Assembly: GCF_000196115.1 (NCBI RefSeq)
Contig: NC_005027.1
Span: 2,418,001-2,482,000 of the forward strand
Origin: Rhodopirellula baltica SH 1
GTDB taxonomy: Bacteria > Planctomycetota > Planctomycetia > Pirellulales > Pirellulaceae
Direction: 5' to 3'
Length of the DNA stretch: 64,000 bases
A program made the translations under genes and the position numbers. How positions within the stretch are numbered: the first letter of the stretch is position 1; every line of letters starts with the position of its first letter. Under the pieces are notes generated by a model that saw nothing but the letters and a program-made list of their open reading frames with translations, was not told the origin of the DNA and made no database searches. Below, piece by piece: positions 1-64,000 of this stretch.

Positions 1-2
1 TG

Positions 3-1019
3 ATCAACCAAGCCTATCGAGGCGGGATTGATTTGGGTGAGACAACGGCTTCGGCACAAGTCATCAGCCGCTCGCGGATCGACGTTCAAAACCTGACCAG
101 TTCACCAGATGGTCGACTCGGAAAGGGCGGCAAAACCCGTTGGGCCATCCAGCCGGTGCAAGAAAGTCACGCTGCGGATCTCTCAACGTTGCATTGCCAT
201 TGGACGAAAGACATTCGCGAACAAATCTCGCGAGTGTTTGATGCAACCGCTACGCCTGAACAGCCACTGCCCCGCGATCGCAACCTCGTCTGCGTCCAAG
301 GCACCATCGTCGCTGCCAAGGGAGCGGGTGTCTTGTTTCAACCTGTTGATTGCAACGCCACACTGACGCTCGGGATCGCGATGGACAATGCGGCGGTGAT
401 GTACCGGCAAAACCTTCAAATGTTGGCGAGGTGCCCCGGACTGTCGATCGAGATCTTCGCGAGATTGCGGTTGAACCAAGCGGGCTGGATGGATGCCCTG
501 AGCTTTCGTGCGTTGTCCGAGGAAGTGACCTTTCCGGATCATTGGTTGGGCCGCTGTCATCTCGGACTTGATGCACTGCAACGACATCATTTTCAGAACA
601 CTCAAAGATATGTCGAAGACGTCGAGCAACAACGAAAACAACCATCGCCAGCTGAACACAACGTATTAATTCGCAATGCCGTCGACACACGCAGTTCGAA
701 GAGTGAATTGTTTCCAGGCCTCGAAAAACGTTGTGCAGCCATGGTGATCGGTGGTCGAAGTTCCGTCGGATCCATCAGTTCTCGCACTCACCGACAGGAC
801 CATGCACGGCTGGTCGCTAGAGGCCAACGCACAGCGGCGGGTCTGTTGAACCACTTGGCGATGGCATGCGCCGAATCCCCAGCCGTCACGCGGCGTGGCA
901 ACGTCAATCACGCTTCCGAAAAACACCGTCGCCCCCTCATCCTTGCCGTGATCGACCAATACTGCCGCGAATTCAGAAGCCACTACGAACGCGACCAATG
1001 GCGACGCTGGTTGGGTTGA
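3..1019 (+). CDS. Hypothetical protein, 5' partial
   Basis: The frame is open from the first bases of the window to a TGA at 1017-1019, so the true start probably lies upstream; an internal TTG at 33 gives 328 residues. I do not recognise a family. The product is basic and soluble, has no signal peptide or membrane segment, and contains many His, Arg and Gln residues in its last 100 residues. Several overlapping frames on both strands are also long here, so coding potential is not certain. It stands alone, about 300 bp before the next gene. Function unknown. Confidence 0.4.
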   Translation: MNQAYRGGIDLGETTASAQVISRSRIDVQNLTSSPDGRLGKGGKTRWAIQPVQESHAADLSTLHCHWTKDIREQISRVFDATATPEQPLPRDRNLVCVQGTIVAAKGAGVLFQPVDCNATLTLGIAMDNAAVMYRQNLQMLARCPGLSIEIFARLRLNQAGWMDALSFRALSEEVTFPDHWLGRCHLGLDALQRHHFQNTQRYVEDVEQQRKQPSPAEHNVLIRNAVDTRSSKSELFPGLEKRCAAMVIGGRSSVGSISSRTHRQDHARLVARGQRTAAGLLNHLAMACAESPAVTRRGNVNHASEKHRRPLILAVIDQYCREFRSHYERDQWRRWLG

Positions 1020-1330
1020 GTGAATACCCGCCAATGAGGCAGATACTGGAGTTGCCGGTCTCAACCTCTATCTAGCCTTGATGGAAGAAAGAGGATTGTG
1101 GTGCACTTGAGTCAGCAGAGTCGAACAAAATGCCTGACCGCAATTGAGGTCGTTACAATGAAGCGAGGATTGGCAGAGAAATTACGTTGATCCGTTTGGC
1201 GATTGGTTTTCTTCTGCTTGCATGCCGTTTTCATTCGCGGGATGCATCTCGACGACGCCTTGCTTTTCAGACGCATCGCCCTTTTGCGTCGCTACCCGAC
1301 TCCCCCGTTCCGCTGGAGCGACCAACATTC

Positions 1331-2059
1331 ATGCCCAACGCCCATCCCGAAGGTAGCATCGCGTTGCTGATTGATGCTGACAATGCACCGTCCTCCAAGA
1401 TCGAATTCATCATTTCTGAACTGGCCACCTACGGTATCGTCAACATTCGAAAGGCATACGGGAACTGGACCAAACGAGGCTTGGAAGGTTGGATCAATGT
1501 GCTACACGAGTACGCGATCGCACCGACTCAGTGCTTTGATTTGATCAAGGGCAAGAATGCAACCGACATGGCCTTGCTGATTGACGCGATGGACATTCTC
1601 TACACGAGACAGGTCAACACCTTCGGATTGGTTTCATCGGATTGCGACTTCACGCCGCTGGTCTGCCGTTTGCGGGAAGATGGCAAGCAAGTCATCGGAT
1701 TTGGACGTCAGAACTCGCCTGCACCATTTGTCTTGGCCTGCAGCCACTTCATCTACTTGGACGAAGAACCCACCGAGAAAGCGCCGCCCAAAAAGAGGCG
1801 GGAAAGTTCGGTATCGTCGCTGCAAAAGAACACGAAGCTCATGAACACGCTTCGAACCGCGGTGAAGGAAGCCGCCGATGACGATGGTTGGGCGGAACTC
1901 GGACCGGTCGGAGCTCATATCTCGAACCAAGGTCCCTTCAGTCATCGAACCTATGGGTTCCCCAAACTCAGTGACATGTTCGATGCAATCGATCTATTCG
2001 AAGTTCAAAAGACCCAGCAAGCCGGGCCAGGATCGGTACGAGTCCGATTGAAAAGATAG
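1331..2059 (+). CDS. NYN-domain protein with C-terminal OST-HTH (LOTUS) domain
   Basis: This 242-residue protein has an N-terminal NYN (PIN-like, LabA/DUF88) nuclease fold. The acidic sites are visible as LLIDADN (residues 13-18), NATDMALLID (77-86) and SSDCDF (102-107). A basic KKRR linker near residue 155 leads to a C-terminal OST-HTH/LOTUS-like domain (about 165-240) with the typical Y-G-F-P-K-L-S-D motif. Such proteins are thought to cleave or bind structured RNA in the cytoplasm. The frame is open back to 1187, but the ATG at 1331 is preferred because homology begins just after it and the upstream residues look non-coding. It is monocistronic, and the RNA target is unknown. Confidence 0.85.
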   Translation: MPNAHPEGSIALLIDADNAPSSKIEFIISELATYGIVNIRKAYGNWTKRGLEGWINVLHEYAIAPTQCFDLIKGKNATDMALLIDAMDILYTRQVNTFGLVSSDCDFTPLVCRLREDGKQVIGFGRQNSPAPFVLACSHFIYLDEEPTEKAPPKKRRESSVSSLQKNTKLMNTLRTAVKEAADDDGWAELGPVGAHISNQGPFSHRTYGFPKLSDMFDAIDLFEVQKTQQAGPGSVRVRLKR

Positions 2060-2719
2060 GCGACGCCAGTTGCAACACTGGCATTGCAGGTTGTGTCGAA
2101 ACACAGCCGAACCGGCATCCCTTCATTCTCTGACGCACTGTCCCTCACCACTGACTTCCCTTCTCTGATCAGCGTCCATTCGTGGGGATAAGTGTTCTCC
2201 CAAGGGTCAGCTGAAGAACACGAATCGTCGCTCATCAGAGTTCCATCCTTCATCGGTCTCCCGTTCGTTTTGGCAAGATGTCGAGAGTGATCCAGTTTTC
2301 TGCGACAGAAAACTGACGGACTGAGCGAAGTGTGGAAACCCAGTGCTGCTTTCGAATCTTGTTTTAATCGCTACTGGACCACCGACGCTTCGCTCCGAAA
2401 GGTGACCTGTTTCACGACTGAAACATCATCTCTGGTTAGCGTTTTTTGGACCGAATGGAACGGGAGGCACCGGGCCGAACGTGCAACGCTCGCCGGTTTG
2501 AGATGGGCCGAAACTTTCAATGGCAAGCGGATAGTCAGCAGCACGCCACCTCTGATTGTGACATTGCCTGATGAATGTGTTGGCATTCTCTGTTTTTACC
2601 GACCTACAGCCTTGACGCCGCATATCCTCTTTGGTCGGATGACCGCACATCCGACCGACGGTCGACTAACAGCCGACTGCTGGTCGGTTACTCAGTAGAC
2701 AAAACAGGAGAATCAGCCG
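2060..2719. other. 660-bp gap with palindromes, no convincing gene
   Basis: No reading frame here looks like a protein. A minus-strand frame of 82 codons (2005-2253) has a fair ribosome site but overlaps the preceding gene and matches nothing I know. Perfect inverted repeats are visible: 10-bp arms with a 3-nt loop at 2293-2315 (CAGTTTTCTG), and 7-bp arms at 2408-2425 (TGTTTCA/TGAAACA). The last 90 bp are the control region of the TetR gene, described separately. Confidence 0.6.
2633..2664. promoter_or_regulatory. Candidate TetR operator
   Basis: GGTCGGATG at 2633-2641 and CATCCGACC at 2648-2656 form a perfect 9-bp inverted repeat with a 6-bp spacer. It overlaps a second perfect repeat, CGACCG-a-CGGTCG (2652-2664). 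A third, weaker CCGAC/GTCGG pair follows at 2673-2687. The site lies 55-87 bp upstream of the TetR start, where an autoregulatory operator is expected. A TTGACG hexamer at 2612 may be a -35 box; no clear -10 box was found. Confidence 0.5.
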
Positions 2720-3355
2720 ATGTACTGGCAAAGGGCGCGACAACCGGGCCAAAAGGCGGAGCGTGTTGCGGCCATCCTGGAGGCCGCAGCCACGCTCTTT
2801 GATGAGAAAGAGCTCGCTGACATCTCGATGCGTGATGTGGCTGCCACGGCGGGACTGGGCAAGGCAAGCCTTTACCACTACTTCAACACGAAGGAAGAGG
2901 TTTTCATCAGCCTGTACCGCGAAGAACTCAACGATTGGTTGCTCGACGTCGAAAGCCGTCTGAAACGACTTCGTTCCCCCACGCCAAAACGAATCGCGAA
3001 ATCGCTGACGGAGGCGATTCGAAGTCGCGACCGCTTCTGTCGCTTGACGGTCGTTCTGGCGTCCGTGCTGGAACGCAATTTAACAACGGACTTCCTTCGA
3101 GAATTCAAGCGATCCCTCCTTCCTTCGCTCGAACGATGCGTGGCGGCCATCCAATCGGTTCAGCCAAACATGTCGGCTGCTGCCGTGCAGGAATTCATCA
3201 TTCAGCATCATGCCGTGATCGCCGGACTTTGGCCGCTTGCTCACCCGTCCGAGCAAGTATCAACGCTCATGCAAGAAGAAGAGTTTCGAGGCCATCAGGT
3301 CGACTTTCATCGCTTATTCGAATCGACGATTCGCCAGTTGATTCAGCCTCAATAG
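2720..3355 (+). CDS. TetR/AcrR family transcriptional regulator
   Basis: This 211-residue protein has a classic N-terminal TetR helix-turn-helix (residues 14-60), with I-L-E-A-A-x-x-L-F, S-M-R-D-V-A and K-A-S-L-Y-H-Y-F all present. The helical C-terminal ligand domain does not reveal an inducer. AGGAG at 2707-2711 places the ATG correctly. The SDR gene starts 39 bp after its stop on the same strand, so the two very likely form a regulator-enzyme operon. The palindromes at 2633-2664 are its probable autoregulatory site. The ligand may be the substrate or product of the SDR, which is inference from position. Confidence 0.92.
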   Translation: MYWQRARQPGQKAERVAAILEAAATLFDEKELADISMRDVAATAGLGKASLYHYFNTKEEVFISLYREELNDWLLDVESRLKRLRSPTPKRIAKSLTEAIRSRDRFCRLTVVLASVLERNLTTDFLREFKRSLLPSLERCVAAIQSVQPNMSAAAVQEFIIQHHAVIAGLWPLAHPSEQVSTLMQEEEFRGHQVDFHRLFESTIRQLIQPQ

Positions 3356-3394
3356 CTCCTCTTCAATAACGCCTATCAAAACAGAGATGGAAAC

Positions 3395-4342
3395 ATGCCC
3401 ACCGAAAAACATTTTGGCCCGCAAGGCTGGACGCCCGACCGAATCGGATCACTCCAAGGCAAAACCTATGTCATCACCGGTGCCAATGCTGGTGCGGGAT
3501 TCGAGGCGACTCGTGCATTGCTGTCCAAAGGCGCGAAGGTGGTGATGATGAACCGCAACGCCGACAAGTCAGCCGCAGCCATCGAAACCTTGAAACGGGA
3601 ATTTGGCAGGGACGCCGACGTGACCTTTGTGCGTTTGGATTTAGCAGTGCTGGATTCGGTCCGAGAAGCGGCTTCGGAACTACTCGATACGGTCCCTCAA
3701 ATCGATGCACTCATTTGCAACGCCGCGATCGCCCAGGTGGCCAAACAAGAGATCACCGTGGACGGTTTTGAAAGCCAACTTGGCGTGAACCACTTCGGGC
3801 ACTTCTTGCTGTGCGGACTGCTGTTCGATTGGATCGAACAATCGCATGGACGCATCGTCGTCGTCGGCAGCAACGCCTACAAAATGGGCTTGAAGAAGAT
3901 CCAATTCGAAGACTTGAATTTCGACAAAAACTACACCGCGTGGAACGCGTACGCGCAGAGCAAGTTGGCTCAAATGATGTTCGCCTACGAGCTTCAGCGA
4001 CGCGTGGAAGCGTCCAGCAAGCACGTTCAGGTTCGGGTTTGCCATCCCGGTGCATCGCGAACGAATTTGCTCAACGATACCGCCAGTTTGCCGATGAAGA
4101 TGTTGTGGAAAGTGATCTCTCCCTTCATCGCCCAATCCGCAGAAAGAGGCTCATGGCCCGAAGTCATGTGCGCCACCGAAGACGGCCTGAAACCTCAAGC
4201 CTTGTACGGTCCCACCAAGAGAGCCGAAACCGTAGGCCCCGTCGGGGAATGCCCGCTCGAACCTCTCGCCCTGAACCAAGAAGCCGCCACCCAACTCTGG
4301 TCAGTCTCCGAGCAAAAGGTCGCCCTCACCTGGTCGCCCTAG
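3395..4342 (+). CDS. Short-chain dehydrogenase/reductase (retinol-dehydrogenase-like)
   Basis: This 315-residue classical SDR has the NAD(P) glycine motif TGANAGAG (residues 28-35), CNAA (108-111), a catalytic Ser in VVVGS (159), and the Y-x-x-x-K pair Y186/K190. Its overall pattern, including H-P-G after the active site, resembles the WW-oxidoreductase/retinol dehydrogenase branch, which oxidises or reduces hydrophobic alcohols and carbonyls. The true substrate is unknown. It is co-transcribed with the TetR gene upstream and ends at a strong intrinsic terminator (4384-4431). The start is supported by a purine-rich AGAGATGG upstream. Confidence 0.9.
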   Translation: MPTEKHFGPQGWTPDRIGSLQGKTYVITGANAGAGFEATRALLSKGAKVVMMNRNADKSAAAIETLKREFGRDADVTFVRLDLAVLDSVREAASELLDTVPQIDALICNAAIAQVAKQEITVDGFESQLGVNHFGHFLLCGLLFDWIEQSHGRIVVVGSNAYKMGLKKIQFEDLNFDKNYTAWNAYAQSKLAQMMFAYELQRRVEASSKHVQVRVCHPGASRTNLLNDTASLPMKMLWKVISPFIAQSAERGSWPEVMCATEDGLKPQALYGPTKRAETVGPVGECPLEPLALNQEAATQLWSVSEQKVALTWSP

Positions 4343-4376
4343 CAACCAGCGTCGAAGTAAATGTCGGACAGAATGA

Positions 4377-4680
4377 GTGGCATAGGCTTCCAGCCTGTGT
4401 TCCGCGCACTTACAGGCTGGAAGCCTTTTTGTACCCCACATCTTTTGCGAGCCGCTTGCGTTGTGAATACAGTCGCTTTGAAGCCAAACATCCCCTGTCC
4501 AAAAACTATTAGTGTTCGATTAGCGGAGATTAGTGTCCCCTTGGCCGCTCTGGCGGAACACTAATCCGCTCTGATCGTGCACTAATCTTTGGTGTTTCGA
4601 GATGTGGGGTATAAAAAGGCTGGAAGCCTATGCCACTTGTTTTCCGCACAATCCTTCAAGTGCCGAGGCCTTCCAGCCGG
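4377..4680. repeat. Nested palindromic intergenic element
   Basis: GTGGCATAGGCTTCCAGCC at 4377-4395 recurs inverted at 4618-4636. Inside it, a run containing AAGCCTTTTTGTACCCCAC (4420-4438) is mirrored with one mismatch near 4603-4621. The right end folds again: 4618-4639 pairs imperfectly with 4657-4678. The core (about 4508-4600) is an imperfect palindrome built from GATTAGTGT and ACACTAATC words that also occurs near 49532 and 52876. No protein is encoded. The structure suggests a non-autonomous mobile repeat that now separates two convergent genes. Confidence 0.6.
4384..4431 (+). terminator. Intrinsic terminator of the TetR-SDR operon
   Basis: Perfect 15-bp arms, AGGCTTCCAGCCTGT (4384-4398) and ACAGGCTGGAAGCCT (4412-4426), flank a 13-nt loop. 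They are followed directly by TTTTT. It lies 42 bp after the SDR stop and forms the left part of a larger palindromic element. Confidence 0.75.
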
Positions 4681-4808
4681 CGACTGCCCAAACAACTGCC
4701 CCACATCCCTCACGCCCAGAACTTTGTGCCCTGAACGCTATGCCCAGTATTTTGCTTCGACTTTAAAGCTGACGGGCAAAACTCGAAGTCGGGTGCGACC
4801 ATCGAAGA

Positions 4809-5843
4809 TCACTCGGTCTCTTCTTGCCGGACGATCAGCAGCAACTCGTCCAGGTCAGCAATCAGTTCTCGCATCGTTTGATACCGACTCGCCGTTTGTT
4901 TCGCGATCGCTTTGAAGACGATCCGGTCAGCTTCCTTGGGAATGTGTTGATTGGGCGAGCGTTCACTCGGTGGAGTCGGTTGACGCATGCAGATGTTCTC
5001 AAACGTTTCATTGCGATCCTTGCCACGAAATGGCTCCGCAACCGCCATGGCTTCGTACAAACAAACTCCCACCGAAAACACGTCGCTGCGTTCGTCAATG
5101 TCTCGATTGGCAATCTGTTCCGGTGACATGTAGGTCGGAGTACCGATCAACAAATTGGCTGGTGTCAACGTTGGCAGCTCATACGTATGTTCCTCGTGTT
5201 TGACCTTCGACATCGAGGCCGACTCACTCGGCGGCGCATGACTGCTTTCGTTGTGTGGAGTAGACGTCACTGCATAGCGACCATCATCGAGAGTCGGGGC
5301 ACCCCAAACCTTGGCTGAGCCCCAATCCAACAGCGTGACTTCACCGAAGTTACCCACCCAAATGTTTTCCGGTTTGACATCCCGATGAATCACACCCGCC
5401 GCGTGTGCGAACACGAGCGTTTGACAGGTGTCTCGAACGATCTCGATCCGTCGGTGCAACGGAAACGCAGCGGCGACCTTCTCGTCGCCCTTCCCAAGCT
5501 GGCGAAGCACGGAGAAAAAATTCTCTCCTGAGATCCGCTTCATCGCATAATAAATTCCATATTCCTCGTCCTCGCCGATCTCGTGCACAGGCACCGTACC
5601 GGGGTGTTCCAGTTGTGCTGTCACCCGCGCTTCGCGGAGCAGACGACGCCGGAATCCGCGGTCCAATCGGTGTTCCGGCAACAACATCTTAAGCACCACG
5701 GTGCGGCCCACGATTTGGTCGTAGGCGGCATACAACACTCCGTTGCCGCCGCGAGCCATTTCGGTGAGGTCGCGGTACTTGGCCAGTCCATGCGGACGTG
5801 GCGATGGAAGCTGAATGTCAGTGCTGGAGAGTGAAAGCATCAT
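4809..5843 (-). CDS. Hanks-type serine/threonine protein kinase
   Basis: This 344-residue soluble kinase shows the glycine loop RGGNGVLY (31-38), Lys52 in VVLK, catalytic HRDVKPEN (153-160), LLDWGSAK (171-178) and GTPTYMSPEQ in the activation segment. The metal-binding DFG is DWG here, a substitution common in planctomycete kinases. A long polar insert lies between DWG and GTPTYMSPE. There is no transmembrane segment or sensor domain, so it is a lone cytoplasmic kinase domain. Its ATG overlaps the stop of the upstream secreted-protein gene by 4 bp (ATGA), so the two are translationally coupled. Confidence 0.93.
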   Translation of the reverse strand: MMLSLSSTDIQLPSPRPHGLAKYRDLTEMARGGNGVLYAAYDQIVGRTVVLKMLLPEHRLDRGFRRRLLREARVTAQLEHPGTVPVHEIGEDEEYGIYYAMKRISGENFFSVLRQLGKGDEKVAAAFPLHRRIEIVRDTCQTLVFAHAAGVIHRDVKPENIWVGNFGEVTLLDWGSAKVWGAPTLDDGRYAVTSTPHNESSHAPPSESASMSKVKHEEHTYELPTLTPANLLIGTPTYMSPEQIANRDIDERSDVFSVGVCLYEAMAVAEPFRGKDRNETFENICMRQPTPPSERSPNQHIPKEADRIVFKAIAKQTASRYQTMRELIADLDELLLIVRQEETE

Positions 5844-6757
5844 TCGTCAACGTAGCCTGCTTGAAGGTACAGTCGGGCCGCTTCTCGGTAGGGTGGTTCC
5901 CAACCGAGTTCCTGCAGCAAATCACGCCGTTTCTTGAGATACCATTTCGGGTCAATGGAATGCCGGTTGGCTTCCAGCAATTCGAGTGCTCGCCCCTTCT
6001 TTCCAGATCGGCGAAACATACGGTCCTGCAACAGAATGAATTCGCGTCGATCACCCTGCGTTTGATCGGTCAGTCGCTGAAAAGCTGCCACCAAGCGCGA
6101 CTCATATTCGTCCGGCTTGGCAATCGGCCATCGCTCTAGGACCTCCGGCAACTCGCGATACGCCAGCGCTCGGCCGAGTCGATATCGCGTAAACGCAAGC
6201 GTCCAACCGGTGGGCGTTGCCAGCGTTTGCGAATCCGACGGAAGATGATCCATGAGCGACTGCTCCAATTCCCCGGCCAGCTCAATCGTCTTCCGCAAGT
6301 TGTCTTTGCGTTCTTCGTCGGTGTCAGAAGCGATCAACCGTTTCTGCAAATCAACCATCACACTCCAAACATCACCGTCGACGGATTCAGGTCGCGGCAG
6401 ATCTGCCAACACGGGCTCCTCCATCAACTCGGATTCGTTCGGTGCGTCAGCGGGTGCAGAAGGCATGCGTCCTGGCTGCCACCGACGAAGCCACGATTGC
6501 CGAGCGGAATATTCCAAACGTTCGTCGTCTGACGAGGCATTCTGGATCTTCAATGCAATGGACGCCAGCGTTTCGGTCTTCCAGCGCTGGGCCTCCACCG
6601 TGCGAGGACTTTCCGCGAACGCACTCCATTGCAGGCAGACCAACGCCAGCAACAGCATCGTTCGCCATGCCCAACGGCCAAGGCCATCAATCCGCTGAGG
6701 TGGTAGGAACAGTCCAGCCATGTTGCATTCAAGTGGTACATTGGTTGTTGTTTGCAT
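5840..6757 (-). CDS. Hypothetical exported or membrane-anchored protein, kinase-coupled
   Basis: This 305-residue protein of no family I recognise has a hydrophobic segment at about residues 32-48 followed by A-F-A-E-S. That fits an export signal with a long N-region or a signal anchor. The rest is helical and charged, resembling helical-repeat proteins. GAGGG four bases upstream supports the ATG at 6757; a second ATG at 6721 would give a more typical signal peptide but lacks a ribosome site. It is coupled by an ATGA overlap to the downstream kinase, suggesting the kinase and this protein act together. Confidence 0.7.
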   Translation of the reverse strand: MQTTTNVPLECNMAGLFLPPQRIDGLGRWAWRTMLLLALVCLQWSAFAESPRTVEAQRWKTETLASIALKIQNASSDDERLEYSARQSWLRRWQPGRMPSAPADAPNESELMEEPVLADLPRPESVDGDVWSVMVDLQKRLIASDTDEERKDNLRKTIELAGELEQSLMDHLPSDSQTLATPTGWTLAFTRYRLGRALAYRELPEVLERWPIAKPDEYESRLVAAFQRLTDQTQGDRREFILLQDRMFRRSGKKGRALELLEANRHSIDPKWYLKKRRDLLQELGWEPPYREAARLYLQAGYVDE

Positions 6758-6785
6758 CGCACCCTCGTGACCTTACCGATTTCCC

Positions 6786-8309
6786 ATGCAGCATTCCACA
6801 GTGAGCCACGTTTTCTTTTTCTTCGCGGTTTCCTTTGCGGTGGTCGTTTTGTTCGGATCTGGTTCGTTGATGGCGGATCCATCCGATTGGGCGGAAGGCA
6901 CGCAGGAACACAATGATGGTGCCAACCGGGAACACTACAACCAAGCGGCTTCGTTGCGATGGGCTCACTTCATGGGCGATTGGTGCGACGCCAAAGGAAC
7001 CGAGCAAGGCGAGACAGTCTATGCGATCGCTGAAGTATCTGACACGGACACTCTCACCCCCGTTCGCTGGGACGTGACGACGCTCGCGAACGAGTGGGGC
7101 CAGGGAACGCATCCCAATCAAGGCATGTTTTTACGTGTTGTTGAAGGATCCGGCCGGATCGCGTTCGCCAGCCGAGAGAGCACTGATGAAACCCTGCGTC
7201 CCAAACTCGAACTGACTGGCAAGAACGGAACGGCCATCCTCGACGCAGTCGCCGATACATTCCTGACCAAGTGGACTTACCGTAGCCAGGGACAAGCGAA
7301 CGAATTGCGAGTCTCGGCCGAGGCGGAAAACCTGCTGGTCCGTTTCGATCTCGAACAAGCCACCGACATCGGAACGATCACCCGGGCCACGTTGGTGCTG
7401 CTGTCACCCCAGCAGTTCGGATCGGCCAGCATCGGTGTGTTTCGTTGCAACCAAGGCGAATCCGACGTTCCCACTTCACCCGCTTTAGGCATCGCGGCGA
7501 AGTACGAAAACGATCGAGGAATCGCGAATGATTTAGACGTGATTTTCGCGACGGGTTTCGAACGAGCAGACTGGAAAAGTGAATGGACTCAGGTAGGCAA
7601 AGACGGCAAAGTGGACACGGTCAATCCTGAATCACGCTCGGAAGGTTTCCTTCCTTTGCAAGGCAAGGCGTTGCGTTCGCGCATCGACGAAGGTGAGTTC
7701 ACAGCCTTGAACACGCTCTACAAGTTTGATGAACGAATTGGCAGCGAGCCCGAAGAAATCTACTTTCGCTATCACTTGCGCCTGGCTGATGACTGGAATC
7801 AAACCGTTCAAGGCGGCAAGCTACCGGGGATCAGCGGGACGTATGGTCGCGCAGGCTGGGGCGGACGAAAGAGCGATGGCACCGACGGCTGGTCAGCTCG
7901 CGGGCTGTTCCAAAAGACCGTCCCCGCCGGCAATCCTTTGGCGGGACGAACCCCGATTGGATTCTACTGCTACCACGCTGACATGCACGGAACCTATGGA
8001 TCTCACTGGGTCTGGAGCCAAAATTACCGTGGATACCTGGCCAAGAATCAGTGGTACACCATCGAACAACAGTGCCGCCTCAACACTCCCGGCGAAAAGG
8101 ATGGAATCTTACGAGGCTGGGTCGATGGGCAACTGGCATTTGAAAAAACGGACGTGCGATTCCGCATGACCGACGAACTCAAAATTGAACAGATCTGGAT
8201 GAACCTCTACCACGGCGGGAAAACCGCATCGCCACACGACCAGCACATCTTCATCGACAACGTGGTGATTGCAAAGAAGTACATCGGACCGATGGTCACC
8301 TCGCCCTGA
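6786..8309 (+). CDS. Secreted polysaccharide lyase, PL14-like, with DNRLRE-type N-terminal domain
   Basis: A signal peptide (residues 1-30, ending L-M-A-D) precedes two domains. Residues 45-240 have the pattern of a DNRLRE beta-sandwich (A-D-T-F-L, L-V-R-F-D-L, A-T-L-V-L). Residues 250-500 resemble PL14-type alginate/glucuronan lyases, with GGKLPGISG (about 340), Y-R-x-H-L-R-L, G-F-Y-C-Y-H-A-D and a final I-F-I-D-N-V-V strand. It likely cleaves an acidic polysaccharide outside the cytoplasm or in the periplasm, in keeping with the algal-polysaccharide lifestyle implied by the sulfatases. Its start is only 28 bp from the divergent start at 6757. The substrate is unproven. Confidence 0.7.
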   Translation: MQHSTVSHVFFFFAVSFAVVVLFGSGSLMADPSDWAEGTQEHNDGANREHYNQAASLRWAHFMGDWCDAKGTEQGETVYAIAEVSDTDTLTPVRWDVTTLANEWGQGTHPNQGMFLRVVEGSGRIAFASRESTDETLRPKLELTGKNGTAILDAVADTFLTKWTYRSQGQANELRVSAEAENLLVRFDLEQATDIGTITRATLVLLSPQQFGSASIGVFRCNQGESDVPTSPALGIAAKYENDRGIANDLDVIFATGFERADWKSEWTQVGKDGKVDTVNPESRSEGFLPLQGKALRSRIDEGEFTALNTLYKFDERIGSEPEEIYFRYHLRLADDWNQTVQGGKLPGISGTYGRAGWGGRKSDGTDGWSARGLFQKTVPAGNPLAGRTPIGFYCYHADMHGTYGSHWVWSQNYRGYLAKNQWYTIEQQCRLNTPGEKDGILRGWVDGQLAFEKTDVRFRMTDELKIEQIWMNLYHGGKTASPHDQHIFIDNVVIAKKYIGPMVTSP

Positions 8310-8439
8310 GTCGGTGCGGCTTGCCCCTCATGCTGAATCAGTCACACGCAATGTCGTATTGAACAACACTTCAAGTCAAGAAATAAGTGTCGCAACAAAC
8401 CTTAAGAAACCGCCTGGTGTTTGAGCGTCCATCAAATTT

Positions 8440-8946
8440 TCAGTGATTTGTATCGACGAATCGAACTGCGAACGCGGGCTTTGCCACCGGGGCTTCGCTG
8501 ACATGACGCGTCCAATCGACCAACTTGGCATGGTCTCTCGGGTTGGCTCGTTGTTCGATGCGTTGGCGTCTCACTTCGTCGTCACAGGTCAGATACCAAA
8601 CGGTTGGTGTCACGCCAAAACGCTCAGCCAATTGACTTGGCCAATTTGGGTTCTCCAGCTCCCGAGTGAACGGTCCCACGATCACGACAGGGATATGCTG
8701 CAAATTGTCAGCCGCGGTTTGGAAAAGGCATTCATAGACCGCGTCACGAAACAACCGTTTGTATTCTGGGCTGTCTCGGTCCGCGGGATTCAATCCCGCC
8801 GCGGACAAACCAGCTCGAACAACCGGTTCAGTGACGGTGTCGCTATCCAGCAACACACCGCCCAATTTGCTTGCCAGATCCTTGCCGAAGGTGGTCTTAC
8901 CAACGCCGGCGGCGCCTGCAACGATGTGGAGTTCAGTGTTCGTCAT
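8440..8946 (-). CDS. Small P-loop kinase (AAA_33/zeta-toxin-like)
   Basis: This 168-residue protein has a Walker A motif GAAGVGKTT (11-19), L-L-D-S-D near 33-37, hydrophobic V-V-I-V-G-P, and R-R-Q-R-I-E-Q-R-A as a lid-like arginine cluster. This is the layout of small-molecule or nucleotide kinases of the AAA_33 family, which includes zeta toxins, chloramphenicol phosphotransferases and gluconate kinases. No antitoxin-like gene is adjacent, so a toxin role is not supported. The substrate is unknown and cytoplasmic location is expected. Single gene, convergent with the lyase. Confidence 0.8.
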   Translation of the reverse strand: MTNTELHIVAGAAGVGKTTFGKDLASKLGGVLLDSDTVTEPVVRAGLSAAGLNPADRDSPEYKRLFRDAVYECLFQTAADNLQHIPVVIVGPFTRELENPNWPSQLAERFGVTPTVWYLTCDDEVRRQRIEQRANPRDHAKLVDWTRHVSEAPVAKPAFAVRFVDTNH

Positions 8947-9189
8947 GGTGTTTCAGTGATATGGAGACGTCATCTCGTTCGGCAATTGAGCTGGTTTGGT
9001 AGAGCCAACGTAATCATTGTGCGACAAGTCCAGCAACCATCATCACGATGCAACAAGTCATTGGCGAAATGCTGGCGATCGATCTATTCGGGACACCAGC
9101 GACAATGCCCCCCGACCGCATCATCGTATTTTCATTGAACCCACTCGTCGCGGATGGAACCCGCGACTCTCCCGTGAAGGATTCACCGC

Positions 9190-9678
9190 ATGAATGAACT
9201 TTATCGATACGAGAGTCGGCAGCGTCGAACCTCAATGATCTTGCTGGTAAACATGGTTGTCCTGCTGACGATGTACCTCGCTGCACGGATTTTCATTCCC
9301 TCGTCGGAAGAAAGCGAGCAACTTTTCTTCTGGCTGAACATCGTTACTCCGCTGGTCGAAGTTTGCTTATTGCTCGCCGCCATCTACCTCTGGGTCAAAA
9401 ACGAGACGTTCCGGATGGTCGTGACAAAAGATACTTTCGAAGTGTTCGATCCGCTCTCTCGGACCTTCACGTTCTCCGTTCCCGTGCATGAGATCGTCGA
9501 GATCAAGCAAACTCACCAGGCCAACCATAGTTCCATCGTGATGAAAACCGCCACGGGCGATCGATTTCGCCTTACACAAAACTATCACTACAGCCGAACG
9601 AAACTCTACGCGGCGTTGGCCAAGGTCAATCCAGACATACGCTTGCCGAAAAGTGCTTGGCGATTCAGCCGATCCTGA
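9190..9678 (+). CDS. Membrane protein with two TM segments and a PH-like C-terminal domain
   Basis: This 162-residue protein has TM segments at about 16-35 and 48-69. They are followed by a roughly 85-residue beta-rich cytoplasmic domain (F-E-V-F-D-P, V-P-V-H-E-I-V-E-I, D-R-F-R-L-T) resembling bacterial PH/YcxB-like domains. AAGGAT upstream of the ATG supports the start. No neighbour shares its strand closely, and function is unknown. Confidence 0.75.
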   Translation: MNELYRYESRQRRTSMILLVNMVVLLTMYLAARIFIPSSEESEQLFFWLNIVTPLVEVCLLLAAIYLWVKNETFRMVVTKDTFEVFDPLSRTFTFSVPVHEIVEIKQTHQANHSSIVMKTATGDRFRLTQNYHYSRTKLYAALAKVNPDIRLPKSAWRFSRS

Positions 9679-9925
9679 ATCCTGTTGCACACAGCGGCTC
9701 GATCGTAAATCGCGTTACTTGATTCTTGCGATCGGCATCCGATCGACACTCTTCGCTGCATCCCGCCCGTCGATTCTGAAAAGCTGCCGGTTCTCAATGA
9801 GTTTCTAGATGAATACTCGGTGTGCATCCACGCACAAAAACGGTCCAGCGTTTACCACTTGCATGACGGTTCAGTAATTGCATGACAGAGGCTGGACTCC
9901 GCCCCTTCCTCAAACAGAGACTCCG

Positions 9926-10978
9926 ATGTCATCAACCATCACCGAATTGTTAGGCGAAGATCAGAAATACCTGCTGGAACATCGCTGCGAAACCATCGAT
10001 TCCAGCCGCCTACACCTGCCCGGCCCCGATTTCCTCGAGCGGGTTTTGTGTGGAACGGATCGCAACCAACGCGTGGTCAACAACCTCGCCCGCCTCTTTG
10101 GCCACGGCCGGCTCAGAGACACGGGTTACGTCTCAATCCTTCCGGTGGACCAAGGCATCGAACATTCCGCAGGAGCCTCCTTCGCTCCAAATCTGGACTA
10201 TTTCGACCCGGAAAACATCGTGAAGCTGGCAATCGAAGGCGGTTGCAACGCGGTGGCGTCAACGTTCGGTGTCCTGGGAGCGGTGTCGCGAAAATACGCT
10301 CACCGGATTCCGTTCTTAGTCAAAATCAATCACAACGAACTGTTGAGCTATCCGAACACTTATGATCAAGTGATGTTCGGTCAAGTCGACCGAGCCCATG
10401 ACATGGGTGCCACCGCGGTGGGCGCAACCATCTACTTTGGCTCACCAGAATCACGTCGACAAATTGTCGAAGTGGCCGAATCGTTCGAGCGCGCTCACGA
10501 ACTCGGGCTCGCAACCGTCCTATGGTGCTATCTACGGAACCCGGCCTTCAAGACAGACCAGGACTACCACACATCGGCCGACTTGACCGGACAGGCCAAC
10601 CACTTGGGAGTGACCATTCAGGCGGACATCATCAAACAAAAACTGCCGACCAACAATGGCGGATACAACGCGATTGCATTTGGAAAGACTTCGCCCTTGG
10701 TTTACCAAAAGCTAACAACGGATCACCCAATCGATCTGTGCCGCTATCAGGTTGCCAATTGTTTCATGGGTCGCGCCGGCTTGATCAACTCTGGCGGAGC
10801 ATCTTCCGGTGCGTCAGATCTGGCCGAAGCGGTCAAAACAGCAGTGATCAACAAGCGTGCGGGCGGAACAGGGCTGATCTCCGGCCGAAAGGCTTTTCAG
10901 CGTCCGATGCCCGAAGGTGTGGAACTTCTCCACAAGATCCAAGATGTCTATCTCGACAAAGAAATCACCGTCGCCTGA
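9926..10978 (+). CDS. fbaB: Class I fructose-bisphosphate aldolase, DhnA/FbaB type
   Basis: This 350-residue protein, the same length as E. coli FbaB, matches it closely throughout: [81 protein letters not shown] and [17 protein letters not shown]. It cleaves fructose 1,6-bisphosphate to DHAP and glyceraldehyde 3-phosphate through a Schiff base, in glycolysis and gluconeogenesis. The frame is open from a TTG at 9878, but the ATG at 9926 fits the family N-terminus. It heads the stress/redox island and is convergent with a DHOD-like gene only 37 bp away. Confidence 0.95.
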
Positions 10979-11015
10979 GCACGGCCCGAAATAGATCTTC
11001 CGCCTCGCGAATGAT

Positions 11016-12029
11016 TCAAGTTCCCGCCGAGCTCGGATCATTTTCGCGAAGGTGGGCGGTCAATGCAGCGATGTACGCCGTCCGTTCTTCATCGCTGCTG
11101 AATTCGAGAGGACGCTGCGTTTTCAAATCTTGCATCGATTGCATGTCATGCTTCTCCATGAACGAAACCAGGCCACGCAGCATCGTTTGAATCACAGACG
11201 CGCCCTCTCGATAGATAGCCGAAGTCACCATCGCAACGTCCGCACCAGCCAACAACACTTTGATCAAATGATCTGCGTTGCCGACACCACCACAGGCCGC
11301 CAAAGGCATCGCCGGACAGCAACTGTGAACCTGCATCAAAGTGTCGAGTGAATCGACACCCTCGTCCGCCGATGTGATTCGCCAACGGCTCGCCAACCTC
11401 AATGTGTCCAAACAAATATCGACTTTCGGTGCGCGACCATGAAGCACCATCCCTTGAGCTCCCGACAGCAACTGACGAGCGATATGCGGCAGGCTGGTGA
11501 AGTTGCTGCTCAGCTTCACAAACAATGGAACCGTGATTGCGGAATTGACGTCTCGAATTGAATCAAGAATCGTCATTTCAATCTCCGCTGAACTGCCATA
11601 CTCTCGTGCGCCTGAGTGATGCACATTCAGCTCAATTGCGGACGCTCCGGCTTCCTCAAGTTCCCCGGCAAAATCCATCCAGCCTCCAGCGGTGTAACCA
11701 TTCAGGCTCGCGATAATGGGAATGTCTTGCAAAGAACTGGCACGGTTGACCAGTGCCAAATACGAATCGCCATCTGGGCAAACCCAATGATGCTTCGTGC
11801 GGTCGGATTGTCCCAGAATCATTCGTTCTTTGGGTGTGAGTTGGCGTCCATGATTCCAACTCCAATCGATCACTTGTTCCTCAAACAACGATGGCAAAAC
11901 GATTGCCCCGGCACCAGCCTCCTGCATTTCCATGCGGGTCCGCTCGTTCATCGATAACGGCGACGCTCCGACGACAACCGGTGACCTCAACGAAAGTCCG
12001 CCGAATTGAGTATTTAAACGAGATGGCAT
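11016..12029 (-). CDS. Dihydroorotate dehydrogenase-like flavoprotein
   Basis: This 337-residue TIM-barrel protein of the PyrD superfamily shows SPVVVGASPL, G-A-G-A-I-V-L-P-S, I-I-A-S-L-N-G, L-F-V-K-L-S and C-G-G-V-G-N near the phosphate site. The N-x-S-C-P-N loop carrying the catalytic base of true dihydroorotate dehydrogenases is replaced by ELNVHHSGA, so pyrimidine synthesis is unlikely. Such DHOD-like proteins often neighbour pyruvate:ferredoxin oxidoreductase or stress genes. It starts 33 bp after the APH/P-loop gene on the same strand, so they probably form an operon. It is paralogous to the gene at 18459-19502. Confidence 0.85.
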   Translation of the reverse strand: MPSRLNTQFGGLSLRSPVVVGASPLSMNERTRMEMQEAGAGAIVLPSLFEEQVIDWSWNHGRQLTPKERMILGQSDRTKHHWVCPDGDSYLALVNRASSLQDIPIIASLNGYTAGGWMDFAGELEEAGASAIELNVHHSGAREYGSSAEIEMTILDSIRDVNSAITVPLFVKLSSNFTSLPHIARQLLSGAQGMVLHGRAPKVDICLDTLRLASRWRITSADEGVDSLDTLMQVHSCCPAMPLAACGGVGNADHLIKVLLAGADVAMVTSAIYREGASVIQTMLRGLVSFMEKHDMQSMQDLKTQRPLEFSSDEERTAYIAALTAHLRENDPSSAGT

Positions 12030-12062
12030 GGCTTCGCATCCATTGAAAGAGAAAGGGACCGT

Positions 12063-13604
12063 CTAAAGCATTTCGACCAGTTGAACCACGTCAGGGACAT
12101 CAACCACCAACTCTCGCTCGCTGTCTGAAATTGGTTCGTGGCAAGCAAGCTGATGTTCCAAAACCGTCAGGTCCGCATCCGACGCATCTTGATTCTTCTC
12201 ACGACGGTCAATCACGCGTTGCCGCAACGTTTGCAAATCGGTGTGACAATTTAGAATCGCAAAGGGAACGCCTGATCGAGTTGCAACATCCACGAACTGT
12301 TTGCGATGAGATCGCTTCAAGAACGTCGCGTCGACGACCACGCTGTACCCGCTCGCAAGGATTCTCTCAGCCAATTCTGCCAGTCGACGGTAAGTCTTCT
12401 CGCTCGCGTCGTCCCCATACACTTCCAAGACTTCTTCAGGTCCAGGACGCTCGGTGACGGACAATCCGAACATTCGTTTTCGTTCGATGTCGCTTCGCAA
12501 CCGAATCGCATCGTGACGCTGCACGATTGCCTCACTCACGGTGGACTTGCCACTACCGCTGACTCCATGAGTGATCCAAAGTCGTGGCGATTCACGAAGC
12601 GTGAATCGGTATGCCAGATTGAGATGTTCCCGTACGTCTTCGTTGTCACCACGCATCGAGGCCGTCAATGCCCGAACCAAAGCACGATAAACCAAGAAAA
12701 ATCGCAAAAGGCTCAAGGACTGATAGTCTCCCGTGCGTTCCAAATAAGCATTCAAAAACAAACGAGACAGATCGAGGTGTCCTCGAGCGGACAAATCCAT
12801 CGCCAAAAATGACGCATCACTCAGAACATCAATCCATCGCAATTGATCGTTGAATTCAATGCCGTCGAATGGCCGCAGCTTTCCTCGCCAATCAATGATG
12901 TTGTCCGCATGAAGGTCGCCATGACAGGCGCGGATAAAGCCTCCGTTGATACGGTTGGTTAGCCTTTGAAAGTTTTCACGAAGGAATTCGCTTGTCCACT
13001 CTCGCAACACTTCCAAAACGCGAGAGCGTTCATCGTCCAGATCCGCCTCCACTGTCTCAAATATCTGGCGGGTGTTCTGCGTCAAAAAGCCGGGCCACTT
13101 CAGGGCAATGCCTGAATAGCAAGCGACTGCGTCCTGGTGAAACTCTGCAACTGAATCAGCAAGCTGCAAAACTTTGCCGCGAGTCAACTTTCCTCGCTCG
13201 ATTTGTTGACTCAACAACGCTGTTTCAGGAAACCGATTCATTTGCACAGCAAACTCGATCGCCTCTCCCTCGCCTTGCACCTTAACGGCTTCGTCCGCGA
13301 ACGTGATTGGCACGACGGCTACATAGAGGTCGTCCGAAAACCGCCTGTCTAGTCGCAACTCTTCTTCGCAGAAATGACGGCGTTTCTCCAATGTGGTGTA
13401 GTCGAGAAATTCCGTCTTGACGGGCTTTTTGATTTTGTAAGCAAATTCACCAGCCAGAAACACGAAGGAGATATGCGTTTCATGAACGACCACCGGGCCT
13501 TTAACGGGATGAGGGTATGCCTCCGGTCGTTTCAAACCGGCAACCAACCTCTCCGTTGAAACCTCATTCTTTGCGGTCGAGTCCATCGTTGTCATCGGTC
13601 TCAA
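12063..13604 (-). CDS. Bifunctional APH-like and P-loop kinase protein (COG2187+COG0645 type)
   Basis: This 513-residue fusion has an aminoglycoside-phosphotransferase-like N-terminal domain with CHGDLHADNI (228-237) and FDGIEF (246-251). The C-terminal domain is a P-loop kinase with GVSGSGKST (347-355) and V-V-V-D-A-T-F-L as a strand motif. The order and length match the mycobacterial protein Rv2004c, a member of the DosR dormancy regulon, and similar proteins commonly sit next to universal stress proteins. The substrates of both domains are unknown. It is upstream of and probably co-transcribed with the DHOD-like gene. The start could also be the ATG at 13595 or 13586. Confidence 0.88.
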   Translation of the reverse strand: MRPMTTMDSTAKNEVSTERLVAGLKRPEAYPHPVKGPVVVHETHISFVFLAGEFAYKIKKPVKTEFLDYTTLEKRRHFCEEELRLDRRFSDDLYVAVVPITFADEAVKVQGEGEAIEFAVQMNRFPETALLSQQIERGKLTRGKVLQLADSVAEFHQDAVACYSGIALKWPGFLTQNTRQIFETVEADLDDERSRVLEVLREWTSEFLRENFQRLTNRINGGFIRACHGDLHADNIIDWRGKLRPFDGIEFNDQLRWIDVLSDASFLAMDLSARGHLDLSRLFLNAYLERTGDYQSLSLLRFFLVYRALVRALTASMRGDNEDVREHLNLAYRFTLRESPRLWITHGVSGSGKSTVSEAIVQRHDAIRLRSDIERKRMFGLSVTERPGPEEVLEVYGDDASEKTYRRLAELAERILASGYSVVVDATFLKRSHRKQFVDVATRSGVPFAILNCHTDLQTLRQRVIDRREKNQDASDADLTVLEHQLACHEPISDSERELVVDVPDVVQLVEML

Positions 13605-13917
13605 TAGGAAGGTGACGAAATTTGGAAGTCAGGGACGATCAGTAGCCACACAAGCCGCGTGGGCATTCGCGTCAACTGCGATTTAACAAAAGCGTCAGCG
13701 GGCAAAACCGAAGTCAGTGGGGCGTACTGAATTCATCGATCAGCCCGCTGACGCGGGGCGAGCCTTCTAAGGAACAGCAGGTAAATGGGCGGTCAAATAC
13801 AAATCACTGAATCATGAAGCCGAACGTTCGCGACCTTGGTCTGAAACATGGACAACAGACCTACGCCTTCAGAATTTCCCCCTTCATCAGATTCATTCTC
13901 CCACCGGCTTCCTCTGG
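13605..13917. other. 313-bp gap with a 12-bp inverted repeat
   Basis: This lies upstream of the bifunctional kinase gene and downstream of the heme protein gene, both minus strand. GCGTCAGCGGGC (13692-13703) and GCCCGCTGACGC (13743-13754) form perfect arms around a 39-nt loop. No T-run follows, so it looks more like a repeat or regulatory structure than a terminator. No open frame of note. Confidence 0.5.
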
Positions 13918-14364
13918 CTATTCCCTGGGTAGTTTGATCAGCTCCTCTCGATGCTTACGCATGTAGGAATGGCACTCAACACACCGGACAGTCATCGCAA
14001 CGTACCCCATGGTGGCTCGATGGATGTCTTGCTCTTCCGCCGATTCCACGACCAGATCTGTTGCACGTTGGAAGTCACGGCTTTGATCCGCATATTCGCG
14101 TGTCTGGATGACATTCCATCCCGACTCGGTGCTGAGCAATCTTAAAGATCGAGCATTCGACGCAACTTTGTCATAGTCTTCCAGCGTGAGTCCTTCGAGA
14201 ATCGCCTTCGACTTTTCCAACTTCATTCGCATCAACGGAGTCAACTGGCTGCCATCGATTCTTTCTTCGTTGCCCGTAGGAGGATCCGCTCGCAGACTCA
14301 TCGTCCAAAGCGAACCGATCACGACGACCGACGAGAGCATGATTGCTAACAAGCGTCTCATCAC
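13918..14364 (-). CDS. Exported heme c protein, cytochrome c'-like
   Basis: This 148-residue protein has a signal peptide (residues 1-26) and one C-terminal heme attachment motif CVECH (128-132). Helices precede the motif, which is the order in four-helix-bundle cytochromes c' and c-556. It would be periplasmic and involved in electron transfer or gas binding; no distal ligand can be assigned by eye. It lies among stress and oxygen-related genes and is probably transcribed alone. Confidence 0.78.
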   Translation of the reverse strand: MMRRLLAIMLSSVVVIGSLWTMSLRADPPTGNEERIDGSQLTPLMRMKLEKSKAILEGLTLEDYDKVASNARSLRLLSTESGWNVIQTREYADQSRDFQRATDLVVESAEEQDIHRATMGYVAMTVRCVECHSYMRKHREELIKLPRE

Positions 14365-14430
14365 ATTTCACTCCGAGGGAACATTGTCATGGAAAGTTAG
14401 TTGAATCGTTCGTCCAATACCTCGGCACTT

Positions 14431-14557
14431 GCCTAGCGGGCTGTTGATTAATGAGCCGTACCGCGTTAGCGGCGGTTAGTCAGACGCCAACCGGGGCTAA
14501 CGCCCATCGGCTAATTGTTGTCACTCGGTATACGACTAAATCAACAGGCTGCTAGGC
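14431..14557. repeat. Palindromic dispersed repeat, copy A
   Basis: Terminal inverted repeats GCCTAGC..CTGTTGATT and its complement bound a 127-bp element. The interior contains GCGTTAGCGGCGGTT and GGGGCTAACGCCCA. A second copy about 14 kb away (28408-28521) is nearly identical. No coding potential. Confidence 0.75.
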
Positions 14558-14614
14558 AATGGTCAAAGGTGAGTTCTTGCAGAATCTCATCAATCGGTTT
14601 GTCGTGTGGCAAAT

Positions 14615-15589
14615 TCAAATCAAAGGGAGTGGCTGATCATTTTCGACGATCAATGTTTCCGACATTTCGACCGGCGAAAGAAACCCTTCCGGTTTCAGGG
14701 CAAGCAGCGAACACGTCACATCGGCGACAACCGTTTCAGCTGTATTGCCGATCAAGAATCCGGCCACACCTGTTCGGCAAACGGTTCCCATGACGATCAA
14801 GTCTGCTTCGACCTCATCGGCCACATCTCGAATCGCATTGGCCGGTGCCCCATGACGCAGATGCACGTGAACGTCGTCGGCCTCTGCGTATGGTGTTTGC
14901 AACAACTCATCCAAAGCCCGGTGGACTTTGCCTTCGTGTTCATGCCGGACATCTTCCACCGCATCATTGCCCGCATGACGACGCACGGATTCCTCCATCC
15001 ATAATTGCCAAGCGGCGACAACGTGCAGGTGAGCTTTGTCTCGTTGAGCGATCGAATACGCGAGCTCGAGCATTCTGCGATTCAGCTGCGTGTGCGCCGC
15101 ATCGTGCGAATCGACATCGATTGCCACCAACACGCGATCGAATTCGCCGTGGATGTCCGGCTTCAACAACCACACCGGGCAAGGGCACAATCGCAGCAAT
15201 GATTTCGCGACGCTCCCAAACAACCGTCCCGCGGCCGAAAATCCGTCTGCTGTCTTGATGAGCAAGTCATGATCATCGTGAATGACTTGTCGAGTGATCT
15301 CGGTGGCCGGGTCGCCAATGGCGACGACGACGTCCATCGACAGACCTGTGTCGGAATAGTCCGCCGCGATATTAAGCAGCCTTCGTCGGTGATCCTCCGC
15401 GACCAATTTTTCCAATTCTTTTGGCTGGGCGACATCCGTCAGCATTCCGAGCGCTCGCGGAATGGGTTTAACGACGTCCATCAGCGTCAGCCGGGCTCCG
15501 TTTGCAAGAGCCAACTCGGTTGCCTTGGAAACCGAAGTCTCCGGTTGCTCCGTCCCCGCATAGACGAGAATGTTCTCAAAATCGTTCAT
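14615..15589 (-). CDS. Universal stress protein, tandem domains (UspE-like)
   Basis: This 324-residue protein has two Usp domains. The first runs I-L-V-Y-A-G-T to about 145; its nucleotide loop is degenerate. The second starts at F-D-R-V-L-V-A-I-D-V-D and ends with MGTVCRTGVAGFLIGNTAE, which keeps the G-2x-G-9x-G-N spacing of ATP-binding Usp proteins. It is cytoplasmic, with a role in general stress or growth arrest. It follows the second Usp gene by 14 bp on the same strand, so they form an operon. Confidence 0.9.
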   Translation of the reverse strand: MNDFENILVYAGTEQPETSVSKATELALANGARLTLMDVVKPIPRALGMLTDVAQPKELEKLVAEDHRRRLLNIAADYSDTGLSMDVVVAIGDPATEITRQVIHDDHDLLIKTADGFSAAGRLFGSVAKSLLRLCPCPVWLLKPDIHGEFDRVLVAIDVDSHDAAHTQLNRRMLELAYSIAQRDKAHLHVVAAWQLWMEESVRRHAGNDAVEDVRHEHEGKVHRALDELLQTPYAEADDVHVHLRHGAPANAIRDVADEVEADLIVMGTVCRTGVAGFLIGNTAETVVADVTCSLLALKPEGFLSPVEMSETLIVENDQPLPLI

Positions 15590-15603
15590 CGCTGATTCAC
15601 CTT

Positions 15604-16503
15604 TTATGTCGAGGCGGTTTGATGGACCATTTGTTCGGTTTGGACGTCATCCATTGATTGGCCGCGAGCGATCAATACACTTGATGGAGCATGACGAAGC
15701 ACAAAACGCGTGGTGCTTCCTAGCAACAATCGTTCGAATCCACCACGTGAAGTCTCACCAACAACGATCAAGTCAACTTGATTCGATTCGATGTAGTCGA
15801 CCAAGCCATCACCGATATGGTCGCTATGTATCACGCGTGCTCGTGCGGACCGCGAATCTTCCACCAATCGATCTTTGATCCTTTCGAGATACTCTTTGGC
15901 TGCTTCGTCAACCGATGAATCATCAACACTTGATCGATCCGTCACCGAGACGACTTGCACATCGTTGTCGATGGACCACCCCAATTGCGTGAACTCTTCA
16001 AAAGCCATCTCGGCGGGAGGACTGGGTTCGCAACCGATTGCCACTCGGAGATGTCGACGGCGACCGGAGCCTTCGTTAGGTCGAACCACCAGCACACTGC
16101 TGAGAACGTGAGTCGCGACATAGTCGCTGGTGCTACCCAACAAGATTCGAGCGACCGCTGAGTGCCCCTTGGCTCCAACGACGACCAAATCCGGCTGAAG
16201 CTCGTTCGCGAGCTTCACGATCGTTTCCCCAGGATGCCCATTGCGAATCAGGTGGCAAAGCTCAGCATCTGAATCACGAAAGATCGCTTGGACTTCTTCG
16301 AAGGTGCGAGTGGCTTGATCGCGTTTCCGCTTCAACCAGCCCTTGCTCCAACCATCGACTAGAAATCCTTTTTGCGACGGTGGCTCAAAGATCACCGTGA
16401 CGACGTCGATTTCGACCGCTTGGCGAAAGCCTAGACGAACCAAAAATCGAGCGGCATCCAGCGAGGCATTGGAACCGTCAATCGTGAGCAAGATCTTTTT
16501 CAT
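15604..16503 (-). CDS. Universal stress protein, tandem domains
   Basis: This 299-residue protein begins MKKILLTIDGS and has two Usp domains. The ATP-binding motifs are VVGAKGHSAVARILLGSTS in the first and VVGETSRGGFERLLLGSTT in the second. The frame is open to 16650, but GGAAG six bases before the ATG at 16503 and the typical M-K-K-I-L start fix the beginning. It leads the two-gene Usp operon. The 220 bp to the divergent gene at 16725 must hold its promoter; TTCGCGAA occurs there as a short palindrome. Confidence 0.92.
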   Translation of the reverse strand: MKKILLTIDGSNASLDAARFLVRLGFRQAVEIDVVTVIFEPPSQKGFLVDGWSKGWLKRKRDQATRTFEEVQAIFRDSDAELCHLIRNGHPGETIVKLANELQPDLVVVGAKGHSAVARILLGSTSDYVATHVLSSVLVVRPNEGSGRRRHLRVAIGCEPSPPAEMAFEEFTQLGWSIDNDVQVVSVTDRSSVDDSSVDEAAKEYLERIKDRLVEDSRSARARVIHSDHIGDGLVDYIESNQVDLIVVGETSRGGFERLLLGSTTRFVLRHAPSSVLIARGQSMDDVQTEQMVHQTAST

Positions 16504-16724
16504 TGAACTTCCCTTTTGTTGGCAACAATTCAACGCACTCGGGATGCCAAAGCGAAATATTCGCGAATCGTTGTGTTTCCACCACACGAGACGTGCCGCC
16601 GTGCACAGGTGCGCGGATGAGCACGATCGAGATGTGAGCGTGGTGACCAACTTTCGGATTCAAAGCCCCGGTCCTCGCTTTGCTGAATGATCCAATCGTT
16701 TCTCAATCGCACTCGAACGAACCC

Positions 16725-17318
16725 ATGACCGTGTCCAACCTTAAGAACAAAAATCCTCTGCACGAGGCAAATGAAGCTCACCGCTATTTTTCGCAACTGG
16801 AAGGACAAATCGTCCAACGACTGCGGGAAGAAGCGAGCAGTGACTCCGGACGAGAAGAACTCATTCGCAGCACCGGGATCCGTGACCCGGACCTCGTCGC
16901 TGAACTGGGAAAGCTTGGGGTGACGGCGGACGAATTGGTCTCGCTGCGTTTGTTCCCGCTGGTCATGGTCGCTTGGGCGGAGAAACGAGCCGACGAGCAG
17001 GAAAGAGACGCGGTGATGGCGGAAGCACTACAAATGGGAATTCACGAAGATTCCAGTGCGTGGGTGCTGCTCGACCAATGGCTTCAACAGCGTCCACCCG
17101 GATTGGCCACCGACGCGTGGAAGCGATACATCCACGAAATGTTTCATGATATGTCTCGCGTTGCTCAACAGCGTCTGATCCTTGTAACCGAACAACAGAT
17201 GACACGAGTCGCGAAGGCGTCCGGTGGTCACCTCGGGTTCGGCAAAGTCTCAGCCAAAGAAAAATCGACCATCGAACAAACCGTCGCCGCCATGCGACAG
17301 CAAATCGAAGTCAATTGA
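16725..17318 (+). CDS. Hypothetical helical protein
   Basis: This 197-residue, soluble, mostly helical and acidic protein has no recognised family. It begins with H-E-A-N-E-A-H-R-Y-F-S-Q-L-E and contains ELGKLGVTADEL and repeated D-E-Q-E-R segments. The ATG at 16725 is preferred over an in-frame TTG at 16680. It diverges from the Usp operon and may share its control region. Confidence 0.65.
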   Translation: MTVSNLKNKNPLHEANEAHRYFSQLEGQIVQRLREEASSDSGREELIRSTGIRDPDLVAELGKLGVTADELVSLRLFPLVMVAWAEKRADEQERDAVMAEALQMGIHEDSSAWVLLDQWLQQRPPGLATDAWKRYIHEMFHDMSRVAQQRLILVTEQQMTRVAKASGGHLGFGKVSAKEKSTIEQTVAAMRQQIEVN

Positions 17319-17455
17319 AGCACGACGATGGACCGTTCATCCTGCAACGCTTTGCTTAACGGCTCGGTACATCAGTTGGGTATTGCAACACAGGCGACGG
17401 AGTTCTGTGGCCACGCGAGCGAACTGGCTCACATTGAGGTGGCGTCACCCGATAA

Positions 17456-18445
17456 TCAACCGTGAACTCCGAAACGTCCCGCCTCTCGTTCCCATTGCAC
17501 GGGCACCTCAGGATAGGGAGCGTGCCCTGCTTCGCGTTGATGATAGGCGTTGTGTCGGTGGTAGTATTGTTCACAATCCTTTTCTCGACCGCGAACGATT
17601 CGAAAGCCTTTGAGCTCACCATATTGAGCGGTGATGACCGTCCATCGGCCATGGTCATGTTCGTCATCTCGAAAAAGAATCACCCAGTCATGTGTTTTCT
17701 CCTGCTGCTGGGCTCGTTCGGTGTGAGAGAACATTGCCGTGTAATGACGCCCCTCTCTTTCCGTATGCAACACCGGCACCCAGTCGCCTTCGATCGAGCC
17801 CCTACTGCTCAATCGAATCTTCGGGAGCGTCCCCTCTTTGGCCCGTTTCAAATAGTCTCGATCAATTTCGAGCAGTTCGTCGATCGGTACCACTGGTTCC
17901 GACTTTGGCTTTGCAACCAATTGATTGACAACACCTCGCTGAGACAAACATGCTTGGATGGCTTCGCATCGTTTCTGCCCAATTCCTGGCACACGATCGA
18001 GACGACCGTCTTTGGCGGCGCCAAGCAGTTCGGGCAACGTTTCGATATGCAAGTGATCATAGATCCGATGCGATAGCTGTGGACCAATTCCAGGAACAGT
18101 CGCGAAGAAGTGCTCCGCGTTGGATTGCCCTCTCAACCGATCTAGCAACGGAATGCGTCCCACTCGGATCGCAGACTCAATCAACCCCGAGATCGACACG
18201 CCGATCGTCGGAAGCGCGACCAGTGCTTCGACGCCATCTCGTTCCAACAAATCGCGAACGGGAGATCGCAGCCCCGCGATCGTTTTCGCCGCTGAACGGT
18301 AAGCATTCACGCGGTATTCATTGGCGTGTTGCTCATTCAGCAAATTCGCAATCTCCGCCAACTGGCCGGCGATCTTGCGATTCTCTTGCAAACCATCGAT
18401 CTGCACACCCGCTTGGACGGGCGAATTGGCATCAATCACAACCAT
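17456..18445 (-). CDS. Helix-hairpin-helix DNA-binding protein, PolX N-terminal-like
   Basis: In this 329-residue protein, residues 20-170 resemble the 8-kDa plus fingers part of family X DNA polymerases. The helix-hairpin-helix motifs are L-P-T-I-G (79-83), V-P-G-I-G-P (117-122) and V-P-G-I-G-Q (152-157), with Y-R-V-N-A-Y-R-S-A-A near 45-53. The polymerase palm and PHP exonuclease domains are absent. The C-terminal half (200-329) is a different domain with V-P-V-L-H-T-E-R-E-G-R-H-Y-T-A and many His and Arg residues. It probably binds gapped or branched DNA; enzymatic activity is not supported. It follows the DHOD-like gene by 13 bp in one operon. Confidence 0.75.
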   Translation of the reverse strand: MVVIDANSPVQAGVQIDGLQENRKIAGQLAEIANLLNEQHANEYRVNAYRSAAKTIAGLRSPVRDLLERDGVEALVALPTIGVSISGLIESAIRVGRIPLLDRLRGQSNAEHFFATVPGIGPQLSHRIYDHLHIETLPELLGAAKDGRLDRVPGIGQKRCEAIQACLSQRGVVNQLVAKPKSEPVVPIDELLEIDRDYLKRAKEGTLPKIRLSSRGSIEGDWVPVLHTEREGRHYTAMFSHTERAQQQEKTHDWVILFRDDEHDHGRWTVITAQYGELKGFRIVRGREKDCEQYYHRHNAYHQREAGHAPYPEVPVQWEREAGRFGVHG

Positions 18446-18458
18446 GACAAAAGTCTCA

Positions 18459-19502
18459 CTAAGTTTGATGACCGAAGGAGTCGCCGGTCTGTTGAGAGAC
18501 CACCGGGGTGGGGTCGAAGTAAGCTTGTTTCCGAGTCAACGGATCGATGTATTCCAGCCGAACGGATTTCTCGTCGCCCGCGTGATCACGAGGACACGCG
18601 GCTCGAAAGTCTTGCAGGGTTCGAAAGCGACTCGATTCCACATGCCGTTCGATGCCGTCCACGATGTCTCGGATCGCATCGGGGCCCCTTCGATAAACGG
18701 CCGATGTAACCATCACGACATCTGCACCCGCAATCATCGCCTTGATCGCGTCTTCTGAGTTGGACACACCGCCGCTGGCGGCAATGGAAATTGCCTGATC
18801 GCCCGCTCGTGCACGCACAATTCCTTCCAAGATGCCACCGATCGAATTGGTGGGTGACAATTCCCAATTGATCGTCCAGTGCATGCGATCAGTGCTGACG
18901 TCCCACTGTGGCATATGAGTGAACAACACCAATCCAGCCACACCCACCTGACGAAGCTGAGTGGCCATCGAAGAAAGATTGGTGTATCGCTGGCTAATCT
19001 TGGCGGCGACCGGGATCACGACGAGTTCACGGACCTGTCGAATAAGATCACACATTCGAGCTTCGATGTCGTTCGACGTTTCCTTCGAATCAAACACAGC
19101 CTGCTGCAAGTTGAACTCCAAAGCATCTGCGCCGGCTGATTCCATCTCCTTCGCATATTGCAACCACTGGCCAGCCGATGAACCATTCATACTGGCAATC
19201 ACGGGCACCGAACAAATTCCCTTCAGCCTGCTAATCGTCCGCAAATACGCTTCCGTTCCACCGTTGTATTTGTCTTGCTGAGGCTGGTATCCACTGCGTT
19301 CGATCGCACCGAACGGATCCGTCGCTTTGATCATCCTGTGCATGACTTGCTCTTGCAGGATGGACGGCAGAACGATTGCTCCAGCACCCGCCGCAACGAT
19401 TTGACGGACGGCCTCCGACTGGGTCGTCAAAGGGCAAGCTCCCATCACCACCGGCGATTCCAGCTGCATCCCCAAATAGCTTGTGATCAGTTCGCTGGGC
19501 AT
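18459..19502 (-). CDS. Dihydroorotate dehydrogenase-like flavoprotein, second paralogue
   Basis: This 347-residue paralogue of the product at 11016-12029 shares SPVVMGACPL, G-A-G-A-I-V-L-P-S, V-I-A-S-M-N-G, AASGGVSNSEDAIKAM and M-V-T-S-A-V-Y-R-R-G. The catalytic-base loop of true PyrD is again absent (EFNLQQAVFDSKETS). AGGAG ten bases before the ATG at 19502 fixes the start, although the frame stays open to 19538. It probably transfers electrons via FMN to an unknown acceptor. It is first in an operon with the helix-hairpin-helix gene. Confidence 0.87.
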   Translation of the reverse strand: MPSELITSYLGMQLESPVVMGACPLTTQSEAVRQIVAAGAGAIVLPSILQEQVMHRMIKATDPFGAIERSGYQPQQDKYNGGTEAYLRTISRLKGICSVPVIASMNGSSAGQWLQYAKEMESAGADALEFNLQQAVFDSKETSNDIEARMCDLIRQVRELVVIPVAAKISQRYTNLSSMATQLRQVGVAGLVLFTHMPQWDVSTDRMHWTINWELSPTNSIGGILEGIVRARAGDQAISIAASGGVSNSEDAIKAMIAGADVVMVTSAVYRRGPDAIRDIVDGIERHVESSRFRTLQDFRAACPRDHAGDEKSVRLEYIDPLTRKQAYFDPTPVVSQQTGDSFGHQT

Positions 19503-19783
19503 CGTGAGAACTCCTGAAAAGATTGACATGAGCGACATACCAATCAGGCAAACGATGTTCCTCGCTCAAACCGTATCGCCGGCGCTCCATGGAGCACACT
19601 GGTGTGACATCGAGTCCCAACCCGATGAGCATTCCGGATCAATGTGCGCTCAACCGATCCCAGTTTTCGCTCGGCACGCCTGTTGCCAATCCCATGAAGT
19701 TATCCACTTCTAGTTGCCAATCGGTTGCGAACCTTCACGATCCGATTGCTCTGTCAAACAACTGATCGCGAAAAGGAAAAACG

Positions 19784-20053
19784 ATGCCCGCTTCCGCTCG
19801 ACGACTCGTCTCCAACATGCTCGACGACCTGAAAGAAGAACGCGACTCGCTCGCGTTGCAAATTCATTTGGGCAAACAAGAAGCTAAAAGCGAATTGGAT
19901 CGACTGGACAAAAAGCTTGAACAACTGAACGAAGAATACCAACCGCTCAAGAACGCTGTCGATGAATCGAGCGAGGACATTGTGGCCGCTCTGCAATTGG
20001 TCGGCGACGAGATCATGAACGGGTTCCACCGTATTCGACGATCGCATAAATGA
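19784..20053 (+). CDS. Small coiled-coil protein
   Basis: This 89-residue, charged, alpha-helical protein has heptad-like leucines from about residue 10 to 55 (L-D-D-L-K-E-E-R-D-S-L, L-D-R-L-D-K-K-L-E-Q-L). AAGGAA upstream of the ATG supports translation. It is first of five plus-strand genes leading to the sensor kinases. No known family; possibly an oligomerising or histone-like accessory protein. Confidence 0.7.
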   Translation: MPASARRLVSNMLDDLKEERDSLALQIHLGKQEAKSELDRLDKKLEQLNEEYQPLKNAVDESSEDIVAALQLVGDEIMNGFHRIRRSHK

Positions 20054-20165
20054 CACCAAACCGATCAGCGTGGGCGACCGATGCCTCGCTGAACTTTTGA
20101 TTGACGATAACGAGCATCCAATCAGGCGGATCATTTGTCAAAACCTTCAACCTCACGACAACACC

Positions 20166-20423
20166 ATGCAAGATTCGCTCAACCAGACGCTGCGCCAACT
20201 ACATGAACAATTAGGTGAACTTGATTCACTTGATGACACCGAACGCGAACAACTCAAAGATGCAATTCGCGAAATCGAAGAAAGCTTGGATCGTTTTGAC
20301 ATCCGTTCATCGGAATTGGCAAAGCGTCTTCACGCGACGACTCAGGAGGTTGCACGCAATCATCCGCATGTAACTCAAGCCGCCGGCCAGGTCGCCGACA
20401 TGCTTTCTCAACTGGGAATCTAA
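20166..20423 (+). CDS. DUF4404 family protein
   Basis: This 85-residue helical protein has the DUF4404 pattern: L-N-Q-T-L-R-Q-L-H-E-Q-L at the start, D-D-T-E-R-E-Q-L in the middle, and H-P-H-V-T-Q-A-A-G-Q-V-A-D-M-L-S-Q-L-G-I at the end. A GTG further upstream (20070) is in frame, but the ATG at 20166 matches the family start. Function is unknown. It lies between the small coiled-coil gene and the sensor kinase genes. Confidence 0.82.
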   Translation: MQDSLNQTLRQLHEQLGELDSLDDTEREQLKDAIREIEESLDRFDIRSSELAKRLHATTQEVARNHPHVTQAAGQVADMLSQLGI

Positions 20424-20546
20424 GGCCTCTTCGCCACCGCCCAAACGCGGGAGCTACCGAGACACAACGCCGCCGGGTATCATTGCGACGACAGATCACG
20501 TTGCATGTGCCGTGGTCGATTGTGCGTTCAACTCGGAATCAGCACC

Positions 20547-22034
20547 ATGAAGGACGTGTTGACCATCTTGCTCGTCGAGGACGATCCCGATTCGCTCGCG
20601 AACATGGTCGACATCTTGGAACTGGACGGTCATGTCGTTCGCGTCGCCCGAAGTTTTGCCGAAGTCTTAGACGCCGATATTCAACCCGACATCCAGCTGG
20701 CCATCCTGGACCGCCGTCTGCCGGACGGCCAAGTCGAAGACCACCTGGCCAGTCTATCCGACCGATTGCCGGGCGCTGAGTTCATCATCGTCACCGGGTT
20801 TGCCAACATGGAAGGAACGATCGCGTCCTTCAAACATGGGGTGACGGACTACCTGCTGAAACCAGTCCACCCTGACGTGATCCGGCAAAGCGTCGCCAGG
20901 ATCGCCAAACACAAACGAATGGAAGCGGACCTTCAACGTCAGCAACGATTTGCAAACCAGCTGCTCGAGACAAGCGAAACATACATCGTCGTTCTCAACC
21001 TGAAGGGACACGCCGTTCACGTCAACAAACACTTCTCAGAGATCACTGGCTGGCAGCTCGACGACCTCATCGATCAAGACTACATCGACCACTGTGTTCC
21101 AGAAACCGAACGAGAAAGCGTTCGCGAAATCTTTCAGCAAACCCTGCAAGGCAAAACATCCTCTGGAATCCGCAACGGCCTGCTAACCAAGTCCGGTCGC
21201 GTCCGCCAAATTCGCTGGTCCGATTCCACCTTGCGAGACGCGCATGGCAATATCGAGTCGGTTCTTGCAATCGGCATCGATGTGACTGCCATCATCGATG
21301 CCCAAGAAGCGGCCGCGCGAGACCATCGGCTCGCCGCGATTGGCCAAACCGTCGCGGGCTTGGCTCACGAAAGTCGCAATGCACTGCAACGGATCAATGC
21401 CAGTGTGGAGTTGTTGCGACTGGATCTTCCACCGGAAACCGACACGCGCGAAGAAGTCGATTCGATCGCTCGAGCAGCCGATGAGCTGGGCAATGCCTTG
21501 GAAGAAGTTCGCGAATACGCGGCTCCGATTCGTCTGCAGCGTGAACTGGTGATGCTGCACGACGTTTGGCGACGTGTGTGGAGCTATCTGGCAAAGACCC
21601 ACGCTGATCGCGATATCGAACTGAGCGAAACACTGTGCGATTGTGGATGCCCCGTCGAAGTTGACCGTTTGCGATTGGAGCAGGTCTTTCGCAACCTTTT
21701 CGAAAACTCGCTCGCCGCTTGTGATGATCCGGTCCGAATTCAAATTCAATGCCGTTGCGATGGCGCTGAAAATGTATTGCTCGACTACTGCGACAATGGA
21801 CCGGGCCTGACTCCTGAGCAACAAAGAAAGTTGTTCGATCCGTTTTTCACGACCAAGGTCAAAGGCACCGGTTTAGGAATGTCGATCGTCCAACGCATCC
21901 TCGACGCCCATGACGGCGACATTCGCGTCGCTGAACCGAATCATCCTGGCGCACGCTTTCTCATTCAACTGGGCAAGCATGACGGTGCTGTCCACGACAA
22001 CTGTTCCGGGGAGTGCGAAACGCTCCATGCATGA
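20547..22034 (+). CDS. Receiver-PAS-histidine kinase
   Basis: This 495-residue cytoplasmic protein has an N-terminal receiver domain (1-120, phospho-acceptor Asp55 in LAILDRRLPDG, Lys105 in L-L-K-P). A PAS domain follows (about 136-250). A histidine kinase core has H274 in LAHESRN, an N box F-E-N-S-L-A-A, DNGPGL, and G-T-G-L-G-M-S in the ATP lid. The receiver placed before the kinase suggests its activity is set by another kinase, probably the adjacent FixL-like protein. It overlaps the next gene by 8 bp, so the three sensor genes are coupled. Confidence 0.92.
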   Translation: MKDVLTILLVEDDPDSLANMVDILELDGHVVRVARSFAEVLDADIQPDIQLAILDRRLPDGQVEDHLASLSDRLPGAEFIIVTGFANMEGTIASFKHGVTDYLLKPVHPDVIRQSVARIAKHKRMEADLQRQQRFANQLLETSETYIVVLNLKGHAVHVNKHFSEITGWQLDDLIDQDYIDHCVPETERESVREIFQQTLQGKTSSGIRNGLLTKSGRVRQIRWSDSTLRDAHGNIESVLAIGIDVTAIIDAQEAAARDHRLAAIGQTVAGLAHESRNALQRINASVELLRLDLPPETDTREEVDSIARAADELGNALEEVREYAAPIRLQRELVMLHDVWRRVWSYLAKTHADRDIELSETLCDCGCPVEVDRLRLEQVFRNLFENSLAACDDPVRIQIQCRCDGAENVLLDYCDNGPGLTPEQQRKLFDPFFTTKVKGTGLGMSIVQRILDAHDGDIRVAEPNHPGARFLIQLGKHDGAVHDNCSGECETLHA

Positions 22035-23166
22035 CGACGAACAACTCGCCATCCTGGCATCGGTTTTACGAACCGCCGTCGACGCGATCATCATCATCGA
22101 TCAACGAGGCACGATCGAATCCGCCAACATCGCAACGGAGCGAATGTTTGGATTCAGCCCCGGTGAAATGATCGGTCAAAACGTCAAGATGCTAATGCCC
22201 TCGCCCGATCACGAGCAGCACGACGGGTATCTGGAACGTTACCAAAAGACCGGTGAGCGACACATCATCGGCATCGGTCGTGAAGTCACCGGGAAACGCA
22301 AGGACGGCAGCCTGTTTCCGTTGCACTTGGGCGTCAGCGAAGTTGAAACCGATCAACGAAAACTATTCACCGGGATACTACGTGACATCAGCGAATTGAA
22401 AGCTGCCGAAGCGGAACTCAAGCAACTCAATGCAACGCTGGATCAACGTGTCAAAGCTCAGGCGGCTGAATTGCAGCAAGCCCAACTGGAGTTGGTCGAG
22501 AAAGAAAAATTCGCGACGCTCGGGCGAATCTCCGGCGGGATCGCTCACGAAATCAGAAACCCGCTCAACGCAATCAAAACATCCGCTTACTACCTGCTCA
22601 ACGCCCAAACACCTTCGCCCGCGAAGACCCAAGAACACTTGACCCGAATCGATCGGCAAGTGACGGTCATAGACAGTGCTGTGACTGCATTGTCTGACTT
22701 GGCTCGACTCCCCGAACCGCAAGCTTCCGAGATCGATTTGAAGGCGATGATCACCGGAATCCTTCGCGAGACCAAACTCCCCGGCAACGTCACCGTCCAG
22801 CAGCATTTCACCGAGGAATTGCCTCGGATTTGGGCGGACGAAAAACAACTGCCCATCGTCTTCAAAAATCTGCTGCGAAACGCTCGCGACGCGATGCCGG
22901 ATGGAGGCTCACTGATCTTGTCAGCTCGCGTTGACGAACCCTTTGTCGTTGTGACCGTCCGGGACAGCGGTATCGGAATGCCACCCGAGATCGCACAGCG
23001 CGTCGCCGAACCATTCTTTTCAACCAAGGCAAGAGGAATGGGATTGGGGATGGCAATCACCACCGCCATCCTCGAAAAGAACCAATGCAAAATGCGGTTG
23101 GAATCCGAACCTGGCCGGGGCACCTCGTTTGACATCTCCATTCCAATCGCTGGGCAGAGCCGATGA
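22027..23166 (+). CDS. FixL-type heme-PAS oxygen sensor histidine kinase
   Basis: This 379-residue protein has a PAS domain (about 10-125) that matches Bradyrhizobium FixL residue for residue around the heme. The heme-ligand His is H65 in E-Q-H-D-G-Y. Equivalents of FixL R206, H214, I215 and R220 are R71, H79, I80 and R85 in ERHIIGIGR. A coiled-coil linker (125-165) leads to the kinase core with H174 in IAHEIRNPL, N box L-R-N-A-R-D-A, and DSGIGM. Oxygen binding would be expected to inhibit autophosphorylation. The ATG at 22027 is preferred among several in-frame ATGs. No TM segment. Confidence 0.9.
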   Translation: MHDDEQLAILASVLRTAVDAIIIIDQRGTIESANIATERMFGFSPGEMIGQNVKMLMPSPDHEQHDGYLERYQKTGERHIIGIGREVTGKRKDGSLFPLHLGVSEVETDQRKLFTGILRDISELKAAEAELKQLNATLDQRVKAQAAELQQAQLELVEKEKFATLGRISGGIAHEIRNPLNAIKTSAYYLLNAQTPSPAKTQEHLTRIDRQVTVIDSAVTALSDLARLPEPQASEIDLKAMITGILRETKLPGNVTVQQHFTEELPRIWADEKQLPIVFKNLLRNARDAMPDGGSLILSARVDEPFVVVTVRDSGIGMPPEIAQRVAEPFFSTKARGMGLGMAITTAILEKNQCKMRLESEPGRGTSFDISIPIAGQSR

Positions 23167-23921
23167 AGTCAAAACGCGTTTTGATTGTGGATGACGACGA
23201 GGATATCTGCTCAAACATCAAAGACATCTTGGATGACCTTGGCTACCAAACTGACATCGCACACGACGGCCGTTCGGCGCTGGATCTTGTCGACGCCAAT
23301 CGCTACGACGTCGTGTTGCTGGACTACTCCATGCCAGGCATGGACGGGGCAACACTTCACCAGCAAATGGTGCTGCTTCAACCTGAAATTGCGGCGATCA
23401 TGGTCACCGCCTACGCCCAAGGCGATGGTGCGCAGCGTGCTCGCGATAGTGGTATCCAACGAGTGCTTCGCAAACCCGTCGACCTCGGCGAATTGCTTCC
23501 GCTGATCGAACAACTGTCCAATTCTCCGATCGTACTGGTGGTCGATGATGACCCTGACTTTTGCAAAACGCTCTGGCACATTCTTAGAGAGCGTTCCTAT
23601 CGGGTCAGCTTGGCTCACAACCGAGAAGATGGCGTTCGCAAGGCACTCGATGCCAACTATCAAGTCGCGGTGGTCGACCTGAGTTTGTGCAGCGGACAAA
23701 CCGATGGTTGCGAAGTTCTTCAGAGGGTCGCCGAGGTCAATCCCGCCATCCGGACGATTTTGATTACTGGACACCGGGAAGAAGCCGGCGAAGTCCTCGA
23801 ACGCTGCAAGGCCAACGGACTCGACGATGTTTGCTTTAAACCATTGGACGTCGAAGCGCTGCTCCACAAAATCGAACTTGGCAGCATCAAAATGGCACAA
23901 CCTGACAGCGGTACTTCTTGA
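23163..23921 (+). CDS. Tandem receiver-domain protein without output domain
   Basis: This 252-residue protein has two response-regulator receiver domains. The first has D10/D11, Asp54 in VVLLDYSMPGMDG and Lys104 in R-K-P. The second starts at V-L-V-V-D-D-D (124-130) with Asp172 in VAVVDLSL and a K-P motif near the C-terminus. There is no DNA-binding or enzymatic output, so it is a phosphorelay intermediate or a partner-binding switch. Its ATG overlaps the stop of the FixL-like gene (ATGA). It probably receives phosphate from one or both kinases upstream. Confidence 0.9.
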   Translation: MKSKRVLIVDDDEDICSNIKDILDDLGYQTDIAHDGRSALDLVDANRYDVVLLDYSMPGMDGATLHQQMVLLQPEIAAIMVTAYAQGDGAQRARDSGIQRVLRKPVDLGELLPLIEQLSNSPIVLVVDDDPDFCKTLWHILRERSYRVSLAHNREDGVRKALDANYQVAVVDLSLCSGQTDGCEVLQRVAEVNPAIRTILITGHREEAGEVLERCKANGLDDVCFKPLDVEALLHKIELGSIKMAQPDSGTS

Positions 23922-23925
23922 GCGC

Positions 23926-24537
23926 TCACTCCATGGCGGGACCGCTCGGCTGGCCATCTTCATATCGCCCGAACTCCTCGATCGCATGGACAATGCTCGA
24001 TACGGAAGCACCTCCGCAAAATCCAACCGGCATCCCCGTTCGAGGATAGAGAACGAGTACTGGGACCGATTTGAATCCGAGCCGCTTGAGTTCATCAAAG
24101 TCGTGCACATCTGAGTCCGTCAGATCAGCCGACATCAAGACAAAACCAGCATCAACGAGAGAATGGGAGATGACTGGCGCGGAAAGTCCACCTTTTGGAT
24201 CGGCGGATAGAGCCCAATTGGCGAAATAGAGAACGGAGACTGGTTTTTCTTCCAGTTCAGTCCTTTCGAATGCTGCCCTCGAATACACGCTCCACTGCAT
24301 CGCCTCCGCATCACGTGTTGCCGGTTCGTGATTGCACCAGAACAACATGGATCCCAATGCCAGCAGCCCGCCAATCATGACGACAGTCGGCAAAATGGCA
24401 ACACTGGTTTTCCTCCTGAGCGTATTCAAAGCGATCCACCATTGATCCAGCGCGATCGTAAACGATGTCTTTTCGATAGCAATTGCAGATATCCAAAACC
24501 GACAAGCCAACATCCCTAAATGTCGTTGGATCCACAT
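23926..24537 (-). CDS. Membrane-anchored thioredoxin-fold protein lacking CxxC
   Basis: This 203-residue protein has a TM segment at about 47-67, then a thioredoxin-like domain with V-L-Y-F-A-N-W, F-V-L-M-S-A-D-L-T-D and the cis-proline stretch F-K-S-V-P-V-L-V-L-Y. This resembles the DsbD C-terminal domain. The active-site position after A-N-W reads A-L-S-A-D rather than C-x-x-C, so dithiol chemistry is not possible there. AAGGATAG upstream of the ATG supports the long N-terminus. Convergent with the tandem receiver gene. Confidence 0.72.
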   Translation of the reverse strand: MWIQRHLGMLACRFWISAIAIEKTSFTIALDQWWIALNTLRRKTSVAILPTVVMIGGLLALGSMLFWCNHEPATRDAEAMQWSVYSRAAFERTELEEKPVSVLYFANWALSADPKGGLSAPVISHSLVDAGFVLMSADLTDSDVHDFDELKRLGFKSVPVLVLYPRTGMPVGFCGGASVSSIVHAIEEFGRYEDGQPSGPAME

Positions 24538-24598
24538 CTATCCTTCGATTGCTTTTCGCCAATTCACCCCGCCGGAAATGCAGGCATTCGCCACCAAC

Positions 24599-24985
24599 TC
24601 AACGGATTGAGTCCGGCCGCGCCGCGAGGCCTCCTTTGTAACCACCGATTGCCGATGCCAAGCAAAAATAGGTGACGGTCACAACGATCAGAACGCGTCG
24701 ACTCAGATCTTCATTATCGAAGTGAACCGTTGCCATGATGAAAAACGTGGCCAAAACCCAAAAGGGTATCAAACTCATTAGCAACCAACACAATGACCAA
24801 ACCACACCAAGAACCATTGACCATCGCGTTGGACTTACCGTGATTGCCGCCATTGGGCCGAGCAAAAATGGGCATGCGATTAAGAAGCAAAAAAAGTCAA
24901 TTCTCGACAACGCGAGCAAGACCGCGCACATACCTGCCCAGCCCAGTAAGTTCGCTATCGAGAATTGCAGCTTTTCCAAACGCAT
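24599..24985 (-). CDS. Hypothetical four-TM membrane protein
   Basis: This 128-residue protein begins with M-R-L-E-K-L-Q-F-S-I-A-N-L-L and has about four hydrophobic segments (near 12-28, 32-52, 56-80 and 96-115). The start resembles a recurring planctomycete membrane-protein leader, K-L-x-F-S-I-x-x-L-L. A GTG two codons earlier (24991) may also serve, with AGGA upstream of both. Function unknown. Confidence 0.65.
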   Translation of the reverse strand: MRLEKLQFSIANLLGWAGMCAVLLALSRIDFFCFLIACPFLLGPMAAITVSPTRWSMVLGVVWSLCWLLMSLIPFWVLATFFIMATVHFDNEDLSRRVLIVVTVTYFCLASAIGGYKGGLAARPDSIR

Positions 24986-25051
24986 CAACACCTCGCGTCC
25001 TTTGCCACCTTACGCCATTGAGAAACCAATCCTGTGGAATACGCGAAAATG

Positions 25052-26524
25052 TTACGGCGTCTCGCCGATTACGAGATGCGTTGTTCCCTTTGGCAAATCA
25101 AAACAAGCAACAAGATCGTTTTCGTTTGAAAACCAAGTTCCAGAATCCAATCCCGAACGCGTCGTGGTTTCCTTGAGCGACACGCTATCACCATCATGCT
25201 GGACACTGACTGGGCCGATGCCACCATCCATCCGCACCGTGAACTTCTCGGTGGCAAAAGGAGCATTCAGCTTCAAGCGGTTGCCAACATGCTCGATCTC
25301 AGTCAGTTGTTTCGCGGCCCAGTAACGCGCGATCTCGCTGACCTTCATCCAAAGCGTTTCGTCCCCAAATCGTTTTGCCAACGACTCGACGACTCGCTGG
25401 AACGAGCGAAATCCTTCTTGACTACCGTTGCTGTACATCCCCGGCCAATGACAAAGCATCACAGCAGGTTGACGTCGCTGGATCAACTCGACCATCCGTC
25501 CGTTCGTCGCATCCGGGTTGCAATAACGATCTGGTTCGGAAAGCGAATCGCCCTGCCAACCGCCAAACCAATCGCCAGTGCCCGCGGGGACATTGGCCGT
25601 CAGCCGCACATCATCGGTCCCCACACCACGTAGATGTTCAAGCTTGGGTTCAGTGCTCTCGTTGTTTGAAACAACATATTTGAAATAGTGCGGCAGCTCC
25701 GCTCCATAAACATCGCGGACCGCTTGGTCGACCGCGAACGGCAACTCCTTTTGCACCTTTCCGCCAAATCCACCTGGCGTGGTGACTCCTTCGCACGGCA
25801 GGTCACAATTCTTCAGGATGCGGAGTGCGTAGGCGAGATAAGCCGCCAACTCATCGACGCTTTTCTTCTCCTGAGGATAGGAATTCTCCATCGTCGCCGA
25901 ACTGATTTTTTCCATCGGTCGCCCGGTCTTTAAATCGATGACTCGCGTGTGCGTGATCATCTCGGGATGAATATCCCAGTTTGGAAGCATCAATTCGCGG
26001 ACCAGATTCAAACTGGACTTCAATTCCGAACGCGACCAACCGGGCAACTCCCGATCGAGCCAACCGACGCACGCGGGATTCGGGACGATACTGTACTTTC
26101 CTTTCACGTCATGGTCGGCGCACCACTCGCCAAACTGACGGACGAATGCATCCGGGATTTCACGCGGCCATGACTTCCACGGTTTTTGATACTCCGCTCG
26201 GTCGGGCCAAGCCTCCGCGAATTGCGGGTTGCAAAAGTGGCCCATGTTCACCAAGCACGTCGAGTCATCGATGATGAACGACAGCGGGACCCGATCACGC
26301 GGCAACAATACTTCCACGCCGGCCGGTCGTTCGGGCAATGCGGACTCACTGGCGACTTCTGCTGTTTCTGCCGACTCGGACGAGAGCATCCCCACACCCG
26401 AGATCGCCGTCGCCGCAACACCCAGCGCAGACGTGTGCAAGAAACGACGCCGGTTCTGTTCAATCCAAACTTGGTCTTGATTCACTTGGGGTTCTCCTGC
26501 TGGCCAGTGTGACTTCATTTGCAC
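25052..26524 (-). CDS. Tat-exported polysaccharide deacetylase-like protein
   Basis: This 490-residue protein has a twin-arginine leader (N-R-R-R-F-L-H-T-S, residues 24-32, followed by a hydrophobic stretch). The body has a NodB-like barrel pattern: V-P-L-S-F-I-I-D-D near 80-88, H at W-D-I-H-P-E-M-I-T-H-T-R, T-P-G-G-F-G-G and M-L-C-H-W-P-G-M-Y near the end. A small beta domain closes the protein. The D-D and H-x-x-x-x-H arrangement fits a metal-dependent carbohydrate deacetylase superfamily member, but the match is distant. It would act outside the cytoplasmic membrane. Confidence 0.6.
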   Translation of the reverse strand: MQMKSHWPAGEPQVNQDQVWIEQNRRRFLHTSALGVAATAISGVGMLSSESAETAEVASESALPERPAGVEVLLPRDRVPLSFIIDDSTCLVNMGHFCNPQFAEAWPDRAEYQKPWKSWPREIPDAFVRQFGEWCADHDVKGKYSIVPNPACVGWLDRELPGWSRSELKSSLNLVRELMLPNWDIHPEMITHTRVIDLKTGRPMEKISSATMENSYPQEKKSVDELAAYLAYALRILKNCDLPCEGVTTPGGFGGKVQKELPFAVDQAVRDVYGAELPHYFKYVVSNNESTEPKLEHLRGVGTDDVRLTANVPAGTGDWFGGWQGDSLSEPDRYCNPDATNGRMVELIQRRQPAVMLCHWPGMYSNGSQEGFRSFQRVVESLAKRFGDETLWMKVSEIARYWAAKQLTEIEHVGNRLKLNAPFATEKFTVRMDGGIGPVSVQHDGDSVSLKETTTRSGLDSGTWFSNENDLVACFDLPKGTTHLVIGETP

Positions 26525-26719
26525 TGCATCGACTCGAATCGCTCACAGTCTAGCGGTTCGCAACAACGGCATGGTTCACAATCCCACCCCGCGATCCTTC
26601 AACGAAATAGAAACCGAACGAAATTGAAACCGATTGCTTCTATTACAAAGAAAGCAGTTCGTGAGGAAACAAGTGAGCGACCCGCGGTTGCACCAGTCAC
26701 GCCAACATCTGGTTTCCAG

Positions 26720-28384
26720 CTATCGAACTCGCGAAATCTGCCAACTCAGACGCACGCCCATGAACATCGCCAGCGAACAACCAAGCATCCCGGGGATCGA
26801 AACGCCGAACAACAACGGCGGAACGCCACTGCTCCACAAGGACGCTGAGCCAACAAACAGGGCGGCGGTCAAAATCCCCATCACCAATCGATTGACGATT
26901 GGTTCCAACCGGCGGTGTTGCAAATGAATGTCGAAGTTGCCCTGCTTGAGACTATGCAGCACATCACCCAAATCTTTCGGCAGAATGCTTAGCAAGTGGT
27001 CCCAGTCCTCCACCCGGTTCTTGATTCGCTCAAAAACCCGCCGCGGCGAAAGACGACGACGCATCGCACGCTGCCCATAGGGTTCCAACAATTCTGCCAA
27101 ACTGAAGTTCGGATCGAGCTGATGTGCGGTTCCTTCCAACATCGCCAGAACCTTCAACAGCATCGCAACCTTCGCGGGCAAATAGATCCGATGCTCACGG
27201 ATGATCCCCGTTACATCTCGCAGACAAGCACTGACATCGAATTCGCGGATTTTCTGATCCGAGTAATCATCCAGCATGTCATGGATTTCGCTCACTAGTG
27301 AGGGCTCATCAAAATCACATGGCACATCGCCTAATCGCACCGCGATTTCGGCAATCGATTCCGCGTCACCGGTCACCGCAGCGATCAAAGCCGCTTCCAA
27401 ATCCTCTTTCAACACATCGTCGATCCGACCGACCATGCCACAATCCAGCAACCCAATCACTTGCTTCACAGGCGGCGTAGCGTCTGAGTGCCGCTGATTC
27501 AGAAGCATCAAGTTTCCCGGATGGGGATCGGCGTGGTAGAAACCATCGCGAAAAATCATATCGAGAAACACGACCGCGCCTCGATGAGCGACTTCGTTCA
27601 GGTCGGCCCCCGATTTCATCAGAGCCGCTTTACTTGAGATGCTGATCCCGTCGAGTCGCTGCATCGTCAACACGCGTCGCGAACTCAACGTTGGATACGG
27701 AGTCGCAAAGTGCACGTCCGGTTCGTCCTTGAAATTGGCTCGAAACCGGTTCATGTTTTTCAACTCGCGTTGGAAATCCAACTCACGCATCAGCGATCGT
27801 TGAAATTCTCGAATCGTATCGACCGGACGGTACTGAGACAGTCTCTCGGATTGCTGTTCCGCGATCTCAGCCAACTTCTGCATGATTTCCAAATCATTGA
27901 CGATTCGTCGTTCGATCCCTGGATGCTGGACCTTCACAACCACGTCGTCGCCGTCATGTGTCGTGGCGCGATGAACTTGGCCAATGGATGCGGATGCCAT
28001 CGCGGTCGAATCAAACGTTAGGAAAAGTTTCTCCATTCCCGCCCCCAACTCTGATTCGATCATTGCAATCACCACGTCAGGCGGATCGCTGGGCGTATTC
28101 GCACGAAGCTGAGCCAACTCGCACGCCAGTTCGCTGCCAACCAAGTCTTCGCGAGTACTCAGGACTTGTCCGAGCTTGATGAACGTCGTCCCCAACTCTC
28201 CAAACGCGACCCGAATCCGTCCGGCGGTTGTCATGGATTCGTCCGCCGCACCCCGCAATCGTTCCGGCCAAATCGACGGGACACCCGACATCCAATCCGC
28301 CAAGCCATGCCGAGTTAGAATCGTCACCACTTCACGAAAACGCTCGACATTGCGAATCAACTGCGGGACTTCGATCAATTCCAT
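26720..28384 (-). CDS. UbiB/ABC1 (ADCK) family atypical kinase
   Basis: This 554-residue protein has the family's KxGQ motif (F-I-K-L-G-Q, Lys70), ASASIGQVH as the alanine-rich loop, V-V-V-K-V-Q-H-P with the catalytic Lys, HADPHPGN as the catalytic loop and L-L-D-C-G-M-V-G in the DFG position. Two TM segments lie at the C-terminus, as in UbiB. It likely regulates isoprenoid quinone metabolism at the membrane. An in-frame extension to 28432 reads into a palindromic repeat, so the ATG at 28384 is the start. The repeat copy occupies its immediate upstream region. Confidence 0.93.
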   Translation of the reverse strand: MELIEVPQLIRNVERFREVVTILTRHGLADWMSGVPSIWPERLRGAADESMTTAGRIRVAFGELGTTFIKLGQVLSTREDLVGSELACELAQLRANTPSDPPDVVIAMIESELGAGMEKLFLTFDSTAMASASIGQVHRATTHDGDDVVVKVQHPGIERRIVNDLEIMQKLAEIAEQQSERLSQYRPVDTIREFQRSLMRELDFQRELKNMNRFRANFKDEPDVHFATPYPTLSSRRVLTMQRLDGISISSKAALMKSGADLNEVAHRGAVVFLDMIFRDGFYHADPHPGNLMLLNQRHSDATPPVKQVIGLLDCGMVGRIDDVLKEDLEAALIAAVTGDAESIAEIAVRLGDVPCDFDEPSLVSEIHDMLDDYSDQKIREFDVSACLRDVTGIIREHRIYLPAKVAMLLKVLAMLEGTAHQLDPNFSLAELLEPYGQRAMRRRLSPRRVFERIKNRVEDWDHLLSILPKDLGDVLHSLKQGNFDIHLQHRRLEPIVNRLVMGILTAALFVGSASLWSSGVPPLLFGVSIPGMLGCSLAMFMGVRLSWQISRVR

Positions 28385-28407
28385 CGGGAGTAACCACGGC
28401 GCATAGC

Positions 28408-28521
28408 AGGCTGTTGATTTGTTGAGCCGCACCGCGTTAGCGGCGGTTGATTAGACGCCAACCGGGGCTAACGCCCAACGGCTAATGATTGTCATTCGGT
28501 ATGCGACTAAATCAACAGCCT
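28408..28521. repeat. Palindromic dispersed repeat, copy B
   Basis: Core inverted ends AGGCTGTTGATTT (28408-28420) and AAATCAACAGCCT (28509-28521) are perfect 13-bp complements. The interior matches copy A at 14431-14557 almost base for base. It sits 24 bp upstream of the UbiB start and may have displaced or supplied its promoter. Confidence 0.78.
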
Positions 28522-28565
28522 GACAGGAAACCACGGTACAAGTGAACCGCGGCACAAAGGAAAAT

Positions 28566-28590
28566 CGGACGGTTCTTCTGCAACCGTCCG
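28566..28590 (-). terminator. Candidate intrinsic terminator for the His-rich protein gene
   Basis: Perfect 9-bp arms CGGACGGTT and AACCGTCCG enclose a 7-nt loop. On the minus strand the hairpin is followed by ATTTTCC. It lies about 95 nt beyond the stop of the gene at 28684. Confidence 0.45.
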
Positions 28591-28683
28591 ACGCAAATCG
28601 GATCCCCCAATGAAAGAGCGATCAACGCATCGCAACAATATTCCCGATCAAAGCGGGAACGCTGCGTGGTGGTTCACCACGTT

Positions 28684-29097
28684 TTACAGCGATGAATCCA
28701 AGGTCGCCTTCAACATCGCGATGTGTGCCATCACCGTATGATGATGCTTTTTCATGCGTTCGTGAGCGTCCCGCAAGTGTTGATGGCGGGTCGCTTCCTT
28801 CACGTGTTCAGACATCGAATGCGACGTTGGATCGGTTTGATGCCGGAAATCAGCTGCGACGCCGTGCTCATGCTGGAGCGTATTGGCTTCGTGGGAATCA
28901 AGCTGATCGACGTGAGCTTCGAGCGAAGTCATGTGCTCAGTCAAACGCTCAGCGATTCGGTTCAGTTCCTTCAACGCATTTTGGTGATTTTGTTGCCAAA
29001 TCTCAATGTCGTCGCGCCACATCGAGACATCGCTTTCCCACTGACGATGGTCGTGGTGCATGGTTTCGTCATTGATCATTACATCTTGTTTGGACAT
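28684..29097 (-). CDS. Histidine-rich coiled-coil protein
   Basis: This 137-residue protein contains about twenty His residues, many in H-H-D-H or K-K-H-H-H clusters, plus long helical stretches (W-R-D-D-I-E-I-W-Q-Q-N-H-Q-N-A-L-K-E-L). AGGAG seven bases before the ATG at 29097 fixes the start over an upstream one at 29130. There are no Cys residues and no signal peptide. The His content suggests metal binding or buffering, but that is inference. No known family. Confidence 0.7.
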   Translation of the reverse strand: MSKQDVMINDETMHHDHRQWESDVSMWRDDIEIWQQNHQNALKELNRIAERLTEHMTSLEAHVDQLDSHEANTLQHEHGVAADFRHQTDPTSHSMSEHVKEATRHQHLRDAHERMKKHHHTVMAHIAMLKATLDSSL

Positions 29098-29351
29098 CTG
29101 AGTGCTCCTGTGAAGCGGGTAGTGTGTCACCGCACAACAATCGCACGTCGCGTGCCGTTACCACTCGCGGTAAATTTGAACAAGCAAGCGCGCCCATTTG
29201 GTCCTAAAATTGTGCCTCAGTCTCTGAAACTTATATCTGCGATCTGTCGAGACCGTGGAATCCTTCCAAAACTCCCATTGGCATGTCCGCCAATCTGCGT
29301 GCCCACCACCGAATCGGACGGAAGCGTCCCAATAATTGTTGAAAGTTGAAA

Positions 29352-29428
29352 GATGGTCTCCCGAGGGGCAGAATCTGCCCTTCGCAACTTTTCAATTTTC
29401 GTCGGCTGCAACCGACGGGGAGACCATC
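29352..29428 (+). promoter_or_regulatory. Leader hairpin covering the transposase ribosome-binding site
   Basis: GATGGTCTCCC (29352-29362) is the exact complement of GGGAGACCATC (29418-29428). The right arm contains the GGGAG ribosome site and abuts the ATG at 29429. Smaller internal hairpins (GGGCAGA/TCTGCCC, CGTCGG/CCGACG) lie in between. Folding in an mRNA that reads in from outside would block translation of the transposase. Confidence 0.55.
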
Positions 29429-30637
29429 ATGATTGAAGCTAATCTTTTGGAATCGCTCGGGCAAGTTTCGGCCTCTGAAACCGGTCAAGTCTTCCGCGAC
29501 TTTCTGCGAGGGCATGTGCGCGAGATGATCTGTGAGGTCATGGCCGCCGAGGTGACGCAGCTTTGCGGGCCCAAGCACGATCCATCACCAAGCGAACACT
29601 ACCGCGCCGGCTCGAGTTCAGGCCGTGTGCTTTACGAGGGTGAGCGCGAAGACGTCGTCCGGCCTCGAGTGCGTCAGAAGTCGGGTGACGGTTCTAGTCG
29701 TGAAGTCGAGCTAGCCACCTACCGTGTCACCAAAGATCCCCAGCAGTTGCAGGAACAGATCGTCCAAGCGATCGTCTCGGGCGTGAGTGCTCGTGGGGTT
29801 GAAGAGATCAAACCAAATTCACCCGGCGTTAAAAAGTCCAATGTTTCGCGTCTATGGCAGGAAGCCGGAAGCAAATTCGTGGAGCAGTTGCGAGACAAGA
29901 ATCTCCGCTCAGTCATGTGGTGCGCGTTGATGCTTGACGGCGTTCGTTTGAGCAAGGATCAGACGGCCGTGGTGGCACTTGGAATCGACAGCGAAGGCCG
30001 CAAACATGTCTTGGATTTCGCGTTGGGTAGCAGCGAAAGCCTTGAGGTTTCGCGTGAACTGATGAGCCGAATCGTGCGGCGCGGGTTCACTTGTGAGCAT
30101 CGATTGTTCGTGGTTCTCGATGGCAGTGATGCGCTTCGCGGTGCGGTGGTTGAGTTTTTTGCTGATGCGGTCATTCAACGTTGCCTGGTCCACAAGGAAC
30201 GAAACATCAAAGGAAAACTCTCCAAGCGTCATTGGGGTGAAATGTCGCGTCTGTTCACGCGTCTTCGCAGCGTCCAGGGGATCGAAGCTGCCGAGGAAGT
30301 CTTCGGCGATTTGAGAGCGTTCCTGGAACCGATCAATGCCGAAGCATATCGGAGTCTGCACGAAGCCGGTGACGACCTGTTGGCGTTGCATCGTTTGAAC
30401 GTCCCCAGCACGCTTCATCGATCGCTGCTGAGCACCAACGCGATCGAGAACTCGTTCTTGAACACACGTCGCAAGCTTGGCCGCGTGACGCGATTTCGTG
30501 CTGAGACCGATCAAGCAACTCGCTGGCTTTCGTATGCGTTGCTGGAGGCCGAGAAAGGCTTCCGCCGGATCTCAGGCCACTCGTTCTTGCCCACACTGAT
30601 CGCGGCCCTCGCACGACCATCAGCCAATCCCGAATAG
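29429..30637 (+). CDS. IS256-family (mutator-type) transposase
   Basis: This 402-residue DDE transposase has M-L-D-G-V-R-L with the first Asp, V-V-L-D-G-S-D-A-L-R with the second, the family's C-x-x-H-K-x-R-N variant Q-R-C-L-V-H-K-E-R-N-I, and S-T-N-A-I-E-N-S-F with the catalytic Glu. Length and motif order are intact, so it may be active. The start M-I-E-A-N-L-L is preceded by GGGAG; upstream in-frame codons belong to the leader. Confidence 0.93.
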   Translation: MIEANLLESLGQVSASETGQVFRDFLRGHVREMICEVMAAEVTQLCGPKHDPSPSEHYRAGSSSGRVLYEGEREDVVRPRVRQKSGDGSSREVELATYRVTKDPQQLQEQIVQAIVSGVSARGVEEIKPNSPGVKKSNVSRLWQEAGSKFVEQLRDKNLRSVMWCALMLDGVRLSKDQTAVVALGIDSEGRKHVLDFALGSSESLEVSRELMSRIVRRGFTCEHRLFVVLDGSDALRGAVVEFFADAVIQRCLVHKERNIKGKLSKRHWGEMSRLFTRLRSVQGIEAAEEVFGDLRAFLEPINAEAYRSLHEAGDDLLALHRLNVPSTLHRSLLSTNAIENSFLNTRRKLGRVTRFRAETDQATRWLSYALLEAEKGFRRISGHSFLPTLIAALARPSANPE

Positions 30638-30645
30638 ACCGTTTT

Positions 30646-30686
30646 CGCTCCTCCTGACTTCGCCTACGGCGAAGTCAGGAGGAGCG
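30646..30686. repeat. Perfect 19-bp hairpin after the transposase gene
   Basis: CGCTCCTCCTGACTTCGCC (30646-30664) and its exact complement (30668-30686) are separated by only TAC. It lies 9 bp after the transposase stop and inside the element. There is no T-run downstream, so it is not a standard terminator; it might stop read-through or be part of the transposition end. Confidence 0.7.
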
Positions 30687-30785
30687 AGCCTGTTGCAAGC
30701 TCAAACTCAACCACCTACGTTTTCACTAGAGAGACCATCAAGAGTTTCAACAACGAATCGGACATCCCCAATCGGACTCTGGCGA

Positions 30786-31148
30786 ATGTCTCTTCCCTCA
30801 CCGACTGTCGTTTATCGAACGAGAAACTACCAAGAGGCCGAATCAGCAGCAGCTTGTCTTCAACGAGCGGGGATCAACGCTCGCCTGAACTCACCGAAAC
30901 CGATCGGCCATATGGTCGAAGGCCCCGTCTTCGACATCTTGCATGAAGTCCTCGCCGCCGACTGCACGGAAGCCGAAGTGGAACAGCTGCTCTCTCAATG
31001 GCGATCAACGAACCGATCTACCGACCCGAACAAACCTCCGTTCTGCTATCACTGTGGCGAAACGCTGACATCAATGATTGCCGTCTGCCCCGCATGCGGT
31101 AACCCACTCGATTGCGATCCTGAAACGAGCTCTCAATCCGTTACCTAA
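30786..31148 (+). CDS. DUF2007-like protein with C-terminal zinc ribbon
   Basis: In this 120-residue protein, residues 8-70 (V-V-Y-R-T-R-N-Y-Q-E-A-E-S-A-A-A-C-L-Q-R-A-G-I) follow the putative signal-transducing DUF2007 pattern, which resembles PII-type folds. The C-terminus has a zinc ribbon F-C-Y-H-C-G and C-P-A-C-G. The ATG at 30786 starts the DUF2007 strand directly. It follows the IS256 element by 33 bp, so its own promoter may have been altered by the insertion. Confidence 0.72.
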   Translation: MSLPSPTVVYRTRNYQEAESAAACLQRAGINARLNSPKPIGHMVEGPVFDILHEVLAADCTEAEVEQLLSQWRSTNRSTDPNKPPFCYHCGETLTSMIAVCPACGNPLDCDPETSSQSVT

Positions 31149-31224
31149 AAAGGATCGAACGACCCGGTCGTCAATCGCAGATCAATCCCATCGAGACCAA
31201 TTCCTCTGCTGGAACAATCACGCA

Positions 31225-31599
31225 ATGCGACAAATGCTGTTTCATGTCGGTTCGCTAGTGTCCATTTTCGGTCTCATTGCAATGGTGCTTTGGCATGAGC
31301 ACTACCCGACTCACCAAATCATTCCGGGAGCCTTCGAAATCACGGCCATATTTTTCACAATGGCGCACGTTGGTCCAAAGATCCAACAAGGGACGGGTCG
31401 GTCAGCAGTCTGGAACGCACGAGTGGACATCGCCTACTACATCATCTCACTGCTTGGAATCGTTCCTTTTCTGCTGTACTTCCCCGAGTCGGGGATTGCG
31501 ATTTCAATGGTTGTCGTGGGATCCGCAATGGCAGTCGGCCGAATCGTTGGTCAACTATTCTTCGGCGATCGACATTCAACAGTCTCTGACATGGATTGA
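31225..31599 (+). CDS. Hypothetical membrane protein
   Basis: This 124-residue protein has four hydrophobic segments (about 6-24, 35-50, 68-86 and 90-110), short loops and no motif I recognise. The ATG at 31225 begins M-R-Q-M-L-F-H-V-G; no clear ribosome site. Located 76 bp after the zinc-ribbon gene, perhaps in the same transcript. Confidence 0.6.
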   Translation: MRQMLFHVGSLVSIFGLIAMVLWHEHYPTHQIIPGAFEITAIFFTMAHVGPKIQQGTGRSAVWNARVDIAYYIISLLGIVPFLLYFPESGIAISMVVVGSAMAVGRIVGQLFFGDRHSTVSDMD

Positions 31600-31708
31600 A
31601 TTTCAGCATTCAATCGAGAAAGTTTTCCACCGCAACATTCACCATAAAAGTCGTTTGCGAATCGATGAGCAGCGACAAACCGTTTCACGCTCACTGCCGA
31701 GATTCCAA

Positions 31709-32125
31709 ATGTTCGCCGCCCGTCTATTGCTGATCCTAGTCGCCTTGGCTTGTCTCGCCGGGTGTCCCAGTCAATCGAATGATCCGAAGAGACAGTCTCA
31801 AACAATTGTGACAATCACGCCCGCGGCTGAGAGCAAATTTAAAGAGTTCCTTCGCGACTCACCTGGCGACCACATCCGCTTGTCGATCAAAGACCACGGC
31901 GAGAATGGATTTGAATATGCGTTGAACCTCGAGTCACCTCCCATTTCGGATGATGACATTGTCCAAGACTGCCAGGGCTTCACACTCGCTGTGTCTCCGC
32001 GGGACCTTGTCTACGTGGAAGGTTCTACCATCGATTGGCTGACACGCCTGAACGAACCTGATGGTTTCAAGTTCGACAACCCAAATGCATTCAAATCCAC
32101 CACCGAACCAGCATCGAAAGACTGA
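31709..32125 (+). CDS. Lipoprotein with A-type iron-sulfur carrier (IscA/HesB-like) domain lacking the cysteines
   Basis: In this 138-residue protein, a lipobox C-L-A-G-C follows a hydrophobic signal (residues 1-18). The remaining domain follows the IscA/HesB layout: I-T-P-A-A-E-S-K-F-K-E-F-L, I-R-L-S-I-K, a N-G-F-E-Y turn where IscA has C-S-G-F, F-T-L-A-V-S-P-R-D-L-V-Y-V-E-G-S-T-I-D-W, and G-F-K-F-D-N-P-N-A. None of the three cluster-binding Cys is present. The fold would be displayed at an outer or inner membrane surface without iron-sulfur function. The frame is open far upstream, but the signal peptide fixes the start. Confidence 0.72.
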   Translation: MFAARLLLILVALACLAGCPSQSNDPKRQSQTIVTITPAAESKFKEFLRDSPGDHIRLSIKDHGENGFEYALNLESPPISDDDIVQDCQGFTLAVSPRDLVYVEGSTIDWLTRLNEPDGFKFDNPNAFKSTTEPASKD

Positions 32126-32127
32126 CA

Positions 32128-32244
32128 ATGAGCTTTCCTGGCCCCATCGAACTGGCAGTGATCGCGCTCATCATGCTTGTGACTCTCGGCATTCCGGTTG
32201 CTTTGCTGGTGGCAATCGTTCTGATTTTCAAACGCGAAGGTTGA
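32128..32244 (+). CDS. 38-residue single-TM membrane protein
   Basis: An ATG two bases after the preceding stop opens a 38-codon frame: M-S-F-P-G-P-I-E-L-A-V-I-A-L-I-M-L-V-T-L, then a second hydrophobic run and a basic end, F-K-R-E-G. The composition and placement fit a genuine small membrane protein translated with the lipoprotein gene. No family is known to me; a start of the form G-P-x-E-L-A-V is also seen in TatA-like proteins. Confidence 0.55.
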   Translation: MSFPGPIELAVIALIMLVTLGIPVALLVAIVLIFKREG

Positions 32245-32539
32245 ATTGATCTTTGGCTGTTTCCGATCAACATCCACGGCCGAAGCATTTTGGCCACTGA
32301 ACCCATTGATTCTCACGCACCCGCCCGACCGAGGGTTCTCATCCCGCCGGTGTGACCGTCGCCCGTGATTGCAAACCGAATCACGACTATCATCATGCGA
32401 CACCTGCCACGTGACGTCGCCCAGCGTGACGTTACGGGAAATTTGCAATCCTCGACCACTTATGCCCGCCGTGTCGCAAAGCACAGAACTCAACCACGTT
32501 CACGCACCCATTGAATCGCCCCCAACGCGAAACAACGAA

Positions 32540-34069
32540 ATGAAATCAATCGCTCAATTCCTCTTTGTACTTCTCATCACACTCAGTGTTCAAACGAGCT
32601 CCTCGGCGGCCGAACGCCCCAACGTCATTCTGATCTTTGCTGATGACCTCGGACCCGGCATGCTCGGGTGCTATGGCCAGGATGTCGTCACGACGCCGAA
32701 CATCGATCGCTTGGCGCGCGAAGGCATGAAGTTCAACAACTATTACGGTGGCGTCTACTGTGCTCCCGCCCGCTGGACTTTGCTAACCGGAATGCACGAC
32801 GGACGTAACGGCGGTTGGGCTCAGAACCGAGCTGGATTGCCGATCTGGCGTGATGCGGGTCAGATCACGGAAGAGGAATATCAAAAGCGAATGGAGAAAC
32901 ACAAAGCCAACTCCAATCCGATCGCCGACGGCGAAGTGTTCCTCGCGCAAGTGGCTCAGCAGGCTGGATACAAAACCGCTCAATTCGGGAAACTGGATCG
33001 CGGCTTTTTGACTTGGAACGAGCGTGTCCAACGTTTCGGATGGGACTTCCACGAAGGTTACTACGATCATCAACGGTGCCATGGTTTCTACCCGCCTTAC
33101 CTTTGGCGAAACGGCGAACGATTTGATTTGCCAGGCAACACGATGGCAGATTGTGGCAAGACCAGCGAGAAAGGCGATGAACCGGTCGGTTATGGCGGCG
33201 AGACCTACTCGCAGAACGTTTTTATCGCAGGCATTTTGAAATACCTGCGTTCCAACCACGACCAACCCTTCTTTCTCTATCACCCGACTCAACTGCCACA
33301 TGGCCCGGTCGCGATTCCAGAATTGCACCCGGACTTCGCAGATCATCCGACCATGAGCCTGGCGGAGAAAAAGTACGCTTCGATGGTCAAGATGCTCGAC
33401 GACCATGTTGGATTGATCATGAAAGAATTGGTCACTCTTGGCATCGACGACAACACCATCGTTCTATTCACATCCGACAATGGGCATGAACTCTATTACG
33501 GCCCCAAACCAAGCTATAAAACACAAACGCTACCCAGCGGCGAACCAGCCAACCTCACCGACAAAAAGTGGCGATCGTCCGAGTGTGGGGACATCTTTGA
33601 CGGTGCGGGCGGACGAGCGGGTTTGAAACGCAGTGGTTACCAAGGCGGCATGCAGTGCCCAATGATCGTGCGTTGGCCAGGCAAGATTGAACCCGGGTCG
33701 GAGAACAACTTGCTGACCGCTCACTACGACTTTCTCGCCACGCTGGCGGACCTGGTGGGGGAACAAAAACCCAAAGGCAAAGATGGCATTTCGTATCTAC
33801 CCACTCTGCTTGGACAACCACAAACCGAACGTCACGATCACGTGGTCATCAACAACAACTTCACCGCAATGGGCAGTCGAGCCTTGATTACCGGCGAAGG
33901 ACTGAAGTTGGTCGAAGCGAATCGGAAGAAGGGCATTTTCCAGCTCTATGATCTCACCACCGACAACGAAGAACGCACCAATCTGGCATCCGGCTACCCA
34001 GAGAAGGTCGCTGAACTGAAGCAGATCTTGATGCTGGAGATCGATTCCCCACGTCCGGACCTGCAATAG
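32540..34069 (+). CDS. Secreted type I sulfatase
   Basis: This 509-residue protein has a signal peptide (1-24). The sulfatase core starts R-P-N-V-I-L-I-F-A-D-D-L-G. The formylglycine motif is C74-A-P-A-R, followed by L-L-T-G. Metal-binding residues are visible in F-A-D-D, T-S-D-N-G-H and the H-G-P region; the C-terminal L-Y-D-L-T-T-D-N-E-E-R-T-N-L is typical of aryl- and polysaccharide sulfatases. The motif has Ala at the third position (C-x-A/P-x-R spacing kept). It acts in the periplasm or outside on sulfated glycans and needs a formylglycine-generating enzyme, not in this window. The next sulfatase follows in tandem. Confidence 0.93.
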   Translation: MKSIAQFLFVLLITLSVQTSSSAAERPNVILIFADDLGPGMLGCYGQDVVTTPNIDRLAREGMKFNNYYGGVYCAPARWTLLTGMHDGRNGGWAQNRAGLPIWRDAGQITEEEYQKRMEKHKANSNPIADGEVFLAQVAQQAGYKTAQFGKLDRGFLTWNERVQRFGWDFHEGYYDHQRCHGFYPPYLWRNGERFDLPGNTMADCGKTSEKGDEPVGYGGETYSQNVFIAGILKYLRSNHDQPFFLYHPTQLPHGPVAIPELHPDFADHPTMSLAEKKYASMVKMLDDHVGLIMKELVTLGIDDNTIVLFTSDNGHELYYGPKPSYKTQTLPSGEPANLTDKKWRSSECGDIFDGAGGRAGLKRSGYQGGMQCPMIVRWPGKIEPGSENNLLTAHYDFLATLADLVGEQKPKGKDGISYLPTLLGQPQTERHDHVVINNNFTAMGSRALITGEGLKLVEANRKKGIFQLYDLTTDNEERTNLASGYPEKVAELKQILMLEIDSPRPDLQ

Positions 34070-34110
34070 AAATCGGACGTCAACATCAAGCGGCAATTGG
34101 GAACGACGCC

Positions 34111-35523
34111 ATGAAACGATCGACTAGCTTTTTCATCTTCGCACTGTGTCTCTTGGTGGCGTGCAACACCATCGCATCCGATTCGCCCAACATCATCCTC
34201 TGCATGGCGGACGACCAAGGGTGGGGAGACACCGGGTACAACGGGCACCCACATTTGCGAACACCGCACCTGGATCAAATGGCTGCGGAGGGCGTGACGT
34301 TCACGCGTTTCTACGCCGCTGCGGCAATGTGCTCCCCGACGCGGGCGAGTTGCTACACCGGCCGAAATCCGTACCGCTTCGGCGTGACGTTCGCAATGAA
34401 AGGCATGCTGGAACCAACCGAAATTCCAATCACAACCGTCTTGAAGCAACATGGATACACGACCGGTCATTTCGGTAAGTGGCATTTAGGCACGCTTTCC
34501 AAAACGGTTGGCGATCAAAACCGCTGGGGGACATTTGCCAAGCAACCCGAGCGATATTATTGCCCGCCTTGGGAACGTGACGTCGACGTGTGCTTTGTGA
34601 CCGAATCCAAGGTCCCTACGTGGAACCCGCTGGTCCATCCAGGTCCTATCTCGAAGAAGCAAAACCAACAAGCTCCCAAACAAGGCCAGCCTTATGGCAA
34701 TGAATACTTCACCGGTCCGGGGCAAAAGGAAACAGACAACATGGACGGCGATGACTCACGAGTCATCATGGATCGAGCCATCCCGTTCATCCGCGATGCG
34801 GTGCAAAACGATCGCCCCTTCTTTGCCGCCGTTTGGTTCCACACGCCCCACTCGCCCGTCATCGGCGGCCCAAAGTATCGCGAAATGTATCGCGAGCAAC
34901 CTGAACCGGCCCAGCATTACTACGCCTGTTTAACGGCCATGGACGAGCAGGTTGGACGATTGCGAGCGGAGCTGAAATCGCTGGGTGTCGCTGACAACAC
35001 GATGCTTTGTTTTTGCTCTGACAACGGTCCCGCCCGACAGGGCTCGCCGCGACACGTGGGATCAGCCAAGAATCTAAAAGGGTACAAGTTGTCGATCGAC
35101 GAAGGCGGAATCCGCGTCCCTGGTTTGATGGTGTGGCCAAACAAAGTCGACTCACCACGCACCCTCGATGCACCATGTTTCACCACCGACTACTTCCCGA
35201 CCATCCTGGATGCGATCGGTGTCGACCTGCCGACCGACCGAACCTACGACGGAACCAGCCTGATCCCACTGGTCACGAGGCAAACAAACGAGCGGCAGAA
35301 ACCGCTGGGCTTCCTCAATCGCGATGGAAAAGAATCCGTTTGGATGCAGCACCGCTACAAGCTTGTCTCCACCGAGAGTGGCGATCGACTTTATGACATT
35401 CCACGTGACCCCGCCGAGGCCACCGACGTCGCTCAGCAATTGCCTGAGGTGACAACGAAGATGAAAAAGGAATTGACTCGTTGGAAAGCGACCGTGATGT
35501 CGGATCTTCAACGCGTGCCGTGA
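34111..35523 (+). CDS. Secreted type I sulfatase
   Basis: This 470-residue protein has a signal sequence (1-22; a V-A-C-N segment could also be a lipobox). S-P-N-I-I-L-C-M-A-D-D-Q-G-W-G-D, the formylglycine motif C74-S-P-T-R, G-K-W-H-L-G and C-S-D-N-G-P are all present, so the enzyme looks intact. It is 41 bp downstream of the previous sulfatase, so the pair probably acts on one sulfated polysaccharide in sequence. Substrate specificity cannot be read by eye. Confidence 0.94.
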   Translation: MKRSTSFFIFALCLLVACNTIASDSPNIILCMADDQGWGDTGYNGHPHLRTPHLDQMAAEGVTFTRFYAAAAMCSPTRASCYTGRNPYRFGVTFAMKGMLEPTEIPITTVLKQHGYTTGHFGKWHLGTLSKTVGDQNRWGTFAKQPERYYCPPWERDVDVCFVTESKVPTWNPLVHPGPISKKQNQQAPKQGQPYGNEYFTGPGQKETDNMDGDDSRVIMDRAIPFIRDAVQNDRPFFAAVWFHTPHSPVIGGPKYREMYREQPEPAQHYYACLTAMDEQVGRLRAELKSLGVADNTMLCFCSDNGPARQGSPRHVGSAKNLKGYKLSIDEGGIRVPGLMVWPNKVDSPRTLDAPCFTTDYFPTILDAIGVDLPTDRTYDGTSLIPLVTRQTNERQKPLGFLNRDGKESVWMQHRYKLVSTESGDRLYDIPRDPAEATDVAQQLPEVTTKMKKELTRWKATVMSDLQRVP

Positions 35524-35595
35524 CCGAATCTGTCTTCCGATCGCATCCATCGTTCTTCCACCAAAATCAAACACTCCACTAGCGACCAAAATGCG

Positions 35596-36099
35596 ATGGG
35601 CGTTCAGCGTGACCGAAAAGCCTACGGCTGCGTGATTCGCAACAACCGAAAGCGTCTTCGTCAGCTACTTGGCAAACATCCCGAATTGTTGACGTCCAAC
35701 GATGCCTGGATTGTCGCTGCCGCGGTGTTGAACAACCCTGGCATCCTCGGCTGGCTCGTCTCTCGCGGTGTGAACCCTGATTCCAGGCTTGGTACCGAAT
35801 CTGATACACCACTCATGCTAGCGATCTCGCTGCACAAAAACTCGACCGTCAAAACATTGCTAAAACTTGGCGCGGATCCTGACGCACGCGACGATCTCGG
35901 CGACACCTGTTTCACCAGAGCAATCGCTGAATGCAACGCTCCCGCGATGCGAATGCTGGCGGACTTCGGTGCCGACCTCTCACTGACAGATCCAGTCACT
36001 CTGCGGAACGCGGTGAATGAGAAGCAAACGGACGTGATCGATGGTCTCTTGGATCTTTTCGGTCCAACCTTGTTGACTCGGATAGTATCCATTGAATGA
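35596..36099 (+). CDS. Ankyrin-repeat protein
   Basis: This 167-residue protein has about four ankyrin-like units (N-A-L/N-P-G-I-L-G-W-L-V-S-R-G-V-N-P-D, T-P-L-M-L-A-I-S-L-H-K-N-S-T-V-K-T-L-L-K-L-G-A-D-P-D, T-C-F-T-R-A-I-A-E-C-N-A-P-A-M-R-M-L-A-D-F-G-A-D-L). It is soluble with no signal and probably a protein-protein adaptor. It stands alone after the sulfatase pair. Confidence 0.82.
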   Translation: MGVQRDRKAYGCVIRNNRKRLRQLLGKHPELLTSNDAWIVAAAVLNNPGILGWLVSRGVNPDSRLGTESDTPLMLAISLHKNSTVKTLLKLGADPDARDDLGDTCFTRAIAECNAPAMRMLADFGADLSLTDPVTLRNAVNEKQTDVIDGLLDLFGPTLLTRIVSIE

Positions 36100-36359
36100 C
36101 CAATCATTGAACGAACGCACCAATCCAGCTGCTATCATAAGAACGCAGTGTCCAATCAATCGGGCCGTTTGGCACGAGTGTTTCGGCATTCCAGCTGTTT
36201 TGGCAAACCCTATCAGTCTCACGCAAAACCGGGGAAACCTCCAAACGGTTCGCATGGTCTTGCCCGAGTGTTTTGCCAACCTGCTTCGCAATGCCGCAGT
36301 CGAATGGCATGACGCAGCAGTGCCAACCACACCCCATTCACCCTCTTAGGATTGACAAA

Positions 36360-36998
36360 ATGAAGTTGATCGCCATCGCAACGGTTCTTCTGTTTGCCAG
36401 TGTCGCCACGTGCGAGGAAACAAACGTCCAATTGAATGACTTTCAGTCGAAGGCGGCCAAGCTCGCGGTGAAAACGTTCAACGAGCGTTTGTTATTCCTG
36501 GAACAAAGCATGCAACAACATGTGGATACCGCGAACACGAAACTGCGGGATGAACTCAAAGTCGCACTCGAACAGGCGGCAAAACAAGAAGACCTCAAAG
36601 AGACCGAGAGAATTTCGCGGTTTCTACAGGCTGATGCCCCGCCAAAGGCGGACAACGAATCGGCCGCGGCCCGCGAGACCATTCGGAAACTCCGGGCAGA
36701 GGTTGCGGATCTCAAAAAGCGTCTTGATGAGATGACGCAACCTGACCCTTTAGTTGGATCTTGGAAATACCAATCTGGGAACGTCTGTCACTTCACCAAC
36801 GATGGATGGGTTGTACTCAAAGGAGAGCGAATCGCGGCGTGGAAGCGATCCGGCGAGAACAGCTACGTCACCGCCTTCTTAAAGAACTTCGGTGACGGCA
36901 GTTCAGACGAAATGACTTTGGGTCCCGATGGCAAAACCATCATGGCGAAGAGCAAAAGTGGGAAGGGCTTCTCCATGTATCGAATCCCCTCAAAATAG
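36360..36998 (+). CDS. Exported coiled-coil protein of unknown function
   Basis: This 212-residue protein has a short signal peptide (1-19, V-A-T-C-E). Helical residues 25-130 contain an I-R-K-L-R-A-E-V-A-D-L-K-K-R-L coiled coil, and a C-terminal beta domain (about 138-212) begins G-S-W-K-Y and contains F-T-N-D-G-W-V, a pattern of lipocalin-like or DUF-type stress domains. AGGA upstream of the ATG supports the start. Confidence 0.7.
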   Translation: MKLIAIATVLLFASVATCEETNVQLNDFQSKAAKLAVKTFNERLLFLEQSMQQHVDTANTKLRDELKVALEQAAKQEDLKETERISRFLQADAPPKADNESAAARETIRKLRAEVADLKKRLDEMTQPDPLVGSWKYQSGNVCHFTNDGWVVLKGERIAAWKRSGENSYVTAFLKNFGDGSSDEMTLGPDGKTIMAKSKSGKGFSMYRIPSK

Positions 36999-37189
36999 CG
37001 ATTCCCCAAGAACGTTCGCTCCTCGCGATGGCAGAGGTGAATGCTTTCGAAACACTGAACGCAGGAACTCTTCGACGGTGAATCCAGTCAGCGAAGCCTT
37101 CGATCCAACGATGCGTCGACGTTGAGCAATTTGAGACGGCATGTCACGAGAATGCATTCAGAAAACGAACCAATCGTTGCCTTCAGAAA

Positions 37190-37534
37190 TCAAAGCCATT
37201 CTTCATTCCGCGTTGCACGGTTGGGTCGCTTAGCGGGACGTTTTCGAGCGGGTTTCGACTCCGGACGCAACAAAAGTTGCTTGACCTTTTCTCGGAGTTC
37301 GAACTCAAAACCTGGCAAGATAGAATTCTCTTTTGCGTCTTTGGACCTCATCGGTCTTGGGTTCACCAGATCCAATGAACGCAAAGCGTTCGGGTTTGAG
37401 TCTGCCGGCTGCTGAGTGACATAGTTCTTGCTCTCGATTGGCGAATCCAAATCCAGTTTCATCAACCAATCCGATTCCGCAGAACACGGAAGACTCATCA
37501 AGCTGACAAAAAACGCTGCGCTGAAATACTTCAT
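37190..37534 (-). CDS. Small exported basic protein
   Basis: This 114-residue protein has a signal peptide (1-19, ending P-C-S-A-E-S), a Pro/Asn-rich middle and a very basic C-terminus (K-P-A-R-K-R-P-A-K-R-P-N-R). GGAGG lies ten bases before the ATG at 37534. No family recognised. Downstream, the DNA is non-coding to 36998. Confidence 0.62.
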   Translation of the reverse strand: MKYFSAAFFVSLMSLPCSAESDWLMKLDLDSPIESKNYVTQQPADSNPNALRSLDLVNPRPMRSKDAKENSILPGFEFELREKVKQLLLRPESKPARKRPAKRPNRATRNEEWL

Positions 37535-37630
37535 GACCTTCGCCTCCCACAATTTTCGCGAACTGACAGCGTCACTCTAGCGTTTCGAAACCACCAACCA
37601 TAGAGAGATTCGGCCCCCAGCGATCCATCG

Positions 37631-38172
37631 CAACCAAGTAGGCCGTATCAAGGACCAAAGGGACGCAGCTACGGCAGCACCCTAAACCCCGCAACACTCT
37701 CACCATCCTTCCGGAACTCCACTTCGTTCCGGTCCGGCCTACAGAGCTTCCCAACCAAGTAGGCCGTATCAAGGACCAACGCGACGCAGCTACGGCAGCA
37801 CGCTGGATCCCGCAACACCTCACGATCCTGCCGGAACTCCACTTCGTTCCGGTCCGGCCTACAAAGCTTTCCAACTAAGTAGGCCGTATCAAGGACCAAA
37901 GGGACGCAGCTACGGCATCACCCTGAACCCCACATCAATCTCGCCATCCCTCCGGAACTCCACTTCGTTCCGTTCCGGCCTACAAAGCTGTCCAACGAAG
38001 TAGGCCGTATCAAGGACCAACGGGACGCAGCTACGGCATCACCCCGTATCCCACAACACTCTCGCCATCCTGCCGGAACTCCACTTCGTTCCGGTCCGGC
38101 CTACAAAGATTTCCAACCAAGTAGGCCGTATCAAGGACCAACGGGACGCAGCTACGGCAGCTCGCTTGCCGG
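37631..38172. repeat. 121-bp tandem repeat array, five units
   Basis: Units begin with GTAGGCCGTATCAAGGACCA at 37638, 37759, 37879, 38000 and 38121 (spacing 121, 120, 121, 121). Each full unit ends with GGTCCGGCCTAC or a close variant (GTTCCGGCCTAC in the third unit), so each is itself a long imperfect palindrome; the fifth is cut off at about 38172. The units differ at a few positions. Single related copies lie at 46692, 49744, 52072 and 52785. The array fills the gap between two minus-strand genes and has no coding function. Confidence 0.9.
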
Positions 38173-38216
38173 CCCATCCAGCTGGCAAACCGGCCATTAC
38201 AAAATCGCCTATCTCG

Positions 38217-39020
38217 TTATCGAAGTGCGTCGAGGTGGCGCGGCAGCGGTGATTGAAACGAAAAGAATTCGAACTGCGCGTCCAATTCAGCCGCGACGCT
38301 GCTGCCCCCATTTTTCGCGATCAGTCCAATTTTTGCCGGAGCACCGCTGGACCACTTTCGTTCGCAGAGCACGTCAAAATACTTCCCATCGATGCTGTAC
38401 GAACACTCGTACACGTCCCCTCGCTTGATGACACGAAGCCAATAGTCATTCAGTCCAGTGGGGGAATTCAGATACTCGAAACGAGAGACAGCATCATTTT
38501 CCGTAAGCACACAGAACTTTTGCCCACCGTTTGATTTCCAATCAAACTCGTAACCCCATTTGAAATAGTTGTCATCGTCGTTGTAGAAAATCAACCCAGC
38601 CTGCTGGAACCTCTCCTTGGGTGTGAATCCGCTCACGCGAGTTGCAACCACAAAACCAGCCTCTTTCGCGGCGGGGTTGTCAATGAGATAAATATTCTTC
38701 GCCTGAATCCCATCCCCGTAGGTGCTGGTCTTTTCCTTACGGTGAATACTGCCACGCTGAGTCTTTATGGTCAGCTTTCCCGGATTATCAACCAACGATG
38801 CGTGGGTCGCATCCGGACGCACGACATCCCATTTCACGACGGCCTTGCCGTCAAACGAATCGAAGACCGAAATTCTGGATTCGCCACCAGCGTCGGCTTC
38901 GAACTTGCTTAATGATTGGGCTTTCACATCTGCAATGCAGATGGTGGTGATCGACAGCACGAATGCGATGCACATCCCTGAATACGATGACGAACGATAA
39001 CGATTACTTTGAATCAACAT
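38217..39020 (-). CDS. Exported DUF1349-like (concanavalin-fold) protein
   Basis: In this 267-residue protein, a signal peptide spans about residues 15-35 (M-C-I-A-F-V-L-S-I-T-T). The remainder has a DUF1349 pattern: a G-K-L-T-I-K-T strand, A-G-F-V-V-A-T-R-V, Q-Q-A-G-L-I-F-Y-N-D-D-D-N-Y-F-K-W-G and Y-S-I-D-G-K-Y-F near the end. Such beta-sandwich domains occur in glycan-active and carbohydrate-binding proteins. GGAGGG ahead of the ATG at 39020 sets the start. Confidence 0.75.
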   Translation of the reverse strand: MLIQSNRYRSSSYSGMCIAFVLSITTICIADVKAQSLSKFEADAGGESRISVFDSFDGKAVVKWDVVRPDATHASLVDNPGKLTIKTQRGSIHRKEKTSTYGDGIQAKNIYLIDNPAAKEAGFVVATRVSGFTPKERFQQAGLIFYNDDDNYFKWGYEFDWKSNGGQKFCVLTENDAVSRFEYLNSPTGLNDYWLRVIKRGDVYECSYSIDGKYFDVLCERKWSSGAPAKIGLIAKNGGSSVAAELDAQFEFFSFQSPLPRHLDALR

Positions 39021-39201
39021 TAGTTTCCCTCCAGGAAGATTGAAACACCCATTCACGGCGTAGGGTAGCGGATCGAGTTGACCGGATCAAATTTTGCACT
39101 CATTCCTTGGACCACTCGCCTATTCATTACTTCTTTGAAACGAAGCAATCACTACGATGGTCCTATCGCATGACCGTTTACATCTTTGCCGGAGTCAATG
39201 A

Positions 39202-40914
39202 GTGATTCATCGCGTCGCTATCAAGGTCCGATCGTTGTCGCGGTCATACTTGGACTCGTTTTCGTTTACCGGTTTGGTTTTTGCGACCCTGTTTTTTTGT
39301 GGGTCGATCACGCCGTCCCTGTTACCTCGCCCCTACATTGTCCAAGGGATCTTGTCAGGGTTTTCACTCGCCATCGGTTACGTGGTTGGTGTGCTCGCGA
39401 CGTGGGGCTGGTCGTTCCTAGAATTGCCGAACCCCGGACCTGTGCTCGCACGTCGTTCGAGACAGATCTGCGTGACGCTTGTGGCGATCGTCGTCGCAAT
39501 CTCGATTTGGTACGCCACGGAATGGCAAAACTCCATTCGCATGTTGATGGAAATGCCGCCACTGGAATCAACCGCTCCCTTTCGTTTCCTTGCGATTGCC
39601 CTCCTCGTTGCATTCATACTGGTTTCGATTGCTCGTTGGATGATTCGCCTCGGCGCCTACCTTTCCAATCTGCTGCAACGGTATTTGCCACGTCGAATCG
39701 CCATCTCATTCAGCACTCTGTGCGTGTTGGTACTGGGCTTGATGATCGGCAATGGCGTGATCGCGCGAGGGTTACTTCAGGCTGCGGATCGATTATTTTT
39801 GCAGGCCGATTTGTTAATTGACGACGGCATCGAGCAACCGACATTGGACCTCGCCTGCGGTAGCGAGCAGTCGCTGGTCGATTGGGAAGCAATTGGCCGT
39901 CGAGGAAAAGACTTCATCGGAGGCGGCCCGAAGCCGGAAGAGATCGAACGACTGACTGGCAAACCTTCCAAGCGTCCCATCCGTGTTTATGTCGGAATGC
40001 GAACCGACGGAGATGACCACGCCAGAGCAACGCTCGCTTTGGATGAACTGAAACGCGAAGGCGCCTTTGATCGCAAGATACTGATCATCGCGACTCCCAC
40101 TGGTACCGGCTGGCTTGATGAGAGCGCGGTGGACACGATCGAGTATCTGCATCATGGCGACACCGCCATTGTCAGCATGCAGTACTCCTACTTGCCCAGT
40201 TGGATCACCATTTTGGTCGACCCATCTCGGTCCAAACGATCCGCCACCGCGCTGTTCGATCAGGTCTACGCGTACTGGACCACGCTGCCAAAAGAAGAAC
40301 GGCCTCAGCTGTATTTGTTTGGTCTGAGCTTGGGCGCTTTTGGCTGCGAAGATGCAGCGGACTTGATGGAGACCTTTCAAGATCCCATCCAGGGTGCCGT
40401 TTGGAGTGGGCCACCCTTTCCCAGTCGGCAATGGGCATCCATCGTGAGCTCGCGCAATGCCGGAACACCCGTCTGGATGCCTACCTTTCGAGATCAGTCA
40501 ATGGTTCGGTTCACGTCGCAACAAAACATGCTGAAACCGGGCAAACCTTGGGGGCCGATCCGAAACGTGTACATCCAACATGCAAGCGATCCCATGGTTT
40601 GGTTTTCACCCTCGCTGGCCTGGCACCAACCTGAATGGCTATCCGAGCCCCGAGGACCAGATGTTTCGCCTGGGTTGCGCTGGTACCCCATCGTGACTTT
40701 CTTGCAAATCGCTTTTGATTTGCCGATGGCGACCAGCGTTCCGCTTGGATACGGGCACAACTATTCACCATCGAGCTACATCGACGCTTGGGTCGCGGTG
40801 ACTCAACCGGAAGGCTGGTCGCAGACCGATTTGGACAGGCTCTGCGATCACTTCGCCACACCGACTGAAAGCCCACAAGCCAGCTCACCCATTCCAGACT
40901 TTGACCCGAGTTGA
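39202..40914 (+). CDS. Membrane alpha/beta-hydrolase family protein (Abhydrolase_9 type)
   Basis: This 570-residue protein has four or five TM segments in the first 200 residues (F-A-T-L-F-F-C-G-S-I-T-P-S-L-L-P-R-P). An extracytoplasmic hydrolase domain follows with nucleophile motif G-L-S-L-G-A-F-G and G-H-N-Y at the end. The N- and C-terminal parts match the paired abhydrolase_9 domains also found in actinobacteria. Reaction unknown, perhaps acyl or ester hydrolysis at the membrane. The start is a GTG at 39202 with GGAG at 39191-39194. Confidence 0.85.
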   Translation: MIHRVAIKVRSLSRSYLDSFSFTGLVFATLFFCGSITPSLLPRPYIVQGILSGFSLAIGYVVGVLATWGWSFLELPNPGPVLARRSRQICVTLVAIVVAISIWYATEWQNSIRMLMEMPPLESTAPFRFLAIALLVAFILVSIARWMIRLGAYLSNLLQRYLPRRIAISFSTLCVLVLGLMIGNGVIARGLLQAADRLFLQADLLIDDGIEQPTLDLACGSEQSLVDWEAIGRRGKDFIGGGPKPEEIERLTGKPSKRPIRVYVGMRTDGDDHARATLALDELKREGAFDRKILIIATPTGTGWLDESAVDTIEYLHHGDTAIVSMQYSYLPSWITILVDPSRSKRSATALFDQVYAYWTTLPKEERPQLYLFGLSLGAFGCEDAADLMETFQDPIQGAVWSGPPFPSRQWASIVSSRNAGTPVWMPTFRDQSMVRFTSQQNMLKPGKPWGPIRNVYIQHASDPMVWFSPSLAWHQPEWLSEPRGPDVSPGLRWYPIVTFLQIAFDLPMATSVPLGYGHNYSPSSYIDAWVAVTQPEGWSQTDLDRLCDHFATPTESPQASSPIPDFDPS

Positions 40915-40949
40915 TTCCGTCGCAGTTTGATTCGGAGCCCACCGAACCA

Positions 40950-41243
40950 ATGGTTCGACTACGCATCGCTGCCTCGGGGGAACTCTACCGCGACGGCGAA
41001 CGGATTTCGCGGACGGCGGTGGTCGATGATCTGCTTGCTTATCCAGACGTATCCAAAGTTCACATCGTCGTCGATGGAAATCCGGCCGTCACTGTCAGGA
41101 CGGTTGTTGAGCTGCAAAACGAATTGGGCAAAGAAATCCCAAGCCATGGTCCATTCACGTACATCGTTGATCGTGATTCAGACGATCTGTCGTCCGGTTC
41201 CGATGCCTTGATCATTCGGTCGGATGCAAATCAAAAGGACTGA
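40950..41243 (+). CDS. Small protein with ExbD/TolR-like C-terminal pattern
   Basis: In this 97-residue protein, G-E-L-Y-R-D-G-E-R-I-S, V-H-I-V-V-D-G-N-P-A-V-T and V-V-E-L-Q-N-E-L-G follow the strand-helix order of the ExbD/TolR periplasmic domain, but the N-terminal TM helix of that family is absent. The match is weak. A TTG overlapping the previous stop (40911) would add 13 residues. Probably co-transcribed with the hydrolase. Confidence 0.5.
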   Translation: MVRLRIAASGELYRDGERISRTAVVDDLLAYPDVSKVHIVVDGNPAVTVRTVVELQNELGKEIPSHGPFTYIVDRDSDDLSSGSDALIIRSDANQKD

Positions 41244-41671
41244 TCGGGCACAACCATGCGAGCCGTTTTGGGGTTGGTGCTAGATGTGCGTGGTAACCGT
41301 GGCGAACGCCAATCGGCTGACACTTATGGATTGCATGTGTAGATCGCGTGGGCGAAGAAGAACCGAAGGAGGGAAGACGACGGAAAAACGCTTGACAAAT
41401 CGCCCCGGACAGGGCCAACGTGGGGATCGGATACGGTTCCTCGCTGACGCGTCGGGTTTCGATGTTGTCGCAATTGTTTGCGGAAACCGTGGCTAACGCC
41501 ATGCGGCTAACGGTTGCGGAGGGGAGAAGATGAGGCGGAGGAGAAACTACCTTGGACGCTCGACCATGACGGCGCTGAGTCAGTTACAATCAGCGTCTGC
41601 TTGGCCCCTTCACGCACCTGCGAGTGCGCCCTACCTGCGGGGCTGTTTCATGATGAAAGAATGGGTTTTCA
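41244..41671. other. 428-bp gap with two related short palindromes
   Basis: Short GAACGCCAATCGGCTGA (about 41298) and GCTAACGCCATGCGGCTAA (about 41492) words belong to the same family as the palindromic repeats at 14.4, 28.4 and 51.9 kb. No gene is convincing here. The promoter of the heme/DUF1549 gene should lie in the right half. Confidence 0.5.
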
Positions 41672-44600
41672 ATGGCCGCTGCATTGATGTCTTCTCAAAG
41701 AGTGCTCTCGGTCTGGATGCACCGAACCGTCCGGTACGTGGCTGGTTCGCTGGTCATGGCCTTGATTTGCGCTGGTGCGAATGCTGATGGTTTGAACCCG
41801 CAGGAGTCGTTCTTTGAAGAAAAGGTTCGACCGCTGCTGATTGAACACTGCCACGAGTGTCACGGCGATGCACTGCAGGAATCCGATCTGCGGCTGGATT
41901 CGCTGGGGACGATTCTGCAGGGCGGAATCAGTGGTCCAGCGGCTGTTGCCAAGAACGTCAACGAGAGCCTGATCATTGATGCGGTGCTTGGTCGTCGCGG
42001 GATGGAAATGATGCCGCCGGACGGGCCGCTAGAAGAAGATCAAATCGTGACCCTGCGGCGTTGGATCAACATGGGGTTGCCGTGGCCAGCCAACGCAGAA
42101 GATTCAGAGGACTCGAATTCCGAAGGAATGGCGCCGGCACTGGGTGACCAACAGGCGATTGGCCAGGTCGCCAAATCACACTGGGCATTCCAACCGCTGC
42201 AAAAGCCAGAGGTTCCAACAACCTCCAAACCGGCGGATCAAAAGGCGAAGCATCAAAATCAACCAGCCCATCCGATCGACGCTTTCGTCGCTTCGTCGCT
42301 TGAACGCAACGGTTTGACGCCGGGAAAAGTCGCGTCTCGAGAGGTGATCGTTCGCAGGCTGCACTTCGACCTGATTGGATTACCTCCCACCTACTCTCAG
42401 GTGCAAGCATTTGTCAACGATGAACGCGACACGGACGAGGTGGTGGCGGAATGGATCGAGACTTTGCTGTCCGACCAGCATCACGGAGAACGATGGGCAC
42501 GCTACTGGCTGGACCTGGCCCGGTACGGTGACACTCGCGACTGGCAGGCCCAGGCGGAACTTCGTTACCCGTACGCCTACACATATCGCGACTACGTGAT
42601 CGAATCGCTGAACACGGACAAACCTTATGATCAATTTGTTCGCGAACAGATTGCAGCGGACTTCTACGCCGAGGACGCCGATTCACCATCGCTGGCTGCT
42701 CTTGGTTTCTTGACCGTCGGCCCACGCTTTCGAAACAACCGCCTGGAACAGATCGCGGACAAGATTGATGTGGTCGGACGTGGTTTGATGGGGATCACGG
42801 TCAGTTGTGCACGCTGTCACGATCACAAGTACGATCCGATCCCAACGGAAGACTACTACTCGTTGTATGGCGTGTTCGCCAGTTGCGATCTTCCCGAGAC
42901 GCTGCCTCGGATTGAGACGGAAGTGTCTTTCTCCGATGAAATGAAAGCGGATTTCCAGGCTCAACTGACCGCCAAGCAGAACGAACTGTCTGAGTACAAA
43001 GCCGACTTGCGAAAGCAGGCGATCGCCGACCTGAAAAAGCAGCTGCCAAAGTACCTGGACGGCTTCTATCTGTTGTCGATCGCTCGTGGAAAAGAAATCC
43101 GTGGTGTGATCGGGCAGTTGAAGATCAAAGAGACCGCGATGACGCCGCTGAACACGCGTTTGGCGGCTGACCTGAAGAATCGTTCCGATATTTCGCATTC
43201 TGTTCTTGGTCCCTGGAACCAAGCGTTGAGCGCGAACAAGAAACAGTTCGACACTCAATTGCCACGATGGATGAAATCCTGGGCGGAGAACGAGGATCTG
43301 AATCCGCTCATCCGCGATGGTTTGATTGCGTCGAACCCAAAGACCCAGCGTGAATTGATTGCCGCCTACGCAGGTGTGATGGACGACGTGTTGCAGGCTT
43401 GGAAAGCGACGTCGAAATCGGCTGACGCCAAGAACGATCACCGAGCGATCAAGTTGGCAGATCCCGATCAGGAAGCGATCCGTCAGCTCTTGATGGCTGA
43501 GGGCGGTTGGTTTGATCTCGACGTGGAAGCGGTCGCGCGAGCATCACGCTTGCTTGGCAAAGGACGCAAGGAACTGGGCGATCGCGAAAAGGCAATCGCC
43601 GCAGTTGAATCGACTCACCCGGCCGCGCCACCAAGGGCGATGGTGTTGGTCGACGCGAAGAAACCTGTCAATCCGTTCGTGCTGCTGCGTGGCGAAGCGA
43701 ACCGTCGGGGTGATCGCGTACCGCGACAGTTTTTGTCGTTATTGTCGAATGTCAGCGATGGTCCATTCACCGATGGCAGCGGACGACGCGAACTTGCCGA
43801 AGCGATCACGTCGGCGGAAAACCCGTTGACCGCTCGCGTGTTGGTCAACCGAGTTTGGGCTCGTTACTTTGGACGCGGCTTGGTGGATTCGTTGGACGAT
43901 TTCGGATTGCGAAGTTCACCTCCATCGCACCCGGAATTGTTGGACTGGCTGGCCAGCGAATTCATCGAACAAGGTTGGTCGATGAAGTGGTTGCACCGCA
44001 CGATCACGACCAGTCACACCTACCAGCAATCTTCCGACCTGCGTGAAGATGCCTTTGCGATTGATCCTGAGAACCGTTGGTTGTGGCGGCAGAATCGAAG
44101 ACGCCTCGATTTCGAAGCGATGCGGGATTCGATCGTTTCGGTCGCCGGCACCATCGATCTCACCGTCGGTGGACGCTCGGTCAAGTTGAGCGAAACGCCG
44201 TACACGACTCGCCGCAGTTTGTACGCTTACGTTGACCGCCTCGAACTCGATCCGATCTTGCGGACATTCGACTTCGCATCGCCGACCGCATCCGCAGCCT
44301 CACGGGCGGAAACCACCATCCCGCAGCAAGCGTTGTTCTTCATGAATCACCCGTTTGTTGCCGAGCAGTCACGAGAACTGGCCGATCGTATTGCCGACGA
44401 AGTCGATGACAACACGACCGACGCGGCAACGATCACGGCTCTCTACCGACGAGTGTTTTCGCGTGATCCGTCAGCGGATGAAATCACGATGACAAAACGG
44501 TTCCTGGTCGCAGCAGCGGAAACTGACGGGCAGGCACTTGGCGGAGTTTGGCGGTATGGTTGGGGGAACATCGCCAGCAAACCCAAGCGGGCTGGTGACC

Positions 44601-45133
44601 CAGCGGACGACTTCATGCCACTTCCGTATTGGTCCGGCAAGGCCTACCAAGCATCGGAAGCATTCCCTGACCCGAAGTTAAAGTTCCTGCGTCTGTCGGC
44701 CACCGCGGCTCACTGCGGCGTCAATCCGGCTCATAGTATCATTCGTCGCTGGGTGGCTCCGGCCGATGGAGCGGTGCGAATCGCCAGCAAACTGACGCAC
44801 GCCCGACCCAATGGCGATGGCATCACGGTGTCAATCCGAAGCGGTGACTTCCGCACGACGGACAAAGTCGCTCGGGGAACGATCAATCCGTCGGTCGCTC
44901 GTTTGTCAGTGAAGGCAGGCGACGTGATCGATTTTGTTGCCAGTCCGGGAGCCAATTCCAACTCGGATTCTCACACCTGGACGATCACGATTGCGGGCAT
45001 TGACGGTGAGCTCAACGGTGATCGTTGGCAGTCGCAAAAAGACTTCGCGCCACCCGCACCGCAGCCGCTCGGACGTGTCGACCAATTGGCCCAGGCTCTG
45101 ATGTTGACCAACGAATTCCTTTATCTCGATTGA
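41672..45133 (+). CDS. Planctomycete heme c/DUF1549/DUF1553 protein
   Basis: This 1153-residue exported protein has a signal peptide ending near residue 39 (G-A-N-A-D). A planctomycete cytochrome-type domain has C60-H-E-C63-H64. DUF1549 (about 205-440) begins H-P-I-D-A-F-V and contains a second motif S-C-A-R-C-H-D-H-K. DUF1553 follows (about 680-960; N-P-L-T-A-R-V-L-V-N-R-V-W). Residues 975-1125 are an extra beta-rich domain inserted before the final helix L-A-Q-A-L-M-L-T-N-E-F. These proteins act extracytoplasmically with DUF1501 partners, probably in carbohydrate oxidation or uptake, but no reaction is proven. Confidence 0.92.
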   Translation: MAAALMSSQRVLSVWMHRTVRYVAGSLVMALICAGANADGLNPQESFFEEKVRPLLIEHCHECHGDALQESDLRLDSLGTILQGGISGPAAVAKNVNESLIIDAVLGRRGMEMMPPDGPLEEDQIVTLRRWINMGLPWPANAEDSEDSNSEGMAPALGDQQAIGQVAKSHWAFQPLQKPEVPTTSKPADQKAKHQNQPAHPIDAFVASSLERNGLTPGKVASREVIVRRLHFDLIGLPPTYSQVQAFVNDERDTDEVVAEWIETLLSDQHHGERWARYWLDLARYGDTRDWQAQAELRYPYAYTYRDYVIESLNTDKPYDQFVREQIAADFYAEDADSPSLAALGFLTVGPRFRNNRLEQIADKIDVVGRGLMGITVSCARCHDHKYDPIPTEDYYSLYGVFASCDLPETLPRIETEVSFSDEMKADFQAQLTAKQNELSEYKADLRKQAIADLKKQLPKYLDGFYLLSIARGKEIRGVIGQLKIKETAMTPLNTRLAADLKNRSDISHSVLGPWNQALSANKKQFDTQLPRWMKSWAENEDLNPLIRDGLIASNPKTQRELIAAYAGVMDDVLQAWKATSKSADAKNDHRAIKLADPDQEAIRQLLMAEGGWFDLDVEAVARASRLLGKGRKELGDREKAIAAVESTHPAAPPRAMVLVDAKKPVNPFVLLRGEANRRGDRVPRQFLSLLSNVSDGPFTDGSGRRELAEAITSAENPLTARVLVNRVWARYFGRGLVDSLDDFGLRSSPPSHPELLDWLASEFIEQGWSMKWLHRTITTSHTYQQSSDLREDAFAIDPENRWLWRQNRRRLDFEAMRDSIVSVAGTIDLTVGGRSVKLSETPYTTRRSLYAYVDRLELDPILRTFDFASPTASAASRAETTIPQQALFFMNHPFVAEQSRELADRIADEVDDNTTDAATITALYRRVFSRDPSADEITMTKRFLVAAAETDGQALGGVWRYGWGNIASKPKRAGDPADDFMPLPYWSGKAYQASEAFPDPKLKFLRLSATAAHCGVNPAHSIIRRWVAPADGAVRIASKLTHARPNGDGITVSIRSGDFRTTDKVARGTINPSVARLSVKAGDVIDFVASPGANSNSDSHTWTITIAGIDGELNGDRWQSQKDFAPPAPQPLGRVDQLAQALMLTNEFLYLD

Positions 45134-45145
45134 GTGTCATCTGTG

Positions 45146-46603
45146 ATGTTTGAAAACAATTTCACCGACCGCCGCACGATGCTCCGTCGCAGCGGGATGG
45201 GCATGGGGATGTTGGCGTTGGCCGGTGTGCTGCGAGATGGCGGCATGCTGGGTGACGGCATCGGTTCTTCCGGAGGACTGTTCGCCGCGGAACCAGCGTC
45301 TCCCGAAGGAAACGCCAGCAGTCTGGCGGTCCGGCCGACGCACTTTCCGGGCAAAGCCAAACGGGTGATTCACTTGTTCGCCAACGGCGGCCCCAGCCAG
45401 ATCGATACGTTCGACCCCAAGCCGATGCTGGCCAAGATGCATGGCAAGACGCTCGACGACAAACTGAAAAACAACCGGCGTTTGGGCGGCGTCGCACATC
45501 AGTCACCGTTCAAGTTTCAAAAGCACGGCAAGTCGGGAATTGAAATCAGCGAACTGTTTCCCGAACTGTCCAAGCATGCCGACAAGCTGTGTGTGATTCG
45601 TTCGATGGTCACCGATGTCCCCAATCACGAGCCCGGTTTGATGATGATGAACTGTGGCGACATCGTCCGGCCGCGTCCCAGCGTCGGTGCGTGGACCTTG
45701 TATGGAATGGGCACCGAAAATCAGAGCTTGCCCGGTTATGTGGTCATGTGCCCGTCGGGTTTGCCAACCGCTGCGACCGCGAACTGGCGGAACGCGTTTT
45801 TACCAGGCATCTTTCAAGGCACGCACGTTGACACTCAGTACACCAACCCGGAGGAATTGGTCGCCAATATCGACAACGATTACTTGGTGCCCTCCCAACA
45901 AAAACGGCAGATGGATTTGATTCAAAATCTGAATCGAATGCACCTGGCCGATCGCAGTGACGATGCCCAGTTGTCAGGCCGCATCGAGTCGCTCGAGCTT
46001 GCGTTCCGGATGCAGGGGGAAGCACGCGACGCGTTTGATATTTCCAGCGAAACCAAAGAGACGCAGGAGATGTACGGCGACTCGCTTCAAGGACGTCAAA
46101 TGCTGATCGCTCGGCGGTTGAGCGAACGCGGTGTTCGCTATGTCCAGGTCTATCACGGTGCCGGCCAGCCCTGGGATTCACACGCATCGATCGAACGCAA
46201 TCATCCACGACTGGCCCGTGAATGCGATGGTCCGATCGCAGCGCTCCTGCACGATTTGGATCAGCGAGGTTTGTTGGACGAAACGCTGGTGATCTGGGGC
46301 GGCGAGATGGGTCGTACGCCAACGGTTCAATTGCCAGTCTCAGCGAACCCGGGACGCGACCACCACGACAACGGGTTTACGGTCTGGATGGCGGGCGGCG
46401 GCGTGAAAGCGGGCACGACGTACGGAACCACCGACGAAGTGGGACTGAGCGTTGCCGAGAATCCCGTGCACGTCCACGATTTACATGCCACAATCTTGCA
46501 CTTGCTCGGCTTTGACCACACGCGGCTCACGTATCGATATGCGGGACGAGACTTCCGCCTGACCGACGTCCACGGTCACGTCGTCCACGACATCATCAGC
46601 TAA
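45146..46603 (+). CDS. DUF1501 family Tat-exported protein
   Basis: This 485-residue protein has a twin-arginine leader (D-R-R-T-M-L-R-R-S-G-M-G-M-G-M-L-A-L-A-G). The body resembles the alkaline-phosphatase/sulfatase fold family DUF1501, with F-A-N-G-G-P-S-Q-I-D-T-F-D-P-K-P, N-H-E-P-G, W-D-S-H, G-G-E-M-G-R-T-P and G-R-D-H-H. It is 12 bp downstream of the heme/DUF1549 gene; the pair is the standard planctomycete arrangement. GTG codons at 45134 and 45143 are alternative starts. Confidence 0.93.
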   Translation: MFENNFTDRRTMLRRSGMGMGMLALAGVLRDGGMLGDGIGSSGGLFAAEPASPEGNASSLAVRPTHFPGKAKRVIHLFANGGPSQIDTFDPKPMLAKMHGKTLDDKLKNNRRLGGVAHQSPFKFQKHGKSGIEISELFPELSKHADKLCVIRSMVTDVPNHEPGLMMMNCGDIVRPRPSVGAWTLYGMGTENQSLPGYVVMCPSGLPTAATANWRNAFLPGIFQGTHVDTQYTNPEELVANIDNDYLVPSQQKRQMDLIQNLNRMHLADRSDDAQLSGRIESLELAFRMQGEARDAFDISSETKETQEMYGDSLQGRQMLIARRLSERGVRYVQVYHGAGQPWDSHASIERNHPRLARECDGPIAALLHDLDQRGLLDETLVIWGGEMGRTPTVQLPVSANPGRDHHDNGFTVWMAGGGVKAGTTYGTTDEVGLSVAENPVHVHDLHATILHLLGFDHTRLTYRYAGRDFRLTDVHGHVVHDIIS

Positions 46604-46985
46604 CGGGCATTCATCTGCTCCGTTTGGGCGTTCGTCCATGTCGTGCGTGGGAATCGTGGCGGAGGCCAAACGACTTGCCGGATCGCACCCAATAGGCCGG
46701 ATCAAGGAACAAAGAGACGCCGCTCCGGCAATCCGCCCTGCAACCTGCGGGAACAGCGCTTCGCTCGGTCCGGCCTACAATTTCTCTCGCGCACCAGCCC
46801 TTACCGGCGACCATGAAAAGGGGATTGCAAACAAAAGATCGATGGTCTCAACAATGCCCCCGTCATTCTTTCTTTGGCTTTGATTTCGCCGACAGCGAGG
46901 ACACTCATTGCCAATACTCGTTTAGTTCCCAAAGGATGCGAGATCTGTCAAACCATCAACCTCTGGCAAGTTATACGTGCAATCA
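46604..46985. other. 382-bp gap with a single TAGGCC repeat unit
   Basis: A unit related to the 37.6-kb array runs from about 46692 to 46779: TAGGCCGGA (46693-46701) and TCCGGCCTA (46769-46777) are exact complementary ends. Nothing else recognisable is present. Confidence 0.6.
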
Positions 46986-47273
46986 ATGAAGCCAAAATCC
47001 ACTCGCCCCACCATGTACGACATCGCGGGGATGATTGTCGCCACGATGTTCTCGGTTGTGGTTGGCTTTCTACTGGGCGCTGCATTTGCAGTTGGACTTG
47101 GTGTGTACAGCCAAGCACAGAACCCGAATGATGCGTCTGCCGGCAGCGTAGCGATCATCGCTATATTCACTGGTCCGTTGTTCGCATTCGTCGGCGGACT
47201 GTTTGGACTCGTTTCATCGGTGAGCTTTTTCATGAAACGACGTGAAGGGATCGATGCGACAAAGCGTGAATAA
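46986..47273 (+). CDS. Hypothetical two-TM membrane protein
   Basis: This 95-residue protein has TM segments at about 11-35 and 50-76 and a basic C-terminus (F-M-K-R-R-E-G). A GTG at 46977 is an alternative start. No family recognised and no clear ribosome site. It lies just before the IS4-family element. Confidence 0.55.
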   Translation: MKPKSTRPTMYDIAGMIVATMFSVVVGFLLGAAFAVGLGVYSQAQNPNDASAGSVAIIAIFTGPLFAFVGGLFGLVSSVSFFMKRREGIDATKRE

Positions 47274-47510
47274 CGGAACCATTCGACAGGAACGGCGAGA
47301 TACCCGCGACTTCGTTTCTTCGAAAGCTGGATGAGCAAAGTCAGAGTAGAACCGTTGTCCTCAACTGTTCCGTCGAGCAAACCTCCACCGCGAATCCTCT
47401 TTGCAACTGAGTCCCTGTCAAACCGTTCGCGTCATGCCGCTCGACGACAGCGGCCAGCCACGCAAACATTTGGGGACAAATGTTCTACTCTCATTCCATG
47501 CTCGACCTCC

Positions 47511-49285
47511 GAAAAGGGGACGGGGGCAATAGTGTTCGGCCCGACGTTTGCCGGCCGACGCTGAATTGCTAGTATCGATAATTTGGCCTGTCTTCGCTCG
47601 CTGGGCGAGAGTGTCTCGTTCGTGCTTCAAGGAGACTGGCGGGCAGTTGCGATGATGTGAAACATTCACTGGTTTGCATCCGCCAGAGTCGAGAGGCGTG
47701 AAACCGGTTTGGCTCATGCGTCGATCTTGCTTTACTCCTGCGTTGAGCGGGCAATCGTTGGTTTGCCATGCCAACCAAAACCAAGCGACTCAAAAGACGA
47801 AAGCTTCCTGATGACCAGGGCGAGCGAACACAGGAATCTCTCGTCAAGCCAAAGATCAAAATCGAAGGCCTCAAATACTTCGCCATGCTCAAGCCCCTGC
47901 TCGAGCATCTTCACGAACATGAGTGCCAGCGTGATACCGCTGGTAACCGTACGCTGCACTACGATCAGTATTGCATGCTCGTGTTGCTGTATGTCCTGAA
48001 CCCCACTGTCTCAAGTTTGCGAGCAATCTCGCAGGCCAGTGAGTTGACGAAAGTACGTAACAAACTGAGCAACGAGAAAGCTTCGCTGGGATCGCTATCC
48101 GAAGCCGGTGGGCTGTTCTCTGCAGACCATCTCAAGCCAGTCATTGAGGCCTTGTCTGCTGAAGTCAACGATGCTGCCCCGGACCCGCGACTGAGCAGCA
48201 TTCAGCAAACGATCACCGCCGTGGATGGCTCACTTGTCAACGCGTTGCCGTCGCTGATTGCCGCATCCATTCTGAAGCAAACAACGGGCTCAGCGCTGGT
48301 GCGATGGCGACTACACACACACTTTGAGGTCAATAACCTGCTGCCTGCGCGAGTCGACGTGACACCTGATGGCGGTGGGCAACACGATGAACGGGCCGTT
48401 CTCAAACGAGTGCTCGAAGAAGATCGCCTGTACGTGATGGACCGTGGCTATGCCAAGTTCTCGCTCTTCAATTCAATCGTCGCGTCATCGAGTAGCTATG
48501 TTTGCCGACTACGTGACAACACGGTTTACGAGACGACTCAAGAACTTGAGTTAACCGAAGGTGACCGTGCTGCGGGGGTACTCAGCGATACGATAGTAAA
48601 GCTTGGAGGATCGAGCAGCAGCTCAAATTCCCCTGATCATCCGATCCGGTTGATCCAAATCCGCTGCACGCCTCATCAAAACCGCACTGGCGGAAAGGCG
48701 AGAGGTTCCAAGGCCCCCAACAGCGATGGGATCCTTCGCATTGCCACCAATCTACTGAATGTACCTGCTGAAATCATTGCCCTGATCTACGCCTACCGAT
48801 GGACAATTGAAATCTTCTTTCGGTTCTACAAGCAACTGATGGGCGGCGATCACTTGATCAGCCACAACGCCAATGGAATCCAGATTCAAGTCTACTGTTC
48901 GGTGATTGCCTGCTTGCTGATCAACCTGTGGACTGGATCTCGCCCCACGAAACGAACGTTTGAAATGATCAGCTTCTACTTCCAAGGCTTAGCCACTGAA
49001 GAGGAGCTGATTGCTCACATCGAAAAGCAAGCAGCTGCAGAAGAGGCAAAGCGTGTCAAAGAGGAGCGTAAAGAAATTTGCTAATCGGCGTTGCGGGAGG
49101 TCATTTTGCCTGACTGGTCTCGGCATGAATGCTGCGCGGTCCCAAACACAAAAACGCAACGGCCCTGGGCAAGCCGGATCGCTTCGCATCCTTCGCAATG
49201 AACCCACACTCAACTCGCCAACCATCCGCCAATATTCCAGCCCGGCAAACGCCGGGCCGAACACTATTGCCCCCGTCCCCTTTTC
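47511..49285 (+). mobile_element. IS4-family insertion sequence with long inverted repeats
   Basis: The left end GAAAAGGGGACGGGGGCAAT continues AGTGTTCGGCCCGACGTTTG and CCGG. The right end (49243-49285) is its reverse complement over about 44 bp with one visible mismatch. Between them lies one intact transposase gene, for a total of about 1775 bp. No target-site duplication is obvious (CTCGACCTCC on the left, CTAAAGCTCC on the right). The near-perfect ends suggest a recent arrival. Confidence 0.85.
47768..49084 (+). CDS. IS4-family DDE transposase
   Basis: This 438-residue protein has the YREK signature Y-A-Y-R-W-T-I-E-I-F-F-R-F-Y-K exactly spaced as in IS4 (Y-x2-R-x3-E-x6-K). A-V-D-G-S gives the first Asp and V-M-D-R-G-Y-A the second. 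The C-terminal coiled coil (I-E-K-Q-A-A-A-E-E-A-K-R-V) is charged. The reading frame is intact. It fills its element with short flanks. Confidence 0.93.
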   Translation: MPTKTKRLKRRKLPDDQGERTQESLVKPKIKIEGLKYFAMLKPLLEHLHEHECQRDTAGNRTLHYDQYCMLVLLYVLNPTVSSLRAISQASELTKVRNKLSNEKASLGSLSEAGGLFSADHLKPVIEALSAEVNDAAPDPRLSSIQQTITAVDGSLVNALPSLIAASILKQTTGSALVRWRLHTHFEVNNLLPARVDVTPDGGGQHDERAVLKRVLEEDRLYVMDRGYAKFSLFNSIVASSSSYVCRLRDNTVYETTQELELTEGDRAAGVLSDTIVKLGGSSSSSNSPDHPIRLIQIRCTPHQNRTGGKARGSKAPNSDGILRIATNLLNVPAEIIALIYAYRWTIEIFFRFYKQLMGGDHLISHNANGIQIQVYCSVIACLLINLWTGSRPTKRTFEMISFYFQGLATEEELIAHIEKQAAAEEAKRVKEERKEIC

Positions 49286-49813
49286 CTAAAGCTCCCTCTC
49301 TCCATCTTCACCCTCTAGGCAGAAGGGTCGAGCGAGGGGAGGTCGAACGGTGACTACCCGGTTCAGTGTCGATCCGAACCAAAACTCAACCTGTTGACTA
49401 CCACGAAACACACGAAAGCACTTCTCCGAGCATTTCGCATTCCGGTCAACGAAATTGAAAAGAAGTCGATCAAGAAACCTAGTGAGAACTCAACCATGCC
49501 GACCCCAACTTTCTCTCGTCCACGTCGGAATGATTAGTGTGCAATGAGCGAAGATCAGTGTTCTCTTCAACAGGGACACTAATCGGCACTGATAGACACT
49601 ATTCTTTGCGCGGTCCTGTTGGTGCGAGAGACCAGAATGGGAACAGTGGGCAACAACCAAAGCACGCCGCACATTCCACCAAATCTCCCCCTCTCCATCT
49701 TCATTCTTCAGGCAGCAGGATCGCGCAAAGCGAGGGGAGCCGAGTAGGCCGGATCAAGGAACAACGTGACGCCGCTCCGGCAGTTCACCCTCCAATCTAA
49801 AAAGGGGACGGCC
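49286..49813. repeat. 528-bp gap of dispersed repeat units
   Basis: Unit 1 (49291-49438, from CTCCCTCTCTCCATCTTCAC to ACGAAAGCACTTCTCCG) recurs at 51730-51889, and in shortened form at 49690-49745 and 53038-53070. An ATTAGTGT/GATCAGTGTT palindromic unit (49532-49615) recurs at about 4508 and 52876. A cut TAGGCC unit lies at 49744-49790. No gene. Confidence 0.75.
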
Positions 49814-51289
49814 CTAACGGGATGCGTCTGTTGCCTTCTTTGGTGGCGTTGGCCACACGTGGGAATGTGCGGTGAGCTCTTTGTAGTAAGCGTTCAGCTT
49901 GCGTTCCAAGGCCTTGGTTCGTTCAGGATCCTGTGCCGAAACGTCGGTGGATTCGTTGATGTCCTGAGTGACATCGAAGATCTGAATGTCCGTCAGGTTT
50001 GCCTGACGGGCTTGGTCAGCGTTCTGATCCGAAATGTTTTGCAGCTTGGGAAATTGGCCATGGTTGAGTTTCGCAAGCACTTTCAACTTGCCGTCCCGCA
50101 TGGCGACTCGCTGTTCGTTGATGGCGTTGTAATAGATCCAAAAGAGCGGCTTGGGGCGTTGTGCGGCTGGGTCAGCGAGCAGTGGCAAGACATCGGTGCC
50201 ATCGAGTTTCAAGTCGGAGGGAATGGAGGCACCTGCTAAGCGGCAAAAGGTGGGAAGGAGATCGAGCGACGAAACGACCGTATCAAGCGTTTGGCCGGGT
50301 TCGATTTCCCCGGGCCAGTTGACGATTCCTGGCACACGAAATCCGGCTTCGGTTGTATGCAATTTCATGCCACGCAGCGGCCCCGGTGAACCGTAGGAGC
50401 GATTAGCACTGCGGTATCGATCGAGCGTTTCGGGGCCATTGTCAGACGTGAAAACGATCAGCGTGTCATCCCGTTTGCCAAGTTCTTCGAGCCCCTTCAC
50501 CAACCGACCCACCGCCGCATCGACATTGGCAACATTGGCGAAGTACTGGGCCTCGTCTTCGTCCACCGCAACGTTCCGGTACTGCGCGACGAGTGCTTCC
50601 GGCGAGGCGACGGGTTCGTGAGGTTCATGAAATGGCAGGTAGAGAAAGAAGGGTTGGTCTTTTTCAGAACGACGGTCCAACCACTGCAAGGCTTCGGTCA
50701 CCACGAACTGACAACTGAACTCATCAACCTTCCCGATCGGTTTGCCGTTGCGAACAAAGTTTTTTGGGAATTGATGAGAGGGCGCCGCGTTGTTTTGGGT
50801 TGCCAGGTAGTGATCGAAACCAAAGTCATCGGGCTGCGGTTGAGCGGGGTCGTTGAAGCGAGAGTTGCAGTGCCACTTGCCCGCCATGCAAGTGGCGTAT
50901 CCCGCGTCGTTGAGCAATTGCGCGATGGTGATTTCATGGTCACGCATGTGAACTTGGTCGCGAGCGTCTGGTCGTGGGTTCCGGGCTTCGGGGATCCAGT
51001 CATAAACGCCAGCTCGATTGGGGCTGCGTCCGGTCAATAGCCCAACCCGCGAAGGCGAACAAACGGGGGCCGCCGAATAGCAATTTGTCAGCCGGATGCC
51101 GGTGGCCGCCAACTGATTCAGGTTGGGAGTTTTGATGTGGGGATGGCCGAAACATTCCAGGTCGCCGTATCCCAGATCATCGCAGAGTACGATCACAAAA
51201 TTGGGGCGTTCGGCTGCCCACGTTGAATGGTTGAACAGGGCCGACGCGAGGAAAAAAGAGACACTGAGGGCGATTGCAATTGATTTCAT
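49814..51289 (-). CDS. Secreted type I sulfatase
   Basis: This 491-residue protein has a signal peptide (1-25, T-W-A-A-E). R-P-N-F-V-I-V-L-C-D-D-L-G-Y-G-D, the formylglycine motif C77-S-P-S-R, A-G-K-W-H and F-T-S-D-N-G-P are all present. It belongs to the same broad sulfatase class as the pair at 32.5-35.5 kb, but sits alone between repeat-rich regions. Substrate unknown. Confidence 0.94.
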   Translation of the reverse strand: MKSIAIALSVSFFLASALFNHSTWAAERPNFVIVLCDDLGYGDLECFGHPHIKTPNLNQLAATGIRLTNCYSAAPVCSPSRVGLLTGRSPNRAGVYDWIPEARNPRPDARDQVHMRDHEITIAQLLNDAGYATCMAGKWHCNSRFNDPAQPQPDDFGFDHYLATQNNAAPSHQFPKNFVRNGKPIGKVDEFSCQFVVTEALQWLDRRSEKDQPFFLYLPFHEPHEPVASPEALVAQYRNVAVDEDEAQYFANVANVDAAVGRLVKGLEELGKRDDTLIVFTSDNGPETLDRYRSANRSYGSPGPLRGMKLHTTEAGFRVPGIVNWPGEIEPGQTLDTVVSSLDLLPTFCRLAGASIPSDLKLDGTDVLPLLADPAAQRPKPLFWIYYNAINEQRVAMRDGKLKVLAKLNHGQFPKLQNISDQNADQARQANLTDIQIFDVTQDINESTDVSAQDPERTKALERKLNAYYKELTAHSHVWPTPPKKATDASR

Positions 51290-52253
51290 GAAAGCATTCT
51301 CGGTTGAAAGTCACGGTGATCCGCCTGGGGATCGATCCCGGTCACGAGGAAGGCGACTCGCTGGACCGATATCGATCACACAGCCGCCAGGACGCGTCGT
51401 TGTTCGAGCTCTTGATCGTTTCCAAACGTCCGGGCGGTTGATTCGAAAACCATCATAGATAATCTCAGCGACGGGCGTACAACCAACGTGTTGCCAAACG
51501 ATCAAGCATTCCCGGCGAGCGCAGTGACGACGCAATCAGTCACGGCAAAACGGAATGACAGCACGGCTGAACGTGAACGCTCGCAGCTCTGCATCGATCA
51601 CCGCCTCGACGACGGATGGGGCTTTGCGACAATCCCGCAAGCTGCCAACCAAATACATCAAAGCGGACGGGGAAGAAAACGAATGAAGGACTCAACAATG
51701 ATCCCCGTCGCCCATTCTTCGCCTGATTCGCCCTCTCTACCTTCACCCTCCAGGCAGGAGGGTCGAGCGAAGCGAGGGGAGGTCGAACGGCGACTGCCCG
51801 TTTCATCTTCAACCCCGTCCAAAACTCAAACAGTTGCCTATCACCAAACAGACGACCGACACGAAAGCACTTCTCCGAAAACTTTCCTCTGCAGTTGAGC
51901 AAATACGCAGGTGTCATCGGGTATGTGAGCCGTTGGCGTTGGCCAAGGTTTTCACGCGCAACCGAGGCTAACGCCCAAACGGCTCACATGGTTGTGCCCG
52001 ATCATTCCAGCCGACCTGCATAAACAACCACTCACGACACGTGAGTGTTCATACTTCCGCGTCGCCTTCAAGTAGGCCGGATCAAGGAACAACGTGACGC
52101 CATTCCGGCATTGGGATTGTGAATCGTCAAAAGATCGCCACGCTCGATCCGGCGTGCAATCGAGACGCCACGTCACTCACCTCGGTGGAAGGCTGGTACC
52201 ATTTGGCAATTCGTTTCGACAGCCCGCCTCGCTTTTTCAATCGCAGTCGTTCC
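51290..52253. repeat. 964-bp repeat-rich gap
   Basis: Second copy of the 49.3-kb unit at 51730-51889, with ACCCTCC/GGAGGGT arms. A palindrome at about 51920-51990 has GTGAGCCGTTGGCGTT at its left and AACGCCCAAACGGCTCAC at its right. A TAGGCC unit lies at 52072-52157. A 136-codon frame (51488-51898) runs through a repeat and is not credible. No gene. Confidence 0.7.
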
Positions 52254-52739
52254 ATGTCTCAATCGCCAGTCATCGATCCGACCCAAAGCCAGCCTTCGTT
52301 TCAGCAGGAACGCAAGAAGTCCAATTCCGGTTGCATCGTGGCTGGCGTGGTTGGCGGTTGCCTGATTGCCGTCATGGTCTGCGGCGGTGTCATCGCCACT
52401 GGCGTGGTAGGAGCCTTTGCGTTGATCAAATCCAGCGAACCGTACACCGAGTCGCTGGCCAGAGCACAGACCAACGAGGAACTGCAGTCAATGATTGGAG
52501 ATCCCGTTGATGCATCGATCTTCGTTCAAGGCAGCATCAAACTTAATAACGATGACGGTAACACGGACCTCAACTATTCGGTCAGCGGACCGAACGGAGC
52601 GGCCACCGTTCACGTGACGGGAACGAAGCTGGATGGAAACTGGGACTACAGCAGGATGGACGCGACCACCGAGGATGGAACCAAGATTGATCTACTGGAC
52701 GAGCCCACAAGCGAAAACGGCAGCGAAGGCGACCAATGA
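52254..52739 (+). CDS. COA1-like single-TM protein
   Basis: This 161-residue protein has a Ser/Gln-rich N-terminus, one TM segment (about 30-54, G-C-I-V-A-G-V-V-G-G-C-L-I-A-V), and a domain with Y-T-E-S-L-A-R-A-Q-T-N-E-E-L, I-G-D-P-V-D, G-S-I-K-L and Y-S-V-S-G-P-N-G-A-A-T-V. This is the layout of the cytochrome oxidase assembly protein 1 family, common in planctomycetes. It is bracketed by two nearly identical 86-bp TAGGCC repeats. The ATG at 52254 lies within a longer open frame. Confidence 0.72.
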   Translation: MSQSPVIDPTQSQPSFQQERKKSNSGCIVAGVVGGCLIAVMVCGGVIATGVVGAFALIKSSEPYTESLARAQTNEELQSMIGDPVDASIFVQGSIKLNNDDGNTDLNYSVSGPNGAATVHVTGTKLDGNWDYSRMDATTEDGTKIDLLDEPTSENGSEGDQ

Positions 52740-53119
52740 GATCTCGTTTCGAACGGCTCGGCCGAAGACCCTGTGTTCAAAAAAGTAGGCCGGATCAAGG
52801 AACAACGTGACGCCGCTCCGGCATTGGGATTGTGAATCGCCAAAAGATCACTGCACTCGTTCCGGCCTGCAACCGCCTCATTCGCGTGCGATGAGCGAGG
52901 ATCAGTGTTCTCACTCACCCGAACCTTCATCGGCACTGATCAACACGAATCTTTGCGAGGTCTTATCGATAATTGAGACCACAATGGGAACGGCGGACAA
53001 CAACCAAAGCACGCCCCACGTTCCAGCAAATCTCTTAACTCCATTGTCACCCTCCAGGCAGGAGGGTCGAGCAGCCTTTCTATTGATGTCGCTTTTCGGC
53101 TGATTTCCTCATGGCGTAC
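52740..53119. repeat. 380-bp gap of repeat units before the IS66 element
   Basis: TAGGCC unit at 52785-52870 (direct repeat of 52072-52157), GATCAGTGTT palindromic unit at about 52876-52965, and a short CACCCTCCAGGCAGGAGGGT unit at 53048-53067. No gene. Confidence 0.7.
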
Positions 53120-54625
53120 CTCTCCCAAAACGAAGTGTACTTGTTTACCCAGCGAAAAACTGGTGTTGGTGAATTTGGCCTGAATCGACCACAATTCGCG
53201 GGTCATGGATGTGCCCAAGATCACCACCGATTGCCCGGATTGCAAGCCGCTGCTTGAGAAGCAGCAGGCGATCATCGACATGCTGGTCAAGCAAGTTGAG
53301 TTGCTCACGGCACGTCTTGAGAAAGTTGAACGCGAAGGTAAACGCCAAGCGGCTCCGTTTCGCAAGAAACGCAAAGCCGATCCGAAAAAGCCAGGGCGTA
53401 AAAGCGGTGAAGATCACGGCAAGCACCATCGCCGAGCCGTGCCCGAACAGATCGATGAAACGTACGACGTTCCCCTACCAGCGTGCTGTCCCGACTGCGG
53501 CCATGGCGAACTGACCAAGACCGAAACGCTCGTGCAGTTCCAAACCGATATCCCTCGCGTCGTCATCAACCGGCAATTCAACATCGACGCTGGAATTTGC
53601 TGTGGCTGTGGATCTCATGTCCAGGGTCGGCACAAACTGCAAACGTCCGACGCGGTCGGAGCCGCCGCGGCTCAACTCGGACCGAACGTTCACGCCGCGA
53701 TGGCGCTTTTGAACAAAGAACTTGGGCTCAGTCACGGCAAGGTCAAGCGTCTGCTGGAAATGCTTTTTGAGATTCGGGTCAGTCGCAGCACCAGTTGCCG
53801 AAGCATGCTTCGCACCGCTGATCGACTAGAGGACGCCTACGCTCAGGTCCGAAGGGCCGTGCGTGGTTCGCCTCAGGTGGTCGGAGATGAAACGGGTTGG
53901 CGAGTCGATGGACGTGGGGCTTGGCTTCATGCGTTCGTCGGACTGACCGCGACGTGTTACGAAGTGGATGCGACGAGAAGCATCGGGCCGGCGGAAAGAC
54001 TGCTGGGCATCGACTGGTCGGGAATCTTTGGACACGACGGCTGGGCGGTCTATGACAAGTTCACCGCAGCGACTCATCAACAATGCTTTGCGCACCTGCT
54101 TCGGCGATGTGAATCGTTAATCCAAAGCGGGACCAGTGGTGCGTTGGCGTTTCCGCGTGGAGTGAAAGACTTGCTGCTCGCAGGCTTCGAGTATCGCAAC
54201 CGTTTTCGATCCGATGAGATGACGGCACATGGGATGAAGGTGATGGCGGGCCGATTGACGATGAAGATGTGGAAATTGGTTCGTCACCCAAAGAAGCATG
54301 CTGCCAATGAACGCTTCGCGAAGTTTTTGGAAAATCATCTCGATGATCTATTCACGTTCCTGCACCGTCCCGGTGCCGACGCAACGAACTGGCGAGGCGA
54401 GCAGGCGATCCGTCCGGCGGTCGTGAATCGAAAAGTATGGGGCGGCAACCGCACCGAAGCCGGAGCATTGGCCCAGTCACGAATCATGAGCGTGATGCAA
54501 ACGTGCAAGCAAAGACTGGCCGATCCTTTCGACTTCATCCGCTGTCAATTGACCACGACGAGCCCGCTTGCCCTGCCTCTGCCCATCGCGGCACGGTAAA
54601 CAAGTACAACGAAGTTTGGGGAGAG
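53120..54625 (+). mobile_element. IS66-family element, single transposase gene
   Basis: Left end CTCTCCCAAAACGAAGTGTA followed by CTTGTTTACC, and right end GGTAAACAAGTACAACGAAG followed by TTTGGGGAGAG, are imperfect inverted repeats of about 30 bp. The element is about 1.5 kb and lacks the accessory tnpA/tnpB genes of classical IS66. It ends 105 bp from the stop of the reverse transcriptase gene. Confidence 0.82.
53205..54599 (+). CDS. IS66-family transposase
   Basis: In this 464-residue protein, an N-terminal coiled coil (K-Q-Q-A-I-I-D-M-L-V-K-Q-V-E-L-L-T-A-R-L) is followed by a basic K-P-G-R-K-S-G region and a zinc-finger segment (C-C-P-D-C-G, C-C-G-C-G). The DDE core has V-V-G-D-E-T-G-W, G-H-D-G-W-A-V-Y-D-K-F and R-G-E-Q-A-I-R-P-A-V-V-N-R-K-V-W-G. 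The frame is intact. The length and motifs fit the IS66 (ISBst12-like) group. Confidence 0.93.
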   Translation: MDVPKITTDCPDCKPLLEKQQAIIDMLVKQVELLTARLEKVEREGKRQAAPFRKKRKADPKKPGRKSGEDHGKHHRRAVPEQIDETYDVPLPACCPDCGHGELTKTETLVQFQTDIPRVVINRQFNIDAGICCGCGSHVQGRHKLQTSDAVGAAAAQLGPNVHAAMALLNKELGLSHGKVKRLLEMLFEIRVSRSTSCRSMLRTADRLEDAYAQVRRAVRGSPQVVGDETGWRVDGRGAWLHAFVGLTATCYEVDATRSIGPAERLLGIDWSGIFGHDGWAVYDKFTAATHQQCFAHLLRRCESLIQSGTSGALAFPRGVKDLLLAGFEYRNRFRSDEMTAHGMKVMAGRLTMKMWKLVRHPKKHAANERFAKFLENHLDDLFTFLHRPGADATNWRGEQAIRPAVVNRKVWGGNRTEAGALAQSRIMSVMQTCKQRLADPFDFIRCQLTTTSPLALPLPIAAR

Positions 54626-54730
54626 CGATCTACTAGGTCGAGCGACGCCGTTCAGGCGTACGCGAGGGTGAGGGCCGGGCATGGGAAACGGCGCGGACAG
54701 CCCTCCCCTTTTCTTGGCCGACGGGCGTGA

Positions 54731-57700
54731 TCAAAACCGCTTCAAGTTCGCAGGTGGCGTCTTCATATGTTGCTGACCGTTCTTGTAGAGTTTAAAGTCA
54801 AGTTCAAAGAACCCGATCGCAACCTGTTCATTGCCATGAGCATGGAAGATCGTTCGCTGAAAGGGTTTCTTAAAAGGGGCGTGAGCGCTTGATCCGCCGA
54901 ATTCACCTGTGTTTGCAACGACGACGTGTTGGAACATGTGATAGTGCAGAGCAGCAGCCATGTTATCGAAAGTTCCGACATCCTGGTTTAATGCAGGCAC
55001 GACGAACATTTCAGTGTGGTCGCGCAGGTCCGCCGCCAGACTGAGGTCGGTCGCATCGTAACAAATGGCACTTGACATCGCCCAGAGCTTGTTATTGCGT
55101 TGCAACGGATCGACCAGCCAAAACACCCATTGCGTGGGGCGGAAAGGTGAGACTCCCAAGTCCTTCTCTTTCTGGGTCAGATTGTGCTTGCCTTGATAGA
55201 TTTGCTCAATATGCAGTCCTCCCGTTCGTTTTTGAATTGGGATGAGCCATGCGGCAATATTTATAGTTCGAACGTCGGTAACCGACACTGGATGAAACGC
55301 AATTCCCGTACAGACCATGCAGCGATTGCGACGGACGAACGGAATGACCAACGCCTTGACATCATCTGGGTGCAGTGCGAGCTCTGGCAGTACCAGTAGT
55401 TCAATCTCAGCTTCGCCAGCGACGTGAGTTGTGCGGACTTGCAGCATGTTTTCTACCGCTGCGAGCACAGATGCTGCGTGTCTCCGGTGTCGTCGCCGAT
55501 AGTCTGGATCGTTTAGCTGAAGATCTTTTTCAAAGTCTGCGTGGCGAGGCATTGCGGTTTGTGCGATAGCAACTCGCATTGACATTAGCTGAGCATTGCG
55601 TTCGTTGTCCAATCCGATCCGCTTCGCCTTGACCTTCTTGGGGACACGAATCGGAATAATACTTGCCTTTGCGGACTTTCCATAGAGGCGTTCCAAGCTG
55701 TCGATGCGACTCTTCAAGAGCTTGAGTAACTCAGTATCAGTAAAGTTGAGGGGGACCAGCGAATCGAACTGCGGGAAACCAGGCCATCTTAATAAGGCAG
55801 TGAGCAAGTCACCGATCCAAGGTGACACAGGCATCCATGCCGGACCAAACGCCGACCGGCCGTTGAACATTCCATACCGGCGGCGCAGCCAGCTAGAGCG
55901 GTAAGGGCGATACATCACTTTGCTTCGTGGTCGAAATTCTCGGCAGTCCTGCGTATAGTCCGGCTTACCAGTGAGCATCACACGAAGGAGCATACCTAGT
56001 TGATACGCCCAATGATGCTCGTTTGGAATCCACGATGGCAAGCGAAACCGAATGTCATCCGAACTTTTTGATCGCAGTTCAACTTGAAAGCAGTCTTCAT
56101 TGACTGGAAAGTTCTCCGGTTTAAGCAACTCCCAGTTTGGTGCTTTTATGCAAACTCGATTTGGGGTGACTGGATCTTCCGATTCGACAAGCAAGGGAAT
56201 CAACTTTACCGCGAGCCAGACCAGAGCATAGTCCTGTCGAAACGGATTTGCGGAAGAGCATGCAACATCCAAAAGGGGATGCAGAACGTCAGGTTTGAGT
56301 GTTCCGTTCGATTGAGTGCAGTTCTCACCCGCCAGAACACCGTAGTTCTCAAAAAGGTTCCGCCACTGATCCTTTTCGCCTTCGGTGAGAATGTTCCATA
56401 TCGCCAGCGCAAGAGCCTGTTGTTCTTCAAGGATCTGCATTAACCAAGTCTGCTGTGCTGTGCCCGGGCTAGATCGCCATCGCTCCAGGAATGCAATCGC
56501 AGCCATTTCAGGCGATCGAAGCTGAGAATGAAAACAGGCGAATGCACTCACTCTTGACTCGGGAACTTCCTCATAGCTTCCGCTGCACACTTGCCGGAGC
56601 AGGGTGTAGTTTACTTCACTAAGAGGTGGCTTATTAGTGAGGTCCGGAGAGTCATAGCCGACGAGACAGGCCAGGAACAGTTGAGCTTGTTGAAGCAAAT
56701 ACCAAGGATACCTAGAGCGATTCGCGACAATATCCTCTGCCAGCTCCGCGAGTTTCGCTTGGTATCCGGAAAGATCGGCATGCCGTGGCAATTTGTCTTC
56801 ATCGTTGACGAGTCCTGTCTCGGTCGCTCCCGCCTTCAGTAGCTCAGCCGCACAATAGAGCACGATCGTTCGCCGATCACTCTTGCGACGACTCAAGTGT
56901 TCCCGCATCAGTTCGAGTATCAACTCGAGATTCGCAACACAAGGATTAAGGTCAAGCGCAACTCGCAGTATCCGCATACTTGACGGATCACGTACCCATC
57001 GTTCGATCAAAATACCGGAAAAATGTTCCGCTTTCGCGTCGAGGGTCACTTGGTCGATGGCAGTTGGTTGAGGACTTCGACCACTCCAATCAGTTTCTCC
57101 TTCTTGTAACTCTTCGGTCAGTTCAAACTGTTTGTCCATTTCCGGTTCGCTCATCGGACGGAGTGTACGATAGGCAGTCCGAAAGCGATGGGCCGCGAAC
57201 CGCGAAACAGTTTCTTCTCGAACGTCTGGTTGTGAATCCAGAATCGTGCCCTCAAATCGCTCACCAAAGTCCAGAGGTTTTGATCGCGTTGAATAGAACA
57301 ATCCTTCAATAAGATCGAGTGTCTCCTCTCCTCGAAACATATCCATGACGCTCGATGCGTTTCGGCTAATACGACTCATAGCCATCGAGAATCGCGTTGA
57401 GCCTCCACCAGCGTTCGTTCCTAGAAGCACAGAAAGTTTGCTTTCCTTTGCCAACAGACCGGGGGCATGCTGAGCAAGAGACGTCTTTAGCATGTCAGAG
57501 AACGACTCTTTCAGGATTTGTTCTTGAGCAGCAGAGGATTTTGCAGCGAATCGACTGTCGAGGCGAACCACAAATCGCATATCGTCCACGTATCGGCAGT
57601 AGTCGACATATTGAAAACAGTCGTCTACTCGCGTCTCCCTGTACTTGCTGACCATGTCGCGGTCGAAATCGATCAGCACGAGGTTGGCAAAAAAGCCACT

Positions 57701-58540
57701 CGACACCAATCCCTGCGGCAGCGCAATCTGATCGTATCCAGCAATCTCTGGTGACGAATTCGTGGCGTACTTAATCGCTTCCGCTTTGTCATCAGCGTGC
57801 CAACTCCAGTTGAAGAAGGTGCTTAAAGCGTCTAGCAATTTCGAGTCTGCTACATCTCCAAGCAAATTTCTGAGTTTTGAATGAAGCAAGCTCGGTCGAA
57901 CCCGATCGTAGAACTGAGACAAGTCGGCGGTGATGACCGCCCAGGCAGTGTCGCCGTCAGGAAAAGTGTCGGTAACGATCGCTTGAGGACGACGAATGAA
58001 AGTTTGGTAGTCTTGGAAGTACTCACGATAGACAGTTGAGTTTCCCCATCGATAATTTAGTAGATCGTCTTCATTGTCACAGAACAGACGGTGCCCGTAA
58101 CTAACCATCCCCTTCTCGTTTGCACTTCGTATGCTTTGACGAGGATCGCCCTGAGCAGTTTCGACTGCATTAGCTACCAAGATCATCATTGCAGTGGAGA
58201 TTATTTGGTCTCGCACCGACGGATGCGCCAGCGGACGCATTTTCGAATTCACTTTTTGGTCCGTGAGCGGTTGCCACTTCTGATTTTTGATCTCCCATTG
58301 CTGGCTTTTCGGGGCAAGCACTAGGCGAATTGGATCTGGTACTGGAAACGTCTCGTTCGAGAACTCGCTCGCTACTCGATCAACTGTTTCACTGATCGCC
58401 GCATTGGTTAAATCTAGCTCCAGAACATCGGAGTACCAATTGTGTCGCCGGATATAGTCGTGCGCTTTTTTCCAAGCCGCCACGATGAGGTATTCCTGTG
58501 AAAGGTGTCTGTGTTCTGAACTGAGTTGAATGTTGTGCAT
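54731..58540 (-). CDS. Defence-associated reverse transcriptase fused to nitrilase (DRT type 1/UG1-like)
   Basis: This 1269-residue protein has an N-terminal reverse transcriptase (about 90-390): Asp206 in I-T-A-D-L-S-Q-F-Y, LPQGLVSSGFFAN (274-286) and catalytic Y-V-D-D at 317-320. A helical alpha-rich middle (about 500-960) has no motif I know. The C-terminal nitrilase domain (about 988-1250) has a complete triad: Glu1053 (L-P-E-L), Lys1118 (Q-G-K-H-N), Cys1160 (S-A-I-C-Y-D). This RT-nitrilase layout is that of UG1 DRT type 1 anti-phage proteins. It lies downstream of a membrane protein gene on the same strand and beside an IS66 element. Confidence 0.93.
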   Translation of the reverse strand: MHNIQLSSEHRHLSQEYLIVAAWKKAHDYIRRHNWYSDVLELDLTNAAISETVDRVASEFSNETFPVPDPIRLVLAPKSQQWEIKNQKWQPLTDQKVNSKMRPLAHPSVRDQIISTAMMILVANAVETAQGDPRQSIRSANEKGMVSYGHRLFCDNEDDLLNYRWGNSTVYREYFQDYQTFIRRPQAIVTDTFPDGDTAWAVITADLSQFYDRVRPSLLHSKLRNLLGDVADSKLLDALSTFFNWSWHADDKAEAIKYATNSSPEIAGYDQIALPQGLVSSGFFANLVLIDFDRDMVSKYRETRVDDCFQYVDYCRYVDDMRFVVRLDSRFAAKSSAAQEQILKESFSDMLKTSLAQHAPGLLAKESKLSVLLGTNAGGGSTRFSMAMSRISRNASSVMDMFRGEETLDLIEGLFYSTRSKPLDFGERFEGTILDSQPDVREETVSRFAAHRFRTAYRTLRPMSEPEMDKQFELTEELQEGETDWSGRSPQPTAIDQVTLDAKAEHFSGILIERWVRDPSSMRILRVALDLNPCVANLELILELMREHLSRRKSDRRTIVLYCAAELLKAGATETGLVNDEDKLPRHADLSGYQAKLAELAEDIVANRSRYPWYLLQQAQLFLACLVGYDSPDLTNKPPLSEVNYTLLRQVCSGSYEEVPESRVSAFACFHSQLRSPEMAAIAFLERWRSSPGTAQQTWLMQILEEQQALALAIWNILTEGEKDQWRNLFENYGVLAGENCTQSNGTLKPDVLHPLLDVACSSANPFRQDYALVWLAVKLIPLLVESEDPVTPNRVCIKAPNWELLKPENFPVNEDCFQVELRSKSSDDIRFRLPSWIPNEHHWAYQLGMLLRVMLTGKPDYTQDCREFRPRSKVMYRPYRSSWLRRRYGMFNGRSAFGPAWMPVSPWIGDLLTALLRWPGFPQFDSLVPLNFTDTELLKLLKSRIDSLERLYGKSAKASIIPIRVPKKVKAKRIGLDNERNAQLMSMRVAIAQTAMPRHADFEKDLQLNDPDYRRRHRRHAASVLAAVENMLQVRTTHVAGEAEIELLVLPELALHPDDVKALVIPFVRRNRCMVCTGIAFHPVSVTDVRTINIAAWLIPIQKRTGGLHIEQIYQGKHNLTQKEKDLGVSPFRPTQWVFWLVDPLQRNNKLWAMSSAICYDATDLSLAADLRDHTEMFVVPALNQDVGTFDNMAAALHYHMFQHVVVANTGEFGGSSAHAPFKKPFQRTIFHAHGNEQVAIGFFELDFKLYKNGQQHMKTPPANLKRF

Positions 58541-58779
58541 CTGTTGCCTTAGATCTTGGTCCTTAATCAGCGGAAGTGATTTGCCTCGCGTGATTGCGTG
58601 GGATGTGATACATGATTCCGTTCGATTACTGCGATCTCAATCCATCGTGGGGTTCCCTGTCGACTAAGAAGAGGGAACAAGAAGAAAGGGGGATGGGGAA
58701 AAACGACGCATCATGTTATTTGAACCCCGTCCCCTTTTTGCATGTCCATTCTCATTTTTGAAAAGCATGCAAAATTTGG
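58541..58779. other. Gap between the RT and membrane partner genes
   Basis: On the minus strand, arms at 58725-58738 (AAAAGGGGACGGGG) and 58685-58698 (CCCCATCCCCCTTT) can pair with one G-T mismatch, then CTTCTTG. This may be a terminator of the membrane gene or an old insertion-sequence end, since the IS4 ends start with the same word. The rest (58541-58680) probably holds the RT promoter or any RNA that belongs to the system; no clear ncRNA was seen. Confidence 0.4.
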
Positions 58780-59475
58780 TCATTCTGCTTCTTGCTCGGA
58801 AATAAAGGCTCTAAGAATGAAATCATTTTGCCGCCGAATAAGCTTGGTGAAGTTGACGTAAAACGCAGCGGAACATGTGATTGAAGCAAGCATCCAAAAG
58901 TTATCGGACACCAGCGTCTTTCCTGTGAGAGATGCCGTCGACCACTCCGGACAAAGTGGGTATAGGGCAACAATGAGAAACGCGAAGCTCGCGTTGCGAC
59001 AGAATCCATACAGCTCAACAAAGTGCATGCCAGTTCGGTATGACATGGGCATGTTTTCTGCGATGTAGGCCCATACGGTCCAATAGACGTCGTGCGTTCT
59101 ACGACGTATCGACCAGTTTCGGAAAGTGACGCCAAATCGTTGTTCGAAACGTTTTTGAATGAGGCGAACCATTCTCGGGTCAAACGGATGACAGAAACCT
59201 GGAAGCAGATCCAGACGACGTTCCGCCCAATCACCCAAGAACTCCACTGACCGGTAAGCCCAGCCAAATTTTCCTTTGGTTGGTAGCTCACGAACCAGAG
59301 GCCATCGCACGATGTTGACAACTCGTATCGCAATTTGACGACCAAGCGTACCGGCGAAGTGGCCGCACAGAAATTGATTGAGCGGGTACCCAAACGACAA
59401 ACGAAGAAGGCACCTCTCAAGCAAGAAGCTTGATGCACCGGAGAGAATGTGCCCTACGACATAGACGACGATCAA
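58780..59475 (-). CDS. Multi-TM membrane protein, probable DRT1 partner
   Basis: From a TTG at 59475 this frame gives 231 residues with hydrophobic segments near the start, near 155-175 (C-R-N-A-S-F-A-F-L-I-V-A-L-Y) and near 195-210. Before the TTG the frame stays open to a stop at 59689-59691, and its residues Y-F-W-P-Y-D-I-F-G-Y-L-L-P-G read like the natural start of a membrane protein. No ATG, GTG or TTG precedes them in frame. DRT type 1 loci usually carry a membrane-protein gene next to the RT-nitrilase gene, and this position fits. The C-terminal half is basic and cytoplasmic. Confidence 0.65.
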   Translation of the reverse strand: MIVVYVVGHILSGASSFLLERCLLRLSFGYPLNQFLCGHFAGTLGRQIAIRVVNIVRWPLVRELPTKGKFGWAYRSVEFLGDWAERRLDLLPGFCHPFDPRMVRLIQKRFEQRFGVTFRNWSIRRRTHDVYWTVWAYIAENMPMSYRTGMHFVELYGFCRNASFAFLIVALYPLCPEWSTASLTGKTLVSDNFWMLASITCSAAFYVNFTKLIRRQNDFILRAFISEQEAE

Positions 59476-59691
59476 TAACGCGACGTTGCCAGCAATGGAT
59501 TCAGCTTGATAACGGGCCTCGAAGACTGATCTTACTCCACTATGAAACGCGATCAGGGGCGCAATCGCGACGCTTCCAGGAAGCAGGTATCCAAAAATGT
59601 CATACGGCCAGAAATATGTTTTGGGTTCAGAGTTTATTGAATCGTCTTCAGGTTTGGGTAGTGGCAGGCAGATCGATGCAAGTGGTGTTCA

Positions 59692-60855
59692 GTGCGTCGT
59701 ACTTGCCGCGCATTTAGGTGAAGACGTGCATTGGGTGGTGCCTTGTTGGAGTTCTTGAGGGATTTTGGTTTGGTGCGATTCGGGGCGATGATTTCGGTGG
59801 CGGTGCCGAAGCGGAAGATGTCGGTTTTGATTTTCTTTCTGCTGGTGAGCGTGATGCTCGCGTTGAGATTGCCGCTCGGATCAGGTGGCGTTGTTTGCTT
59901 CGCGTTGATGTTGCGCCCGGCTGAGTTGTATGCCGCACTGCCTCGGTAACGCATCCGGAGGGGCATGAGGAGCTTGACGATCGATTCGCGGGACAGACTG
60001 CAGGTCTTCAGGCCAGGCCGGCAGACGTTTTCCTCGATCGCGACTCGCAAGTCGGGCAGTCCCGCGTGGTCGCGGCGGACCGTCTTGTTGCTGACACCGA
60101 ACGGTGTCGCAAGCAAGTTCGTGGTCGCTTCGTCCGGATCGAGTGTGACCCATCGCAGTGAATGTGGATGACGCTTCCGCTGCGTTCCCGTGCTCATCAA
60201 CCTTAAATCCCGCCTTCCGCCGTCGTGGCGCTGTCCTGTGTTCTCTACCTGCATGCGCTTCAAAATTCGCAACGCCGTGAATGTAGCAGATCATCGACTA
60301 ACCGGGGGGGCGAGACGGACAGCATGTGTCCAACCTTTGGGAAACCTAGTCAGCTTGCTAACCTGCGAACTCGCCCACTCCGCAAATCATCGATGAAATG
60401 CGTCTGCCTCAAAGTTTGCAACCTCGACGATTTGCAAGGATGAATCTCGACGCGATCGCCAGCAGACCAGGACGTGCGCCGTCAGTTTCCGATCGCAGGC
60501 AATCCGGACTCAGGCATCCAGATCAGAGGTAGTGGTGAGTGCCATTCACCGAACGCAATGCCTTCGACTGGGACGGACGCTCCGGCGTCAGGCACCGGTG
60601 CACCGCTCTGGCTGCCTTGGTGGGCCAGACGGAACTGATTGCAGCTTTTAAACTGGTGTGCCGAGAAGCGATTTAGTCCAGTCTGATTTCGCCGCCAACA
60701 TCGATCGACTGAACAAAGTCGCGATCGTGGCCCACGACGACCATCGCGCCCGCCAACTCGCAAGCGCCAGGATCAAATTCGGAGAACGCCACCAAACCGA
60801 AACTCAGAACGGTGCGTTGACCAAAGCGGCTCCGGCTTCATCGATCAGCGATTGC
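59692..60855. other. 1.16-kb region without a confident gene; possible decayed DNA
   Basis: Long but mutually overlapping frames exist on both strands. None resembles a protein I know, apart from a minus-strand stretch at about 60670-60870. There L-I-D-E-A-G-A-A-L in one frame and E-L-A-G-A-M-V-V-V-G-H-D-R-D-F-V in another recall the end of an ABC-F ATPase, with stops or frameshifts between. A run of eight G lies near 60303. The region looks like eroded accessory DNA. Confidence 0.35.
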
Positions 60856-61062
60856 TTAACGCATCAATTGCGAAATCCGCAGGATTCGAAACAGCTTCTG
60901 AAGCATTTTGGCTCGGTGGATGCGTCGATCAGCTTCGCCTTCCACCCACAACTTTCGCGAATAGAGATCACGTTCTTGGTAGCCACACGTCGGGCAACTG
61001 TCTTCGCTCTGGCTCATTTCCTTGAGGCAGCACGGGCATTTTGTTTGAGCTTGGTTGGGCAT
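60856..61062 (-). CDS. Small zinc-ribbon protein
   Basis: This 68-residue protein has two knuckles, C-P-C-C and C-P-T-C-G-Y, about 15 residues apart, then a basic helical tail (R-R-I-H-R-A-K-M-L-Q-K-L-F-R-I-L-R). GGGAG six bases upstream supports the ATG at 61062. Probably metal-binding; role unknown. It lies downstream of the rhomboid gene on the same strand. Confidence 0.68.
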   Translation of the reverse strand: MPNQAQTKCPCCLKEMSQSEDSCPTCGYQERDLYSRKLWVEGEADRRIHRAKMLQKLFRILRISQLMR

Positions 61063-61183
61063 GGATGGCTCCCGGTAAAGACGGTCATGGATGAATCTTC
61101 ACTCGCATCGCAACGTTGAAAGCGAAGGTGATGGAGGCGGTGTTGATAAAAAGACTTGCCGGACGGTTTCCTGGCGAATTCTG

Positions 61184-62371
61184 TCACGACATTGATTCGG
61201 TCGTGCCAGCCTTAAGTTCGCGAAGTTGAGCGTTCGCTGCTCGCAGAAGTTTCTTCCGCGCGTTGGCGACTTGTTCCGTCAGCGGTGACTTCATCTTTGC
61301 CAGCACTTTGGTCGCCGCATGCGGATCGTCGTTGTGCCGAAGTTCGATCAGGGCAATCTGCAGAAGTGCGTTGTTCGAAACCTTCGACTGCCGAGTCGAG
61401 AGAAAGCGAAGCGGCAGAAGCCGATCCGCGTGTCGATTTGCTTTGAGAAGTTGGTTCGCATAAGCCACCAATGCCGCATCGGGAACCGCAGCGACGCAAG
61501 AGTGTTCGCGCAGACGGGCAAACGATTCGATCGCCTCGTCGATGCGATTGGCGTGAACTGCTCGGGTGAATGACTCGAACGCAGTCGCACAAGGGTCACG
61601 CGCGGGTCGCGTTGATTCGACGTTGTTGGGATTACGGTATCGATGGCTTTCCACTGCTGCGGGCAACGATGGCAAGTTGGCATCAACACGACACTTGCCG
61701 GCTGGTTCGTCTTCGCTCTGATCTGATTCACGGCTCGCGATGAAGGTTTGGAACCCAAGACGCGAAAACAGGACCCAGCCTTCGCAGTCGACCAACTGAT
61801 GCTTGAGCATGAGAAATGCAAATGGGATCCCGACCGACATCCCCAGCAGGTGCAGCATGGGTGTCGACATTTGGATTCCCGTCCAAGCGACTTGCAGGAA
61901 TTCGATCGCAAAGTACAAGATCGCGACGACGCTGATTGGGATGTCGATCGTGCCACAATAGAACCAACTCCACATGTAAAAGAAGTGGATGTCATTCTGC
62001 GGAGCCCAGATCACCGCCACAGCGAGCAACGCAAAGATCACACCGGACGCACCGAGTGCACCGCCCTGACCGTCGCTGAACATGAACATCGGAATCTGCC
62101 CGATCGCTCCGTCGGAGAGCGCCAGCCCCAGATAGAGCAGGCTGAACCTCTGCCAACCCAATTTGCCCTCGATGACGAGGCCGAAGCACCACAAGAAAAC
62201 CATGTTCCCAATCAAGTGGGACCAGGACGCGTGCATGAACGCACTGGTCACCCACTGAAACGGATTGATGCGGTCAAATTCGAGAATCAGCCAATCGTGA
62301 GCGCCGTATTCCCCCATTCCTGTCAGCAGGAACAACCCCGTGTTGGCAGCAATGATACCGATCGTCGCCAC
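61184..62371 (-). CDS. Rhomboid-family intramembrane protease (possibly N-terminally disrupted)
   Basis: From a GTG at 62371, 395 residues: six or seven TM segments with the rhomboid signatures H-A-S-W-S-H-L-I-G-N-M, serine in G-A-L-G-A-S-G-V-I-F-A, and H-L-L-G-M-S-V-G-I-P-F. A soluble C-terminal domain (about 210-395) with helical-repeat character follows. Immediately upstream, an ATG at 62416 reads M-F-L-P, then TAA, then G-T-D-A-P-V-Y-H-Y-P into the gene, so the natural start seems to carry a nonsense codon at position 5. Function would depend on the GTG or read-through. Confidence 0.8.
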   Translation of the reverse strand: MATIGIIAANTGLFLLTGMGEYGAHDWLILEFDRINPFQWVTSAFMHASWSHLIGNMVFLWCFGLVIEGKLGWQRFSLLYLGLALSDGAIGQIPMFMFSDGQGGALGASGVIFALLAVAVIWAPQNDIHFFYMWSWFYCGTIDIPISVVAILYFAIEFLQVAWTGIQMSTPMLHLLGMSVGIPFAFLMLKHQLVDCEGWVLFSRLGFQTFIASRESDQSEDEPAGKCRVDANLPSLPAAVESHRYRNPNNVESTRPARDPCATAFESFTRAVHANRIDEAIESFARLREHSCVAAVPDAALVAYANQLLKANRHADRLLPLRFLSTRQSKVSNNALLQIALIELRHNDDPHAATKVLAKMKSPLTEQVANARKKLLRAANAQLRELKAGTTESMS

Positions 62372-62650
62372 CGGATAGTGATAGACAGGAGCGTCGGTAC
62401 CTTAGGGTAGGAACATCGATATCCACTGAAACGAATTGAAGATGGACTGCTATCTATCCAGGCATCAAATCCGCGGACACGGGGCGCGCGATGAGAAAGC
62501 GAAACCGAACTGCCGGAGATGACACCACGGAAAGCGATGCTCTCGGGTGAGCCAGCCGACTCCGGAAAACATCACCTGGCTACAACTGCGACAAGAGAGG
62601 TGTTAGCATGCTGCAGACGTTCCAACCAACAAGAAAGGTGTTTCAAACGC

Positions 62651-63142
62651 ATGCTCCGAAAACCTGAACACGAGTCGAAGATCGCCACACGACGCATGGA
62701 TCTTCGTTACCCCGACCTGGGCGCCGCGTGTACCGACATCGCTCGCTTGCGTGAAGGAGGCTACGAACTCGTTGGCACTTGGAGCCTGGCGCAGATACTC
62801 GATCATCTGAACTTGTCGATGCAGATGACGATTGACGGTGCCGACTTCACGTTCCCGGCATTGATGCGGCCGGTGATGAAATGGATGTTCATGCCGACGA
62901 TGCGGAAAGGCAAACCATCCAAGCTACGTGGGAAGGCGCCGGAGCAGCTTCAACCAGCGATGGACCTCGATGAAGACGCGTGTGCGAAACGGTTCTACTC
63001 GCTCGCGGAGACACTCATGGACCCGTCGACTCCGTTTGTATCGCACTACCCAATGCTGGGACGACTCACCCGAGAGCAATGGCTTTTGATGCAGCAATGG
63101 CACGCTGCCCATCACTTGAGCTTTGTCGTGCCGAACGACTGA
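62651..63142 (+). CDS. DUF1569/DinB-like protein
   Basis: This 163-residue protein has the four-helix DinB-like pattern of DUF1569: G-T-W-S-L-A-Q-I-L-D-H-L-N-L-S-M in the middle, H-Y-P-M-L-G-R-L-T-R-E-Q-W and W-H-A-A-H-H-L-S-F at the end, with His residues in metal-binding positions. AGGTG upstream of the ATG at 62651 supports the start, although the frame is open from 62519. It could be a metal-dependent thiol-transfer enzyme; the substrate is unknown. Confidence 0.8.
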   Translation: MLRKPEHESKIATRRMDLRYPDLGAACTDIARLREGGYELVGTWSLAQILDHLNLSMQMTIDGADFTFPALMRPVMKWMFMPTMRKGKPSKLRGKAPEQLQPAMDLDEDACAKRFYSLAETLMDPSTPFVSHYPMLGRLTREQWLLMQQWHAAHHLSFVVPND

Positions 63143-63586
63143 GATGTGCACCGACGTCGCTGTCAATTTATTCGCATGAGCCAACGAAGCCGTGGCCGGT
63201 CCACGGAATCCGTTCGCCAAGAGTTTGCTCCTAGGAAGTTTGCTGGTTCAATCGCCCGAGAAAGAGTCAGCAGGCGGGCGTGGCGGCTTTCCAATCCTTC
63301 TGATTCTCGGTGAGCATCGCGACCGGTGGCTGACACGGTCGGCCAGGCGCAGTCAACGCTCAATGCCAAGTTACCGCAATGCCCAGTTGCTACGAGCGTG
63401 GGTGAAGAGTGGAAAACCAGGCCGAGCCTCGGCCAATCTTTCGGGTTCAGACTTCCCGGGCAACATGCTTTGGCCCCGCTCAAAAACCACCTGCTGATTC
63501 CCTTTGGGGTGTATTTGGATGGTTCCAAGTCCACCCGGCGAGTCGAGTCGCTGCCGTTTGAATGCGGAAAACACGGTGTTTTTGAG
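63143..63586. other. 444-bp gap without a gene
   Basis: Frames here are inconsistent shadows on both strands. Just after the tRNA 3' end, AAAACA-cgg-TGTTTT (63568-63582) is a small hairpin that might act as its terminator. Nothing else was found. Confidence 0.4.
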
Positions 63587-63660
<74 letters not shown>

Positions 63661-63892
63661 GTTGGAAAGATGGCGGGCAGCCAATTCGAAATCGGCTGCC
63701 ACGACCTGCGACAGTATGCCGAGATTTGCTTGCGGTGGCAAGCCGGACAGATCGACTTTCATTTGCTATCTTTTCGGGCTCGGTGACGAGATCGTTTTCG
63801 CGATTTCTCGGCCTGCAAACTTGATTCCAGATGCGATCGCTCGCATTGGTTTTTTGGACGTTGTGTAACGGGCGTGTGGTTTTGTTCTGGGG

Positions 63893-64000
63893 ATGGATGT
63901 GAGTCGATTGAATCGCAGTTGCCTGCGTTGGAGCGTTTTGACTTTCGTATCGTTCGCGGCATTCGGATGGATTGCTCCGCGTGTCGATGCGGCGGGTTCG
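63893..64000 (+). CDS. Secreted protein, 3' truncated by window end
   Basis: An ATG at 63893 opens a frame to the window edge: a basic N-region (M-D-V-S-R-L-N-R-S-C-L-R), a hydrophobic core (V-L-T-F-V-S-F-A-A-F-G-W) and a cleavage-like V-D-A-A-G. This is a clear signal peptide. GGGG lies shortly upstream. The mature part is outside the window, so no function can be given. Confidence 0.6.
   Translation, partial: MDVSRLNRSCLRWSVLTFVSFAAFGWIAPRVDAAGS

Follow-up and report, generated by a model that had tools for sequence, protein, structure and literature searches.

The window analysed here (the whole stretch of 64,000 nucleotides of Rhodopirellula baltica SH 1) encodes a protein of 1269 residues in which a reverse transcriptase (RT) is joined to a nitrilase. 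An open frame for a membrane protein lies upstream on the same strand. The locus raises two questions: whether the RT-nitrilase gene, here called drt1, encodes a DRT1 anti-phage protein, and whether this protein would work alone or with the membrane protein as its partner. The features concerned are listed in Table 1.

Table 1. Positions in the window of drt1, its parts and key codons, and its neighbours
Feature	Position	Strand	Evidence or remark
drt1 (UG1 RT-nitrilase), 1269 aa	54731..58540	-	PADLOC Drt1a E=0; PDB 9yfd phmmer 6.9e-132
RT part, residues ~75-347	57500..58318	-	D206 codon 57923-57925; YVDD 57581-57592
S396	57353..57355	-	Equivalent of priming serine S402 of the solved DRT1
Middle, residues 480-965	55646..57103	-	Alpha-helical repeat domain, by sequence; phmmer 1.1e-17, profile 1.6e-46 to 9yfd
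Nitrilase domain, residues ~988-1269	54734..55579	-	phmmer 1.7e-54 to 9yfd; invariant residues
Nitrilase codons E1053, K1118, C1160	55382-55384, 55187-55189, 55061-55063	-	
C-terminal tail K1260-A1264	54749..54763	-	K1219-A1223 of 9yfd (domain-swapped lid)
IS66-family transposase	53205..54599	+	Convergent, 131 bases from drt1 3' end; context, not part
DDE transposase	47768-49084		
Membrane-protein open frame, 302 codons plus stop (stop-to-stop)	58780..59688	-	phrog_12528 family; judged a neighbour, not part

The drt1 frame starts with ATG and contains 1269 codons with no internal stop; the only match of its protein in its own genome is itself. Among the UG/DRT RT and nitrilase profiles, whose search had been proposed by the sequence-only reading, the PADLOC Drt1a model PDLC03745 scored highest (1200.7 bits). 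This is a near end-to-end match, residues 1-1265 against profile positions 1-1175 of 1176, with no notable difference seen. A second Drt1a model scored 484.1 bits and the RT-associated nitrilase model 251.1 bits; the next RT family was UG5-nitrilase (129.5 bits). The Pfam model RVT_1 was sub-threshold (28.2 bits; cut-off 29.6). The protein also matches the PHROGs family phrog_1423 (reverse transcriptase) at 1.1e-116, and therefore phage-borne relatives exist; no DRT1 was found in the phage record collection by tblastn at E<=1e-10. A PDB search (E<=1) returned a single match, 9yfd, over residues 10-1268. The first 380 residues (3.6e-51), residues 480-965 (1.1e-17), and the last 320 residues (1.7e-54) each find this entry separately. 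The PDB title of 9yfd is 'Defense-associated reverse transcriptase 1'. The UG1/DRT type 1 layout proposed earlier is thus borne out by the Drt1a score, the 9yfd alignment, and the tree placement given below; the RT and the C-terminal nitrilase, in one chain with a full-length profile match, are the features by which a DRT1 is recognized. On sequence comparison, it is strongly supported that the protein is an intact and clear DRT1 (UG1, class 3 UG/Abi RT). The gene is an ordinary complete copy of a kind already known.

Residue conservation was analysed in an alignment of 15 DRT1 proteins, namely the window's protein and 14 others from loci L002-L006, L021-L025, and L031-L034; the loci L026, L035, L080, and L081 were left out. 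D206, Y317-V318-D319-D320, E1053, K1118, and C1160 are identical in all 15 proteins, in agreement with the intact RT core and nitrilase triad that had been read at these positions. E1125 is also identical in 15/15, and is presumably the fourth residue of a nitrilase tetrad. S396 is Ser in 14 of the 15, with Gly in L032. K1260 and A1264 are both kept in 14 proteins; L003 has a gap at this place, and its C-terminus is cut or altered. In the printed alignments with 9yfd, D324/D325 correspond to D319/D320 of the window's protein, S402 to S396, C1116 to C1160, K1219 to K1260, and A1223 to A1264.

The middle of the protein (about 500-960) had been described as having no assigned role, which is out of date. 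Residues 480-965 align to residues 474-894 of 9yfd by phmmer and to 468-937 by a 6-row profile, and by this alignment the middle is the alpha-helical repeat domain of that structure. In the solved DRT1, this domain lies at the filament periphery and touches the RT between tetramers (PMC13275509). The proposed structure prediction of the middle, made from the 6-row alignment, gave a mostly helical model, although of low quality (mean pLDDT 69, pTM 0.51). With this poor model, a PDB fold search in a structure library that runs to April 2026 gave no match at E<=0.001, and 9yfd was absent among the best 50 of 124 rows. Because the model is poor and the fold search gave no significant match, the domain assignment rests on the alignment.

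An RT tree of 25 rows was reconstructed from 15 DRT1, five group II RTs above the NCBIfam cut-off, four RTs below it, and one UG5-nitrilase; it drew on 10 of the 17 listed frames and contained neither Abi nor retron rows. The window's RT groups with L006 (91/73), then with L002 (99/95), and then with L003 (96/90). The 15 DRT1 rows lie on one side of a branch with modest support (80/89; 82% of 200 bootstrap trees). The subset of four rows that includes the window is better supported (96/90), and is separate from the five group II RTs. The UG5 row is a fragment with 22% of columns filled, on a long branch, and, by a warning of the tree program, long branches meet among the unclassified RTs. An RT from another group (group II intron, retron, Abi, or UG5-nitrilase) that acquired its nitrilase independently could resemble this protein: the RT core is shared, many RT profiles match weakly, and UG5-nitrilase also combines an RT with a nitrilase. 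However, the UG5-nitrilase score is about one ninth of that of Drt1a, and the NCBIfam models for group II RTs (35.9 bits; cut-off 300) and retron St85 (34.7 bits; cut-off 235) are far under their cut-offs. Placement of the RT with group II introns, retrons, or Abi families had been named as evidence that would speak against DRT1. The scores argue against the group II and retron cases, and the tree, with modest support for the whole group and with Abi and retron rows absent, places the RT with DRT1. The probability of such an origin is close to negligible.

The DRT1 of 9yfd was described by Neville et al. 2026 (PMC13275509); a literature search on the DRT1 mechanism found nothing besides this paper. 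The enzyme makes DNA template-free, primed on S402; its tetramers stack into filaments, and the C-terminal tail closes the nitrilase site (PMC13275509). The changes D324N/D325N, C1116A, and S402A abolished defence, and K1219A and A1223F left it strongly reduced. The dda helicase gene was changed in 5/5 T4 escape mutants, and dda was necessary but not sufficient. In the E. coli work, DRT1 defended without Drt1b, and drt1b adjoins ~18% of drt1 genes (PMC13275509).

The product of the window's gene is most likely a DRT1 anti-phage protein with the mechanism published for the solved homologue, probably acting alone; we put this at a probability of about 0.85. The reading is favoured because the Drt1a match is full-length, 9yfd is matched along the protein and by its three parts separately, the catalytic, priming, and tail residues are kept, and the RT falls in the DRT1 group of the tree. 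The RT would add short untemplated DNA to the serine S396, and the DNA-bearing protein would form tetramers and then stacked filaments, in which a swapped C-terminal tail would keep the nitrilase site shut. Phage replication would open the filament, and the opened nitrilase might act on a metabolite, halting the cell. What was computed here is the family membership and the conservation of the residues that those steps need, from which we infer the steps in this organism. The protein resembles 9yfd in the order of RT, helical repeats, and nitrilase, and differs in its distant sequence and its planctomycete-type host. Because of this distance (28-29% identity to four gammaproteobacterial homologues, a figure for those homologues and not for 9yfd), the trigger and the substrate may differ from those of the tested DRT1.

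A same-strand membrane-protein frame does precede drt1, as the sequence-only reading had noted; its likeness to known DRT1 loci did not hold, since Drt1b, in the three loci where it was found, is encoded downstream and belongs to another family. Drt1b (PADLOC PDLC03821 and PDLC02172) is also a membrane protein encoded near drt1a. In the Photobacterium, Vibrio, and Pseudoalteromonas plasmid loci, it has 140-168 aa and lies directly downstream of drt1a (best E 6.6e-65, 5.5e-59, and 5.6e-59). The window's frame, in contrast, has up to 302 codons, lies upstream, and matches neither Drt1b model at E up to 10, with HMMER filters that drop most weak matches. A tblastn search of 18 other DRT1 loci located Drt1b-like sequence at three of them and the membrane family of the window at none. 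Two genomes contribute two contigs each to this set, and the flanks of some loci are short (L025 has 581 bases upstream, and L003 ~90 bases after the gene). When three Drt1b proteins were used as tblastn queries against 50001-64000, none gave a match at E up to 0.1. On the missing model match, the upstream position, and the 0/18 count, the membrane frame is rejected as a Drt1b.

The frame is open from 59688 to its own stop at 58780-58782, is bounded by a stop at 59689-59691, and contains hydrophobic segments. No standard start (ATG, GTG, or TTG) lies in frame before the conserved YDxFGYLxPG part; the first is a TTG at 59475, within the second hydrophobic segment. The frame matches phrog_12528 (function not known) at E=1.3e-14 and PDC-M48A weakly (0.0039), and it shares the YDxFGYL start with four relatives. 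Of the four relatives in the alignment, three start a few residues ahead of F-S-x-YD-F; the L028 ORF starts further upstream, but with an ATG at the corresponding position. All relatives found are weak, with 22-36% identity over the aligned parts; they come from two other genomes of 297 in the class, one Vibrio plasmid (6e-6), and two phage records of E. coli (4e-3). No DRT1 was found near these relatives by tblastn (E<=0.001) in seven fetched stretches of 3-14 kb each, from five distinct records or genomes. In viral contigs, eight stretches matched a pattern and none encodes a relative. The gap between the frame and drt1 (239 bases) has no match elsewhere in the genome. The folding z of 58640-58770, within the gap and its edge, is -1.54, and 11 of 200 shuffles were at least as good, so that no RNA element is claimed there; in the search for noncoding RNA in 50000-64000, only the tRNA reached Rfam gathering scores.

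A role of the upstream membrane protein in place of Drt1b, within a two-gene system, would agree with the hydrophobic segments, with the position as the next open frame upstream on the same strand, and with the family members in the Vibrio plasmid and the two phage records. Plasmids and phages often hold cargo genes. Such a system is nevertheless quite improbable given the unmatched Drt1b models and the downstream position of Drt1b where found, together with the width of the gap, the missing start before the conserved N-terminus, and the separation of the two families both at the other DRT1 loci and in the fetched stretches. Slightly less probable still is a lineage-specific partnership, in which the protein, with a non-standard start codon (the ATA at 59635-59637, for example), replaces Drt1b and makes this DRT1 act at the membrane. 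The membrane gene is probably an unrelated neighbour and not a partner, and drt1 probably acts without it and without Drt1b. Acting alone is favoured because no Drt1b-like sequence lies in 50001-64000, only 131 bases separate drt1 from the convergent IS66 gene, and the published defence does without Drt1b.

The surroundings agree with the repeat- and IS-rich accessory DNA and the planctomycete host recognized earlier. A dispersed short repeat lies immediately 3' of drt1, in addition to the two transposases of Table 1, and DRT1 was found in one of 13 genus genomes, which is this genome, so that the word accessory is fair; the neighbours PSCyt1, PSD1, and DUF1501 and the nearest relatives fit a planctomycete. 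The GC content of 54500-59499 is 0.48-0.54 (1-kb steps), below that of the rest of 46000-64000 (0.52-0.58). The lower GC and the adjoining IS66 DNA fit an acquired accessory gene. Stretches were compared from the four genomes of the genus in which the rhomboid is matched best; their DNA similarity to the window is limited to the rhomboid side and ends between ~60829 and 61216, so that no clean empty site was found. A PADLOC search with 10 neighbouring ORFs (E<=0.01) gave a single weak match, to WYL (0.00069), and left the other nine unmatched; by this test the window does not qualify as a defence island. Defence genes adjoin several of the DRT1 relatives, which speaks for the anti-phage reading: L003 and L006 have DISARM, L021 and L023 have type I restriction genes, and L032-L034 have CRISPR type I-F, Qat, or viperin genes. 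The window differs from these relatives, with defence neighbours not seen, which counts against the reading.

The IS66 DNA has two other copies in the genome, 99-100% identical, and the neighbouring frame has no standard start. In 54500-60500, five promoter-like sites were counted, a frequency similar to that of shuffled sequence (mean of 3.9). These observations would suit a silent DRT1 copy whose protein, though intact, is not expressed, with recent IS insertions and a neighbour lacking a start at its side. However, decay would erode the key residues, which are kept in a complete frame of 1269 aa, and the promoter scan covered sigma-70-type sites only. A silent copy is therefore considered unlikely, and an active DRT1 protein of the published type is preferred.

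DRT1 matches were found in 11 of 297 genomes of the class, of which seven are strong (E<=1.6e-110). The Drt1a profile matched in 113 of 392 genomes of the phylum, five of them above 500 bits. The weak phylum matches are taken as other RTs, because the next best score is 51.3 bits and the profile also matches in 3 of 14 control genomes.

In summary, sequence and phylogenetic analyses extend a defence family, with a mechanism described in a 2026 publication, by a complete and distant member of planctomycete type, and remove one suggested two-gene architecture of DRT1. The residues needed by the published DRT1 mechanism are kept across a wide sequence gap.

The closest relative found of the window DRT1 (56%) is enclosed in a DISARM operon of a Pirellulaceae MAG. 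The genes in this operon are ordered drmD part, drmMI, DRT1, drmA, and drmB; all lie on the same strand and are separated by short gaps. A second DISARM-DRT1 adjacency was found in a Planctomycetota MAG, where the DRT1 frame starts after a 2-base gap downstream of drmMI; its C-terminus, close to the contig end, is cut or altered. Drt1a was also found in split form as two adjacent ORFs, which encode the RT and middle (827 aa) and the nitrilase part (419 aa), respectively. The same genome contains a full-length Drt1a copy (L080).

Coordinates of the features described (L-numbers, stretches fetched from other records)
Feature	Location	Strand
93-base direct repeat, copies	window 52070-52162; 52783-52875	
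Coa1-family gene	window 52119-52739	
Dispersed short repeat	window 54608-54700	
ORF upstream of membrane frame	window 59637-60272	-
DISARM operon (JADYZV010000176.1)	L006:87-15125	
DRT1 in this operon	L006:6001-9798	
DISARM-DRT1 adjacency (JAKAEZ010000055.1)	L003:307-6950	
drmMI	L003:307-3333	
DRT1 frame	L003:from 3336	
Split Drt1a (G542:C3)	L081:3906-7672	
Membrane-protein family members	L030:7977-8852; L037:4004-4846; L028; L029	

A dispersed short repeat in the window, located at the IS66 end and just past the 3' terminus of drt1, has at least 35 matches of 27-90 bases each elsewhere in the genome. The copies of a separate 93-base direct repeat are 89% identical, and flank most of a Coa1-family gene.

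The ORF upstream of the membrane frame weakly matched HTH_DeoR (0.0062) and WYL (0.00069); it may be the degraded remainder of a gene for a WYL-type regulator. Relatives of the membrane frame form a little-described membrane-protein family with an N-terminal F-S-x-YD-F-x-GYL motif. Its members occur in two E. coli phage records and on one Vibrio plasmid, and the one from Vibrio shows weak similarity to Csx27 (0.001). This family may represent a stand-alone defence gene.
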